In this document: positions 1 to 40,029 of the stretch, piece by piece
How the letters are laid out: each line of letters opens with the position of its first letter
How positions within the stretch are numbered: position 1 is the first letter of the stretch
DNA from: Desulfobacteraceae bacterium
Lineage (GTDB): Bacteria; Desulfobacterota; Desulfobacteria; Desulfobacterales; JAABTS01
NCBI GenBank assembly: GCA_011389735.1
Contig: JAABTS010000035.1
Span: 1-40,029 of the forward strand
Length of the DNA: 40,029 nucleotides
Direction: 5' to 3'
Made by a program: the position numbers and the translations under genes
Notes under the pieces: generated by a model
Database searches by the model: none
Told to the model about the DNA's origin: nothing
The model's input: only the letters and a program-made list of their open reading frames with translations

Positions 1-99
1 AAGCTATCACGTCAAAGAAAGCATAGATCCTTATGGGCATATTGAATTCGATCCCGATCCCGATCCCGATCCCGATTTAAGAACATATAAAATACGTAT

Positions 100-140
100 A
101 TCCCCGGGCCGACAACGCAGTTCAATTAATTATCTGCGAT
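100..140. repeat. Family A palindrome, right half only
   Basis: The CCCGGGCCGACAACGCAGT core followed by a TTAATT-rich arm matches the right arm of the family A palindrome seen complete near 29.4, 36.5, 37.9 and 39.6 kb. The left arm is missing or decayed. It lies directly upstream of the penicillin-binding protein gene. Just before it, at about 47-78, are four to five tandem CGATCC hexamers, the same unit as in family F. Confidence 0.6.
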
Positions 141-183
141 AAAAGGTTGATAGAACATCACTTCCGGGGTAAAAGACGTAAGT

Positions 184-2496
184 ATGGAAAGGACGAAAAA
201 AAACACAACCAAAACGGGCCGGCTGATCATTGCTTTGGCGGTTTTGTGTGTGGCGGGCGCGGGGCTGGGCGTGGGGATCGCGGCGTATTCATATCGCCTT
301 TCCGAAACAGTGCGGGAAAAATTCCGGGCCGGCGGATGGGCTTTGCCGGCGACGATTTACGCCCGGCCCTTCGAGTTGTATCCGGGAAAACCGGTTCAAG
401 GGGACGCCCTTGCCCGGGAACTGGAATTGATAAGATATGCGCTGGTCGAGAATCCGAATGATCCGAGAACATACCGACGCAGGGGGGACGTCTTTGATAT
501 TGCGACGGGGGGCTTTCAATTCGACGACGGCTGGCTTGAAGGTGCTAAATACCGTATTACATTTGCGGACAACAGGATCGAGCATGTTTTTGATGAATCC
601 GGTAATTTGGTTCGCGATCCGGTCAGGTTGGAACCGGCGGTCATCGGCCATTTTTCGGCGGATCATTATGAAGACAGAATCCCGATATCCGTCGATGAGG
701 CCCCGGATCTGCTCATCGACACCCTGATCCAGGTAGAAGACCGTAATTTTTACGATCATCAAGGAATATCGATATCCGGCGTTTTCAGGGCGATGTTCGC
801 CAATATCAATGCAGGGCGCACGGTACAGGGGGGCAGCACATTGACTCAGCAACTGATCAAAAATCTCTTTCATGTTCGCAAAAAAAGTTACAAGCGTAAA
901 CTGGACGAAATGATCATGGCCTGTTTTCTGGAACGTTACAGGTCCAAACGAGAGATTCTCGAAGCCTATATAAATGAAGTTTACATGGGGCAGGACGGCA
1001 AACGGGCGATACACGGATTCGGTCTGGCGGCCCGGTTCTATTTTAACCGGTCCGTCGAAAATATTAAAGCGGATGAAACGGCTCTACTGGTTGGGATTTT
1101 AAAAGGCCCGTCCTTCTATGATCCGTTCCGATTTCCTGAAAGGGCTCGAAAGCGGCGGAATACTGTTCTGTCGGTGATGCGAAGGGCGAATCTAATCAAC
1201 CGGGAAGTATACGATCAAGCGATTCAGCGTCCGGTCATAACCGATCCGCCCGGAAAAAACACCGCTGAAATTTTTCCAGCGTACATGGATCTTGTCAAGC
1301 GGCGGCTTTCGGATTCATACCAGGAGGAAGAATTGAAAACCGGAGGTCTTCGCATTTTCACCCATTTCGATCCTCAGATTCAAGCGGCGCTGGAAACAGC
1401 GATCACGGAAACTCTGGCCGATATCGAGCTTGTAAAAGAACTTTCGAAAGGCGGCCTCGAAACCGGGGCTGTGGTCACGGATACCGCCGACGGAGCCGTT
1501 TTGGCGCTGGCCGGCGGACGCAACGCCGGCGTTTACGGTTACAATCGAGCATTGGACGCTCATCGCGCCATCGGGTCCTTGATCAAGCCCGCTTTATATT
1601 TGACCGCGCTGTCAATGCCCGAAAAATACAATCTGATGACGTTTATAGACGATTCTCCCGTTGAAATCAAAACACGGTCGGGAAAAACATGGCGGCCTAA
1701 AAATTATGATCATGTTTCCCACGGAAAGGTTCCATTGTATATAGCGCTTGCGAATTCCTACAATCAGGCGGCTGTAAGGTTGGGGCTCGATATCGGCGTA
1801 AAAGAAGTGCTGTCCACATTGAAGGCGTTGGGGTATAAGGAGGAATCGCCGGCCTATCCGTCGGCGCTTTTAGGGAGCGTTTCCATGAGCGTATTGGATG
1901 CGGCTCAAATATACCAGACTCTGGCGGCCGGCGGTTTTTACACGCCGGTTCGGGCGATCCGGTCGGTTCATTCGCCCCAGGGGAAGGTTCCGGCCCGGTT
2001 TTCCGAGGTTGCGAAACAGGTTGTCAATCCGAATTACGTCTATCTTCTGAACAAAGCGCTTCAGCTTGTAGTGACGGAGGGCACGGCCTCCGAATCGGGC
2101 CGTCTTATGAACAAAAATTTGAAAACCGCCGGAAAAACAGGAACCACCAACGACTACCGGGACAGTTGGTTCGCCGGTTTTACCGGAAATCGCGCCGCGG
2201 TCGTCTGGGTGGGACGGGATGACAACGAGCCTTGCGGACTTTCAGGATCGGATGGAGCATTGAGGATATGGTCGGATCTGTTCAACCGCATATCCGCGGA
2301 ACCGCTGATGATCCATCAGCCGGAACTCATAACCTGGGCGGCGGTTGACCGGAATAACGGGAAGATCGTCGATCCTTTGTGTGAATCCGCTGTTTCCGTT
2401 CCGTTCATTATGGGGTTTGCGCCGACTGAATCCGGCCCTTGCTCCGAAGAAGCCGAAAAATCGCTGTTTAAGTGGTTACAGGACATCTTTCGATGA
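184..2496 (+). CDS. mrcB: Bifunctional penicillin-binding protein, PBP1b-like
   Basis: Class A penicillin-binding protein that polymerises lipid II glycan strands and cross-links peptidoglycan at the outer face of the inner membrane. The 770-residue product has a basic N-terminus, one membrane anchor (about residues 13-34), a UB2H-like region (about 60-150), then a GT51 transglycosylase domain with catalytic Glu185 in EDRNFYDHQG and the GGSTLTQQL motif near 217. The transpeptidase domain has SLIK (catalytic Ser465), SYN (525-527) and KTG (651-653). All active-site motifs are intact and the length fits E. coli PBP1b. An overlapping 104-codon frame at 147 is a shadow. The gene stands alone, with repeats on both sides. 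The UB2H region suggests control by an outer-membrane lipoprotein of the LpoB type, which is not in this window. Symbol assigned by family similarity. Confidence 0.95.
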   Translation: MERTKKNTTKTGRLIIALAVLCVAGAGLGVGIAAYSYRLSETVREKFRAGGWALPATIYARPFELYPGKPVQGDALARELELIRYALVENPNDPRTYRRRGDVFDIATGGFQFDDGWLEGAKYRITFADNRIEHVFDESGNLVRDPVRLEPAVIGHFSADHYEDRIPISVDEAPDLLIDTLIQVEDRNFYDHQGISISGVFRAMFANINAGRTVQGGSTLTQQLIKNLFHVRKKSYKRKLDEMIMACFLERYRSKREILEAYINEVYMGQDGKRAIHGFGLAARFYFNRSVENIKADETALLVGILKGPSFYDPFRFPERARKRRNTVLSVMRRANLINREVYDQAIQRPVITDPPGKNTAEIFPAYMDLVKRRLSDSYQEEELKTGGLRIFTHFDPQIQAALETAITETLADIELVKELSKGGLETGAVVTDTADGAVLALAGGRNAGVYGYNRALDAHRAIGSLIKPALYLTALSMPEKYNLMTFIDDSPVEIKTRSGKTWRPKNYDHVSHGKVPLYIALANSYNQAAVRLGLDIGVKEVLSTLKALGYKEESPAYPSALLGSVSMSVLDAAQIYQTLAAGGFYTPVRAIRSVHSPQGKVPARFSEVAKQVVNPNYVYLLNKALQLVVTEGTASESGRLMNKNLKTAGKTGTTNDYRDSWFAGFTGNRAAVVWVGRDDNEPCGLSGSDGALRIWSDLFNRISAEPLMIHQPELITWAAVDRNNGKIVDPLCESAVSVPFIMGFAPTESGPCSEEAEKSLFKWLQDIFR

Positions 2497-2520
2497 AATT
2501 TGGGGGAAATTTTGAATTTT

Positions 2521-2559
2521 AATTTTGAATGTTAAATGTTGAATGTTGAATGTTGAATG
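2521..2559. repeat. Short tandem repeat, 7-bp unit TTGAATG
   Basis: Four to five copies of a heptamer (TTGAATG, one with TTAAATG) follow the PBP gene, and an inverse copy, CATTCAACAT, lies just beyond at about 2570. The array could form a weak hairpin. No coding potential was seen. Confidence 0.7.
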
Positions 2560-2674
2560 GGAGGGCTCACATTCAACATAATAAAATTAGTATATATAGA
2601 AGTGTTACTTAAAACAAAAGTCTCGTCTGATTAATAAGGATTAAAGCCTATTATGAGCAATTATTTGATTTTGA
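2560..2674. other. AT-rich intergenic stretch without recognised features
   Basis: Between the heptamer array and the family F fragment the sequence is AT-rich. I see no open frame with a ribosome-binding site, no hairpin and no promoter that I would defend. Confidence 0.5.
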
Positions 2675-2755
2675 GGCGTCTTTCATAAATGCTGATAAAT
2701 AGTTTACACTTCTCAAATCGGTATCGAAATCGGTATCGAAATCGGTATCGGGTTG
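2675..2755 (-). repeat. Family F element, truncated copy
   Basis: It starts with the terminal repeat GGCGTCTTTCAT, then the AAATGCTGATAAATAGTTTA segment and three ATCGGTATCGAA-type units. This matches the right-hand side of the full F copies at 17.4 and 25.5 kb in inverted orientation. The (GGGATC)n half and the other terminus are missing, so the copy is truncated near 2755. Confidence 0.75.
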
Positions 2756-2828
2756 GCAAAGGCGCGCAGCGGATTTGCCAATAATACGAGTTCATGCGGT
2801 TGTTCGGCAGCATATTCCACCATGTGTT

Positions 2829-3032
2829 TCAAGATGATAAGGAATGTCTCGCCTCTTCGCTACCTTCATATACAGCTAATTCTTCATGTAAACGAGCGAT
2901 CATTTTTCGAATGCCGGCCTTTGTGAAACCTTTAGCGCCTATGGGATAGGCTTTCTTCAATTGATCTAATCGTTTTTCAAGAATACTTATTTCTTCCTGT
3001 GCTTTCTCGTATTCAGTATTGTTGGAAATCAT
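2829..3032 (-). CDS. Small protein resembling the N-terminal leader of XRE/HigA-type antitoxins
   Basis: A 67-residue charged helical protein with a good ribosome-binding site (GGAGGT about 6 nt before ATG). The pattern (NTEY near the start, then ILEKRLDQLKK, and a closing LHEELAVYE helix) resembles the coiled leader before the helix-turn-helix of many HigA-type antitoxins, as I remember them. Here the frame stops straight after the leader and no helix-turn-helix follows. The upstream side, where a HigB-type toxin would be expected, holds only a repeat fragment. It may be a remnant of a toxin-antitoxin pair or a real stand-alone small protein. The similarity is by eye only. Confidence 0.6.
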   Translation of the reverse strand: MISNNTEYEKAQEEISILEKRLDQLKKAYPIGAKGFTKAGIRKMIARLHEELAVYEGSEEARHSLSS

Positions 3033-3055
3033 AATTTAACCTCCACTAATCGGGC

Positions 3056-3118
3056 TTGATTCTAAGATCGGCCGGAGCGTCAGGGTAAGCCGGGGGTTGC
3101 AAACCCCCTCTGAGCGGG
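3056..3118. repeat. Family C repeat, partial
   Basis: TTCTAAGATCGGCCGGAGCG followed by the hairpin GGGGGTTTGCAACCCCC in inverted form and CTCTGAGCGGG matches the left part of the C copies near 25.75 and 34.36 kb. It lies directly upstream of the small minus-strand gene and so may overlap its promoter. Confidence 0.7.
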
Positions 3119-3169
3119 ATAGTAGGACAGCGCTGAAAAAGTGTCCCGGTTTATAGCGGTAGCCGATAA

Positions 3170-6100
3170 TTATCCTTGAGCGGTGTCCGACGCCGTATCC
3201 AGCAATTCCCGAACCTTCATTGTCATGTCCGCTATTGAAAACGGCTTTTGGATAAACGCCACCCCGTCGTCCAGGACTCCCTGATGGGCAATGACATTGG
3301 CGGTATACCCGGACATGAACAAGAGCCGGACGCCGGGATAAAGCGCGGCGATCCTTGCAGCCAGATCCCGGCCGTTCATCTCCGGCATGACCACGTCGGT
3401 CATGAGCAGATCGATGGAACCGGAATAGTTTGCCGCTTTTTCCACGGCCTCCGACGGCGTGGCCGCCGACAGCACTGAATAACCTTTTCTTTCGAGCATC
3501 ATCCGGGTCATCCTGAGAATAGCGGGTTCATCCTCCACCAGCAGGATGGTTTCAGCCCCTCCGGCGGCTGCTTTTTTCTCGGGCCGGACTTCGGCGACGC
3601 CGTTATCATCAACAAGCCGGGGCAGATAAATTTTGAAGGTGGAACCCTGGCCGGGTTCACTGTAAACATTTATAAAACCGTTGTTCTGTTTAACGACGCC
3701 ATAAACGGTGGCAAGCCCCAGGCCCGTTCCTTTGCCCATCTCCTTGGTGGTGAAAAACGGCTCGAACAGATTGTCCAGTTCTTCCTTGTCCAACCCGCAG
3801 CCGTTATCACTGACCGCCAGCATTACAAAATCACCGGGGATAAAGCCGGGGTGCTCGTTGCAATAAGCCTCATCAAATGTTTTTATTCCGGTTTCAATGA
3901 TGAGTTTGCCAACGCCGGAAATGGCGTCCCGTGCATTCACGCACAGATTGGCAAGAATCTGGTCGATCTGGGACGGGTCCATTTTAACCGGCCAGATATG
4001 TGCGGCGGGCTTCCAGACCAGGTCTATGTCTTCCCCGATAAGCCTGCGCAGCATATTCAGCATGCTTTCCACCGTGTCGTTCAAATCCAGTGGTCTGGGA
4101 GAAATGGTCTGTTTTCTGGCAAAGGTCAGCAACTGCTTTGTAAGATCGGCTGACCGCTGTGCAGCCTTTTGAATTTCCTTTAGGTCGTCGTCAAGGCTGC
4201 TATTATCTTCAACATTTTCCATGGCAAATTCCAGATGTCCCAGTATCACCCCCAGCATGTTGTTGAAATCATGGGCCACGCCGCCGGCCAGACGGCCCAC
4301 GGATTCCATCTTCTGGGCTTGATTGAGTTGGGCCTGGAGCTTTTCATTTTCAGCATCCGCCCGCTTTTGCTCAGTGATGTCCCTGAATTCGACGGTTCTA
4401 ACCTGTTTCCCTTTATAAGGCACGTTGCGGGCTTCCAGCCGCATGGGAAATTCTTCTCCGTTTTTGCGCAATCCAAACGCTTCATAAGGTTTTTCATAAC
4501 CCGCCCGGATATTATTCATTACGGTTTCAAGTGATCTTTCAGCTATCAGCAGCAGACCGTTCATTCCTATAAGCTCTAAATATTCGTAGCCGGTCATCTC
4601 TGAAAGGCCCTGATTACACTCCAGAATAATCCCCTGGTCATGAATAGCGATTCCCCCGAAAGATGCATTATGAAGCGCTTTAAAACGAATTTCGCTTTCC
4701 CGCAACGCCTCTTCCGCAAGCTTCCGCTTGGTGACATCCCAGACAGTCGACACCATCAGATTCCTTTCGGGCAGGGGAATGTTCCTGGCTGTTATATAGA
4801 AGGTTTTATTGCCTGGACGGGAAACCGGGACATCTTCCCAACACATTCGCTCAGGGTCGTTGCCGGCGCAATCCTCAAGCACCCTTTTCTTGATCTCTTC
4901 CCTGAACGTCGGATCCGTATAGACGACTTCCCAAAAGTCGTTCGGGGGAGACAACGCCTTTCGAGTGGTTCTGTAGATTGTGGCGAAATTTTCGTTCATG
5001 TAGGTAAAATTTACTTCCGGTTCGACCGAATTGACGGCGACTCCCACTGGAAGATTATCCAAGACAGCTTTGATAAAAGCTTCCCGCTCCTTCAGCTTTT
5101 CAATAGCCTGTTTGCGCTCGGTGACGTCCTCGAAAGCGGCGTAAACCTGAAAGGGTTTTGTTTCTCCCGGTTGAAACAGGGGAATGGCAGTGATGGAAAG
5201 CCAGACATAAGCGTTCTTATCCACATTAAACACACCGCGGATTACCGGCCCGACAGTCTCTCCGGTGCGTAAGGCGATCATGGACGGATGGTTCGCCCCT
5301 GGAACCTCTGCGCCGTCTTCCTCGATCATTCTCCATCGAGGGTTCAAGGAAGTCTTGCCTTGCATCTGCTCGAAAGAGAGACCAAGGATCCTTTCCGCGG
5401 CCGGGTTGGCCGAGACGACGGCTCCGTCGGCCGCCTGATAAATGACTCCCTGGGCCATGGTCTCGAAGAGGCGGCGGTGCTTTGCCTCGCTATCCAGCAG
5501 GGCCTCCATCGCTTGATTTGTCTCGACCATTGAACCGATAAGTTTGGCTGTACTGTCGAGACGGTTTTTCGCCATCTCGATAATATAGGGAGGACGGGAG
5601 TCATAAGCTGCGGCTTCGCGGAGAAGATCGTCGTGGTCGAGGTGGAAGGCGTCAGCCAGCATCTTGAGTTTTTCAGGATCTTTGGGCGGATCTCCATACC
5701 CGAAGTTGATCGCCCCGATTACATTCCCGCCGGCAAAAATGGGCGCGGCGTACAGGCGAACGCCTCCATTGCACTCTATGTCCACCGGCGCACGCCTGGC
5801 AATGGCCTCTTTGGAGCAGTCATTCCAGCAGGATTCATGGCACAACCACCGGCCGGAATTGAGCGCTTCGACATTGTCAGGGGTGTTGCAAAGTTTACGC
5901 GAGGCCCTGTCCATCATTCGGCGCCACCCCGAAGCAAAAATCCCAAAGGCGTAGTCGCCGTTTACCTCGTAAATCGCGGAGGAAGTCCCTAGCAATTCCA
6001 GGTAATCGTTGACAAAGCTTTTCAGGCGTTCATGACCTATAGATTTCAGGATGACGCCGTCGCGATTCAATTCGGTCAGGTCGCCATATCCCTGGTCCTG

Positions 6101-6988
6101 AGTTTCCGTATGGGCTTCGATGTTCGAAACCGGCTTCCTGGACAGCATCCATTCAATCCGTTTCAATTCTCGCTCGGCTCGTCTGCGTGCAGTCAAATCT
6201 CTCGATGTGAAAAGAATTTCCTTTGGATTGCCGGCGTCGTCGAGAATGAACTTCCCGACAGTCTCGAGCCAGAGATAGTCTCCATCCGCCCGCCGATACC
6301 TGTACTCGACCATTCGGCCATCTTCCCTGTTGGCCAGGAAATCTGCAAAAGCGGCGGCAATTTCCTGGTAATCATCAGGGTGGACAAGTTCCATGACGTT
6401 CCGGCCCATAAGTGAATCCGGATCGTATCCCAGAATACTGTGGGAAGGACCGATGTATTTGAAGTTACCTTCCATGTCAGTCACGGAAACGAGGTCGGAG
6501 GTAGTGTCAAAAATGTTATGCAAAAATTCAGTTTTCTCCCGCAGGGCCTTTTCCATCAGCCTGCGCCCGGTGATATCATGAAATATACAGTGGGTTTGCT
6601 GAAAATCCCCTTTTTTATCTCTGCCTATGTTCCCGGTCAAAGAAACCTGAATGAGTTCTCCGTTTTTTTTGACCATCTCGAACTCAGCCCCTAAAATTTC
6701 ACCAATAGACTTGAACCGCGGAAAATTTTCCTTGAAATGATCCCTCCACTCAGGATGTATAAAATCAGCAAAAGATTTGCCAATTACCTCTTCTTCGGCA
6801 TATCCCATGGTGTCCAGCCAGATTTGATTGACAGCAACGTAACGGCCGTTTTCATCCAGTGATTGGTAACCGATAGAGGCTTTTTCGTAAACCCTCAACA
6901 TTTCCCTGGAATATTCAAGTTCGGATTCAATTTTTTCAAGTTCCTGAACCCGCCTTTCCAATTCTTCATAGGAAGGTTTTGCTGTCAT
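3170..6988 (-). CDS. Multi-PAS hybrid sensor histidine kinase with a PocR ligand-binding domain
   Basis: A 1272-residue signal-transduction kinase, probably cytoplasmic since I see no membrane segment. Order: coiled N-terminus; PAS (about 30-140); PAS with PAC (about 155-270); PocR-type domain (about 305-490) carrying CHESCWNDC (383-391), where a ligand or metal could bind; three more PAS regions (about 500-625, 635-755, 765-875); HisKA with phospho-acceptor His906 in VAHDFNN; HATPase (N-box near NARDA 1018-1022, DNGCG 1061-1065, GKGTGLGL 1085-1092); and a C-terminal receiver with Asp1198. No output domain or partner regulator is adjacent, so phosphate is probably passed to a distant protein or the kinase acts through its own receiver. 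The PocR domain is shared with two small proteins encoded 1.5-2.6 kb away, which may mean a common signal. The signal is unknown. Confidence 0.92.
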   Translation of the reverse strand: MTAKPSYEELERRVQELEKIESELEYSREMLRVYEKASIGYQSLDENGRYVAVNQIWLDTMGYAEEEVIGKSFADFIHPEWRDHFKENFPRFKSIGEILGAEFEMVKKNGELIQVSLTGNIGRDKKGDFQQTHCIFHDITGRRLMEKALREKTEFLHNIFDTTSDLVSVTDMEGNFKYIGPSHSILGYDPDSLMGRNVMELVHPDDYQEIAAAFADFLANREDGRMVEYRYRRADGDYLWLETVGKFILDDAGNPKEILFTSRDLTARRRAERELKRIEWMLSRKPVSNIEAHTETQDQGYGDLTELNRDGVILKSIGHERLKSFVNDYLELLGTSSAIYEVNGDYAFGIFASGWRRMMDRASRKLCNTPDNVEALNSGRWLCHESCWNDCSKEAIARRAPVDIECNGGVRLYAAPIFAGGNVIGAINFGYGDPPKDPEKLKMLADAFHLDHDDLLREAAAYDSRPPYIIEMAKNRLDSTAKLIGSMVETNQAMEALLDSEAKHRRLFETMAQGVIYQAADGAVVSANPAAERILGLSFEQMQGKTSLNPRWRMIEEDGAEVPGANHPSMIALRTGETVGPVIRGVFNVDKNAYVWLSITAIPLFQPGETKPFQVYAAFEDVTERKQAIEKLKEREAFIKAVLDNLPVGVAVNSVEPEVNFTYMNENFATIYRTTRKALSPPNDFWEVVYTDPTFREEIKKRVLEDCAGNDPERMCWEDVPVSRPGNKTFYITARNIPLPERNLMVSTVWDVTKRKLAEEALRESEIRFKALHNASFGGIAIHDQGIILECNQGLSEMTGYEYLELIGMNGLLLIAERSLETVMNNIRAGYEKPYEAFGLRKNGEEFPMRLEARNVPYKGKQVRTVEFRDITEQKRADAENEKLQAQLNQAQKMESVGRLAGGVAHDFNNMLGVILGHLEFAMENVEDNSSLDDDLKEIQKAAQRSADLTKQLLTFARKQTISPRPLDLNDTVESMLNMLRRLIGEDIDLVWKPAAHIWPVKMDPSQIDQILANLCVNARDAISGVGKLIIETGIKTFDEAYCNEHPGFIPGDFVMLAVSDNGCGLDKEELDNLFEPFFTTKEMGKGTGLGLATVYGVVKQNNGFINVYSEPGQGSTFKIYLPRLVDDNGVAEVRPEKKAAAGGAETILLVEDEPAILRMTRMMLERKGYSVLSAATPSEAVEKAANYSGSIDLLMTDVVMPEMNGRDLAARIAALYPGVRLLFMSGYTANVIAHQGVLDDGVAFIQKPFSIADMTMKVRELLDTASDTAQG

Positions 6989-7240
6989 ATCAGACCCTTT
7001 TTAAATTTGTAAAACATCATTTTTCTCGATAATCGAGGTATTTCCGGCTTAGAATACTGCTTTTGTTTTCACCCAAACAAACCCTGCGGGAAGACACCTT
7101 TTTTCGAATCTCAACCATAATTCAACAATATTGCAAAAATCCTTGATTCCCCTTCCCCGTAGCTCAATCATGGTTTCGATATCATTGATTTTTTCAGAAC
7201 TCAACCATAACTTTCATGGCATTGACGTTCTATAGTTTTT
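6989..7240. other. Intergenic stretch upstream of the hybrid kinase
   Basis: No coding frame is convincing here. The phrase TCAACCATAA or a close variant recurs at about 7110, 7165 and 7200, giving a loose degenerate repeat. The kinase promoter should lie in this stretch, but I cannot assign -35/-10 or sigma-54 elements with confidence. Confidence 0.4.
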
Positions 7241-7268
7241 CAGGAATTAAATTTCACAAGACGGCAGC
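7241..7268. repeat. Family A palindrome, left half only
   Basis: TTCAGGAATTAAATTTCACA followed by AGACGGCAG is the left arm of family A. The right arm is absent and a family B copy begins immediately after it, so the two families are joined end to end here. Confidence 0.6.
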
Positions 7269-7355
7269 CGCAAAATACGGCTCTGAGCGGGTTTGTAACC
7301 CGCGTGTACCTCCGCAGCCGACGGGGATTGCAAATCCCCTGAGAGCATGGAAAAG
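7269..7355. repeat. Family B twin-hairpin repeat
   Basis: It contains GCGGGTTTGTAACCCGC (7-bp stem) and GGGGATTTGCAATCCCC in inverted form, enclosed by GCTCTGAG and CTGAGAGC. The outer CTGAACGAAAA ends found in the full copies at 31.7 and 38.0 kb are missing. It truncates the 5' end of the ATPase fragment that follows. Confidence 0.75.
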
Positions 7356-7748
7356 CCGCAAAACATTGGTAAATTTTACAGCTTTATCCGGCTAAAATCG
7401 ATTGACAATCATATGCGGCGGCAACAATACCGGAAAAACCTACGCCACTATGCCTTATTCGGGTTTCTTTCCTATTGGCGGGATATGTTTTCAATCCAGA
7501 TACCGGAGAAGGATATCCATGCTCTTTTGGATGAAGGCGGCATCGAACCGGATCTCAAAAAGTACATTAAAGATGCATCCGTTATACTATCAAAGGGGTG
7601 TAAAGATTTCACAGCAGAGCTTTCCCATGTATTTGCTTCTTCCGACAAGCTTGAGAACGTCACGGGGGCATATATTCTTGATGTGTGTATTCAAACCGTG
7701 CGCCCAAACCTTAAATGCTACTTCGATAATTTTTGGCTTTTTCCGTAG
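7347..7748 (+). pseudogene. Broken AAA-family ATPase fragment with two compensating frameshifts
   Basis: The frame from 7347 reads RLKS near 7388, and the +1 frame then reads LTIICGGNNTGKTYAT, a clear Walker A loop with its preceding beta strand. The first frame resumes with YALFGFL near 7443. One extra base near 7396 and one missing base near 7443 explain this. The repaired reading is that of AAA ATPases with a GxNNTGKT loop, as in several defence and abortive-infection ATPases. The 5' end is replaced by a family B repeat, and the rest of the ATPase after about residue 100 (Walker B, signature) is missing. The last 30 or so codons read into unrelated repeat DNA. It is a decayed remnant, or less likely an assembly error; the truncation at both ends favours decay. 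Confidence 0.65.
7653..7695. repeat. Imperfect 43-bp direct repeat, copy 1
   Basis: GAGAACGTCACGGGGGCATA and the following bases recur with few changes at 7999-8041. Copy 1 lies in the tail of the ATPase fragment. Between the two copies sits a family E repeat, so the ATPase remnant may have been split by an insertion with local duplication. Confidence 0.6.
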
Positions 7749-7845
7749 GTCGGGTTAGCGTTCCCATCATTGAGAACGACCACGAGCATTTGTGCATTGA
7801 CCTGATTGCATTCAAAGCCCATGCCGTCCTCGCGTAACCCGACGT
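7745..7845. repeat. Family E repeat, inverted ends
   Basis: About 100 bp bounded by GTAGGTCGGGTTAGCG at one end and CGCGTAACCCGACG at the other, giving inverted ends around TCGGGTTA. The same unit occurs in the opposite orientation at 26894-26996. Translation gives NVGLRE...NANPTY-like peptides, which appear as spurious proteins in many genomes, so I treat it as a known type of repeat rather than a gene. Confidence 0.75.
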
Positions 7846-7998
7846 TCATGTGGAATGTCCAGACGCTTTCCCGGTATTTTTCATTTACCGAAAAACGAAG
7901 CCAATTGATTTCTGACAGCGTTTTAACGCCTACTGGTAGGTGTTGTGTTTTTGTGTTGCTTTGTGATGTTAATGCGCAAAAGCCGCTATATGAAGCTC

Positions 7999-8041
7999 TG
8001 AGAACGTCACGGGAGCATATTTTGTTGATTTGTGTACTCAC
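7999..8041. repeat. Imperfect 43-bp direct repeat, copy 2
   Basis: Second copy of the repeat at 7653-7695. It is followed at about 8048-8066 by a small hairpin, GCGAATTTGTAATTCGC, which has the same geometry as the family B hairpin but a different stem sequence. Confidence 0.6.
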
Positions 8042-8109
8042 AACGTAAAGCGAATTTGTAATTCGCTGCCGCCGGCCATTTGAAACCTGCCGAACTTTAA
8101 AGCTTTACC

Positions 8110-8151
8110 CGTAAAACAGGCGTCCTCGCCTGTTTCAACCCCCGAAGAACA
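8110..8151. repeat. Family D repeat, copy 1
   Basis: The hairpin AAACAGGCGTCCTCGCCTGT plus TTCAACC and CGAAGAACA. The same sequence, inverted, lies at 10227-10266. The two copies bracket the two PocR genes and the MarR gene. An 8-bp stem could act as a terminator, but there is no T-run. Confidence 0.7.
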
Positions 8152-8159
8152 ATTTAAAG

Positions 8160-8515
8160 AAGCTCTGAGGTGCTACCTCCGGATAAAAACTGACCCACCC
8201 AAAAGTTGCTTGTTTTCAATTTTTAAGGTCAAATATTCCGGTTTATGAAATCGTATCCGTTCATGGTAACTTATCTGGGCTTTTGGATACTGCGAACGGT
8301 TACAAAATGTTTTTTCGACACAAAAATTTGGGACGTGATTGCTGTGCTGACCGTCACACATGCACCAAAGGGTATTTTCCGGACGGACACTAAATACGAA
8401 TGATTCGGATCATGATGGAAAATACTGACGTTCAGCGCGGCGATGGAGATTAGAAACAAGACCTGATTGGAAGCGATAAAGAAAAATCGGGTGAAATAGG
8501 AATCAATGGATAACA
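8160..8515. other. Non-coding stretch downstream of the PocR operon
   Basis: Short overlapping frames exist on the minus strand, but none has a ribosome-binding site or a recognisable family. ACTGACCCACCC near 8189 resembles phrases I have seen near transposon ends, but there is no second end, so I do not call an element. Confidence 0.4.
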
Positions 8516-9013
8516 CTAATTAAAGCTGGTGATACAAGCCATGATCTCCTTGATTGTGCGATAATCAATCGGCTGAATAGTAGTCAAGCATTTCTGGATT
8601 TCTTCCTCATCCAATCCAATAACACGTTGAATCATGTCGGTGTATATACGGTCCGTACTGACATAGGGCCTGCCGCCAACACAGACGAATCCATCGATGT
8701 TATTTTCGATGACAATAGGCACAACAATCTTGATAAGTCCAGCGGGACATTCGTCTCTGACACAGCATTTGCCTGCTCTTGCGTCGCAGCACATGCTTCT
8801 TTGAGTCATTGACCAGACCCTGTCTTCGCCAACCGGGCTGGCTTTAAGCAAGGAGCAGAGTTTATTGGCCCAGACTATTTTTCCATGCGTCCTTCTGCCG
8901 CCTTCCCTGTCAATTGTCAATGCATGAACATGGTAATTTTCGTGAAGCATGGATTCTAAAAAACCCCAATCAATATCGGCATGTTTTTTTAAAGACAGCG
9001 TTTTGTTTTTCAT
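8516..9013 (-). CDS. Stand-alone PocR-domain protein (second gene of operon)
   Basis: A 165-residue protein made almost entirely of a PocR-type sensory domain (family known as PF10114, a PAS-like ligand-binding fold). The start is placed at 9013 rather than the upstream ATG at 9040 because GGAAGGAAAC precedes it at a workable distance. Features: WANKLCSLL near 48-56, a cysteine group SMCCDARAGKCCVRDEC (about 73-89), then PAGLIKIVVPIVI and CVGGRPY. The cysteines could hold a metal, heme or Fe-S centre. There is no DNA-binding or catalytic domain, so it must act through partners, perhaps the neighbouring MarR regulator or the large kinase. It lies 70 nt after the first PocR gene on the same strand. 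Confidence 0.8.
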   Translation of the reverse strand: MKNKTLSLKKHADIDWGFLESMLHENYHVHALTIDREGGRRTHGKIVWANKLCSLLKASPVGEDRVWSMTQRSMCCDARAGKCCVRDECPAGLIKIVVPIVIENNIDGFVCVGGRPYVSTDRIYTDMIQRVIGLDEEEIQKCLTTIQPIDYRTIKEIMACITSFN

Positions 9014-9083
9014 GACTTTGTTTCCTTCCAAAAGTATCATTATTTTTACCGGTTATTGTGTGTCATCACATACGCTCCATATA

Positions 9084-9611
9084 TCAGGAGGCTGATTTCA
9101 GCGCTTTTTCCTGGTATGGCCTTAAAAAGCGGGATAGTTCTTTTTCAATGAACGCTATCATTTGTTCAGCCCGATCCGTGCTCATGGTTTGGATCCCCTT
9201 GCTACGCTCGAGAATCTCCTCCTCGGCCATCCCCAGTGATTTTTCAACAACGAACGCCTCGACCTCGCCGCCTTCGGGCAGCAAACCGCATCCGCCGGCT
9301 GTTCCTAAAAATTCGCCATTCACGAAGATGGGAACAGCTATCTTTATAAAACCCGCATCACATTCGTCCATGACCGGTTTTCGAGTCTTTTTCGCCTCAG
9401 CCATAAAATACTGATTTCCTGGCGCACATATTGCCGCCAGCGAGTTTTTGTTTGCTTTTATTTCCGGGCATAAACGATTACACCAATTCGGTTTACCGGT
9501 GACCGACATACCTTGATCATTATAAACAGTGCAGTTCATCGAAAATCGATCAAACAATTCCTTTTCAAATTCTTCCCAGGCGTCCAAATCCATAATGTCC
9601 GTTAATTGCAT
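9084..9611 (-). CDS. Stand-alone PocR-domain protein (first gene of pair)
   Basis: A 175-residue PocR-type sensory protein, related to but clearly diverged from its neighbour. Visible features: WCNRLCPEIK (about 42-51), AAICAPGNQ (about 58-66), MDECDAGFIKIAVPIFV (about 80-96), and GGCGLLPEGGEVEAFV (about 106-121). The cysteine placement parallels that of the adjacent protein and the PocR domain of the kinase at 3.2-7.0 kb. Its ATG lies inside the last codons of the MarR gene (about 10-nt overlap), so translation is coupled. It probably senses a small molecule or redox state and passes this to the MarR protein. This role is inferred from position, and no ligand can be named. Confidence 0.82.
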   Translation of the reverse strand: MQLTDIMDLDAWEEFEKELFDRFSMNCTVYNDQGMSVTGKPNWCNRLCPEIKANKNSLAAICAPGNQYFMAEAKKTRKPVMDECDAGFIKIAVPIFVNGEFLGTAGGCGLLPEGGEVEAFVVEKSLGMAEEEILERSKGIQTMSTDRAEQMIAFIEKELSRFLRPYQEKALKSAS

Positions 9612-10087
9612 AAATCATTCTCCTGTTGTTTAAAATATGCTTCAGCATTTTCCGCGATCTCTTTCAAAGCGGGAATGAGCTTTGATTTCATCTCTTCCGA
9701 CAGTCCTTGAAGAAGAATGGCGTTCCAGCGATGTTGAAGATTTTTGAATTCCTCTTCGAGTTCCCGGGCCTTTGGCTCTACATAAACGATCTTTTCCCTG
9801 TGGTTTTTCGGACTGCTCACTCTACGGACCAGACCGTATTTTTCCAGCTTTAGCAGTGCGCGGGAGGTGGCCGATTTATTCACGCCCACACGCCGTGACA
9901 GCTCATCCTGACTGATCCCGTCTTCCTGGTAAAGGGCGACCAGAAGGAAGAATTGTCCCTGTCCGAAACCTATCCGTTCCATTTCACCCCACATAAAACG
10001 TGTTGATATCCTTGCAATTCTGCAAATCCAGGGGGATACAGGGGCGTCAACTATTTCAGGCTCCTCACTTTTCAACGTCATATCCAT
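9602..10087 (-). CDS. MarR-family transcriptional regulator
   Basis: A 161-residue winged-helix repressor. The core SQDELSRRVGVNKSATSRAL (about 55-74) is the helix-turn-helix and LVRRVSSPKNHREK (about 85-98) is the wing. Flanking helices (IARISTRFMW, and EIAENAEAYFKQQ at the C-terminus) form the dimer interface. It is the first gene of a minus-strand operon with the two PocR genes. An inverted repeat CAGTTG-N6-CAACTG 20 bp upstream of its start is a good candidate for its own operator. It is divergent from the SBF/ACR3-like carrier gene at 10598, a possible second target. MarR proteins usually release DNA when a small molecule or thiol oxidation changes the dimer; which applies here is unknown. 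Confidence 0.9.
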   Translation of the reverse strand: MDMTLKSEEPEIVDAPVSPWICRIARISTRFMWGEMERIGFGQGQFFLLVALYQEDGISQDELSRRVGVNKSATSRALLKLEKYGLVRRVSSPKNHREKIVYVEPKARELEEEFKNLQHRWNAILLQGLSEEMKSKLIPALKEIAENAEAYFKQQENDLCN

Positions 10088-10107
10088 AGGTAAAATATTG
10101 CATTTTT

Positions 10108-10125
10108 CAGTTGCTTTGTCAACTG
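10108..10125. promoter_or_regulatory. Candidate MarR operator
   Basis: CAGTTGCTTTGTCAACTG: perfect 6-bp arms with a 6-bp spacer, immediately upstream of the MarR start. Size and position fit autoregulation by a MarR dimer. Inferred from symmetry only. Confidence 0.5.
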
Positions 10126-10226
10126 TAGAATGAACTCATAAATATTTCACTTGGAGCGGGTTTGAAAAATAGGACTTTTGTTCAAGTCCAAGGCGGATGG
10201 TAAAGTATAACCGCATGAATACAAAA

Positions 10227-10266
10227 TGTTCTTCGGGGTTGAAACAGGCAAGGATGCCTGTTTTAC
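10227..10266. repeat. Family D repeat, copy 2 (inverted)
   Basis: TGTTCTTCGGGGTTGAAACA followed by GGCAAGGATGCCTGTTTTAC is the reverse complement of copy 1 at 8110-8151, with about three differences. It lies 140 bp upstream of the MarR gene. The rest of the stretch 10126-10420 shows no gene or promoter that I can support. Confidence 0.7.
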
Positions 10267-10426
10267 GTGGTTGGCCCATATTAGAACCAAGCTCGACTTT
10301 GCTAATCCACAGCCCCAATTTTTACTCACCGTTGGCGGATAAGAAATCCGAAATTCAAAGCGGCGGCTTATACGATCCGTCATTGAAAAATTGAAAGCGT
10401 TGCGCTATACTTAAAAATGCACGGTA

Positions 10427-10570
10427 ATGGAATCCTGCGGTCAATTAATCGCCAACCTTGAATGGATACGCTTTAATAGCAGATCCAGCGCGGCGAAAGA
10501 TGGGCCTGGCAAGTGCGGCGGCAAACCTTACTGTTTAGCTGACGCTGAGTTGCTGAAGACGAAGAGCTAA
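10427..10570 (+). CDS. Possible small cysteine-containing protein or gene tail
   Basis: A 47-codon frame running to TAA 27 bp before the carrier gene, on the same strand. The C-terminal half reads KCGGKPYCLADAELL, a compact CGGKPYC motif that looks protein-like. The first ATG has no good ribosome-binding site and an in-frame stop lies only five codons upstream. It is either a small co-transcribed protein or the 3' remnant of a lost gene. I do not recognise the family. Confidence 0.25.
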   Translation: MESCGQLIANLEWIRFNSRSSAAKDGPGKCGGKPYCLADAELLKTKS

Positions 10571-10597
10571 ACCGAAAGAGAGAAAAAGAGGCATGAA

Positions 10598-11626
10598 ATG
10601 GAATTATTTCGAATATCCGCCGGAAATTTTTTTCAAGCGCTGAACCTGATCAAACAATATCTTGCCCAACTTATGATTGCCGCCGTATTATGCGGTTTAG
10701 GGCTGGTGTATTTCAGCGAAGGATTCAATACGCCCCGGCAGGTGTTGATTTTTATCGTTGTCGTCATGGTGATCTATCCTGTCATGATAAACATCAAGTT
10801 CGAGGAGGTGTTTTCTCATTTCAAAGAACCGAGACCGGTATTTTGCAGTCTTGGCGTCAATTTTTTGCTATCGCCGTTTATCGCCTTGTTGCTTGGAAAA
10901 ATCTTTTTAGGGGAACGCGCTGAATTATTCGCCGCATTCATTCTGATTTCACTGATTCCGACCAGCGCCATGAGCGTGGCATGGACAGCTTTCAGCGGCG
11001 CCAGAATGTCCACTGCATTGTATCTGGTTCCTATAAATATCGCTGTGTCCGCATTTATTGGACTGCCTTTCATTTTTCCCCTGTTTGTGGGCAAGGTCGT
11101 GAGCGTGAGTACGGTTTCAATGATCAAAAACATTTTAATGGTGTTTCTGGTTCCGGCGATCCTGGGAGGTTTCACCAGAAGATGGATCGTCAAGCTGAAA
11201 GACGAAGAATATTTTCAGAAAAAGGTCAAGCCGAACCTGGGCGCTGTCAGCGCAACGGGTATTTTAGTGCTGATCTTTCTGGTGATGTGTCTTAAAAGAA
11301 ATATTTTGCTGCTGAATCACCCGGCGCTTGTTTTCGTTATCGCCGTTCCCGTGATATTGTATTACGCGGCGATTTACGCCATCACGATTTCGTGGGCGAA
11401 ATTGTTGATTCGGCGAAAGGTGATGCCCGGAGAGAAAGCGGTTGTAATTATTTACACCTCGGTGGCCCGCCATATCAATATTTCAATGGCGATTGTATTG
11501 TCAGCGTTTTCATTGGAAAAATCTTCCACCATGGTGCTTTTGCTGATTATCGCCTATATTGTTCAGGTGTCTTCGCTGGCTGTTTTCGCCCAGCGTTTTG
11601 GCCCCGGTCTGGCCGCTCAATCCTGA
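10598..11626 (+). CDS. Bile acid:sodium symporter / ACR3-like membrane carrier
   Basis: A 342-residue inner-membrane carrier with about ten hydrophobic segments, of the SBF fold shared by bile-acid symporters and ACR3 arsenite exporters. Visible features: N-terminal LIKQYLAQLMIAAVLCGL, PVMINIKFEEVFSH (typical of the ACR3/SBF group), LIPTSAMSVAWTAFSGA (about 126-142), and the conserved late segment TSVARHINISMAIVLSAF (about 289-306). A purine-rich GAGAAAAAGAGG leader precedes the ATG. Substrate cannot be assigned: arsenite is possible, but no arsR or arsC lies nearby, and the neighbouring PocR/MarR genes suggest an organic ligand. The sigma-54 activator gene begins 38 bp downstream, so both may share a transcript. 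Confidence 0.85.
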   Translation: MELFRISAGNFFQALNLIKQYLAQLMIAAVLCGLGLVYFSEGFNTPRQVLIFIVVVMVIYPVMINIKFEEVFSHFKEPRPVFCSLGVNFLLSPFIALLLGKIFLGERAELFAAFILISLIPTSAMSVAWTAFSGARMSTALYLVPINIAVSAFIGLPFIFPLFVGKVVSVSTVSMIKNILMVFLVPAILGGFTRRWIVKLKDEEYFQKKVKPNLGAVSATGILVLIFLVMCLKRNILLLNHPALVFVIAVPVILYYAAIYAITISWAKLLIRRKVMPGEKAVVIIYTSVARHINISMAIVLSAFSLEKSSTMVLLLIIAYIVQVSSLAVFAQRFGPGLAAQS

Positions 11627-11664
11627 ATTCCGTCATCACATCGCCCTTTTTGGAACCGGTTGAA

Positions 11665-13113
11665 ATGCCAAACAAAACTCATCAAATCTGGAATATCAAT
11701 TTTTATAATATGATCGTGGAGTCCATGTCGGACGGCGTATTCACTCTGGATACGAACGGGCAAATCACTTCCTGGAATCCTTCCATGGAGCGGATCAGCG
11801 GTTATACGGCGGAAGAAGCCTTGGGAAAAACCTGTCAGATCCTCCAATGCAGCCGCTGTTTTGGACGGGAGTGCCCCGCCGGCATCTACATGTGCAAAAT
11901 TTTGGAGAAGGGAGATTCGGAAAGTAAGGAATGTAATATACGCCACAAGAATGGACATGATGTGCCCGTGATCAAGAACGCCAACGTCGTTCGAGACGAA
12001 AAAGGCCATATCATAGGCGTTGTTGAAACCGTAACCGATCTGACTGAATTGAATCAGACCCGGAAGAAGGCCGAAGAGGCCGCCAGGCGTCTCGGTGAAA
12101 TCAGCCGGCTGGATAATATTATCGGCAAAAGTCCCGCCATGCGCCAGGTGTTCGAAGAAATCAAGGCCGCCGCCGCCAGCGAAGCCAGCATACTGATTCA
12201 TGGTGAAAGCGGCTCCGGAAAGGAACTTGTGGCCTCCGCGATTCATTTTAAAGGGGAACGTAAGGATGGCCCCCTGGTGACGGTAAATTGCAGCGCCTTG
12301 TCGGAAACATTGCTTGAAACTGAACTTTTCGGCCATGTAAAAGGAGCGTTCACCGGAGCGCTCCGAGATCGTACGGGCCGTTTTGAAGAAGCTTCGGGCG
12401 GCACGATTTTCCTGGATGAAATCGGCGAACTGAGTTCCTTTATCCAGACGAAATTGCTTCGAGTTTTACAGGAGCGGGTGATTGAACGAGTTGGAGAATC
12501 GAAAAGGCGAAAAGTCGATATCCGTATCATCAGCGCCACGCATCGGGATCTGTACGCCAGAGTCAGGGAAGGCGCCTTTCGCGAAGATCTCTACTACCGG
12601 CTCAAGGTGTTTCCAATCCGCCTCCCGCCGCTTCGCGAACGGCGTGAAGATATTCCCCTGCTGACGGATCATTTCATAAACGGCATGAATCAGAAAACAG
12701 GCAAACGCATCAAAGGGATGCTGAGATCAGCTATGAAAGCCGTGATGGATTATTCATGGCCGGGAAATGTCCGCGAACTGGAGAACGCCGTCGAACACGC
12801 TTTCGTATTGTGCAACCGGGATTATATCAACACTGGCGATCTTCCCATTGAAATCCGGCAGCCTCAAAGGAGGCCGGCCAATCCTGAGACTTCCGGGCGT
12901 ATGTCCCAGGTCCGTTTCGAGAGAAAAGCGTTGAACCGGGAGGCCTTGATCGAACTGCTTGAATCCTGCGGCTGGAACAAGGCGGAAGCCGCCCGAAGAA
13001 CCGGCCGAAGCCGGACTGCGATATGGAAGTATATGAAAAAATACGGCATCCCTTTAAACCGCCCTCAAGACAGTGTTTTTTCAGGGCCGGATAAAGAGCG
13101 CTCATCCATTTGA
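11665..13113 (+). CDS. PAS-containing sigma-54-dependent transcriptional activator
   Basis: A 482-residue bacterial enhancer-binding protein. The start at 11665 is chosen over the upstream open frame because the PAS domain begins just after MPNKTHQ. Order: PAS (about 15-128) with an unusual cysteine set (57, 62, 65, 70, 77 and 90, in CQILQCSRCFGRECPAG), AAA+ domain with Walker A GESGSGKE (180-187), an intact GAFTGA loop (227-232), Walker B IFLDEIGE, arginine-finger region, and a Fis-type helix-turn-helix at the end (NKAEAARRTGRSRTAIWKYM). It opens sigma-54 promoters after sensing through PAS. The cysteines suggest redox, metal or Fe-S sensing, which is inferred. The likely local target is the candidate sigma-54 promoter at 13400, with twin palindromes at 13250 as its binding sites. 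Confidence 0.92.
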   Translation: MPNKTHQIWNINFYNMIVESMSDGVFTLDTNGQITSWNPSMERISGYTAEEALGKTCQILQCSRCFGRECPAGIYMCKILEKGDSESKECNIRHKNGHDVPVIKNANVVRDEKGHIIGVVETVTDLTELNQTRKKAEEAARRLGEISRLDNIIGKSPAMRQVFEEIKAAAASEASILIHGESGSGKELVASAIHFKGERKDGPLVTVNCSALSETLLETELFGHVKGAFTGALRDRTGRFEEASGGTIFLDEIGELSSFIQTKLLRVLQERVIERVGESKRRKVDIRIISATHRDLYARVREGAFREDLYYRLKVFPIRLPPLRERREDIPLLTDHFINGMNQKTGKRIKGMLRSAMKAVMDYSWPGNVRELENAVEHAFVLCNRDYINTGDLPIEIRQPQRRPANPETSGRMSQVRFERKALNREALIELLESCGWNKAEAARRTGRSRTAIWKYMKKYGIPLNRPQDSVFSGPDKERSSI

Positions 13114-13249
13114 CGTTCTGCCGGGGGCTCGCCTGATTCGCAAACAAACCATATGAATTTTCCGAGCCACAATTTAATGCGGATTGGGAACATTTCTTGA
13201 ATTATGGAATGTCCGAAAAGCCGCAGATAGCGTTACCATGCGCAACTTC

Positions 13250-13269
13250 GTAACGTTACCATAACGTTA
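13250..13269. promoter_or_regulatory. Candidate activator-binding palindromes upstream of the sigma-54 promoter
   Basis: GTAACGTTAC (13250-13259) and TAACGTTA (13262-13269) are both perfect palindromes with centres 11 bp apart, about one helical turn. Another GTTACC half-site lies near 13232. They sit about 130-150 bp before the -24 element, a normal distance for enhancer sites. The adjacent Fis-type activator is the obvious candidate binder. Confidence 0.5.
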
Positions 13270-13399
13270 CCGTATCGTTTATCTTCCCCGGATCTAATGA
13301 CGCCATCCATTTTCCACACCATCTGGTATATTCCATTATCTTTGATTTTTCAGAGGGTTATAAACAATATTCGAGTTTATTTGAGAGTTAACGGCGTCC

Positions 13400-13414
13400 T
13401 GGCACGATTATTGA
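13400..13414 (+). promoter_or_regulatory. Candidate sigma-54 promoter for the DUF4242/thioredoxin pair
   Basis: TGGCAC-GATTA-TTGA: the -24 box is perfect and the spacing is exact, but the -12 box ends GA rather than the conserved GC, which weakens the call. The gene for a sigma-54 activator ends 290 bp upstream. Transcription would start near 13426, leaving a leader of about 125 nt. Confidence 0.45.
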
Positions 13415-13549
13415 TTAATCTTCAATTATCAACATCGCCGCTCAGCCTGGAACACATAATGTTTACGGCGAAACATACGGAGCGATGAACAGGCGGAAGG
13501 CGAGGACAGGATAGCAATAACGATCACTTTAATCGAAAGGAGGTTCAAA

Positions 13550-13864
13550 ATGGCTCAAATGTCAAAATTCATGGTGGTTCACCACAATCCGGGTATCGAT
13601 TGCAATGTTGTCCAGGCGAACTGGCGCAAACTGGCCAAGGTTGAATCGGCCACCTGGGTGCGAACCTATTTTAACGAAAATGAAGGCTGGCGTTACTGTG
13701 CCTGGCTGGCGCCGGGGAAAGCTGAGCTGGAAAAAATTTTTTCCGAAATGGATGTAAATTTTGAATCCATTGTGGAAGTCGTGGAAACCGTTCCCGATCT
13801 CTGGGGAGAGAAATGGGATGAACATCTGAAACAGGATGCGACGGCTGATAATCTGGGAGTGTGA
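13550..13864 (+). CDS. DUF4242-like small protein
   Basis: A 104-residue soluble protein with a strong ribosome-binding site (AAAGGAGG). The fold looks like a small ferredoxin-like alpha/beta domain: KFMVVHHNPG, then a helix and EGWRYCAWLAPGKAELEKIF, and a last strand SIVEVVETVPDLWGEKW. This resembles the DUF4242 / SCO4226 group, some members of which bind nickel, but I assign it only by pattern. It lies 88 bp before a thioredoxin gene behind the candidate sigma-54 promoter, so the two probably form a small stress or redox unit controlled by the upstream activator. No enzymatic residues can be claimed; His11-His12 and Cys19 could bind a metal. Confidence 0.7.
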   Translation: MAQMSKFMVVHHNPGIDCNVVQANWRKLAKVESATWVRTYFNENEGWRYCAWLAPGKAELEKIFSEMDVNFESIVEVVETVPDLWGEKWDEHLKQDATADNLGV

Positions 13865-13951
13865 TTTGAACTCCGGCGGGCGGATATCAGGGAAACGGCC
13901 CTTTTTCGCCCGCTGGTGTTTGAGACGATGTTTGCGATAAGGAGACTCGAA

Positions 13952-14266
13952 ATGAAGGAAATATTATCGGATTCGGAATTCGAAACCACGGTGGGACGGG
14001 GAGTGTCTCTGGTGGATTTTAACGCGCCCTGGTGCGCTCCGTGCCGTTTGCAGGATCCCATACTTGTAAAACTTGCGGAGCAATATGAAGGCCGGGCCAT
14101 TTTCGCGAAAATGAATGTCGATAAAAACGGAGACACGGCCATGAAGCTCGGCATACAAAGTATTCCGACAATGATTATCTTCAAGGATGGAAAAGAAATC
14201 GCCCGTTTGATCGGAGTTCAACCTGAAGATATCTTGAAAAATTCGATTGACGGAATCCTTGACTGA
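13952..14266 (+). CDS. Thioredoxin
   Basis: A 104-residue thioredoxin-fold disulfide reductase of the cytoplasm. The start at 13952 is chosen because AAGGAGA lies 7 nt before it; an upstream in-frame ATG at 13916 would add 12 unlikely residues. The active site is WCAPC (about 27-31; canonical is WCGPC), followed by DPILVKLAEQYEGRAIFAKMNVDKN, the cis-proline motif IQSIPTMIIFKDG (about 68-80), and the final helix. Gly-to-Ala in the CxxC loop can shift redox potential slightly. It is the second gene after the DUF4242-like protein. It ends 30 bp from the convergent small gene at 14297. The trx symbol is left blank since the genome may encode several. Confidence 0.93.
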   Translation: MKEILSDSEFETTVGRGVSLVDFNAPWCAPCRLQDPILVKLAEQYEGRAIFAKMNVDKNGDTAMKLGIQSIPTMIIFKDGKEIARLIGVQPEDILKNSIDGILD

Positions 14267-14296
14267 TTTTACCGGGATCAGCATTCAACATAAATT

Positions 14297-14518
14297 CTAC
14301 GAACCGGGTTCGTTCAGTATTTTCAGACAATCTTGAGGAAGCCGCAGCGTGCCCTTGCCGACCAGGCTGACCTCCACCAGCGCGTTCGGGTCGTTGACGG
14401 AGGTGTCCGGATCGACGATAATACCATGACAGCCGATATATTCGTTCATATAGTCTTCCCACATATCTTCCGACGACCGCTGAAACACTTCGATTCGTTG
14501 CCCTCTGCGAAAGTTCAT
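14297..14518 (-). CDS. Small SH3-like hypothetical protein, last gene of the reductase operon
   Basis: A 73-residue soluble protein with an ideal ribosome-binding site (AAGGAGA, 7 nt before ATG). It starts 9 nt after the stop of the flavoprotein gene, so it is almost certainly co-transcribed. The pattern (FRRGQRIEVFQ at the start, GCHGIIVDPDTSVNDPNALVEVSL in the middle, and TLRLPQDCLKIL at the end) suggests a small beta-barrel such as an SH3-like domain, with one Cys. I do not recognise a named family. It could be an assembly or accessory factor for the oxidoreductase, judged by position only. Its last codons include a short inverted repeat CGAACCGGGTTCG that may help end transcription. Confidence 0.75.
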   Translation of the reverse strand: MNFRRGQRIEVFQRSSEDMWEDYMNEYIGCHGIIVDPDTSVNDPNALVEVSLVGKGTLRLPQDCLKILNEPGS

Positions 14519-14527
14519 ATATTCTCC

Positions 14528-16693
14528 TTATCTTTGAAGCATGATATCGGAAGCGATATCCGCCGCTTTTTTACGCTGGCAAACATCGCAAAGATGTTGT
14601 TTGAATTTGGGGTTTCCCGTAGACTCAATCCGCCTGCGAACATAGTCGAGATACGCGGTTGTTCCGAGCATCTTGCCACACCCTTCGCAGAACACCAGTT
14701 TCCCTCGATTGAGAACGGTTCCACACAGCGTAAGAATACATTCCGTATCCGTGTAATGGATTTGCATAGCCTGGTTCGGGCAGTGATTGGCGCATGAACC
14801 GCACAGGATACATTTATCCCGCGTGGTGCGGAAATCAGTTTTTACCGGATGGTCGAAATCAAAATAGCCCAACTGTAAAGCGTCCAATTTCATCATGTCC
14901 CGGCATACGGATACGCATTCGCCGCATCGCCGGCAGATATCGCATCGAAGACACCGGCGAGCCTCTTCCCGTACCGCGTTTTCAGGATAGCCGAGTTCCA
15001 CCTGCTGGAACGTGGTTCGGCGGCGGTCGATATTTAAAACCGGCATTTCCGGTCGCTTGAGCGACATTTTGGTCGCCGCCGGGACTTCGATGTTTTCCAC
15101 ACGGGCCCGCCGGACCGGGACCGGCGGCATCGAGGGTTGAGGGATACCCATGAGATAGCGGTCGATGGCCTGTGCGGCCCGTTTCCCGCCGCCGATGGCT
15201 TCGATGACCGTCGCCGGTCCAGTCACCGCATCCCCGGCCGCGAAGACGCCCGGCAGCGATGTTTCCATGCTTACCGTATTCACGTGGATCGTGTTTCGTC
15301 TGGACCAGTTCATGTCCTTCAGTCCGACCATACAATCCCTGTCCACCTGCTGGCCGATAGCGGCGATCACCGCATCCGCTTCGATTACATACTCGCTCCC
15401 ATCGATCGGAACCGGTCTCATCCGCTGTCCGTCCCCAACCGGCTCTAATTTAGCCCGCAGGCATTTAAGCCCGGATGTCCGGCCCGCCTCGCCTGTAATT
15501 TCCACTGGAATGGCCAGGAAAGAAAAATGGATTCCTTCTTCCTCGGCCTGTTCGACTTCTTCTTCATCGGCGGGCATTTCCTTATGAGTCCGGCGATAGG
15601 CGAGCGTCACTTCGGCGCATCCCAGACGCAAACAGGTACGGGCCGAATCGATAGCCACGTTGCCGCCGCCGACCACCACAACCTTTCCGCCCGGCCGCCG
15701 GTGTTCGCCCAGCGCCACACGCCGCAAAAAATCGACGGCTTCAATTGCTCCGTATTCGGATTCGCCCTGGATTCCGAGTTTATAGGCGCTGTGCGCCCCG
15801 ATTGCAACAAAGAAAGCTGCATACCCGTCTTGTTTCAGTTGCTCGAACGTGACGTCGGATCCAAAACGAGTGTTAAACCTAAATTCAACGCCCAGGTCTT
15901 CGAGCATGGCGGTTTCCCGGTCAATCACCTCGGCGGGAAGCCGGTATCGAGGAATTCCAACGCGAAGCATTCCGCCGGCCGCCGGAAGTGATTCAATGAC
16001 GGTCACCCCGTAACCCTTGACTGACAGATAATATGCGCAGCTCAATCCGCCCGGCCCCGCCCCGATAACGCATACCTTCTTTCCTTTGTCCGGCTCCCTT
16101 GGCGGATTGACGTATCTGCCGTCCGACATGGCTCTTTCGGCCGCAAACGCTTTCAGGAATTTGATTGACACCGGCTTGTCGATACGGCCTCGGACACACA
16201 TGAATTCGCAGGGACGGGTGCATACCAAACCGCACACCCAGGGGAAAGGATTGTCCTGCCGGATGACCTCGATCGCTTCCGCATCCCGTCCCATGCCGAT
16301 TAGGGTCACATATGAGGGGATATCGATTCCGGCCGGGCACGCCATCTGGCAGGGAGCCGGCGCCAGTTTGACGCAGTCTCCGGTGGCGCAGTTCCTTGTT
16401 TTTACATGGCTGATGAACACTTCGCGGCGCTCGTCCAACGTTTTCCGGATACGCCGGGCCAGGGGCGAAGCCTCTGGATCCGATATCCGTTCGGCGAGTT
16501 CTTCTTGAAGCTTATCCAGCATCGGTATATGATCCGGCCCGGCGCTTCCCCAGGCGATATCTCTGGCCAGATCGCGAATTTCCTCCACAATCCGCCGGGA
16601 TCGGGGATTTTTCATACAACCGGGTTGAAGAACGTTGTTAAGCTCCAGAACCATTTCATTGACCGGACAATTATTTTCTCTCATATCAGGCAT
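14528..16693 (-). CDS. NAD(P)H-dependent Fe-S flavoprotein, GltD/NfnB-like, with extra N- and C-terminal domains
   Basis: A 721-residue cytoplasmic electron-transfer subunit. Residues about 10-108 resemble the C-terminal Fe-S region of NuoF-type proteins (pattern LDKLQEELAERISD, then EVFISHVKTRNCATGDC) but lack the ESCGKC cysteines. Next is a GltD-type 4Fe-4S domain (Cys115, 119, 154, 158, 162, 166), the FAD motif VIGAGPGG (209-216), and an NAD(P) motif VVVGGGNVAIDSA (about 340). Near 580-640 are two ferredoxin-like clusters (CLRCDICRRCGECVSVC and CILCGSCANHC), then a Cys-rich tail (CEGCGKM, CDVCQRKK) that may bind zinc or another cluster. It probably passes electrons between NAD(P)H and the 4Fe-4S and molybdopterin subunits encoded upstream. 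The direction and coenzyme are not shown by sequence. Confidence 0.88.
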   Translation of the reverse strand: MPDMRENNCPVNEMVLELNNVLQPGCMKNPRSRRIVEEIRDLARDIAWGSAGPDHIPMLDKLQEELAERISDPEASPLARRIRKTLDERREVFISHVKTRNCATGDCVKLAPAPCQMACPAGIDIPSYVTLIGMGRDAEAIEVIRQDNPFPWVCGLVCTRPCEFMCVRGRIDKPVSIKFLKAFAAERAMSDGRYVNPPREPDKGKKVCVIGAGPGGLSCAYYLSVKGYGVTVIESLPAAGGMLRVGIPRYRLPAEVIDRETAMLEDLGVEFRFNTRFGSDVTFEQLKQDGYAAFFVAIGAHSAYKLGIQGESEYGAIEAVDFLRRVALGEHRRPGGKVVVVGGGNVAIDSARTCLRLGCAEVTLAYRRTHKEMPADEEEVEQAEEEGIHFSFLAIPVEITGEAGRTSGLKCLRAKLEPVGDGQRMRPVPIDGSEYVIEADAVIAAIGQQVDRDCMVGLKDMNWSRRNTIHVNTVSMETSLPGVFAAGDAVTGPATVIEAIGGGKRAAQAIDRYLMGIPQPSMPPVPVRRARVENIEVPAATKMSLKRPEMPVLNIDRRRTTFQQVELGYPENAVREEARRCLRCDICRRCGECVSVCRDMMKLDALQLGYFDFDHPVKTDFRTTRDKCILCGSCANHCPNQAMQIHYTDTECILTLCGTVLNRGKLVFCEGCGKMLGTTAYLDYVRRRIESTGNPKFKQHLCDVCQRKKAADIASDIMLQR

Positions 16694-16716
16694 CTATCCT
16701 TATTCCCAAGACATCC

Positions 16717-16734
16717 TATTCCGGAACCGGAATA
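16717..16734. promoter_or_regulatory. Perfect inverted repeat upstream of the flavoprotein gene
   Basis: TATTCCGG-AA-CCGGAATA, 8-bp perfect arms with a 2-bp centre, 24 bp before the flavoprotein start. The phrase GGAACCGGAAT also appears upstream of the molybdopterin gene near 19828. Could be an operator for internal control or an RNA hairpin; function unproven. Confidence 0.4.
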
Positions 16735-16859
16735 AAAGTCAAGGAAGGCGAAAAGTTAAATATTACGCAGGCGGTCGCAAATGCCGCCGGCGGCTTCAAG
16801 GGGGCGGGTTCAGGGGCGGATTAGAACCGGAACTATGAAAAAGTTTTCACCCTGCACCC

Positions 16860-17366
16860 TCAACCCTCGATCAACGCTGTTTTTTTTACCCATTGCTCCC
16901 TTTTTCCGGATGAAATTTGTTCAGCTCGATCAAACGTCAGGCATTGGGTAAGACATATGGTGACGCAGGCCGGTTTCAGCCCGGAGTCGATACGGTCCAT
17001 GCAGAAATCACACTTTTCCACCTTCCGGGTTTCGGGATTCCATTGCGGCGCGCCCCAGGGACAGGCGGAAATACAGCTTTTGCATCCCACGCAATCTGCC
17101 TGGACAATATACACGATTCCGTCTTTTTCCCGTTTTCGCATGGCCCCGGTGGGGCAGGCGTTGACACACCAGGGGGTGTCGCAATGATGGCAATTCATGA
17201 ACACGTATGCCGCTCTGGGCTTTCCGTCAATCATTTTCGGGCCCACATGAACGATCTGACAAAGCCTGGGGCCAACCGGCAATGATTTGTTGCTCTTGCA
17301 CTGAATTTCGCATGAATGGCATCCAATGCATCTTTCCTGGTCCTGGATCATACAATATATACTCAT
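16860..17366 (-). CDS. 4Fe-4S electron-transfer subunit, DmsB/PhsB-like
   Basis: A 168-residue ferredoxin-type subunit that carries electrons between the molybdopterin enzyme and its partner. Four cysteine groups are visible: CIGCHSCEIQC (about 14-24), CHHCDTPWCVNACP (about 59-72), CVGCKSCISACPWG (about 92-105), and CDFCMDRI with later CVTIC (about 120-140), as in DmsB, PhsB and NrfC proteins that hold four clusters. The start has a strong GGAGG site. There is no Tat or Sec signal, so it is cytoplasmic like its catalytic partner. It lies between the catalytic and flavoprotein genes. The 201-bp gap to the catalytic gene is mostly a family F insertion. No membrane anchor subunit is encoded nearby. 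Confidence 0.92.
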   Translation of the reverse strand: MSIYCMIQDQERCIGCHSCEIQCKSNKSLPVGPRLCQIVHVGPKMIDGKPRAAYVFMNCHHCDTPWCVNACPTGAMRKREKDGIVYIVQADCVGCKSCISACPWGAPQWNPETRKVEKCDFCMDRIDSGLKPACVTICLTQCLTFDRAEQISSGKREQWVKKTALIEG

Positions 17367-17417
17367 TATTCCTCCAAGTCAGTTCCGGGGGTTCGATCAA
17401 ATCCCAATCAAAAATTC

Positions 17418-17558
17418 GGCATCCTTCATTTCTTGTTTACAGTTACATCAAAATCGGGATCGGGATCGGGATCGGGATCGTAATAATTCGATACCGATGC
17501 CGATTTCGATACCGATTTGGGAAGTGTAAACTATTTATCAGCATTTATGAAAGACGCC
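17418..17558. mobile_element. Family F MITE-like element inside the reductase operon
   Basis: A 141-bp element with 12-bp terminal inverted repeats (GGCATCCTTCAT and ATGAAAGACGCC, 10 of 12 paired). Inside are four GGGATC units and a block of GATACCGAT/GATTTCGAT units. It is flanked by AAAATTC on both sides (17411-17417 and 17560-17566), consistent with a 7-8 bp target duplication. It sits between the molybdopterin gene stop (17568) and the 4Fe-4S gene start. It differs from the 25.5-kb copy by exactly two hexamers plus a few substitutions. Confidence 0.85.
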
Positions 17559-17567
17559 GAAAATTCC

Positions 17568-19697
17568 TTATATCCGTTTCACACGGACAAACGTGTCGTG
17601 AAGCGCGGGACTGCCGCCGATCTTGTCATATAAATTTTCCTGCAGGAGCGCGTCCGAAAGCCCTTTTTTGAACGAACGGCCCGCGTATTCCACGTCGTGC
17701 CCGAAACCGTGCAGCATGAAAACCGCATCCGGATGAATTGAATCCGTCACTTTCGCCTCGATTTCTCCGGAACCGGCTTTGGACGACACTTCAACCCGGT
17801 CTCCGTCCGATATGCCCAGCTCCGCGGCTCGGATTTCATTGATCCAGAGCACGTTTTTCGATACGACTTCATTTAGATATTGGTTGTTCTGAGTGGAAAT
17901 ATGCGTATGCAGGGCGATTCGTCCCACTGTGAGGCGAAACTGGTCCCCGGACGGTTTCGGAACGGGTTCATATTCAGGAAATGACGGATACCCGGCCTCT
18001 TCGAGCAAGTTGGATTGAAATTCCACTTTGCCGGACGCTGTTTTAAATTTAAGCTCCATTTCGTGATCCCACCATATCGGGTTCTGGCAATAGGATACAA
18101 ACCCTTTGGTTTCAAAATCCCGCCTGGTGAACCCGGTCCCGTCGAGCTGCCAGGGGACCAGCTCGTCCATACTGTCATAGGGAAAATAATCTCCAGCTCC
18201 CAGGCGCGCGGCCAGGAGTTTTAATATGACCGCGCTTTCGAGAGTGTCATATCGGGGCGGGACGGCCTGATTGCGCAGAAACATCTGAGGCTTCAATCCA
18301 TTGGCCTGTTGAACGCTGTCGGTGCGTTCCAGATAAATGGATTCAGGCAGAATCACGTCCGCATGCCAGGCGGTGTCGCTGTAATTGATCTCGATGGCGG
18401 CGATAAAGTCCAGCTTTTCAAACGCCCTGAGCGTCAGGTTGGTGTCGGGAACGGACATCAGCGGTTCGAACCGGTTGACGATCAGCGCTTTAATCGGATA
18501 CGGATCTTCATCGAGGATCGCGCGAGGAAGCATCTGCGCCACGCCGTGAGCCGTATCGGGAAGCGGAAAGTCAGGGGTTCCGACTTTATCGAATCGGATT
18601 TTATCGACTTTTGGGACGTGAGCCTGTTCGGTGAGCTTCCTGGCTGCTTTACGGCCGACTTCGCCGGGACCTTTCTTGAAAAACACGCCGCCCCTGGTCT
18701 CGATGCTCCCCATCAGAGCGTTCAGAATCAGGATCGATCTGCGCAGGTAAATTTCGTTCTGATGATGGGCTCCCCGATACCCGAAATGAAAGATGACCGC
18801 AGGTTTATCTCTTCCCGCCGCCCTGGCCAGCTCCACAATCCGTGCGGCGGGAATTCCGGTTTCCGCCTCAGCCCATTCGGGCGTTAAAGCTCGAACAAAT
18901 TCCCGCAGTTCATCGAATCCATGAACCCATTTTTTCACAAATGCGGCGTCATACAATTTTTCCTCGATGATGACATGCATCAATGCGTAATTGAGCGCCA
19001 GATCGGTTCCAGGCCGGATCATCCAGTACCTGTGCGCCCTGGTCGCCGTGACCGTGACACGCGGATCGATGTAGGTCAGCTCACATCCTTTCTCGAGGGC
19101 GGCGGCAAGATTCCGCACCTCTTTCACGGCGATGGATTCGAACATATTCCGGCCATATAAAATGATCTGTCTGGCTTCCGGATAATGCATACTCATCTGT
19201 GCGTCCGTGTAGCCGAAAAGACTCCGGCACGCGGTATTGACCGATCCCTTGCAGAGGGCGTCATGGGTGTAATGATTCGGCGATCCGATGGCTCTCATGA
19301 ATGTCTTGCTGATATGCGTGTTGAGATTGGCTCTTTCACCAAAAGCCACGCTTTCGGGACCATATTGAGCGATGATTGCCTTGAGTTTTTCCGCCGTGTA
19401 ATCCAGAGCCTCTTCCCAGGTCGCTTTTCGCCATTGGCCGGAACCTCTCGGCCCCATGCGGATCATCGGCGCCTGCAACCGTTCGTTGTCGTTCAACAGC
19501 GCTATGCCGGCCGCTCCTCGCGGGCACAAAACACCGTCTATTCCGGCGACGTGCGGATTTCCCTGAACCCATGTCACCCGACCGTCCTTCGTGGACACCC
19601 GGATAGGGCATCTTACCGAACACATAAAACAAAGACTGTAAACTTCATTCTCCATTGTTTTCGAACTCTGATCGAATACTGGCGTCTCTTTTGTCAT
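17568..19697 (-). CDS. Molybdopterin oxidoreductase, thiosulfate/polysulfide reductase-like catalytic subunit
   Basis: A 709-residue DMSO-reductase-family enzyme. The N-terminal 4Fe-4S site is C23-x2-C26-x3-C30-x27-C58. The likely molybdenum ligand is Cys149 in THDALCKGSVN, which fits the Phs/Psr/Nap side of the family, not the Ser of DmsA or Asp of NarG. Later parts show LILNALMGSIETRGG, YSDTAWHADVILPESIYLER (about 450-470) and the C-terminal cofactor-binding barrel with NDLR-type NEIRAAELGISDGDRVEV. There is no Tat signal, so the enzyme is cytoplasmic, unlike classical periplasmic PhsA. With the 4Fe-4S and NAD(P)H flavoprotein genes downstream, it forms a soluble NAD(P)H-linked reductase, perhaps for polysulfide or thiosulfate. 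The TauE gene opposite supports a sulfur role. The substrate is inferred. Confidence 0.88.
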   Translation of the reverse strand: MTKETPVFDQSSKTMENEVYSLCFMCSVRCPIRVSTKDGRVTWVQGNPHVAGIDGVLCPRGAAGIALLNDNERLQAPMIRMGPRGSGQWRKATWEEALDYTAEKLKAIIAQYGPESVAFGERANLNTHISKTFMRAIGSPNHYTHDALCKGSVNTACRSLFGYTDAQMSMHYPEARQIILYGRNMFESIAVKEVRNLAAALEKGCELTYIDPRVTVTATRAHRYWMIRPGTDLALNYALMHVIIEEKLYDAAFVKKWVHGFDELREFVRALTPEWAEAETGIPAARIVELARAAGRDKPAVIFHFGYRGAHHQNEIYLRRSILILNALMGSIETRGGVFFKKGPGEVGRKAARKLTEQAHVPKVDKIRFDKVGTPDFPLPDTAHGVAQMLPRAILDEDPYPIKALIVNRFEPLMSVPDTNLTLRAFEKLDFIAAIEINYSDTAWHADVILPESIYLERTDSVQQANGLKPQMFLRNQAVPPRYDTLESAVILKLLAARLGAGDYFPYDSMDELVPWQLDGTGFTRRDFETKGFVSYCQNPIWWDHEMELKFKTASGKVEFQSNLLEEAGYPSFPEYEPVPKPSGDQFRLTVGRIALHTHISTQNNQYLNEVVSKNVLWINEIRAAELGISDGDRVEVSSKAGSGEIEAKVTDSIHPDAVFMLHGFGHDVEYAGRSFKKGLSDALLQENLYDKIGGSPALHDTFVRVKRI

Positions 19698-19775
19698 CCA
19701 TCCTACCTCGTTTATAATTGAAGACTAAAAATATTATCCCTCGATTGACTGGCGTTTGATTTCTGAAAAGATAGA

Positions 19776-19790
19776 GCAATAATCATACCA
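19776..19790 (-). promoter_or_regulatory. Candidate sigma-54 promoter for the reductase operon
   Basis: On the minus strand: TGGTAT-GATTA-TTGC. The GG and GC dinucleotides are present at the required 10-bp spacing, and two positions in the -24 box differ from TGGCAC by transitions. It lies 79 bp before the molybdopterin gene start, leaving a leader of about 65 nt. Confidence 0.5.
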
Positions 19791-19916
19791 TCGTTGATAT
19801 TAAAAAGACGGAACGCCCGTTCGCACGGAACCGGAATTATTCCCTTATAATTCAATTATTTTTTAACATCCTGGGCTTTTGCATGTTTTTGAGATTGAAA
19901 AAACCGCATGAAAACC

Positions 19917-19932
19917 GCAATAAATTTATTGC
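19917..19932. promoter_or_regulatory. Perfect 16-bp palindrome in the divergent control region
   Basis: GCAATAAATTTATTGC is fully symmetrical. It lies about 130 bp upstream of the reductase-side sigma-54 candidate and 237 bp upstream of the exporter-side promoter, both within enhancer range. A candidate site for the response regulator encoded at 23963-25360. Confidence 0.5.
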
Positions 19933-20119
19933 AGCTTTCAATATTTTTCTTGCACCTCGTTAACCTTTTGAAATAACAATTTAAATTCGATTTGACACCA
20001 ACAGGCGCCATATTTCTTTGGCGCCTCGTCCTGTTCGCGTATCCGGCTCCACTCGGATCGTTTGTCTGGCCCGGAATGGATAAAATTCAGCCTCATGATT
20101 GGTAACCCGCTAAACCGTG

Positions 20120-20135
20120 ACCGGCCCGGGCCGGT
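20120..20135. promoter_or_regulatory. Perfect 16-bp GC-rich palindrome near the exporter promoter
   Basis: ACCGGCCCGGGCCGGT is fully symmetrical and ends 33 bp before the -24 box. It could bind a regulator or form a hairpin. The GGCCCGGG core is shared with family A repeats, so it may also be a repeat relic. Confidence 0.4.
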
Positions 20136-20168
20136 TGAAATCCGAAAAAACGGCGGAGCATAATTCCG

Positions 20169-20183
20169 TGGCACAGGCTTTGC
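20169..20183 (+). promoter_or_regulatory. Sigma-54 promoter, consensus-perfect
   Basis: TGGCAC-AGGCT-TTGC followed by TTT matches the sigma-54 consensus at every conserved position. Transcription would begin near 20195, giving a leader of about 60 nt before the TauE-family gene. The sigma-54 response regulator encoded 3.8 kb downstream on the same strand is the likely activator. Confidence 0.85.
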
Positions 20184-20256
20184 TTTAAATTCGGGAGGAA
20201 ACCGGTTAGGGGATTTCAAGAGCCTTACGATTAACTTTAACGGAAAAGGAAAAACA

Positions 20257-21429
20257 ATGACGCTTAAATTCAAAACATGTGTGATCATTCTGATTATCGG
20301 AATTGTTGCGGTTTCGCCAGTGTTTACGACAGGCGGCGCCGATGCGCAAACCCTTGAAGAAGCCATCTCCCAGGCTCCGAAAGGATCGGGCGAAGGGAAA
20401 ATCGACCCATCGCAGCCGGCGGGGTATCTGGGAATCCCGGGAGCGCCTTCCCTGAATCTGATTATATGTTTTTTGTGGGCGGTCTGGGTCGGATGGATTT
20501 TTTCCACGGTGGGAGCGTTCGGTGGAATCATGGCCGGCATCGGGCATATCACGATTTTTGGAATCGGCCAGTACGCCGGCCAGTTTCGGGACACATCGCC
20601 GGCTCTGAACAAGCTGGTAACTGATTCTGTGCGAGTTTCGAACCAGTTTCTGGTGGGTACAAGCGCTTTGATTTCATCGATCAATTATTACCGTATGGGC
20701 AGACTGGTGTTGCCGCTTGGAATCGCCCTCGGGCTTGGATCGGTTATCGGCGCCTGGCTGGTGCCGGTTTTAACCGCCGGTAAAATTACGTTCAGCGCTT
20801 ATATCGGCTATTTCGGGATTTTCGTGCTGATTCTGGGGTGCTGGATGCTGTATGAAACAACGCCTCGCGGCCAGTCCGGAAAGCAAAAAGCGAAACAGGC
20901 GGCGGAAGCCTTTGAAGAAACCATGAAACGGCAGCGTTCCGGTGAATCGGTTGATACAAAAGATCTGGGGGTGAAAGTGCGAAAGCTGTCCCTGAGCCGG
21001 ATCGTGTTCACCTTTTATGGGGTCGAATTTTCGTTTAATCCGTTCTTTCCATTTATCGGCGGTCTCGTGATTGCATCGATCGCATCTTTTATCGGAGTCG
21101 GCGGCGGGTTCCTGCTGGTGCCTTTTTTGACAAGCGTATCCGGGCTGCCCATGTATCTGTCCGCCGGCACATCGGCCTTCGCGGTGATTATCAGCATGGG
21201 AACCAGTATCGTCAGCTATTTTTTCCAGGGCGTGACGGTGCATTGGCCTCTGATCGGCACGGAAATCGTTGGCGTTGTCGCCGGATCGTTTATCGGCCCC
21301 TACACATCCAAATATCTTTCAGATAAGTGGCTGAAACGGCTGTTTATTGTTCTGGCGTTTTATGTCGGATTCAATTATACCGCCAAAGGTTTTCTGGGCA
21401 AAAGCCTCTTACAGCTTTTGGGACTATAA
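20257..21429 (+). CDS. TauE/SafE-family anion exporter
   Basis: A 390-residue membrane protein of the sulfite/sulfoacetate/sulfonate exporter family. It begins with a cleavable-looking signal (hydrophobic residues 7-24, then GGADA), an acidic periplasmic stretch, and about eight membrane segments in two halves. GxxxGGIMAGIG (about 88-99) and the repeat IGVGGGFLLVPFL (about 284-296) are the paired family motifs. A charged cytoplasmic loop (about 205-245) separates the halves. The N-terminal signal and long loop are larger than in minimal TauE proteins. Placed behind a near-perfect sigma-54 promoter and divergent from the reductase operon, it may export sulfite or another oxyanion made or released by that enzyme. 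The substrate is inferred. Confidence 0.9.
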   Translation: MTLKFKTCVIILIIGIVAVSPVFTTGGADAQTLEEAISQAPKGSGEGKIDPSQPAGYLGIPGAPSLNLIICFLWAVWVGWIFSTVGAFGGIMAGIGHITIFGIGQYAGQFRDTSPALNKLVTDSVRVSNQFLVGTSALISSINYYRMGRLVLPLGIALGLGSVIGAWLVPVLTAGKITFSAYIGYFGIFVLILGCWMLYETTPRGQSGKQKAKQAAEAFEETMKRQRSGESVDTKDLGVKVRKLSLSRIVFTFYGVEFSFNPFFPFIGGLVIASIASFIGVGGGFLLVPFLTSVSGLPMYLSAGTSAFAVIISMGTSIVSYFFQGVTVHWPLIGTEIVGVVAGSFIGPYTSKYLSDKWLKRLFIVLAFYVGFNYTAKGFLGKSLLQLLGL

Positions 21430-21442
21430 ATATCAAGGTTCG

Positions 21443-21501
21443 CCGGCCGCTTTCGATACATTTCAGAACATGAACATATGATCCGTTAGGGGAGCGGCCG
21501 G
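21443..21501. terminator. Long-loop inverted repeat after the exporter gene
   Basis: CCGGCCGCT (21443-21451) pairs with AGCGGCCGG (21493-21501), a 9-bp GC-rich stem with a 41-nt loop, then TCATATTCT. It could attenuate transcription between the exporter and the next gene, or stabilise the upstream mRNA. There is no T-run. Confidence 0.35.
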
Positions 21502-21542
21502 TCATATTCTCCCCGGCGGCGACGCCTTGAATGAGGAAAATT

Positions 21543-22178
21543 ATGGAAACCATCTATCATTTTTATAAATGGGCGGACCCGTTTTTTATCGCCGCTTACC
21601 GTCTTTTTGAAAATCCGTTTCTTGGATTTTTGGCGGGAACGGCCTTTATCGCCCTGATTTGCATTATCGCCGGCGAAATGATGATGCGTATCGCACTGCT
21701 TTTCGCCGGAAACTATACGGACGCATTTTATCAAAAAGCCGTTCGTATGCATAACCTTTCCATCCGTGCGATTTTACGCAAAGACAGAGAAAGCTACCGT
21801 GCTTGTAACAAGGTCGCCAACGATGCGTTCGGGCGGTATTTTTTCGCTCAAGCCGCGCTGGGAGCGTCCGCTCTTTGGGCTGCGCCATTCGCGCTGGGAT
21901 GGATGGCGACTCGTTTTGAAGATGTCGAATTCCCGTTAGCCGGCGTTTCCATGCATGGACTAAAGATTGGATACGCCGGGATGTTCATTTTAATCTATGT
22001 ATTGATTCGGATTGGATTTGGCGAATTTAAAAGACGATTTCCGGGGCTTATGATATCCGCCCCTAAACGCGGGCTTTCTGACAGCGAACGTATGATCACC
22101 TGGCGTGATGTCGAAAAGCTCGGCGGTTACCCCGGCAGGGCCCCGTCATCCGGCAAGCCGGCCGGAGAATTCGGATAA
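21543..22178 (+). CDS. Hypothetical membrane protein with YidC/DUF106-like topology
   Basis: A 211-residue inner-membrane protein. The start at 21543 is preferred because GAGGAA within the earlier ATG frame (21531) serves as its ribosome-binding site. One membrane segment (about 22-52) is followed by a charged helical stretch, AILRKDRESYRACNKVANDAF (about 75-95), two further segments (about 98-120 and 138-160), and a polar tail. This order (one segment, cytoplasmic helix, two segments) resembles DUF106/EMC3-type members of the Oxa1/YidC superfamily, but identity is too low to judge by eye. It lies between the exporter and the three-part sensor genes on the same strand and may help insert or scaffold them. 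The function is not assigned. Confidence 0.75.
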   Translation: METIYHFYKWADPFFIAAYRLFENPFLGFLAGTAFIALICIIAGEMMMRIALLFAGNYTDAFYQKAVRMHNLSIRAILRKDRESYRACNKVANDAFGRYFFAQAALGASALWAAPFALGWMATRFEDVEFPLAGVSMHGLKIGYAGMFILIYVLIRIGFGEFKRRFPGLMISAPKRGLSDSERMITWRDVEKLGGYPGRAPSSGKPAGEFG

Positions 22179-22223
22179 ATATCCTCCATGTACGGATTAA
22201 CGTCCTTGAAATATTCGTCAGAA

Positions 22224-22237
22224 CGGTTTATAAACCG
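22224..22237. promoter_or_regulatory. Perfect 14-bp palindrome between membrane-protein genes
   Basis: CGGTTTATAAACCG lies in the 173-bp gap before the small membrane protein gene. It could be an operator for the sensor genes or a short hairpin. No promoter boxes were assigned around it. Confidence 0.35.
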
Positions 22238-22351
22238 CACAGGGGTTAAGAAAAAGATGTTGTTCACACCTTCAACCGGGAAGGCTGTCGATTGCGACCT
22301 CCTCCGAATCCGCTTTCTTAAACCCCCCTGGAATATTTAAGGAGTCCTGAA

Positions 22352-22816
22352 ATGCGTTTCATTTTACTGATGCTTTTATTCGCGGCGGACACGGCCTGGG
22401 CCACTCAGACTCATGGAGACCCGGAGGGCCTGTATGTGCATCAATCCTCCCATCTGTTTTTCATTTTTTCCATGGCGATACTGATTTACTGGCTCCGTTC
22501 CCGCAAGCTCGTCCGGGAAAGCGGTTGGAGGCGCATCCAATACGCATCGGCGTTGTTCATTGTGTGGAGTTTCGACGCTTTTCTTGCGCATTATCTGGAC
22601 GAACAAACGGATATTATCCGGGCTGTTTATGTGGATCTCTGGCGCATTCAGATTGAATCGGAATTTTCCATTCTTCCGGCGCTTTATTATTGCGTTAAAC
22701 TCGACCACCTCATTCTGGTTCCAGCCATTTTTATCTTTTATTCCGGGCTGAAACAACTTTCCGGGAAAGATCCCGCTGTTGAAACAGGCGCTGGAACTGG
22801 AGCCGCCAGGCCATGA
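22352..22816 (+). CDS. Small exported/membrane protein translationally coupled to the histidine kinase
   Basis: A 154-residue protein with a signal peptide (residues 1-17, ending AWA), a short periplasmic part with GDPEGLYVHQSSH, and three hydrophobic segments (about 35-52, 63-80, 112-130). AAGGAG precedes the ATG. Its stop overlaps the kinase ATG (ATGA), so the two are made together, probably as a sensor complex. The histidines near the membrane (His21, His30, His34 and His82 region) could bind a metal or heme. I do not recognise a named family. The arrangement fits an accessory signal-perception subunit for the kinase, inferred from coupling alone. Confidence 0.78.
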   Translation: MRFILLMLLFAADTAWATQTHGDPEGLYVHQSSHLFFIFSMAILIYWLRSRKLVRESGWRRIQYASALFIVWSFDAFLAHYLDEQTDIIRAVYVDLWRIQIESEFSILPALYYCVKLDHLILVPAIFIFYSGLKQLSGKDPAVETGAGTGAARP

Positions 22817-23994
22817 CCTGTTCAGCCCTTCCAATCTGGTTCGTTGACACGTTCGGCTCCGTTCTGATGATTATTTTTTCAATCTTGTGCATTCGCATTG
22901 CAAAAGAACTCCGGCGGCGGGACGAGGACAATCTCGTCTGGACCTATATTTTCTGGCTTTGCATCTGTTTCGCCGGTTTCGCCGTGTCCCGGTCCGCAGG
23001 CCATATCTTGAAGCAGATGCTTATCATATCCGGGAACAGCCCCGCGTGGGAAACGATCCGCCCCTACAGCGGAGCCGTCAATACGTTCCTGCTTATCATT
23101 GTAGCGGCGATCACCTTGTTTTTCGAGCGGGTGCAGCGAATTTACGCCGGCATCCTGAGCGACCGCCAGGAACTACGGTCGGCCCACGCCAGGCTTTTAA
23201 ACCTGAACGAAAATCTGGAACAGCGCGTGCTTGAACGTACAGAAGCGCTGGCGCAATCGGAAAAACAGATCGCCCAGGCCGACCGACTGGCGTCCATCGG
23301 CCAGTTGTCCTCGGGAATAGCCCATGAAATCAATAATCCGTTGGGCGTCATTTTGGGATACGCCCAGTTGCTGATCCGAAACGAATCCCCGGATAGCCAG
23401 CGCTATGAAGATTTAAAAACCATCGAAAGGCATGTAAAAAGCTGCAAAACCATTGTCGAGGATCTGTTGAATTTCGCCCGCAGCTCAAAGCCTAAAATCG
23501 AGGAAGGAGATATCCATTCCGCTATCGATGATGTTCTTTCCTTTGTGCAACACCAGTCAAAAAGCGAATCCTTGAAACTGGAAACGGACTATGATCCGAA
23601 AATTCCGAAACTTCGAATCGATGAAAAAAAAATCAAACAAGTGATTGTAAATTTGATCATGAACGCGATTCACGCGGTGAATCAGACCGGAACCATCTGG
23701 ATTTCAACCCGGTATGATCCGGATGCCGAACAGGTTTTGATCCGCGTTAAAGATACAGGGCATGGAATTCAAAGAAAAGATTTACCGCGCATTTTCGATC
23801 CGTTTTTCACCACCAAACCGACCGGCGAGGGCACCGGCCTGGGGCTGGCGGTGAGTTACGGCATCATCAAGAACCACGGCGGGGATATTACGGCGGCCGG
23901 TGAATCTGGAAACGGCGCTGAGTTCACTATCACTCTGCCGGCAGGTGATAGAGGATTGATCGATGAAGAAGAAAACCATTCTAATCGTCGATGA
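22813..23994 (+). CDS. Membrane sensor histidine kinase
   Basis: A 393-residue kinase. Three membrane segments (about 8-28, 43-62, 90-108) form the sensory part with little periplasmic sequence, so the signal is probably read in the membrane or from the coupled small protein. A coiled linker (about 115-160) leads to HisKA with phospho-acceptor His171 in GIAHEINNPLG, then HATPase with N-box NLIMNAIHAV, DTGHGI, FFTTKPTGEGTGLGL. Its last 32 bases overlap the response-regulator gene. This kinase class (NtrB/AtoS-like) usually controls sigma-54 regulators, which fits the adjacent gene and the sigma-54 promoter at 20169. The stimulus is unknown; a reductase substrate such as a sulfur compound is a reasonable guess. 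Confidence 0.93.
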   Translation: MTCSALPIWFVDTFGSVLMIIFSILCIRIAKELRRRDEDNLVWTYIFWLCICFAGFAVSRSAGHILKQMLIISGNSPAWETIRPYSGAVNTFLLIIVAAITLFFERVQRIYAGILSDRQELRSAHARLLNLNENLEQRVLERTEALAQSEKQIAQADRLASIGQLSSGIAHEINNPLGVILGYAQLLIRNESPDSQRYEDLKTIERHVKSCKTIVEDLLNFARSSKPKIEEGDIHSAIDDVLSFVQHQSKSESLKLETDYDPKIPKLRIDEKKIKQVIVNLIMNAIHAVNQTGTIWISTRYDPDAEQVLIRVKDTGHGIQRKDLPRIFDPFFTTKPTGEGTGLGLAVSYGIIKNHGGDITAAGESGNGAEFTITLPAGDRGLIDEEENHSNRR

Positions 23995-25360
23995 CGAACC
24001 CGATATGCTTCGTTTGCTTGAACGAACCTTGGGGCCTGATTTAAATTGCGATGTCCGGACGGCTGAATCCGGCGTAGAGGCCCTTAGGATCTTAGGGCGG
24101 GAAAATTTTGATCTGGTGCTGGCCGATATCAAGATGCCGGCGATGGACGGGCTGGAGCTGTTGGCGTTGATCAAGCGGGAGAACCCTGATCAAACGGTTG
24201 TGATGATGACCGGGCACGGTTCCATTGAAAGCGCCGTGACCGCGATGAAACACGGAGCGTATGATTTTATCACCAAACCTTTCGATCATGACGCGCTTCT
24301 GGTGAGACTCGAAAAAGCCCTGGAAAGAAGCGGTCTGTTGAGGGAAAACCAGAGACTCAAAGAAGCCTGCGAACTGGAAGACGCATTTAAACGGTTTGTG
24401 GGAAAAAGCCCGCCGATGAAACGAGTGTTCGATACGATCCGCATGGCCGCTGGAACCGATCTGACCGTGCTGATCACTGGTGAATCCGGGACGGGAAAGG
24501 AACTGGCGGCCCGGGCCGTCCATGAATTGAGCGGCCGGCGTAAGAAATCTTTTGTCGCCGTCAACTGCCCGACCGTTCCGGAACAAATCCTGGAAAGCGA
24601 ATTGTTTGGATACGCCAAAGGCGCGTTCACACACGCCACCCAAAAAAAAACGGGGCTGTTCCAGGAGGCTCACAACGGAACCCTCTTTCTGGACGAGATC
24701 GGAGATATCGGAACGGCGATCCAAACCAAATTGCTGCGGGCGATTCAGGAAAAAGAAATCAAGCCCCTGGGAGAAACGCGCACCCATAAGGTGGATGTCA
24801 GAATAGTGGCCTCCACCAATCAGGACTTGAAAGAAAAAATCAGGCGAGGCGAGTTTCGGGAAGATCTTTTTTACCGTCTGAACGTGATTCCGGTTCAACT
24901 CCCGCCGCTCCGGGAACGCCGCGAAGACATTCCGCTAATCGCCGGTTATTTGCTTGAAAAACATTGCAAAAAGATGAACCGGCCGTTGAAACGCCTGGCC
25001 GGGAAATTGCCGGGAGAATTAATGGCCAGGCCATGGGAAGGCAATGTTCGTGAGCTGGAAAATACCATTCTCCGGGGCATTCTTTACGCCCGGGGAGATG
25101 AAATTCAATCCGGGGATTTGATGGACCCGGAGCATCTCCCGGCGAGTGCGCCAGTAGCCGGTATTGACGTGTCTGGACTGGATTACCGTGACGCCAAGGA
25201 AAAAGTGCTTCGACATTTCAATCAAACCTACCTTGAAAACCAACTCTCCCTGACCTCCGGAAACATCACGCAAGCCGCACGGCGATGCGGCCTGGAACGT
25301 CAGGCTCTACAGCAAATCATGAAACGATATGGTGTTAAACCGGAACCATTTCGTTCTTGA
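23963..25360 (+). CDS. NtrC-type sigma-54 response regulator
   Basis: A 465-residue regulator: receiver (1-120) with Asp55 as the phosphorylation site and Lys105; AAA+ domain with Walker A GESGTGKE (173-180), Walker B TLFLDEIGD, and a Fis-type helix-turn-helix at the end (NITQAARRCGLERQALQQIM). The sigma-54-contacting loop reads GAFTHA (220-225) instead of GAFTGA; the essential Thr is kept. It overlaps the kinase gene by 32 bp and so is co-expressed. It most likely activates the consensus sigma-54 promoter of the exporter and perhaps that of the divergent reductase operon, through the palindromes in 19917-20135. A strong hairpin directly after its stop probably ends the transcript. Confidence 0.94.
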   Translation: MKKKTILIVDDEPDMLRLLERTLGPDLNCDVRTAESGVEALRILGRENFDLVLADIKMPAMDGLELLALIKRENPDQTVVMMTGHGSIESAVTAMKHGAYDFITKPFDHDALLVRLEKALERSGLLRENQRLKEACELEDAFKRFVGKSPPMKRVFDTIRMAAGTDLTVLITGESGTGKELAARAVHELSGRRKKSFVAVNCPTVPEQILESELFGYAKGAFTHATQKKTGLFQEAHNGTLFLDEIGDIGTAIQTKLLRAIQEKEIKPLGETRTHKVDVRIVASTNQDLKEKIRRGEFREDLFYRLNVIPVQLPPLRERREDIPLIAGYLLEKHCKKMNRPLKRLAGKLPGELMARPWEGNVRELENTILRGILYARGDEIQSGDLMDPEHLPASAPVAGIDVSGLDYRDAKEKVLRHFNQTYLENQLSLTSGNITQAARRCGLERQALQQIMKRYGVKPEPFRS

Positions 25361-25375
25361 TTTTTTGACCAGAGG

Positions 25376-25418
25376 CACAGAGGCGCAAAAGTTAAAAATC
25401 ATTCTTTGCGCCTCTGTG
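25376..25418 (+). terminator. Strong hairpin after the response-regulator gene
   Basis: CACAGAGGCGCAAA pairs perfectly with TTTGCGCCTCTGTG (14-bp stem, 15-nt loop), starting 15 bp after the stop codon. There is no long T-run after it, so termination may be partial. Similar CGCCTCTGTG hairpins occur as dispersed repeats in other genomes, so it may be a repeat used as a terminator. Confidence 0.6.
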
Positions 25419-25499
25419 AATTTGTGAGATTTCTTTGGGTTGGTTCGAAAACCAGACAATTATGTTTTTGGATACTACCACGAAATACACGAAAATACT

Positions 25500-25652
25500 G
25501 GCATCCTTCATTTCTTGTTTACAGTTTCATCAAAATCGGGATCGGGATCGGGATCGGGATCGGGATCGTAATAATTCGATACCGATACCGATGCCGATTT
25601 CGATACCGATTTGGGAAGTGTAAACTATTTATCGGCATTTATGAAAGATGCC
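25500..25652. mobile_element. Family F MITE-like element with perfect 8-bp target duplication
   Basis: A 153-bp element with ends GGCATCCTTCAT and ATGAAAGATGCC (11 of 12 paired). Inside are five GGGATC units and the GATACCGAT block. It is flanked by identical AAAATACT at 25492-25499 and 25653-25660, a clear target-site duplication. It has no coding capacity, so mobility would depend on a transposase elsewhere. Confidence 0.9.
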
Positions 25653-25709
25653 AAAATACTGATGAAAAATTTTTGATGTGTTTCGTTTATTTCGTGGTTT
25701 TATTAAAAT

Positions 25710-25906
25710 GGCCGATCTTGGAACCAGGCTCCGGTTTGGGGTTGGTTCCAAGATCGGCCGGAGCGCCGGGTAAGCCGGGGGTTGCAAACCCCTCTGAGCG
25801 GGTCTCTTGCTCTGAGCGGGTTTGTAACCCGCGACTTACGAATCGCAATCTCCGGCTTTGGCGCTCCGGAGCAACCCGATAAATTATGGCCGAAATTAGA
25901 ACCAGG
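25710..25906. repeat. Family C repeat, longest copy
   Basis: It begins with a perfect 16-bp inverted repeat, GGCCGATCTTGGAACC (25710-25725) against GGTTCCAAGATCGGCC (25744-25759). It continues with two GCTCTGAGCGGG-type hairpins and ends with GGCCGAAATTAGAACC, which pairs with the GGTTCCAAGATCGGCC arm. A family A right arm (25907-25938) follows immediately. No coding potential is credited. Confidence 0.75.
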
Positions 25907-25955
25907 CCCCCGCCTTATGAAATTCAATTCCTGAAAAACCATAGCAAAATACAGG

Positions 25956-26720
25956 CTACCGCCAGTCTGTAAGACCGTATTTCGAAAGGATATTGGACAG
26001 CACCCCGGTTTTCCTGAGGTTAAGAACGCCTTCGTCCATTATCCGGGCGTAGGTCTTCGATTTCTCTACGGCGGGTGAAAATGCGACATACAGCTTTTGC
26101 TGTTTGCCGTTCGAGCCCGCATACGTGATTTTACTTCCGACGCCCATTTCGCCGGCGATATAACTTATGACGTTTCGATCGTCCAACAGGACATCTATTC
26201 GACCGTTGACCAGTTTTTTAAGGTTGAGTTCAACGGCGTTATCCCAGGACACCATCTGGATACGCCCTTCCATTGCTCCGGCGATATATCCGTTGATCGT
26301 TTCTCCGTAATCATACCCCTTAATTACTCCCAGCCGTTTGGTTTCAAGCGAAGACACCGATTTATAGCGCCAGGAATCGCCGGCCGCGACAAAAAAATCG
26401 TTCGATGAAATCCCAACCTCTTCTTCAGGAAACACAAACCCTTTACCCTCAACCTTCGTCGCTGCGATAATCCCGTTGTATCGTCCAATCCGGGCCGCCT
26501 TGACAGCGCTTTCCCAGAGTGTTGTCCTGTATATTACTCGATACCCGGCCTCCTTGAACACTATTGTCGCGATTTCCACAATGTAACCTGGTTTTTCGGT
26601 ATTCGGAGCGCAATTGTACGGACACCATTCATCGGCCGCCAGAATGATTTCATTTCCACGACCTTCGGGCGGGAAGATAATAACGGTCAGTAAAACCAGG
26701 AAAAATAGTTTTTTCATCAT
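25956..26720 (-). CDS. Periplasmic solute-binding protein, amino-acid-transport type (orphan)
   Basis: A 254-residue bacterial extracellular solute-binding protein of family 3. The start at 26720 (MMKKLFF) follows AGGG at 8 nt; the longer frame from 26756 would put residues before the signal. A signal peptide (about 1-20) ends near GRGNE. Mature motifs include ADEWCPYNCAPNTEKPGYIVEI, TLWESAVKAARIGRYNGIIAAT, and the second lobe LGVIKGYDYGETI. No permease or ATPase lies nearby, so it may work with a distant ABC transporter or serve as a sensor. Two cysteines (WCPYNC) in the first strand are typical of a sub-group common in gamma- and delta-proteobacteria. The promoter side holds family E repeats and an 81-bp duplication. 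Confidence 0.85.
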   Translation of the reverse strand: MMKKLFFLVLLTVIIFPPEGRGNEIILAADEWCPYNCAPNTEKPGYIVEIATIVFKEAGYRVIYRTTLWESAVKAARIGRYNGIIAATKVEGKGFVFPEEEVGISSNDFFVAAGDSWRYKSVSSLETKRLGVIKGYDYGETINGYIAGAMEGRIQMVSWDNAVELNLKKLVNGRIDVLLDDRNVISYIAGEMGVGSKITYAGSNGKQQKLYVAFSPAVEKSKTYARIMDEGVLNLRKTGVLSNILSKYGLTDWR

Positions 26721-26807
26721 TTTGAAATCCCTTGTCGCCTTTTTTTGCAAAATCAAATCGAATATTGAACGTAATATACCTGAATAGTGTCATAGCGCAG
26801 CATTCAT

Positions 26808-26888
26808 GTCAACGGCGTAAAAACCCCGGCTGAAAAGTTTATCTGGTCATTGGCCGTTTATTTTTCATATTGCCAAATTTTCGGCAAG
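26808..26888. repeat. 81-bp duplicated segment, copy 1
   Basis: GTCAACGGCGTAAAAACCCC onward, repeated with about five changes at 27002-27082. Each copy is followed by a family E end (TCGGGTTACGCG). The pair makes a roughly 194-bp tandem duplication in the 587-bp gap between the solute-binding protein and pyruvate kinase genes. Confidence 0.85.
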
Positions 26889-26893
26889 GTCAA

Positions 26894-26996
26894 CGTCGGG
26901 TTACGCGAGTTCGGCATGGGATTTAAAGGCAATCATGTTAATCCAGGAATTAAGGGGGATGTTTGAGATGCGGGTGTCCGCTAACCCGACCTACGC
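26894..26996. repeat. Family E repeat, second copy
   Basis: CGTCGGGTTACGCGAG at the left and CGCTAACCCGACCTACG at the right form inverted ends around TCGGGTTA. The interior matches the 7745-7845 copy in inverse orientation, with partial divergence and a short indel. Confidence 0.8.
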
Positions 26997-27001
26997 GAAA
27001 A

Positions 27002-27082
27002 GTCAACGGCGTAAAAACCCCGGCTGAAAAGTTTATCTGGTCATTGACCGTTTATTTTTCATATTTCCAGGTTTTCGGCAAG
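27002..27082. repeat. 81-bp duplicated segment, copy 2
   Basis: Second copy of the segment at 26808-26888. It is followed by about 45 unrelated bases and then a lone family E end. Confidence 0.85.
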
Positions 27083-27129
27083 TTATTTGTGAACAGAAGG
27101 ATCCGCGCAGGTTTTGGTCGATCGGTCAA

Positions 27130-27148
27130 CGTCGGGTTACGCGAAAAG
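27130..27148. repeat. Family E single end (empty or collapsed copy)
   Basis: CGTCGGGTTACGCGAAAAG joins a left E end directly to the flank normally found after the right end (AAAAGCCCAAAATTATCAAAG; compare the flank of the 7745 copy). It looks like an E element whose interior was lost by recombination between its ends, or an unfilled site. Confidence 0.55.
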
Positions 27149-27355
27149 CCCAAAATTATCAAAGCAATAACTGAATCGGATCCGATTTCGCCTGCTTTTC
27201 GAATACTGCTTTATTATGCCCGTGTTTTCTGATATAACCTTCCGGTAATCGATTTTCACAGAAAACTGATATAAGAGGTAACGGATACAATCGGCGATCA
27301 ATGTTATCCATTGAGCGCAAAATTCCGAATAACACCATAAATAATGGAGTCCGAC

Positions 27356-28759
27356 ATGCCGAAAACCAAAATTGTCTGTACTATAGGGCCTTCGAGCGAG
27401 TCCCCCGAAAAGATTCGCGAATTGATTATCAACGGAATGAATGTGGCCCGGCTCAACTTTTCCCACGGAACCCACGAGGAGCATCTCGCCAAGATCCAAA
27501 TGATCCGGGCCATTTCAGAGGAGCTTGATAATCCCGTCGCGATACTTCAGGATCTTTGCGGTCCGAAAATCCGTATCGGAAAGGTTCGTGAACCCGGTAT
27601 TCGGCTCGAATCCGGGGACACCTTTATTTTGACCAACGAGCAAATCGAAGGCGCGGACAAACGTGCGTCGGTTTCCTATGAGGCGTTGCCGTCGGAGGTG
27701 AAGATCGGCGACCGCATTCTGCTGGCGGACGGCATGATGGAATTGTCGGTGCAAAAAACGTCGGCGACGGAAATCGAAACCGAGGTTGTGATCGGAGGCG
27801 TTTTAACGTCTCACAAGGGGATCAATTTACCGACCGGCACGATCAACGCAGAAGCCATGACGGAGAAGGACCGTGCGGATCTGGAATTTGGCCTGGAGCA
27901 CGACGTCGATTACGTTGCGCTTTCGTTTGTCCGTAACGCCAGGGATATCAATAAGTTAAAACATATTATCGCTGAAAAAGGCAAAGATACGCCGGTTATC
28001 GCCAAAATCGAAAAGCACGAGGCCATTGACAATATCGAGGCGATCATGGAAGTTTCCGACGGCCTCATGGTGGCAAGAGGGGATCTGGGCGTGGAGATTC
28101 CGCTGGAAAAAGTTCCCGCGATTCAGAAATATCTGGTTAGAAACGCCAACAAAATGGGGAAGCCCGTGATCATTGCGACTCAGATGTTACGTTCCATGGT
28201 GAGTTCCGTAAGGCCGACCAGGGCGGAAGCCACGGACGTGGCCAACGCTGTTCTAGACGGGGCGGACGCGATCATGCTGTCCGAGGAAACCGCCAGCGGG
28301 AATTATCCCATTGAAGCGGTCCGGTTTATGGCGCGGATCGCCAAAGAGGCGGAGACCGAGTATCCCCATGAACGGTATCTCAGGTTGATTCCAAAAGGCG
28401 GCGTTTCCGAGTCCGTGGCTTATGCGTCCTGCGTGGTGGCGGATCATTTGCGGGTCAGCGCCATTGTGGCCACAACCCGTTCCGGTTCCACGGCGATGCA
28501 TATTTCCAGATACCGCCCCAAGCCGACTATCGTAGCGCCTTCGCCGGATCTGGTCGCGGTCCGGAAACTGGCTCTGTACTGGGGATGTATTCCCTGCTTT
28601 ATCGAGGACACCAAGGACACGGACGAACGGATTGAAAAAGCCGCAATGTCCGCCATCAGAACCGGCGTGGCTTCAAAAGGATCGAAAATCGTGATCACAA
28701 CAGGTCACCCCGTTTATGTCGAAGGAACAACCAATATGATGCAGGTGAAAACCTTATGA
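27356..28759 (+). CDS. pyk: Pyruvate kinase
   Basis: A 467-residue glycolytic enzyme that transfers phosphate from phosphoenolpyruvate to ADP. The start at 27356 is chosen because GGAG of the upstream ATG frame (27344) serves as the ribosome-binding site, and MPKTKIVCTIGPSS is the usual N-terminus. Visible: NGMNVARLNFSHG (about 29-41), the B-domain, HKGINLPG-like SHKGINLPTG, KIEKHEAIDNI (catalytic Lys), and the signature VARGDLGVEIPLEKVP (about 239-254), then ATQMLRSM and the C-terminal allosteric domain with TRSGSTAMHISRYRP. All catalytic elements are intact. It overlaps the NUDIX gene by 4 nt (ATGA), so the two are co-translated. Confidence 0.97.
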   Translation: MPKTKIVCTIGPSSESPEKIRELIINGMNVARLNFSHGTHEEHLAKIQMIRAISEELDNPVAILQDLCGPKIRIGKVREPGIRLESGDTFILTNEQIEGADKRASVSYEALPSEVKIGDRILLADGMMELSVQKTSATEIETEVVIGGVLTSHKGINLPTGTINAEAMTEKDRADLEFGLEHDVDYVALSFVRNARDINKLKHIIAEKGKDTPVIAKIEKHEAIDNIEAIMEVSDGLMVARGDLGVEIPLEKVPAIQKYLVRNANKMGKPVIIATQMLRSMVSSVRPTRAEATDVANAVLDGADAIMLSEETASGNYPIEAVRFMARIAKEAETEYPHERYLRLIPKGGVSESVAYASCVVADHLRVSAIVATTRSGSTAMHISRYRPKPTIVAPSPDLVAVRKLALYWGCIPCFIEDTKDTDERIEKAAMSAIRTGVASKGSKIVITTGHPVYVEGTTNMMQVKTL

Positions 28760-29331
28760 ACCATTCCATGCCGGATCTTGACGAACCCGGCCGTCGCCGG
28801 GCCGTCGTCCATTCCAGGAAATCCATATATAAAGGCCGTGTTTTCGAACTGGTCAATGAACAAATCACTCTTGAAAACGGCGTAAACACGAACATGGATG
28901 TGCTGCATCATCCAGGGGCCGCCGCCGTTATCGCCATTACCGGTGGGGGAGATTTGCTTTTGATCCGACAGTACCGTCATGCATTGAGGCGTTATATCTG
29001 GGAAATTCCGGCGGGGACTCGCGATGGAAACGAACCGGTTTTAAGCTGCGCAAAGCGGGAACTCACAGAAGAAACTGGGTTTAAGGCGAATACCTGGGAG
29101 CAAATTGGTGAAATCGTTCCGGTTCCCGGCTATTCCGATGAGAAAATCACCGTATTTACGGCCAGGAATCTGACAATCGCCCGGCAATCGCTGGATTATG
29201 ACGAAATGATCGAAGTTCGCGCCATTCCTGTAAAAAACGTGCTGGAGATGGCGGGAAACAACGAGATCGACGACGCAAAGACTCTGAGCGGTCTTTTTCT
29301 GGCGTTATCCCGGAAGGCGTTGATTGTATAG
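28756..29331 (+). CDS. NUDIX hydrolase, ADP-ribose pyrophosphatase-like
   Basis: A 191-residue soluble hydrolase that cleaves nucleoside diphosphates linked to another moiety; the ADP-ribose/ADP-sugar sub-group is most likely. The full NUDIX box GTRDGNE-x7-RELTEETGF (about 92-114) has all metal-binding glutamates. Before it are VIAITGGGDLLLIRQYRHALRRYIWEIPAG, typical for ADP-ribose pyrophosphatases (NudF/YqkG style), and VPVPGYSDEKITVFTA follows. Translation is coupled to pyruvate kinase through the ATGA overlap, which suggests a housekeeping role in removing a toxic sugar nucleotide or recycling nucleotides under the same control. The exact substrate is not determinable here. Confidence 0.93.
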   Translation: MNHSMPDLDEPGRRRAVVHSRKSIYKGRVFELVNEQITLENGVNTNMDVLHHPGAAAVIAITGGGDLLLIRQYRHALRRYIWEIPAGTRDGNEPVLSCAKRELTEETGFKANTWEQIGEIVPVPGYSDEKITVFTARNLTIARQSLDYDEMIEVRAIPVKNVLEMAGNNEIDDAKTLSGLFLALSRKALIV

Positions 29332-29348
29332 TCGAATGAAATTTTGCG

Positions 29349-29425
29349 GAAGTGAATTTTACTGTTTTGCCGGCCCGGGCGATTTACGAATCGGAGTATC
29401 CCCGGCCCGGCGTGTCGTGAAATAT
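29349..29425. repeat. Family A-like degraded copy
   Basis: GCCGGCCCGGGCGATTTACG and CCCCGGCCCGGCGTGTCGTG reproduce the central part of the family A palindrome, and it lies directly next to a better-preserved copy. A 79-codon frame across both copies is an artefact of the repeats. Confidence 0.6.
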
Positions 29426-29524
29426 AGGTTTTCAGAAATTAGATTTCACAATGCGGCAGGCCCGGGATCATACTGTCTTATAGCCCAGGCCGACAACGCA
29501 GTGAAATTAAATTTCTTGAAGGCT
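29426..29524. repeat. Family A palindrome, full copy
   Basis: The left arm AGGTTTTCAGAAATTAGATT pairs over about 40 bases with the right arm ending AAATTTCTTGAAGGCT. Both arms contain the GCGGCAGGCCCGGG / CCCAGGCCGACAACGC core. It lies 35 bp upstream of the SppA start, so it overlaps the place where its promoter should be. Confidence 0.8.
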
Positions 29525-29559
29525 GTAATTTTGGAAAACCTGTACATGAAAGGAGAACC

Positions 29560-31347
29560 GTGAAAAGATTTTTTTTTAAATTCCTGACCGGATTGGGCGC
29601 GATTGCGTTTGTAGCGATTTTATATGTCATCGGGCTTGGCGTATACATGTATCTCAAAAAAGGAGAAATTCATGACCATACCATTTTGGAATTGAATCTC
29701 GCCGGCGGCGTTTCCGAGACCGAGCCGGAGGATCCGACGGCGAGGTTCATTCAGGGCAAGACGCCGGTTCTTCGGGATATTGTCGAATCGCTTCAGGTCG
29801 CCGCGAATGACGAACGGGTGATCGGGCTGTCTGTGAGGATAACCGGCGCGTCTATCAGTTTCGCTCATATCCAGGAACTCCGGGACGCCATTATCGAATT
29901 TCGAAAGACAGGCAAGCCCGCCGTAGCATACGCCGAGACTTTCGGAGAGTTCGGGCCGGGAAACGGCGCATACTATCTTGCGACAGCGTTTGACACTATT
30001 TTCCTTCAGCCTTCGGGCGATATCGGGCTGACCGGGCTGATCGCCGAATCATCGTTTTTCAAGGGCGCATTCGATAAACTTGGCGTCGTTCCACGGCTGG
30101 ACAGCCGCCATGAATATAAGAACATGAAAAACATGTTCACTGAAAAGGCGTATACTGAACCTCATGAAGAGGCGCTGGCCGGGATTTTGAATTCATTGCA
30201 CGGCCAGTTGGCCAAAGGTGTCGCTGAGGCTCGGGGGCTCGACGAATCCGGAGTGCGGGAATTGATCGACAAAGGCGTGTTTTCCGCTGACGAGGCTCTG
30301 GCTGCGAATCTGGTCGACGGACTGAAGTATCGGGACCAGGTTTATGATTATTTGAAATCGGAAGCAGGAAGAGATCCTGTGTATCTTTCCTGTTCCGCCT
30401 ATTTGAATCGTGCCGGCCGGCCGCATGGGAAAGGGGAAACCGTCGCCCTGATATACGGGGTCGGCGCCGTCAAAAGAGGGAAGACCGGTTATAATCCGGT
30501 TACCGGAAATACGTTCATGGGTTCCGATTCCGTGACCGAAGCCTTTAGAAACGCCATCGAGGATGACGATGTCAAAGCCATTGTTTTCCGGATCAACAGT
30601 CCCGGCGGATCATATGTCGCATCCGATGCGATTTTGAGGGAAACAATCCGGGCCCGGCGGGCGAAAAAACCCCTGGTGGTGTCCATGGGAAATGTCGCGG
30701 GTTCCGGCGGCTATTTTGTGGCCATGGCCGCGGATCGTATTATTGCTCAACCCGCTACCATTACAGGTTCCATAGGAGTTTTGGGCGGCAAGATGATCAC
30801 CGCGGGTTTCTGGGAAAAACTCGGTGTAAGCTGGGATGAAGTCCACGCCGGAGAAAACGCCGATATGTGGTCCGGCCATTATGATTATTCGGAAGAGCAG
30901 TGGGAGCTGTTTCAAGGATGGCTGGATCGGGTGTATGCGGATTTTACGTCCAAGGTGGCGGAGAATCGAAATATTCCGCTGGAAAACGTTTTGGAAATCG
31001 CCAGGGGCCGAATATGGACCGGAGAAACAGCGCTCGAACTGGGGCTTGTAGATGAGCTTGGCGGGCTTTCGGAAGCGATCGTATCCGCCAGGCGGGCCGC
31101 CGGAATTCCGGACGATAAAGGAATCCGGCTAAAGGTGTTCCCCGAAAAGAAAGGATGGATGGAGGCGCTGCTCGAACGTGACTTCATCAAAGGGAGCGCC
31201 GGGTCTTCAATGGAATCCGTCGCAGGGACTTTGAGAGAGATTCAGCCGATCATGGAAATTCTGGCCGAAGCCGGGCTGAACCGGAATTCCGGAGTGCTGG
31301 CGATGGATCCGGCGAACAAACGATGGTATAGCTTTTCAGATAATTAG
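29560..31347 (+). CDS. sppA: Signal peptide peptidase SppA, 67-kDa type
   Basis: A 595-residue membrane-anchored serine protease that degrades cleaved signal peptides. It starts with GTG preceded by AAAGGAGA. One membrane segment (about 11-31) is followed by two tandem SppA/ClpP-like domains. The catalytic pair expected for the family is Lys187 in HEYKNMKN of the first half and Ser382 in GNVAGSGGYFVAMAADRI of the second half. RINSPGGSYVASDAI (about 344-358) and ATITGSIGVLGG are typical. The length matches the long, E. coli-like form. Standing alone between repeats, it has no clear operon partner. Active residues are present, so it should be functional. Confidence 0.95.
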   Translation: MKRFFFKFLTGLGAIAFVAILYVIGLGVYMYLKKGEIHDHTILELNLAGGVSETEPEDPTARFIQGKTPVLRDIVESLQVAANDERVIGLSVRITGASISFAHIQELRDAIIEFRKTGKPAVAYAETFGEFGPGNGAYYLATAFDTIFLQPSGDIGLTGLIAESSFFKGAFDKLGVVPRLDSRHEYKNMKNMFTEKAYTEPHEEALAGILNSLHGQLAKGVAEARGLDESGVRELIDKGVFSADEALAANLVDGLKYRDQVYDYLKSEAGRDPVYLSCSAYLNRAGRPHGKGETVALIYGVGAVKRGKTGYNPVTGNTFMGSDSVTEAFRNAIEDDDVKAIVFRINSPGGSYVASDAILRETIRARRAKKPLVVSMGNVAGSGGYFVAMAADRIIAQPATITGSIGVLGGKMITAGFWEKLGVSWDEVHAGENADMWSGHYDYSEEQWELFQGWLDRVYADFTSKVAENRNIPLENVLEIARGRIWTGETALELGLVDELGGLSEAIVSARRAAGIPDDKGIRLKVFPEKKGWMEALLERDFIKGSAGSSMESVAGTLREIQPIMEILAEAGLNRNSGVLAMDPANKRWYSFSDN

Positions 31348-31375
31348 CGCCCGACCGAAAAGCCCCAAAAAAACT

Positions 31376-31398
31376 GCTCTGAGCGGGTTTGTAACCAA
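31376..31398. repeat. Family B fragment at the start of a small gene
   Basis: CTGCTCTGAGCGGGTTTGTA plus ACC is the first hairpin of family B, cut off two bases before the ATG of the next open frame. Confidence 0.6.
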
Positions 31399-31400
31399 AA

Positions 31401-31676
31401 ATGAAAACCGCGGTCAATAAATACCGGAAGACGGAGAACGGCCCGGCGGGGCCCGCCGACAAGGAACTGAACCGGCTTCTCGAGCGTCATCCGTCGCTTT
31501 ATAATTTTCAGGCTGAAATTGACAGAATTTTAATGAATTCAGGCGGTTTTGAAAACCGAAAGGCTGTTTTGGATATTCTGATCGAAGCCAGGCTGGCGGA
31601 ACTCAGAAAACACCTGGGCATTTTGTCGGACATCGTTCGGGGTGTTATGGAGGAGACGGAGGAGAACGAAAAATAG
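31401..31676 (+). CDS. Small hypothetical helical protein
   Basis: A 91-residue charged protein, mainly alpha-helical by appearance: DKELNRLLERHPSL (about 25-38), NFQAEIDRILMN, KAVLDILIEARLAELRKHL (about 54-72), ending in an acidic tail EETEENEK. No Shine-Dalgarno sequence precedes the ATG because a repeat fragment abuts it, so either the 5' end was altered by the repeat or translation is weak. I do not recognise the family. Its amino-acid composition is protein-like and no overlapping frame is better. It is convergent with the ParB-like gene, separated by a family B element. Confidence 0.5.
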   Translation: MKTAVNKYRKTENGPAGPADKELNRLLERHPSLYNFQAEIDRILMNSGGFENRKAVLDILIEARLAELRKHLGILSDIVRGVMEETEENEK

Positions 31677-31688
31677 TCTAAATATCGG

Positions 31689-31804
31689 CTGAACGAAAAA
31701 CTCCTCAAGCTCCAAGGGGATTTGCAATCCCCGTTTACCACAAGAAGGGACACGCGGGTTACAAACCCGCTCAGAGCCGTATTTTGAAACTTTTCGTTCA
31801 AGCA
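31689..31804. mobile_element. Family B element bracketed by an 11-bp direct repeat
   Basis: Ends CTGAACGAAAA and TTTTCGTTCA are inverted. The interior has the hairpins GGGGATTTGCAATCCCC and GCGGGTTACAAACCCGC. Identical CTAAATATCGG flanks lie at 31678-31688 and 31805-31815, as expected for a target-site duplication. The right-hand copy contains the ParB-like gene stop codon. Between two convergent genes, the hairpins could also end transcription on both sides. Confidence 0.8.
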
Positions 31805-32809
31805 CTAAATATCGGAATAATCCAGGAGTTCCTTAAAAAGAGGATTCGCCGCAATATCGGGTAGCTTTGTCAACAATTGATCCAGCTCCGTTTTATTCCG
31901 AAATTGCAGGCGTATAGTAAAATTGGGGCCTTCCATGTAAGGCGGCGGAATAATATCTACGCCTTTGTATTTCGGAAGCGTATCGAGGAGTGATTTGATT
32001 TGTTTTTCAGATCGGGTCAATTCAGGATACCGGCGCTGTCTCAGGTGCGTTCTCAGGAGCTTAATTTTTCGATTTCCGTCTTCCGAGGGATCGTTTAAAA
32101 CAGCTTGTATCGACGGGCCGGCCAGAATTTCGGTAATCGGGATGTCTTCCCGTGCGGATATTTCTTGAATCAGCGTCAGAATGTCGCGTTGCTTGTTCAG
32201 GCCCGGCCTGAGAGCGATAAAAATGTCCGCGACCGCTGTTCTGACGGGCTCCTTTATTCCCACCAGTTCCGAAGCCATGGCGATGGGGATGATTCCGCCG
32301 GCTACGGCGTTCCGGATAGGATCGGAAAGCCCTGAAAAGGATCGAAGCTTTTCGATCACCGCCTGATTATCAGGAAGACCAGATTTTCGGGCCAGATCGG
32401 CAAGGCTCGAAGGCCCGTCCGCAAATTTTCCAAAAAGATCGAGCGCGTTTGATATCTCGATGGGATTCAACGGCCCTTGAAAAATTTGCCCGGAAACGGC
32501 GATTTGAGCCGGAATTAGCGGGGGTGTTCCGCTCTCGACGATTCCGGCCGTGATTTCGGAATGCGCCGTTTCCATACACGCCCAAACCCTTCGAAAACCG
32601 CAGATAATTCGATAGAAATCCGGTTCGGAGGCAATCCGTTGCAAAATCGGCGGCTGAAGAAGGCCCACATCCCGGATGTTTTCCGCCAGAAAATCATACG
32701 ACTCGTTTGTATTGATCCGAAAGGATCTATCATTCGCTCTGATCCTCGAAAGAGAGACCGGCTCGTATCGAACGGAGAAAGCGGGCGTATGATTATTGGC
32801 GGACTTCAT
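31805..32809 (-). CDS. ParB-like nuclease-fold/partition-type protein
   Basis: A 334-residue soluble protein. The N-terminal part resembles ParB/Spo0J: LSRIRANDRSFRIN, NIRDVGLLQPPILQRI (about 45-60), and FYRIICGFRRVWAC (about 68-81), where GFRR matches the ParB GERR CTP-binding motif. A helical middle (about 130-200) with LADLARKSGLPDNQAVIEKLRSF and GIIPIAMASELVGI looks like the DNA-binding helices of ParB. The C-terminal third has no clear match. There is no parA nearby, and it starts 11 nt after the purC stop, so it is co-transcribed with purC rather than placed in a par locus. It may be a stand-alone ParB-family regulator; chromosome partition is not supported by context. Confidence 0.75.
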   Translation of the reverse strand: MKSANNHTPAFSVRYEPVSLSRIRANDRSFRINTNESYDFLAENIRDVGLLQPPILQRIASEPDFYRIICGFRRVWACMETAHSEITAGIVESGTPPLIPAQIAVSGQIFQGPLNPIEISNALDLFGKFADGPSSLADLARKSGLPDNQAVIEKLRSFSGLSDPIRNAVAGGIIPIAMASELVGIKEPVRTAVADIFIALRPGLNKQRDILTLIQEISAREDIPITEILAGPSIQAVLNDPSEDGNRKIKLLRTHLRQRRYPELTRSEKQIKSLLDTLPKYKGVDIIPPPYMEGPNFTIRLQFRNKTELDQLLTKLPDIAANPLFKELLDYSDI

Positions 32810-32820
32810 TGCTGAATCGA

Positions 32821-33714
32821 TTATTCGAGATCCCGGCCCGTCAGGACTTTATAGGCGTCCAAGTATTTACGCCGGGTATTTTCGATTATTTCGTCCGGTA
32901 GATTCGGGGCCGGCGCTTTTTTATTCCATTGAACCGATTCCAGGTAATCTCTGAGATATTGTTTGTCAAAGCTTTCCTGAGGGCCTCCCGGAGCATAACG
33001 GTCCACGGGCCAGAACCGGGACGAATCGGGGGTCAGGATTTCATCGATCAGGTAAATTTCGTCGTTGAGAATACCGAATTCGAATTTCGTATCAGCAATG
33101 ATGATCCCTTTTTCAAACGCGGCCTCAGCGCCTTTCCGGTATATTTCAAGGCTCAGGGAACGCACCTGTTCGGATCTTTCCCGCCCTATCCGGCGGCTCA
33201 TTTCTTCGAAATCGATATTGACGTCATGTTTCCCGGCCTCTTCTTTGGTGGATGGAGTGAAAATGGGTTCGGGAAGCTTATCGGATTCTTTCAGGCCTTT
33301 GGGCAGATTGACGCCGCACACGCTTCCGGATTCGAGATAGGATTTCCAGCCTGATCCGGAGATATAGCCTCTAACTACGCATTCAACCGGAAGAGGTTCG
33401 GTTTTGGCGACCAGCGTGCTCCGCCCCTCAAGCTGTTCCGCAAAAGGTTGAAGCTGCGCCGGAAATTCGGCTACTTCGCCGGTTACCACATGATTTTTAA
33501 CAATGGCGGACATCATGTCCATCCAGTATAGAGAGATTCTATTTAAAACGACGCCTTTATCCGGAACCGGATCAGGCATGATCACATCAAACGCTGAAAT
33601 CCTGTCCGTCGCCACCATTAGAAGGCGGTCGCCCAGATCGTACATATCTCTTACTTTTCCTTGCTTCAGCAAGGGAATGCTTTCTAAATTCGTTTTAAAA
33701 ACAGCCTTCTTCAT
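32821..33714 (-). CDS. purC: SAICAR synthetase
   Basis: A 297-residue enzyme (phosphoribosylaminoimidazole-succinocarboxamide synthase), which joins aspartate to CAIR with ATP in purine synthesis. The start at 33714 has AAGGAGC at 5 nt; the longer frame to 33834 would add 40 unsupported residues. Motifs: [33 protein letters not shown] (about 14-46), [23 protein letters not shown] (about 97-119), and [10 protein letters not shown] (about 207-216) with [14 protein letters not shown]. These are the longer, yeast-like form found in many delta-proteobacteria. The ParB-like gene follows after 11 nt. No other pur genes are in the window. Confidence 0.96.
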
Positions 33715-33845
33715 AAGCTCCTTTTCGTTTTCGTCCGATTTTGGATTTTTGATTTCGAAAGGCGGGATGAAAAATTCCGAAACGCGCGCCTCCGACCTGC
33801 AACCGATTGAAATGAAATATCCTGAAAAGTTCAATATGCATGGAA

Positions 33846-34232
33846 TCAGCGACCGGTTTCACCCTCGCACGATTCCAACAGTTGTTGTTCCTTGAAAAAA
33901 TCGATGTACTTTTTCAATAGCAGTTCGGCGTTTTCGTCAATATTGACGAACTGGACGCCTGTCTGATATGCGTTATCTTTACCCACGCCGCAGTGAACGA
34001 CTTTCCCTCGAACATCCACCAGTTCATCCCCAAGGGCCATGCTAAGGATTACATAATGATTGAATTCCATTTTAAAATGGGTTTCGAGCAGAATTCCGGA
34101 TTGCGATATATTCAAGGTCCTGCCCATGCCTTCGTTGACAAGAACATCGTTTTCGTCAACACACACATAGGAAAGATTGAGTGATTCGAATCGTTTATAC
34201 TGTCTTTTTTCACGGCCGTTCATATTTGCCAT
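33846..34232 (-). CDS. PilZ-domain protein
   Basis: A 128-residue single-domain PilZ protein, the usual c-di-GMP receptor. The loop [12 protein letters not shown] (about 7-18) provides the RxxxR ligand motif, and [13 protein letters not shown] (about 42-54) the N/DxSxxG motif; KVVHCGVG and [11 protein letters not shown] complete the beta barrel. It probably changes the behaviour of a partner in motility, surface polymer export or pilus function when c-di-GMP rises. It lies downstream of the DUF4388, MglA-like and repeat-helix genes on the same strand, but a 300-bp gap with repeats separates it from them, so co-transcription is uncertain. Confidence 0.9.
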
Positions 34233-34249
34233 GTTCTCCGATTTGTACA

Positions 34250-34356
34250 GGTTTTCAGAAATTACTTGAATTTTCGAATTTTATTCCTTGACAAAAATTT
34301 TAATAAGATTTCAAATGGTTATTAGCTATCCTAATCGGGATCGGGATCGAATTCAA
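34250..34356. repeat. Family A left arm plus GATCGG repeat track
   Basis: CAGGTTTTCAGAAATTACTT starts like family A. After TTCCTTGACAAAAATTTTAA comes a short (ATCGGG)2 track ending GGATCGAATTCAAGG. The same order of parts (A-like start, TTGACA phrase, TAATCC or TATCC, then (ATCGGG)2) recurs at 39.69-39.77 kb just before the four-helix-bundle gene. Confidence 0.6.
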
Positions 34357-34360
34357 GGGC

Positions 34361-34483
34361 TTGGTTCTAAGATCGGCCGGAGCGCCAGGGGAAGCCGGGG
34401 TTGCAAACCCCCTCTGAGCGGGTCTCTTGCTCTGAGCGGGTTTGTAACCCGCGACTTACGAAGCGCGGTCTCCGGCTTTGCCG
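34361..34483. repeat. Family C repeat
   Basis: TTGGTTCTAAGATCGGCCGG at the left, then GGGGTTGCAAACCCC and GCGGGTTTGTAACCCGC hairpins, then CTCCGGCTTTGCCGG. It lies between the PilZ gene and the DUF4388/cyclic-nucleotide gene and could end transcription of the latter. Confidence 0.75.
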
Positions 34484-34535
34484 GAAAAATCTCTTGTTTC
34501 CGGATATACGCTGGATTTCAGGGTGTTTCAAATTA

Positions 34536-35729
34536 TCATGCATTCTTACCGGTTTTTTCCTCTTTTGCTTTTCGCTGAAATTCACAGGCGGCGCGAGTCG
34601 TAAGGGAAATACACGTTCCAATATTTTCGATCAGATTGCGAAACAATGGGGATAGCTGATCGTATTCCTCCTGAATTTTGTCTTGATTCAACCGGACAAC
34701 ATCAAAGTCCGGAGTTGCGAAAACAGATGCATAATGAGGCTCGTGGCCAATGTCCAAAAAAGGAATGCGCCCGATGAAATCGTTTTTTCCAAGTTTCGCC
34801 AGTGGAACGTATCCGCTTTTTTCTTTTCGGATAATCGCCGCCTGTCCGTCTTTTATCAGATACAGATTCGCCTCTTTCTTCCCCTGCTTCATGACGGGCT
34901 TTTTGTCCTTGACGAATTTTTTATACTCATTTTTTCCCAGATAGATGTCAACCGCCATATCCGTCAACTGCATTCTCCGATTTTCAAGGCTTATAAGGAA
35001 GCTTTTGAATTCAGAGGACAGGTAGCCGAATTCCTGGGTAAGCCTCTGGCTGTCGAGTACTCCGAGCTGAACATTGTTCACGGCCACAACAGTGGCGTTT
35101 CTAATATTGGACTGGTAAGAAAAAGACCCGATACTGCCGATAAACGACCCGTTGCCTAAACGTAATATGGAAAGAGGGCCGGACGGGGTTTCCTTGACAA
35201 TATCCACATCGCCTTCAAGGATCGCCCATATCCAGCTTCCGTGGCTGTTTTCCTTGATAATGGTGAAGCCTTCCGAAAATTCCTCTTCGGCCACCACATA
35301 CATATAATCCACAAGAGGCCCGCGAATGACCGGAATATTGGAAGCAGCTTTCGCCGACGCCCCGGATTCTTTTTGCTCAAAAGAAACAGGCCCCAGTTTT
35401 TTCACTGCGCCTTCATCGATCATTCGAAGACCGTCCAGAATGATTTCCATTCTGTTTGCGTTGATGACTTTTTCGGCTTTAACGTCCTGTTCAGTGAATT
35501 CGAATTCGCCGTCCGTCCATCCAAAAAGAGCGTAAACAGCGTCCAGTCCCGTTTGGGACAGCGCTTTTCCGTTGATGATATTCCCCTTGTGAAAATAGAT
35601 GATCCCCGGCTCCTGAGCATAATCGCTGGTGATTTGAAGAACACCCGTGCCGCCGTTGGAACCGATGAGCTGTAATAATTCACCCAACCCCAGAAATCCG
35701 AAACACCCCGAAATATCCGCTTTATTCAT
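34536..35729 (-). CDS. DUF4388 and cyclic-nucleotide-binding-domain signalling protein
   Basis: A 397-residue soluble protein. Residues about 1-110 match the DUF4388 pattern (GFLGLGELLQLIGSNGGTGVLQI, PGIIYFHKGNIINGKALSQTGLDAVYALFGWTDGEFEF), common in Myxococcota and Desulfobacterota next to MglA-type GTPases. It is followed by two domains like cyclic-nucleotide-binding domains: about 140-235 (IIKENSHGSWIWAILEGDVDI, LGNGSFIGSIGSF) and about 270-375 (KQGKKEANLYLIKDGQAAIIR, LGKNDFIGRIPFLD). The usual phosphate-binding Arg is not obvious, so nucleotide binding may be lost. The gene starts 11 nt after the MglA-like gene. It likely works with that GTPase in cell polarity or surface signalling. Confidence 0.85.
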   Translation of the reverse strand: MNKADISGCFGFLGLGELLQLIGSNGGTGVLQITSDYAQEPGIIYFHKGNIINGKALSQTGLDAVYALFGWTDGEFEFTEQDVKAEKVINANRMEIILDGLRMIDEGAVKKLGPVSFEQKESGASAKAASNIPVIRGPLVDYMYVVAEEEFSEGFTIIKENSHGSWIWAILEGDVDIVKETPSGPLSILRLGNGSFIGSIGSFSYQSNIRNATVVAVNNVQLGVLDSQRLTQEFGYLSSEFKSFLISLENRRMQLTDMAVDIYLGKNEYKKFVKDKKPVMKQGKKEANLYLIKDGQAAIIRKEKSGYVPLAKLGKNDFIGRIPFLDIGHEPHYASVFATPDFDVVRLNQDKIQEEYDQLSPLFRNLIENIGTCISLTTRAACEFQRKAKEEKTGKNA

Positions 35730-35740
35730 ATCAGATTAAT

Positions 35741-36349
35741 TTACCAGCCCATCTGTTTTTTCAAGGATTGAAGCGTCAGTTTAATACACATTTTCAGGGT
35801 AGGCCCCACGCCTTCCCCTTTTACCGCGCTGGCCGGAAAAGAAGGCGCTTTAAGCTGGCGGTTTAAATCATGTTCCATTTGTTTCAATGGTAATATCGGT
35901 ATGTTCTGCTCCCCCAAATCCCTCTTGTTATGTTGAATGACCAGAGGAATTTTGGTGATGCTCAATCCATATTCTTTTAAATTTTGGTGGAGATCTTTAA
36001 GGGACAGGATATTTTTTTCTCTTCGAACCACCAGTGAATCCGCTACGAAAACAACGCCGTCAACTTCCCGCAAAACCATTTTCCGGGTGGAACTGTATTT
36101 CACCTGGCCGGGAACCGTGTACAAATGGACTCTTACGTCGTACCCTTTGATTTTCCCCAGTCCCATGGGAAGGAAGTCAAAAAAAAGCGTTCTGTCGCCC
36201 TCTGTTTGAGCCGAAACCATTTCTCCGGTCACTTGTTTTCTAAAAGACCGAAAAATATATTCCAGATTTGTGGTCTTGCCACATCGCCCAGGCCCGTAGT
36301 AAACAACTTTGACCTCAATTTCTCTTTGTTTTAAATTTATATTCGCCAT
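35741..36349 (-). CDS. MglA-like small Ras-type GTPase
   Basis: A 202-residue cytoplasmic GTPase. P-loop GPGRCGKTT (about 19-27), switch I region with TLFFDFLPM (about 54-62), switch II TVPGQVKYSSTRKMVLREVDGVVFVADS (about 78-105), where TVPGQ is the MglA hallmark, and the base-recognition motif HNKRDL (about 140-145). MglA proteins set the front-rear axis of gliding and pilus-driven cells. No MglB (roadblock) gene is adjacent. The DUF4388 protein gene follows after 11 nt and may supply the partner function. An operon with this order is a recurrent arrangement, but the role in this organism (motility or other polarity) is inferred. The mglA symbol is withheld because paralogues are common. Confidence 0.92.
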   Translation of the reverse strand: MANINLKQREIEVKVVYYGPGRCGKTTNLEYIFRSFRKQVTGEMVSAQTEGDRTLFFDFLPMGLGKIKGYDVRVHLYTVPGQVKYSSTRKMVLREVDGVVFVADSLVVRREKNILSLKDLHQNLKEYGLSITKIPLVIQHNKRDLGEQNIPILPLKQMEHDLNRQLKAPSFPASAVKGEGVGPTLKMCIKLTLQSLKKQMGW

Positions 36350-36548
36350 CTGGTTTTTAAACTTCCGTTATCATCACGATCGATGTTCAGAGGAATCGTG
36401 GGATTTGCATATTTTCCCGCCCCCGCCGTATTGTGGTTGAATATATGAAAATTTACAAGCCCAGCGGAAACCAACGCCTTTCAAATATTCAATTGCATTG
36501 TGGCGCCGGCTCAAAAAATAGTGCGTGTTACCCCGGCGCGGCCATGTA

Positions 36549-36648
36549 TCTTTTCGGAAATTATATTTCACAAGGCGATAGGCCCGGGCTCATAACTATT
36601 CGTATATCACGGGCCGACAACGCATTGAAATATAATTTTTTGAAGACT
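36549..36648. repeat. Family A palindrome, full copy abutting a stop codon
   Basis: TTTTCGGAAATTATATTTCA at the left pairs with TGAAATATAATTTTTTGAAG at the right, with GATAGGCCCGGGCTC and ACGGGCCGACAACGC in the middle. The right edge meets the stop codon of the gene at 36647-37726. The preceding 36350-36548 has no gene; 36480-36540 carries only vague A-like sequence. Confidence 0.8.
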
Positions 36649-37726
36649 ATATCGTCTTGATTCTAATGTCCAGACTGTAATCTCCCTGTTTTGGCCCGGA
36701 TTCAATTTTTGAACTCGCCGACACAATTCCTTTTCCCGTAAACATTGCAATCGGTGAATAAAATTGCAATTTATTCAGCTTGACGCCGGCTTTCAAGGTT
36801 TCTATCAAATGCTTGTCGTTGCTTGAAATCAGTAGATTGATCACGTTCCCCGACTGAAAGCTGACATCCAATTCAACCGTTTCGCCTTTTTGAGACCCTT
36901 CATCAAGAGTAATTTCAACCGATGAAATGTCAATTAAATCTTCCGCCGGTATACCGCCTTCCTCGTCCTCGTCCTCATCTTCATCCGTAAATTCCGGCTG
37001 CGGCTCCGGTTCGGGTTCCGATTGCACCTGGCCCGCGCTTTCAAGTTCCAGAGCATAAGCTTCGGGCATGGATATTCCGCCCGCTTCTTCTTCGTCCGGA
37101 ACAGGTTCGGCGGCAATTTCCTCCTCGACATGGGGCGCCGCCGGTTCCTCTTCCCGCTCAGGCGTCGGCAATACGATGTCCATCCCTTTTTTATCCAATA
37201 TGTCCTGAAGGAAAATTCTGAGTTTTTGCATTTGAGGAGCGTTGAACAGGTTGCCTGTCAACCATTCGTTATAAAGAGCCACGGCGTCATCGACCTTTTC
37301 CAGAACTTTATGGCATCGGATAATGTTTTTTGCGGCGTCCACTCTGATGTTTTCGATTTGAATCAGGGAATTGAATTCTTTAAGCGCTCGTTCGAACTGT
37401 CCGAATTTAGCAAGGGCGACAGCGCCCTCCAGAGCCTTTTTGTCCTCATCTTCCGCGAACGCAAATTTGTTCATTATTATATTCTGAACATTTTCAGGCA
37501 TTTCCACGGTGGTTGGAGCGCCTTCGATATGGTCGATTTCGGCTTTGATATCACGAATCTTTTTTGAAATATCGATCAGGATTTTTTTGTTTTTCAGAAG
37601 TTGTTGATTCTTCTTGATAATCTGCCCGGCTTTGGCGTAGTTTTGTTTCGCTTCGACCAAAAGCCCCTGTTTATGATAGATTTCCGCTTGCTGAATCAGC
37701 GATTTGATCTGTTCTTTTATATTCAT
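36647..37726 (-). CDS. Helical-repeat protein with acidic linker and C-terminal beta domain
   Basis: A 359-residue soluble protein. The start at 37726 (MNIKEQIK) follows GAGG; the frame from 37744 adds six residues without a site. Residues about 1-190 form TPR-like helices (AEIYHKQGLLVEAKQNYAKAG, ALEGAVALAKFGQFERALKEF, RCHKVLEKVDDAVALYNEWL). A long acidic, proline- and glutamate-rich linker (about 195-255, with DEDEDEDEE) leads to a beta-rich end domain (about 260-359) that could be PilZ-like, judged only by strand pattern. It lies upstream of the MglA-like gene on the same strand, so it may belong to that polarity/c-di-GMP set. I do not recognise a named family for the whole protein. Confidence 0.8.
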   Translation of the reverse strand: MNIKEQIKSLIQQAEIYHKQGLLVEAKQNYAKAGQIIKKNQQLLKNKKILIDISKKIRDIKAEIDHIEGAPTTVEMPENVQNIIMNKFAFAEDEDKKALEGAVALAKFGQFERALKEFNSLIQIENIRVDAAKNIIRCHKVLEKVDDAVALYNEWLTGNLFNAPQMQKLRIFLQDILDKKGMDIVLPTPEREEEPAAPHVEEEIAAEPVPDEEEAGGISMPEAYALELESAGQVQSEPEPEPQPEFTDEDEDEDEEGGIPAEDLIDISSVEITLDEGSQKGETVELDVSFQSGNVINLLISSNDKHLIETLKAGVKLNKLQFYSPIAMFTGKGIVSASSKIESGPKQGDYSLDIRIKTI

Positions 37727-37853
37727 CCGAAACCTCGTCTGCACTTCCGCCGCTAAGAGATCAATGGTTCAGTCCTGTTTTATGCACGATCATCCAAAGC
37801 ATTTACCCTATTTTGAGCCGTGATGTCAATAGCTGTCAATAATTGATAACTAC

Positions 37854-37953
37854 AGGCTTCCAGAAATCAAATTTCACTGTGTTGTCGGCCCGGGATATAC
37901 GAACAGTATTATCCCGGGCCTGCCGCCTTGTGAAATTTAATTTCTGAAAACCT
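37854..37953. repeat. Family A palindrome, best-preserved copy
   Basis: AGGCTTCCAGAAATCAAATT on the left and AATTTAATTTCTGAAAACCT on the right pair over about 44 bases, with GTCGGCCCGGGATA / TATCCCGGGCCTGCC near the centre. The whole element is about 100 bp and codes for nothing visible. Confidence 0.85.
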
Positions 37954-37956
37954 ATG

Positions 37957-38000
37957 CAGGCTTCCGGAAATCAAATTTCACTGTGTTGTCGGTCATTAGT
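37957..38000. repeat. Family A left arm, interrupted by a family B element
   Basis: AGGCTTCCGGAAATCAAATT then TCACTGTGTTGTCGG repeats the left arm of the preceding copy. A family B element begins at 38001, and a right arm of family A (CCTTGCGAAATTGAATTTTT) appears on the far side at about 38163-38187. Confidence 0.7.
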
Positions 38001-38118
38001 GACTGAACGAAAAGTCTCAAAATACGGCTCTAAGCGGGTTTGCAACCCGCGTCTACCTTCTCGCGGCAAACGGGGATTGCAAATCCCCTTAGAGCGTGAG
38101 GAGGTTTTCGTTCAGCCA
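38001..38118. mobile_element. Family B element, full copy
   Basis: Ends CTGAACGAAAA and TTTTCGTTCAG are perfectly inverted. Hairpins GCGGGTTTGCAACCCGC and GGGGATTGCAAATCCCC lie inside. It is in the opposite orientation to the 31689-31804 copy. It appears to lie within a family A copy, which would make B the younger insertion here. Confidence 0.8.
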
Positions 38119-38520
38119 ATCATTAAATATCCTCAGCGTCGCTGTGGAGTCCTTTCGGCCTACAGCCTTGCGAAATTGAATTTTTGAAACCGGATGTATT
38201 TCGATTCGATTTCTTTTTTGAAATTAATCCGATTTAATTTGAAAAAACAGCCGATCCCTGTTAAAGCTGTTTTTCGAAAGTCGATCTGAAGGTATTATTT
38301 CACAAAGTGGTTTAAAAAGTCAATGGCTTGAAGTCATTTCGCTTATATATGGACGGATTCCGGAGATTGATTGCATTTTGTCGCCTTCCCGTGAAACTTG
38401 ATTTCCGGAAGGCGATAGTTTTAGAACCACGATATGGAGGTGTTACAATGGATCGCGGGAATGTCGGATTAGAAATGAACTTGTTTCGAATTGAAAAATC
38501 CGGTGTTCCTTTTTAAAACC
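38119..38520. other. Leader region of the malate dehydrogenase gene with repeat relics
   Basis: It holds a family A right arm (about 38148-38190) and another relic near 38390-38413 (CGTGAAACTTGATTTCCGGA). A 62-codon frame at 38328 is unsupported. I cannot assign promoter boxes. Confidence 0.45.
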
Positions 38521-38535
38521 CTTTTCATAATCTAA

Positions 38536-39483
<948 letters not shown>

Positions 39484-39510
39484 AATCCCGCTAAGTGAAA
39501 AGGAATCATT

Positions 39511-39544
39511 CGGGGCCGGAACCTGATTATAGAAGCCGGCCCCG
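39511..39544 (+). terminator. Hairpin after malate dehydrogenase
   Basis: CGGGGCCGG (39511-39519) pairs perfectly with CCGGCCCCG (39536-39544), a 9-bp stem and 16-nt loop, 27 bp after the stop codon. No T-run follows, so termination may need a factor. Confidence 0.55.
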
Positions 39545-39577
39545 GAACAGCATCCGGAACAGGCCGGTTTGCATAAA

Positions 39578-39695
39578 CAGGTTTTCAGGAATTTAATTAT
39601 ACAAGTCGGTGGAGATCGGATAGTACTATTCTTGTATATCCCGGGTCGTATATTCCGGGTTGGCGACGGATTGAACTTTTTTCTGAAACCTACAG
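39578..39695. repeat. Family A palindrome, diverged full copy
   Basis: CAGGTTTTCAGGAATTTAAT at the left and ACTTTTTTCTGAAACCTACA at the right are inverted. The centre carries TATATCCCGGGTCG and an extra internal segment, making the copy about 118 bp. Confidence 0.75.
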
Positions 39696-39772
39696 GTTCC
39701 TGGAGTTTTCGAAAAATATTTCTTGACATAAATTTGCTTGGATAATCCAATTCGGGATCGGGATCGAGCAAT

Positions 39773-40029
39773 ATGGCGCTTGGACATGAAAAATTAGATG
39801 TATATCGCCTCTTAATGGAGTATATTGCATGGGTCTATAAAAAAGCCAATGATCTCGGATGAATTCATCGTCATGCTCGCGACCAATGGTTGTGTGCGAG
39901 TCAATCGATTCCATTGAATATTGCGGAAGGAAACGGCAAGTCAACAATTGCCGATCGACGTCGATATTTCGAAATTGCGCGCGGATCAGCATTGGAATGT
40001 GCTGCAATTCAGGACGTACTCGTGGTTGG
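39773..40029 (+). pseudogene. Four-helix-bundle protein (23S rRNA intervening-sequence type), in-frame stop, cut by window end
   Basis: The frame from ATG at 39773 reads MALGHEKLDVYRLLMEYIAW, then after a TGA at 39860-39862 continues in the same frame as IHRHARDQW, SIPLNIAEGNGK, DRRRYFEIARGSALECAAIQDVLV. This is the typical sequence of the four-helix-bundle family first found in spirochaete 23S rRNA intervening sequences. One stop codon between helix 1 and helix 2 breaks it, so it is a recent pseudogene or a base error. The 3' end lies outside the window. There is no good ribosome-binding site; an (ATCGGG)2 track ends 5 bp before the ATG. The function of the family is not established. Confidence 0.85.

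Follow-up and report, generated by a model that had tools for sequence, protein, structure and literature searches.

What do a molybdopterin oxidoreductase, a TauE-type transporter and a two-component system have to do with one another when their genes form two operons that diverge from one control region? This gene set occurs in many sulfate-reducing bacteria and is apparently controlled through its own membrane sensor and a common DNA region. We give a probability of about 0.6 to the explanation, taken as a whole, that it is a pathway-specific sigma-54 regulon in which a transporter is combined with a cytoplasmic, NADPH-linked MopB reductase. The original prediction had called the system possibly undescribed, and in the open-licence literature we found no publication that names or explains the set as a unit. 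PMC11887813 holds none of the terms sought, and the accessible parts of PMC7117923 (on TauE and PhsAB) and of PMC12142623 and PMC8780430 (on Psr and molybdopterin enzymes) gave no help with the gene set.

Layout of the locus

The features are arranged as follows in the window, which is the whole stretch of DNA analysed (40,029 nucleotides).

14297..14518, minus strand: 73-aa protein, last gene of the enzyme operon (ORF without family)
14528..16693, minus strand: GltD/NfnB-like flavoprotein, 721 aa (Pfam/NCBIfam)
16860..17366, minus strand: DmsB-like four-cluster ferredoxin subunit FdxB (Fer4_11)
17418..17558, no strand: repeat element between mopB and fdxB, outside the system (genome repeat)
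17568..19697, minus strand: MopB catalytic subunit, probably of PhsA/PsrA type, with Cys149 ligand (Pfam/NCBIfam, alignment)
19775..19790, minus strand: sigma-54 promoter of the enzyme operon, TGGTATGATTATTGCT (consensus-weight scan)
19916..19933, no strand: enhancer-like palindrome 1, CGCAATAAATTTATTGCA, putative regulator site (matrix scan)
19937..19954, no strand: enhancer-like palindrome 2, TTCAATATTTTTCTTGCA, weaker (matrix scan)
20169..20184, plus strand: sigma-54 promoter of the transport/sensor operon, TGGCACAGGCTTTGCT (consensus-weight scan)
20257..21429, plus strand: TauE/TSUP transporter, 390 aa (PF01925)
21531..22178, plus strand: TauE partner, 215 aa (AlphaFold model, VIA, hhalign)
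22352..22816, plus strand: 154-aa membrane, sensor-like protein, M154 (alignment, model)
22813..23994, plus strand: membrane histidine kinase (HisKA, HATPase_c)
23963..25360, plus strand: NtrC-type sigma-54 response regulator (Response_reg, Sigma54_activat, HTH_8)

ORF calling in the window recovered all nine genes where they had been predicted. Pfam and NCBIfam agree with the identities proposed for six of the products, namely MopB, the DmsB-like ferredoxin, the GltD-like flavoprotein, TauE, the histidine kinase and the sigma-54 response regulator; for the other three, of 73, 215 and 154 aa, these collections gave no family match. The repeat is one of 40 genomic places at E ≤ 1.1e-44.

Promoters and palindromes of the control region

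With sigma-54 weights that were set by hand from the consensus and untrained, four sites across the 40 kb scored at least 0.85, and two of these are the promoters TGGCACAGGCTTTGCT (plus strand) and TGGTATGATTATTGCT (minus strand), one on each side as claimed. Among relatives a sigma-54 site lies upstream of mopB in 57 of 102 regions (6.2 expected) and upstream of a close tauE in 35 of 55 (4.2 expected), both sets including near-duplicates because the named and unnamed collections overlap (e.g. L058/L106 and L078/L102). The form TGGTATG-N2-TATTGCT was found at 14 of the 57 orthologous enzyme-operon promoter sites.

Palindromes 1 and 2 are the two top-scoring places in the 40 kb (25.0 and 19.8, the next best in the control region reaching 8.6). 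Of the three symmetrical sites originally claimed, two fit the conserved palindrome; no third stands out in the window. Several relatives do carry three palindromes. Of 39 divergent control regions, de-duplicated by exact sequence, 29 have the palindrome TGCAATA-N4-TATTGCA between the promoters, compared with a mean of 1.0 and a maximum of 4 in 50 shuffles of these regions; for promoters and palindrome alike, single letters were shuffled in blocks of 50 or 60 bases, which does not preserve dinucleotides. Its perfect form occurs in the 6.5 Mb genome only at the control region of the locus. At two mismatches or fewer, the genome has 70 forward matches and the reversed control 61; in six relatives the two counts are 32 and 16, part of the 32 being the locus itself.

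Conserved -24/-12 promoters together with conserved palindromes upstream make this, on sequence grounds, a predicted sigma-54 regulon. Within the 39 regions the palindrome accompanies loci with the response regulator or M154 in 22 of 27 cases and loci with neither in 7 of 12 (p=0.23), some of the latter being cut by contig ends. The missing significant link between palindrome and regulator in this set was counted against the regulon model.

Conservation and co-occurrence of the two halves

In 58 related genomes, our own included, genes of the TauE partner are present in 20 of 24 with MopB and in 9 of 34 others (p=4e-5, a Fisher value that is too small, as are all of them, since related genomes are not independent), and M154 in 16 of 24 and 4 of 34, respectively. 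The two halves of the system therefore do occur together, and the refuting condition attached to the original prediction, that they never would, did not apply. The genome lists were hand-compiled, and G041, whose sole MopB match is 35% identical, was left out of the MopB list. Synteny is conserved as well: the 80 named loci, out of 187 relatives found, include Fdx in 73, GltD in 66, a TauE of either kind in 46, the 73-aa gene in 46 and the response regulator in 33. When only the 37 loci with at least 5 kb on each side are considered, TauE is present in 26 and TauE plus M154/kinase/regulator in 22. The 20-kb surroundings were taken from 20 of 65 genomes with a MopB match and from 19 of another set of 20 (all but that of the window), and 13 further places were picked by hand; loci L078-L096 were chosen for the 215-aa protein, so counts including them lean towards it.

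Some observations were counted against this picture. TauE, M154 and the regulator are all missing in 10 of the 37 well-flanked loci, and this MopB is missing in 9 of 29 genomes with the TauE partner, 5 of which lack the TorD-fused one too. One complete genome keeps the promoters, the palindrome, FdxB, GltD and the 73-aa gene, with MopB absent at the locus. We nevertheless consider that the enzyme half and the transport/sensor half very probably form a single conserved sigma-54-controlled unit, as had been proposed, which is borne out by the paired conserved promoters, the shared palindromes and the genome-level co-occurrence. The same three features argue against a neighbourhood due to chance or lineage inheritance of functionally unlinked genes, and so do the altered gene orders and the enzyme swaps behind the same promoter pair. 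This explanation is extremely improbable, even though TSUP genes are abundant in sulfate reducers (more than 300 in 44 genomes according to the accessible part of PMC5840216) and seven TSUP matches exceed the cut-off in our own genome.

The enzyme occurs almost only alongside dissimilatory sulfite reductase: DsrA scores over the cut-off in 17 of 18 genomes with an at least 59% identical MopB, the corresponding figure for the sample being 100 of 198. A TauE is found close to the MopB operon in several named isolates, in which the substrate is therefore testable: Desulfosarcina widdelii, D. alkanivorans, Desulfatibacillum alkenivorans, Desulfacinum hydrothermale and Desulfoferrobacter suflitae.

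Transporter, sensor and regulator

TauE matches PF01925 with 90.7 bits (cut-off 32.6) over positions 2-236 of the 237 of the profile; a plasmid search with it gave no match. Its 215-aa partner was modelled by AlphaFold (pLDDT 90.3) as a TM helix, a long helical hairpin and two further TM helices. VIA aligned the model to 7tut_8 with Z 8.7 (rmsd 4.3, 141 aligned), a value reachable by helical arrangement alone, and to 6w6l_6 with Z 6.0; the best row is a multipass-translocon chain and the TMCO1-translocon entry is eighth. A Foldseek search with the model gave no match at E ≤ 0.001. The three TM helices and the helical hairpin of the model may correspond to the core of the Oxa1 superfamily, to which TMCO1, EMC3, Get1 and YidC belong, and we assign the protein with moderate confidence to a predicted Oxa1-type fold of TMCO1-like topology. 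The YidC topology claimed earlier thereby gains moderate structural support, but the protein goes with TauE, and there is no sign of a free insertase. To our knowledge, no dedicated subunit of a TSUP carrier has been described in the Oxa1 superfamily. The 215-aa protein is homologous to the partner of a distant TauE (hhalign 93.6%). Around TauE pairs outside the system the neighbouring genes vary between loci and give no clue to a substrate; the palindrome and the sigma-54 site are both missing at L083, L091 and L093, and the palindrome is missing at L090.

The grouping of the small membrane proteins had to be corrected: the 154-aa protein pairs with the kinase and the 215-aa protein with TauE. 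All 20 M154-bearing genomes of the 58 also have the TauE partner, in comparison to 9 of the 38 without M154. M154 has a signal-like N-terminus, and His21, His30, His34, His80 and His119 are invariant in 18 aligned copies. Its model (pLDDT 86.3) found no Foldseek match at E ≤ 0.001, and its VIA rows, in which GPCRs are mixed with other helical proteins, are uninformative. The response regulator is of NtrC type, with receiver, sigma-54 AAA+ and Fis-type HTH domains. A plasmid search with it gave at least 5000 records, and among the matches listed are 12 generic sigma-54 regulators of 42-45% identity. At least one record falls into the band of 60-80% identity.

A probably soluble molybdopterin enzyme

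In MopB the predicted Cys metal ligand could be located at Cys149, which is invariant in all 18 aligned orthologues, window included, and is followed by Lys150 in each of them. No Tat motif was seen in the 14 N-termini inspected, that of the window among them, as expected for a signal-less enzyme. Many orthologues start near Met15 of the window protein. Among solved structures, the one nearest to MopB over the full length was deposited as thiosulfate reductase (2vpw, E 2e-103), and the PhsA model NF012032 gives 586 bits, below its cut-off of 694. The score below this cut-off was counted against the proposed explanation. In a tree sampled at about every sixth of the named set of at least 60% identity, MopB type 1 as one group is weakly supported (69/80).

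If the cell detoxified or respired another oxyanion (arsenate, selenate, nitrate-like), or used an organic substrate, this would fit the next PDB relatives of MopB, acetylene hydratase and ArrA, and the use of a different MopB in three loci. We regard such a role as unlikely, since the ArrA, YnfE, NasC and TtrA models reach 75-195 bits, far under the 586 of PhsA, and since the system is nearly restricted to dsrA genomes.

FdxB scores 141 bits against TIGR02951, below the cut-off of 214, and its Cys motifs, read off the sequence, provide for the four clusters that had been claimed. The flavoprotein consists of an N-terminal Fer4_20, FAD/NAD(P)H domains and an additional C-terminal ferredoxin. 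An NADPH-type YRR motif, described as such for DsrL-2 (accessible part of PMC7596348), is present in 75 of 75 relatives, a set that contains near-duplicates. Together with the lack of a Tat motif this supports the soluble, NAD(P)H-linked enzyme of the original prediction, and MopB-FdxB-GltD probably carries out NADPH-linked reduction in the cytoplasm. For the 73-aa protein, claimed to be SH3-like, no significant support was obtained (best PDB E 0.047).

The best PDB matches of the flavoprotein, 9bov, 8oh5 and NfnA, could also speak for a complex that acts by electron bifurcation or as a transhydrogenase, with MopB as a formate dehydrogenase or in a structural role. The first two are large chains, other parts of which match the MopB query as well. 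NuoE-, NuoF- and NuoG-N-like genes join or replace GltD in other loci (one representative each scanned); being NAD(P)H modules too, they were counted in favour of the NADPH-linked reductase, and those of the NuoE/F-like kind also in favour of the bifurcating complex. None of the NuoE/F-like kind is among the nine genes of the window. Formate dehydrogenases have a Cys or Sec ligand followed by His. With Cys149-Lys150 in place of Cys-His, the identity of MopB as formate dehydrogenase was rejected; Cys-Lys in 18 of 18 MopB compared with Cys-His in the aligned formate dehydrogenase 7bkb counts against the bifurcating complex, which we consider very unlikely, and TauE, the sensor and the shared control region would have no obvious use for formate. 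For Seep-SRB1g a cytoplasmic fdhF2 beside nfnB was predicted in 2023 to be a bifurcating enzyme (accessible part of PMC10553843), and may or may not be the gene pair seen here.

Proposed mechanism and substrate

We propose that the 154-aa protein and the kinase would sense a periplasmic signal, perhaps through a metal or haem bound by the conserved histidines, that the kinase side would phosphorylate the NtrC-type regulator, and that the latter would bind the palindromes and fire both sigma-54 promoters. TauE and the Oxa1-like partner would carry an anion across the inner membrane, with uptake slightly favoured over export. In the cytoplasm, MopB-FdxB-GltD would then use NADPH as electron source to reduce the anion, and the products would enter the Dsr pathway. 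Our best candidate for the substrate is a sulfur compound of the thiosulfate class, be it thiosulfate, polysulfide or tetrathionate, for which we see somewhat less than an even chance. NADPH is a poor thiosulfate donor under standard conditions, which was counted against this substrate. Judging from textbook potentials, NADPH could nevertheless drive the reduction of thiosulfate in the cytoplasm, where DsrAB would hold sulfite at a low level; the periplasmic PhsABC lacks a sulfite drain of this kind.

The reverse direction would require a cytoplasmic, SoeA-like sulfite:NADP+ oxidoreductase, with TauE exporting sulfite or sulfate and the system relieving sulfite stress. Sulfite oxidation with NADP+ is downhill, and the near restriction to Dsr organisms would suit it. 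The TauE of C. necator has been proposed as a sulfite exporter (accessible parts of PMC3949148 and PMC5840216). However, turning sulfite back into sulfate would be wasteful in a sulfate reducer, and Pfam and NCBIfam recognised no SoeC-type or NrfD/PsrC-type membrane anchor among the nine proteins, so that we consider oxidation quite unlikely.

Returning to reduction, we tentatively suggest a joint reading: a fixed sensor-transporter-palindrome cassette might be combined with a swappable MopB (type 1, type 2 or TorD-fused, the latter facing the same promoter pair in two genomes) behind TGGTATG-N2-TATTGCT. Sulfur-compound reduction would be purely cytoplasmic, driven by NADPH for types 1 and 2, with DsrAB pulling the reaction as it removes sulfite, while the TSUP protein would work only with its Oxa1-type subunit. 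In many genomes transporter, enzyme, sensor and 18-bp site are linked to one another, and two unnamed membrane protein families would gain a function.

Comparison with known systems

In D. vulgaris nine sigma-54 operons contain TSUP or PSE transporters, their substrates being unknown there too (accessible part of PMC4641369); the word molybdopterin is absent from the main text of this paper. A link to the D. vulgaris TSUP regulators DVU0110/DVUA0057 was set aside, as DVUA0057 is tied to PEP-CTERM/exopolysaccharide genes in the source text accessible. The MOLY cluster of sulfur disproportionators, likewise from Desulfobacterota, resembles our locus in its MopB-type enzyme, second subunit and TorD/DmsD chaperone, whereas its enzymes are predicted to be extracellular (accessible part of PMC12998232) and here a Tat motif is lacking and a transporter and a two-component system are attached.

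The flavoprotein shares with DsrL/NfnB/GltD the N-terminal ferredoxin part, the FAD and NAD(P)H domains and the C-terminal ferredoxin, and with DsrL-2 also YRR, but unlike DsrL it is encoded with MopB and not with dsrAB: dsrA lies on contig C1 and the flavoprotein gene on C262. PhsABC/PsrABC have a MopB probably of the same family (2vpw, whole length), the Cys ligand and a DmsB-like ferredoxin subunit in common with our system, which differs by the missing Tat motif, the lack of a recognised NrfD/PsrC anchor and the NADPH-type flavoprotein alongside. PhsA-like paralogues of the Tat type, with identities of 35 and 32%, occur separately as L218 in G006 and L220 in G024. Both genomes also have the system, and the Tat motif is visible in L218 and L220.

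Divergent gene set and its conservation

The genome (6.5 Mb in 477 contigs) carries dsrA (622 bits), and the system consists of two operons that point away from each other:

19697 to 14297, minus strand: mopB-fdxB-gltD-73aa, the enzyme operon
20257 to 25360, plus strand: tauE-215aa-154aa-HK-RR, the operon for transport and sensing, with a histidine kinase (HK) and a response regulator (RR)

Gene ends overlap at 154aa/HK and at HK/RR. MopB contains PF00384, PF01568 and PF04879 (Pfam) and its best NCBIfam is PhsA, with 586 bits at a cut-off of 694. The fdxB product is a DmsB-like ferredoxin (Pfam/NCBIfam), the gltD product a GltD-like flavoprotein with an N-terminal Fer4_20 and a C-terminal Fer4 domain, and the tauE product a TauE protein (PF01925). 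Family searches assigned HK to the HisKA/HATPase kinases and RR to the NtrC-type regulators, and the 73-, 215- and 154-aa proteins had no family match in Pfam or NCBIfam.

In the loci of the best 80 of 187 relatives of MopB (the named loci), most of the closest MopB proteins come, by record title, from Desulfobacterales and relatives; a few records carry only Deltaproteobacteria, Proteobacteria or bacterium as label. The ferredoxin is encoded in 73/80 of these loci, GltD in 66/80, the 73-aa protein in 46/80, the 154-aa protein in 25/80, and HK and RR in 33/80 each. TauE occurs in 46/80: in 23 it is of a kind close to that of the window, in the other 23 of a distant kind, which has an additional N-terminal part. 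Among the 37 of these best 80 loci that extend at least 5 kb in both directions, 26 contain TauE, 22 contain TauE plus the 154-aa protein, HK or RR, and 10 lack TauE, the 154-aa protein and RR. Since there are only six or seven TSUP genes in the 6.5 Mb of this genome (eight matches, seven above the cut-off, two of those probably fragments of a single gene), a TauE gene within ~20 kb should rarely occur by chance.

Co-occurrence was also seen in 58 genomes of relatives, that of the window included, in which MopB enzymes of type 1 (window-like) or type 2 were counted at 43% identity or more. Such a MopB is present in 24, a TauE partner of either kind (the 215-aa protein in the window) in 29 and both in 20 (p=4e-5), and all 20 genomes with the 154-aa protein also have the partner (p=1e-8). 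A MopB fused to TorD is found in five genomes, four of which belong to the nine with the partner but without type 1 or 2. Any of these enzymes is present in 24/29 genomes with the partner versus 4/29 without (p=2e-7), or 22/26 versus 3/22 if only genomes at least 90% complete are taken. Five of the 58 genomes have the partner and none of the three MopB kinds.

Sigma-54 promoters and a candidate enhancer

Between the operons lie a near-perfect sigma-54 site at 20169 (plus strand) and a good one at 19775 (minus strand), with two other sites scoring at least 0.85 in 40 kb. An isolated minus-strand, sigma-54-like site at 6767 (TGGCAAATCTTTTGCT, score 0.92) falls within a 1272-aa ORF of that strand, close to its start. 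Sigma-54 sites precede mopB in 57/102 upstream regions versus 6.2 expected, 14 of the 57 in the exact window form TGGTATG-N2-TATTGCT, and close tauE in 35/55 versus 4.2 expected. For distant tauE a fixed 450-base upstream search gave 3/26 versus 2.1 expected; the divergent regions of this kind have a plus-strand site in 14/14, placed further upstream than this search.

When every gapped palindrome with arms of 4 or 5 was scored in 39 divergent regions, TGCA-N10-TGCA, i.e. TGCAA-N8-TTGCA, ranked top, in 22/39 regions and in none of three shuffled sets. At one mismatch the palindrome, TGCAATA-N4-TATTGCA, is found in 29/39 regions (50 shuffles: mean 1.04, maximum 4). Often two copies are spaced by 19 bases and a third follows after a further 67-69. 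The window palindromes at 19916 and 19937 are the two best-scoring places in 40 kb. Counted from the promoters, their centres lie ~135-155 bases upstream on the mopB side and 225-245 on the tauE side, distances usual for an NtrC-type enhancer. The genome has a single copy of the perfect form. The adjoining RR would be the protein that binds the palindrome. Within the 39 regions the association of palindrome and regulator was not significant (22/27 versus 7/12, p=0.23), contig ends cutting some of the loci without RR. Neither palindrome nor promoter accompanies the three TauE-partner pairs at L083, L091 and L093, which lie outside the system.

Exchange of the enzyme

At L079 and L089 the MopB is of type 2 (43-44% identical), with CARN and DRGG where type 1 has CKGS and GER, and the remaining parts of the system are conserved. 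L211 resembles these two loci, but has a TauE of the distant kind and an altered gene order. At L221, L222 and L081 the neighbour of the transporter and regulator genes is a MopB of 930 aa that is fused to a Nitrate_red_del/TorD domain (Pfam on L221, to which the L222 and L081 copies are 76 and 70% identical), and no GltD is in view. In L221 and L222 the promoter facing the enzyme is still TGGTATG-N2-TATTGCT and the one facing TauE is TGGCATACAG[AC]TTGCT; the palindromes between them carry two mismatches in L221 and one in L222. The MopB gene of L081 is preceded by a perfect palindrome and a sigma-54-like site. One complete relative genome retains promoters, perfect palindrome, FdxB, GltD and the 73-aa gene at a locus without MopB, and encodes a type 2 MopB at another place, without palindrome or promoter sites. 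Given the MopB swaps and this MopB-less locus, sensing and transport thus seem to be the steadier part of the system.

The MopB enzyme and its electron donor

The nearest solved structure to MopB (residues 18-708) is 2vpw, deposited as a thiosulfate reductase, which we take to be the Thermus polysulfide reductase. Cys149 aligns with a cysteine of 2vpw and is presumably the Mo ligand. Residue 150 is Lys in 18/18 aligned sequences, so that the window MopB and its relatives have Cys-Lys where the aligned formate dehydrogenase has Cys-His. No Tat motif was present in the 14 MopB N-termini inspected, including that of the window. Two genomes that bear the system encode Tat-type PhsA-like paralogues at other loci (L218 in G006, 35% identical; L220 in G024, 32%), which form their own branch in the tree (support 100/100). 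The MopB relative at L219:6960-9047 sits on a very long branch and lacks, as judged by eye, the expected ligand Cys, which suggests a non-catalytic copy or one with a new function.

The best solved relatives of the flavoprotein are 9bov, 8oh5 and NfnA. A YRR motif, read in DsrL-2 as a sign of NADP(H) preference (PMC7596348), is present in 75/75 relatives (at least 50% identity and 80% coverage, near-duplicates included). In the named loci, NuoF- and NuoE-like proteins are each encoded in 9/80 and a NuoG-N/HoxU-like ferredoxin in 44/80, mostly downstream (families assigned from one representative each). Linkage to NAD(P)H thus seems to be general for this enzyme, whatever the module.

Membrane proteins and possible substrates

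Among the named loci, which were selected by MopB, 40/48 TauE genes are followed by a partner of either kind, and several of the remaining eight lie at contig ends; in another set, most of whose loci were picked for containing the 215-aa protein, the count is 33/35. By hhalign (93.6%, E 2e-7) the partner of close TauE is a homologue of that of distant TauE. The two kinds of partner occur in 20 and 9 of the 58 genomes, never together (p=0.02). The 215-aa protein is modelled (pLDDT 90.3) as a TM helix leading into a long hairpin, followed by two more TM helices. Foldseek gave no match at E<=0.001. The top VIA-align row was a chain from a complex of ribosome and multipass translocon (Z 8.7, rmsd 4.3, 141 aligned) and the eighth the corresponding chain of a TMCO1 translocon entry (Z 6.0); from that title and the equal ranges, the matched chains would be TMCO1. 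The YidC topology of the original prediction is therefore reasonable, if unproven. In the 154-aa protein His21, His30, His34, His80 and His119 are invariant in 18 aligned copies, and the L221 copy, outside this alignment, lacks the first. Its model had no Foldseek match at E<=0.001; the protein may serve as an extracytoplasmic sensing subunit of HK.

Pointers to the substrate are indirect: the PSR/PHS family, the TauE family and the near-restriction to dsrA genomes, with dsrA in 17/18 genomes that have a MopB at least 59% identical versus 100/198 overall, the lone exception being 80% complete. A putative PhsAB of D. alaskensis had a small fitness effect on thiosulfate, DsrAB being thought the other reductase (PMC4215793), TSUP operons of D. 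vulgaris are under sigma-54 control with no substrates assigned (PMC4641369), and what TSUP proteins do in sulfate reducers was described as not predictable (PMC5840216). In Seep-SRB1g a cytoplasmic fdhF2 is reported to adjoin nfnB (PMC10553843), which may or may not be the MopB-flavoprotein gene pair of the window. The open-licence literature searched yielded no prior description of the gene set as a unit, the palindrome or the sensor.

Neighbouring genes and repeats

Further features of the window are:

10598-13113: SBF (bile-acid-symporter-type) transporter, then a PAS sigma-54 regulator whose PAS segment is rich in Cys
13550-14266: SCO4226-like small protein (nickel-responsive family) and thioredoxin, end to end with the 73-aa gene
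17418-17558: palindromic MITE-like repeat of ~140-150 bases, between mopB and fdxB
25500-25652: second window copy of this repeat, downstream of the RR gene

Relatives (42-64%) of the PAS sigma-54 regulator share a locus with TauE or RR in L064, L067, L069, L071 and L222, and the thioredoxin is matched in the named loci at L171 only. Recurrent in the same best 80 of 187 are a PEP-synthase-like protein beside the MopB operon (L130:6483-9065 and eight more; PPDK_N plus PEP-utiliser domain, from one representative), a dual-specificity phosphatase (8 loci), a lone receiver domain (10 loci) and a CBS-domain protein of ~150 aa (L169:8879-9328 and 15 more; family from one representative), usually directly after the enzyme operon. 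The MITE-like repeat has the ends GGCATCCTTCAT and ATGAAAGACGCC and an internal ATCGGG hexamer array of varying length, and occurs at no fewer than 40 places in the genome at E<=1.1e-44, both window copies included (40 of 377 candidates scored).

Follow-up and report, generated by a model that had tools for sequence, protein, structure and literature searches.

A MITE between two subunit genes of a reductase operon in a Desulfobacteraceae genome, and its full-length relatives

The minus strand of the window, by which we mean the whole 40,029-nucleotide stretch of Desulfobacteraceae DNA that was analysed, carries a three-gene reductase cluster. The catalytic subunit is a PhsA/PsrA-like molybdopterin oxidoreductase of 709 aa (17568..19697; Pfam: PF00384, PF04879, PF01568), which is followed by the 168 aa 4Fe-4S electron-transfer subunit (16860..17366; Pfam: PF13247) and by an FAD/NAD(P) oxidoreductase as the third gene (14528..16693; Pfam: PF07992, PF14691). 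Thiosulfate and polysulfide reductases are the nearest relatives of the catalytic subunit, with a match to PDB 2vpw and a match to the thiosulfate reductase model NF012032 below its cut-off. The first-pass annotation placed an inserted 141-bp element between the first two genes and suggested that it might change the ratio of the two subunits. Here we ask what this element is, how it came to lie there and whether it matters for the operon.

The element is a complete copy of 141 bp at 17418..17558 on the forward strand, with sharp homology borders that are common to dozens of copies in the genome. Its length was thus given correctly before, while the earlier right end at 17566 takes in the target duplication and has to be moved to 17558. 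The catalytic stop codon (17568-17570, minus strand) lies 9 bp beyond this end, and the gap to the next gene is 201 bp when measured to the ATG of the Fe-S gene at 17366; both distances agree with the first description. An intact ribosome-binding site, GGAGG, is retained just upstream of the Fe-S gene. The terminal inverted repeats are also present, in imperfect form, since the tips GGCATCCTTCAT and ATGAAAGACGCC are complementary at 10 of 12 positions. The left terminal repeat (17418..17445, forward strand) consists of the tip and the inner part TTGTTTACAGTT and is one base off the family left end. The right terminal repeat AGTGTAAACTATTTATCAGCATTTATGAAAGACGCC (17523..17558, forward strand) matches the right ends of the full-length insertion sequences (IS) described below. 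Between them lies an internal hexamer array, (ATCGGG)n, at 17451..17480 (forward strand), which varies from copy to copy. The element has no gene of its own and, compared with the family consensus over 142 positions, shows 2 differences.

The left target duplication AAAAATTC (17410..17417) and the right one GAAAATTC (17559..17566), both read on the forward strand, differ by one mismatch. The flanking repeat noted earlier as 7 bp is therefore real, and an 8-bp repeat with a single mismatch describes it better, the seven identical bases being those that had been seen. Across the family, identical 8-bp flanks were found in 27 of 43 copies and flanks with one mismatch in eight more, so that 35 of 43 copies have at most one mismatch, compared with about 1.9% when the flanks were swapped between copies as a control. 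The target sites are rich in A+T, at 75% compared with 63% for the flanks and 51% for the window. Joining the flanks of two copies yields sequences similar to unoccupied repeats of the window, namely for copy L022 the repeat at 2531-2595 (85% over 66 bp) and for copy L042 the repeat at 7221-7265 (80% over 45 bp). A repeat family TTTTCAGAAATTAAATTTCACAAGGCGGC, present in the window at 7234, 29426, 36548, 37853, 37957 and 39579, is a target for several element copies.

The genome around the window is a draft of 6.5 Mb in 477 contigs, and searching it for the end patterns of the family returned 98 left and 88 right ends. Reversed control patterns gave no match in the same search, so this copy number is far beyond chance. 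Sixty-nine end pairs could be joined, and their lengths, 117-177 bp, fall mostly on a 6-bp ladder because the internal ATCGGG array varies. The window itself holds a second complete copy of 153 bp (25500..25652, forward strand) with the perfect 8-bp duplication AAAATACT, and a truncated copy with the right half only (2675..2744, minus strand). We considered the unpaired ends as candidates for autonomous copies and rejected them, as those inspected turned out to lie at contig ends, to be truncated, to be hybrids with sister subfamilies or to involve nested insertions. Many of these unpaired ends lie at contig ends, and therefore the element probably breaks the assembly.

Other repeats accompany the family in this genome. 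A sister MITE subfamily with the ends GGCATCCTTCATCTGTCAGTTTACACTTTG and CACTTTCCTGGGTTTATGAAGGATGCC occurs genome-wide (for example at C1:68661 and C2:37334), and a search for it with up to three mismatches returned 114 ends, some of which represent a third subfamily (GGCATCCTTCATTGATCAGTTTACAC). Hybrids of the present family with the sister subfamily were seen at L105, L113 and L116. A different repeat, with the ends GTGGCTGAACGAAAA...TTTTCGTTCAGCCAC, is nested within elements of the present family at L112, L114, L118 and L122, and its inner motifs are shared by the window repeats 31679-31808 and 37996-38125. The window also has a direct repeat of 81 bp (26808-26888 and 27002-27082; 95% identical, 194 bp apart).

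The three-gene order of the cluster is also present in several relatives, which allows the spacer to be compared. Presence of the element at all orthologous sites would have spoken against the first-pass reading; it was found at this site in no related genome examined, being absent from the spacer in 10 of 10 measurable loci with adjacent catalytic and Fe-S genes, all from other families of the order and at varying distance. In the search for relatives, neither the genus nor the family was represented by another genome. Without the element and one target copy the window spacer would be 52 bp long, and seven of the orthologous spacers measure 22, 26, 27, 32, 49, 54 and 67 bp. The three longer ones are of 146 bp (L082, a Desulfobacterales MAG), 190 bp (L053) and 274 bp (L065). 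At L053 (genome G031) an unrelated repeat, GCGGGTTTGAAACCCGC, adds to the length of the spacer, which also contains 100 masked bases and so is not fully readable.

Of 291 genomes of the order, 35, the window's own among them, carry the end architecture GGCATCYTTCAT-N-GTTTACACTTT, and its reversed control gave no match in any of the 291. The copies in other genomes have differing middles and mostly perfect 8-bp duplications. Among the loci fetched, three are about 1.9 kb long, two in genome G114 (L183 and L189, 1923 bp) and one in genome G143 (L212, 1951 bp). G114 has four identical 1923-bp elements, three of them with perfect 8-bp duplications, and each encodes the same 533-aa protein; in the 1951-bp copy of G143 the coding gene is frameshifted. 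Aligned with these two full-length IS, the left end of the family is identical to their left ends in 25 of 29 and 26 of 29 columns, and the right end agrees less well with theirs, in 29 of 40 and 30 of 38 columns. Against the G114 IS, both family ends scored above all 5000 shuffles.

The 533-aa protein has no Pfam or NCBIfam match over a curated cut-off, with IS256, ISL3, IS1595 and IS481 included in the scans, and shows weak sub-threshold matches to Transposase_mut, IS256, IS481 and rve. The matches to IS256 (Transposase_mut) have E-values of 0.04-0.08, far below the cut-offs. In its duplications of 8-9 bp and its TTTACAC-like ends the IS256 family resembles the present elements. Residues D164, D178, D218 and E455 are invariant in three homologues of the 533-aa protein and are candidate DDE residues; this pattern fits a DDE transposase, although it is not proof of one. 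Profile comparison aligned the protein with the DUF6399 group (Pfam: PF19936) with an hhalign probability of 98% and 22% identity over 458 columns. The only homologue of this transposase in the window's genome is a DUF6399 transposase-like gene of 537 aa (G000:C333, L227:562-2175, minus strand; about 22% identical in the profile alignment), which lacks these ends. That genome yielded no intact parent IS bounded by such ends; Transposase_mut and ISL3 transposases had no match there either, and IS1595 transposases had none in eight carrier genomes. A matching autonomous partner, bounded by ends of this type, was found in G114 and, in frameshifted form, in G143, but not in the window's genome. 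In plasmids and phages, matches to a 149-bp query were weak and short throughout, the 30-base end alone had no match in plasmids, and viral contigs contained neither an end-pattern match nor a relative of the transposase.

Taken together, the family-wide 8-bp target duplications, the element-free orthologous spacers and the existence of full-length elements that combine related ends with a transposase gene bear out the insertion. We are highly confident that 17418-17558 is a MITE, a short, gene-free element whose ends are of the kind that a full-length IS transposase recognises. Because related ends and 8-bp duplications bound the transposase-bearing elements, we regard it as a non-autonomous cousin of the 1.9-kb IS. 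The likely parent type would be such an IS with a single DDE-type transposase of about 530 aa, as present in the two other genomes of the order. High copy number, palindromic shape and intergenic position would also suit a REP/BIME-type palindrome dispersed by a Y1 (RAYT) transposase, or alternatively a conserved structured RNA, in place of an inserted DDE-type element. However, the family has fixed 8-bp target duplications, which Y1 transposases are not known to make, its full-length relatives encode a putative DDE-type transposase, and there was no Rfam match, so this explanation is extremely improbable. For the MITE, we infer mobilisation in trans: the transposase would have placed it into an AT-rich spot just past the catalytic stop codon, duplicating 8 bp and widening a spacer of about 52 bp to 201 bp. 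Tentatively, an undescribed IS family distant from DUF6399 might have seeded several MITE families with ends of about 29-36 bp across the order, and the window's genome might since have lost the transposase, so that its MITEs would now be orphans.

If transcription reads through, the MITE would form a long hairpin between two cistrons of the mRNA, and changed mRNA processing is possible. On the transcript (coding) strand the element is predicted to fold almost wholly on itself (-53.3 kcal/mol, z -7.8), beginning 9 nt past the upstream stop codon, and in the fold of the whole spacer the Shine-Dalgarno sequence of the Fe-S gene lies outside the main hairpin. The element might have been recruited as a regulatory RNA, an inter-cistronic hairpin that is cut by RNase III or shields the upstream message and so sets how much catalytic subunit is made relative to the Fe-S subunit. 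Precedents are the Correia elements, which are cut by RNase III, and ERIC, which alters mRNA levels in Yersinia (PMC10969869, PMC2229807). We consider such recruitment unlikely, as inverted repeats alone suffice for the folding and relatives have the same gene order without the element. Moreover, in 32 copies the left arm ranges over 17-65 nt while 31 nt is the usual length of the right arm, and the two lengths show almost no correlation (r 0.12); arms that vary independently argue against a maintained RNA structure. Of the 27 copies that have ORFs (called crudely by length) to their left and right, 20 lie between same-strand ORFs, and copies L002 and L255 are only 6-26 bp from both neighbouring ORFs, so the position of the window copy is not unusual. 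Still less likely, and in our view quite improbable, is a role as a partial terminator. The U-rich stretch GAAUUUUUGAUU, supplied by the target duplication and its flank, does directly follow the stem on the transcript strand, but the run is short, a terminator scan, which counts short loops only, found 0 against 0.6 expected, and expression of the downstream genes would be lost. The sole promoter-like site was at chance level.

Known systems offer analogies for such an insertion. The ends and the duplication type of the Correia/NEMIS elements differ from those of the present family. In size (about 100-155 bp), hairpin formation and a position beside genes with which they are co-transcribed, these Neisseria elements are nevertheless alike, and RNase III cutting has been shown for them (PMC10969869, PMC2229807). 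The Chunjie MITE of Geobacter uraniireducens is 178-235 bp long, with conserved inverted ends, direct repeats and dozens of mostly intergenic copies, and one copy lies in an operon, which, going by the original paper's title, keeps its structure (PMC10969869). Likened by description, Chunjie and the present family share inverted ends, direct repeats, dozens of copies and insertion into an operon. Since published MITEs can change mRNA processing, the first-pass suggestion of an altered ratio of catalytic to Fe-S subunit is reasonable by analogy, and such an effect is possible.

The MITE insertion is confirmed and is ordinary in kind; what is modestly new is the family itself, which is apparently undescribed, and its full-length relatives. 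The literature search found no paper linking MITEs with Desulfobacterales, and the papers containing the tip sequence were all unrelated. As full-length parents are known from other genomes, a transposition test would be straightforward. Identification as a MITE accounts for a repeat that breaks the assembly at many places and might otherwise be mistaken for a regulatory element. For the reductase operon, we infer that this copy is most likely a near-neutral insertion.
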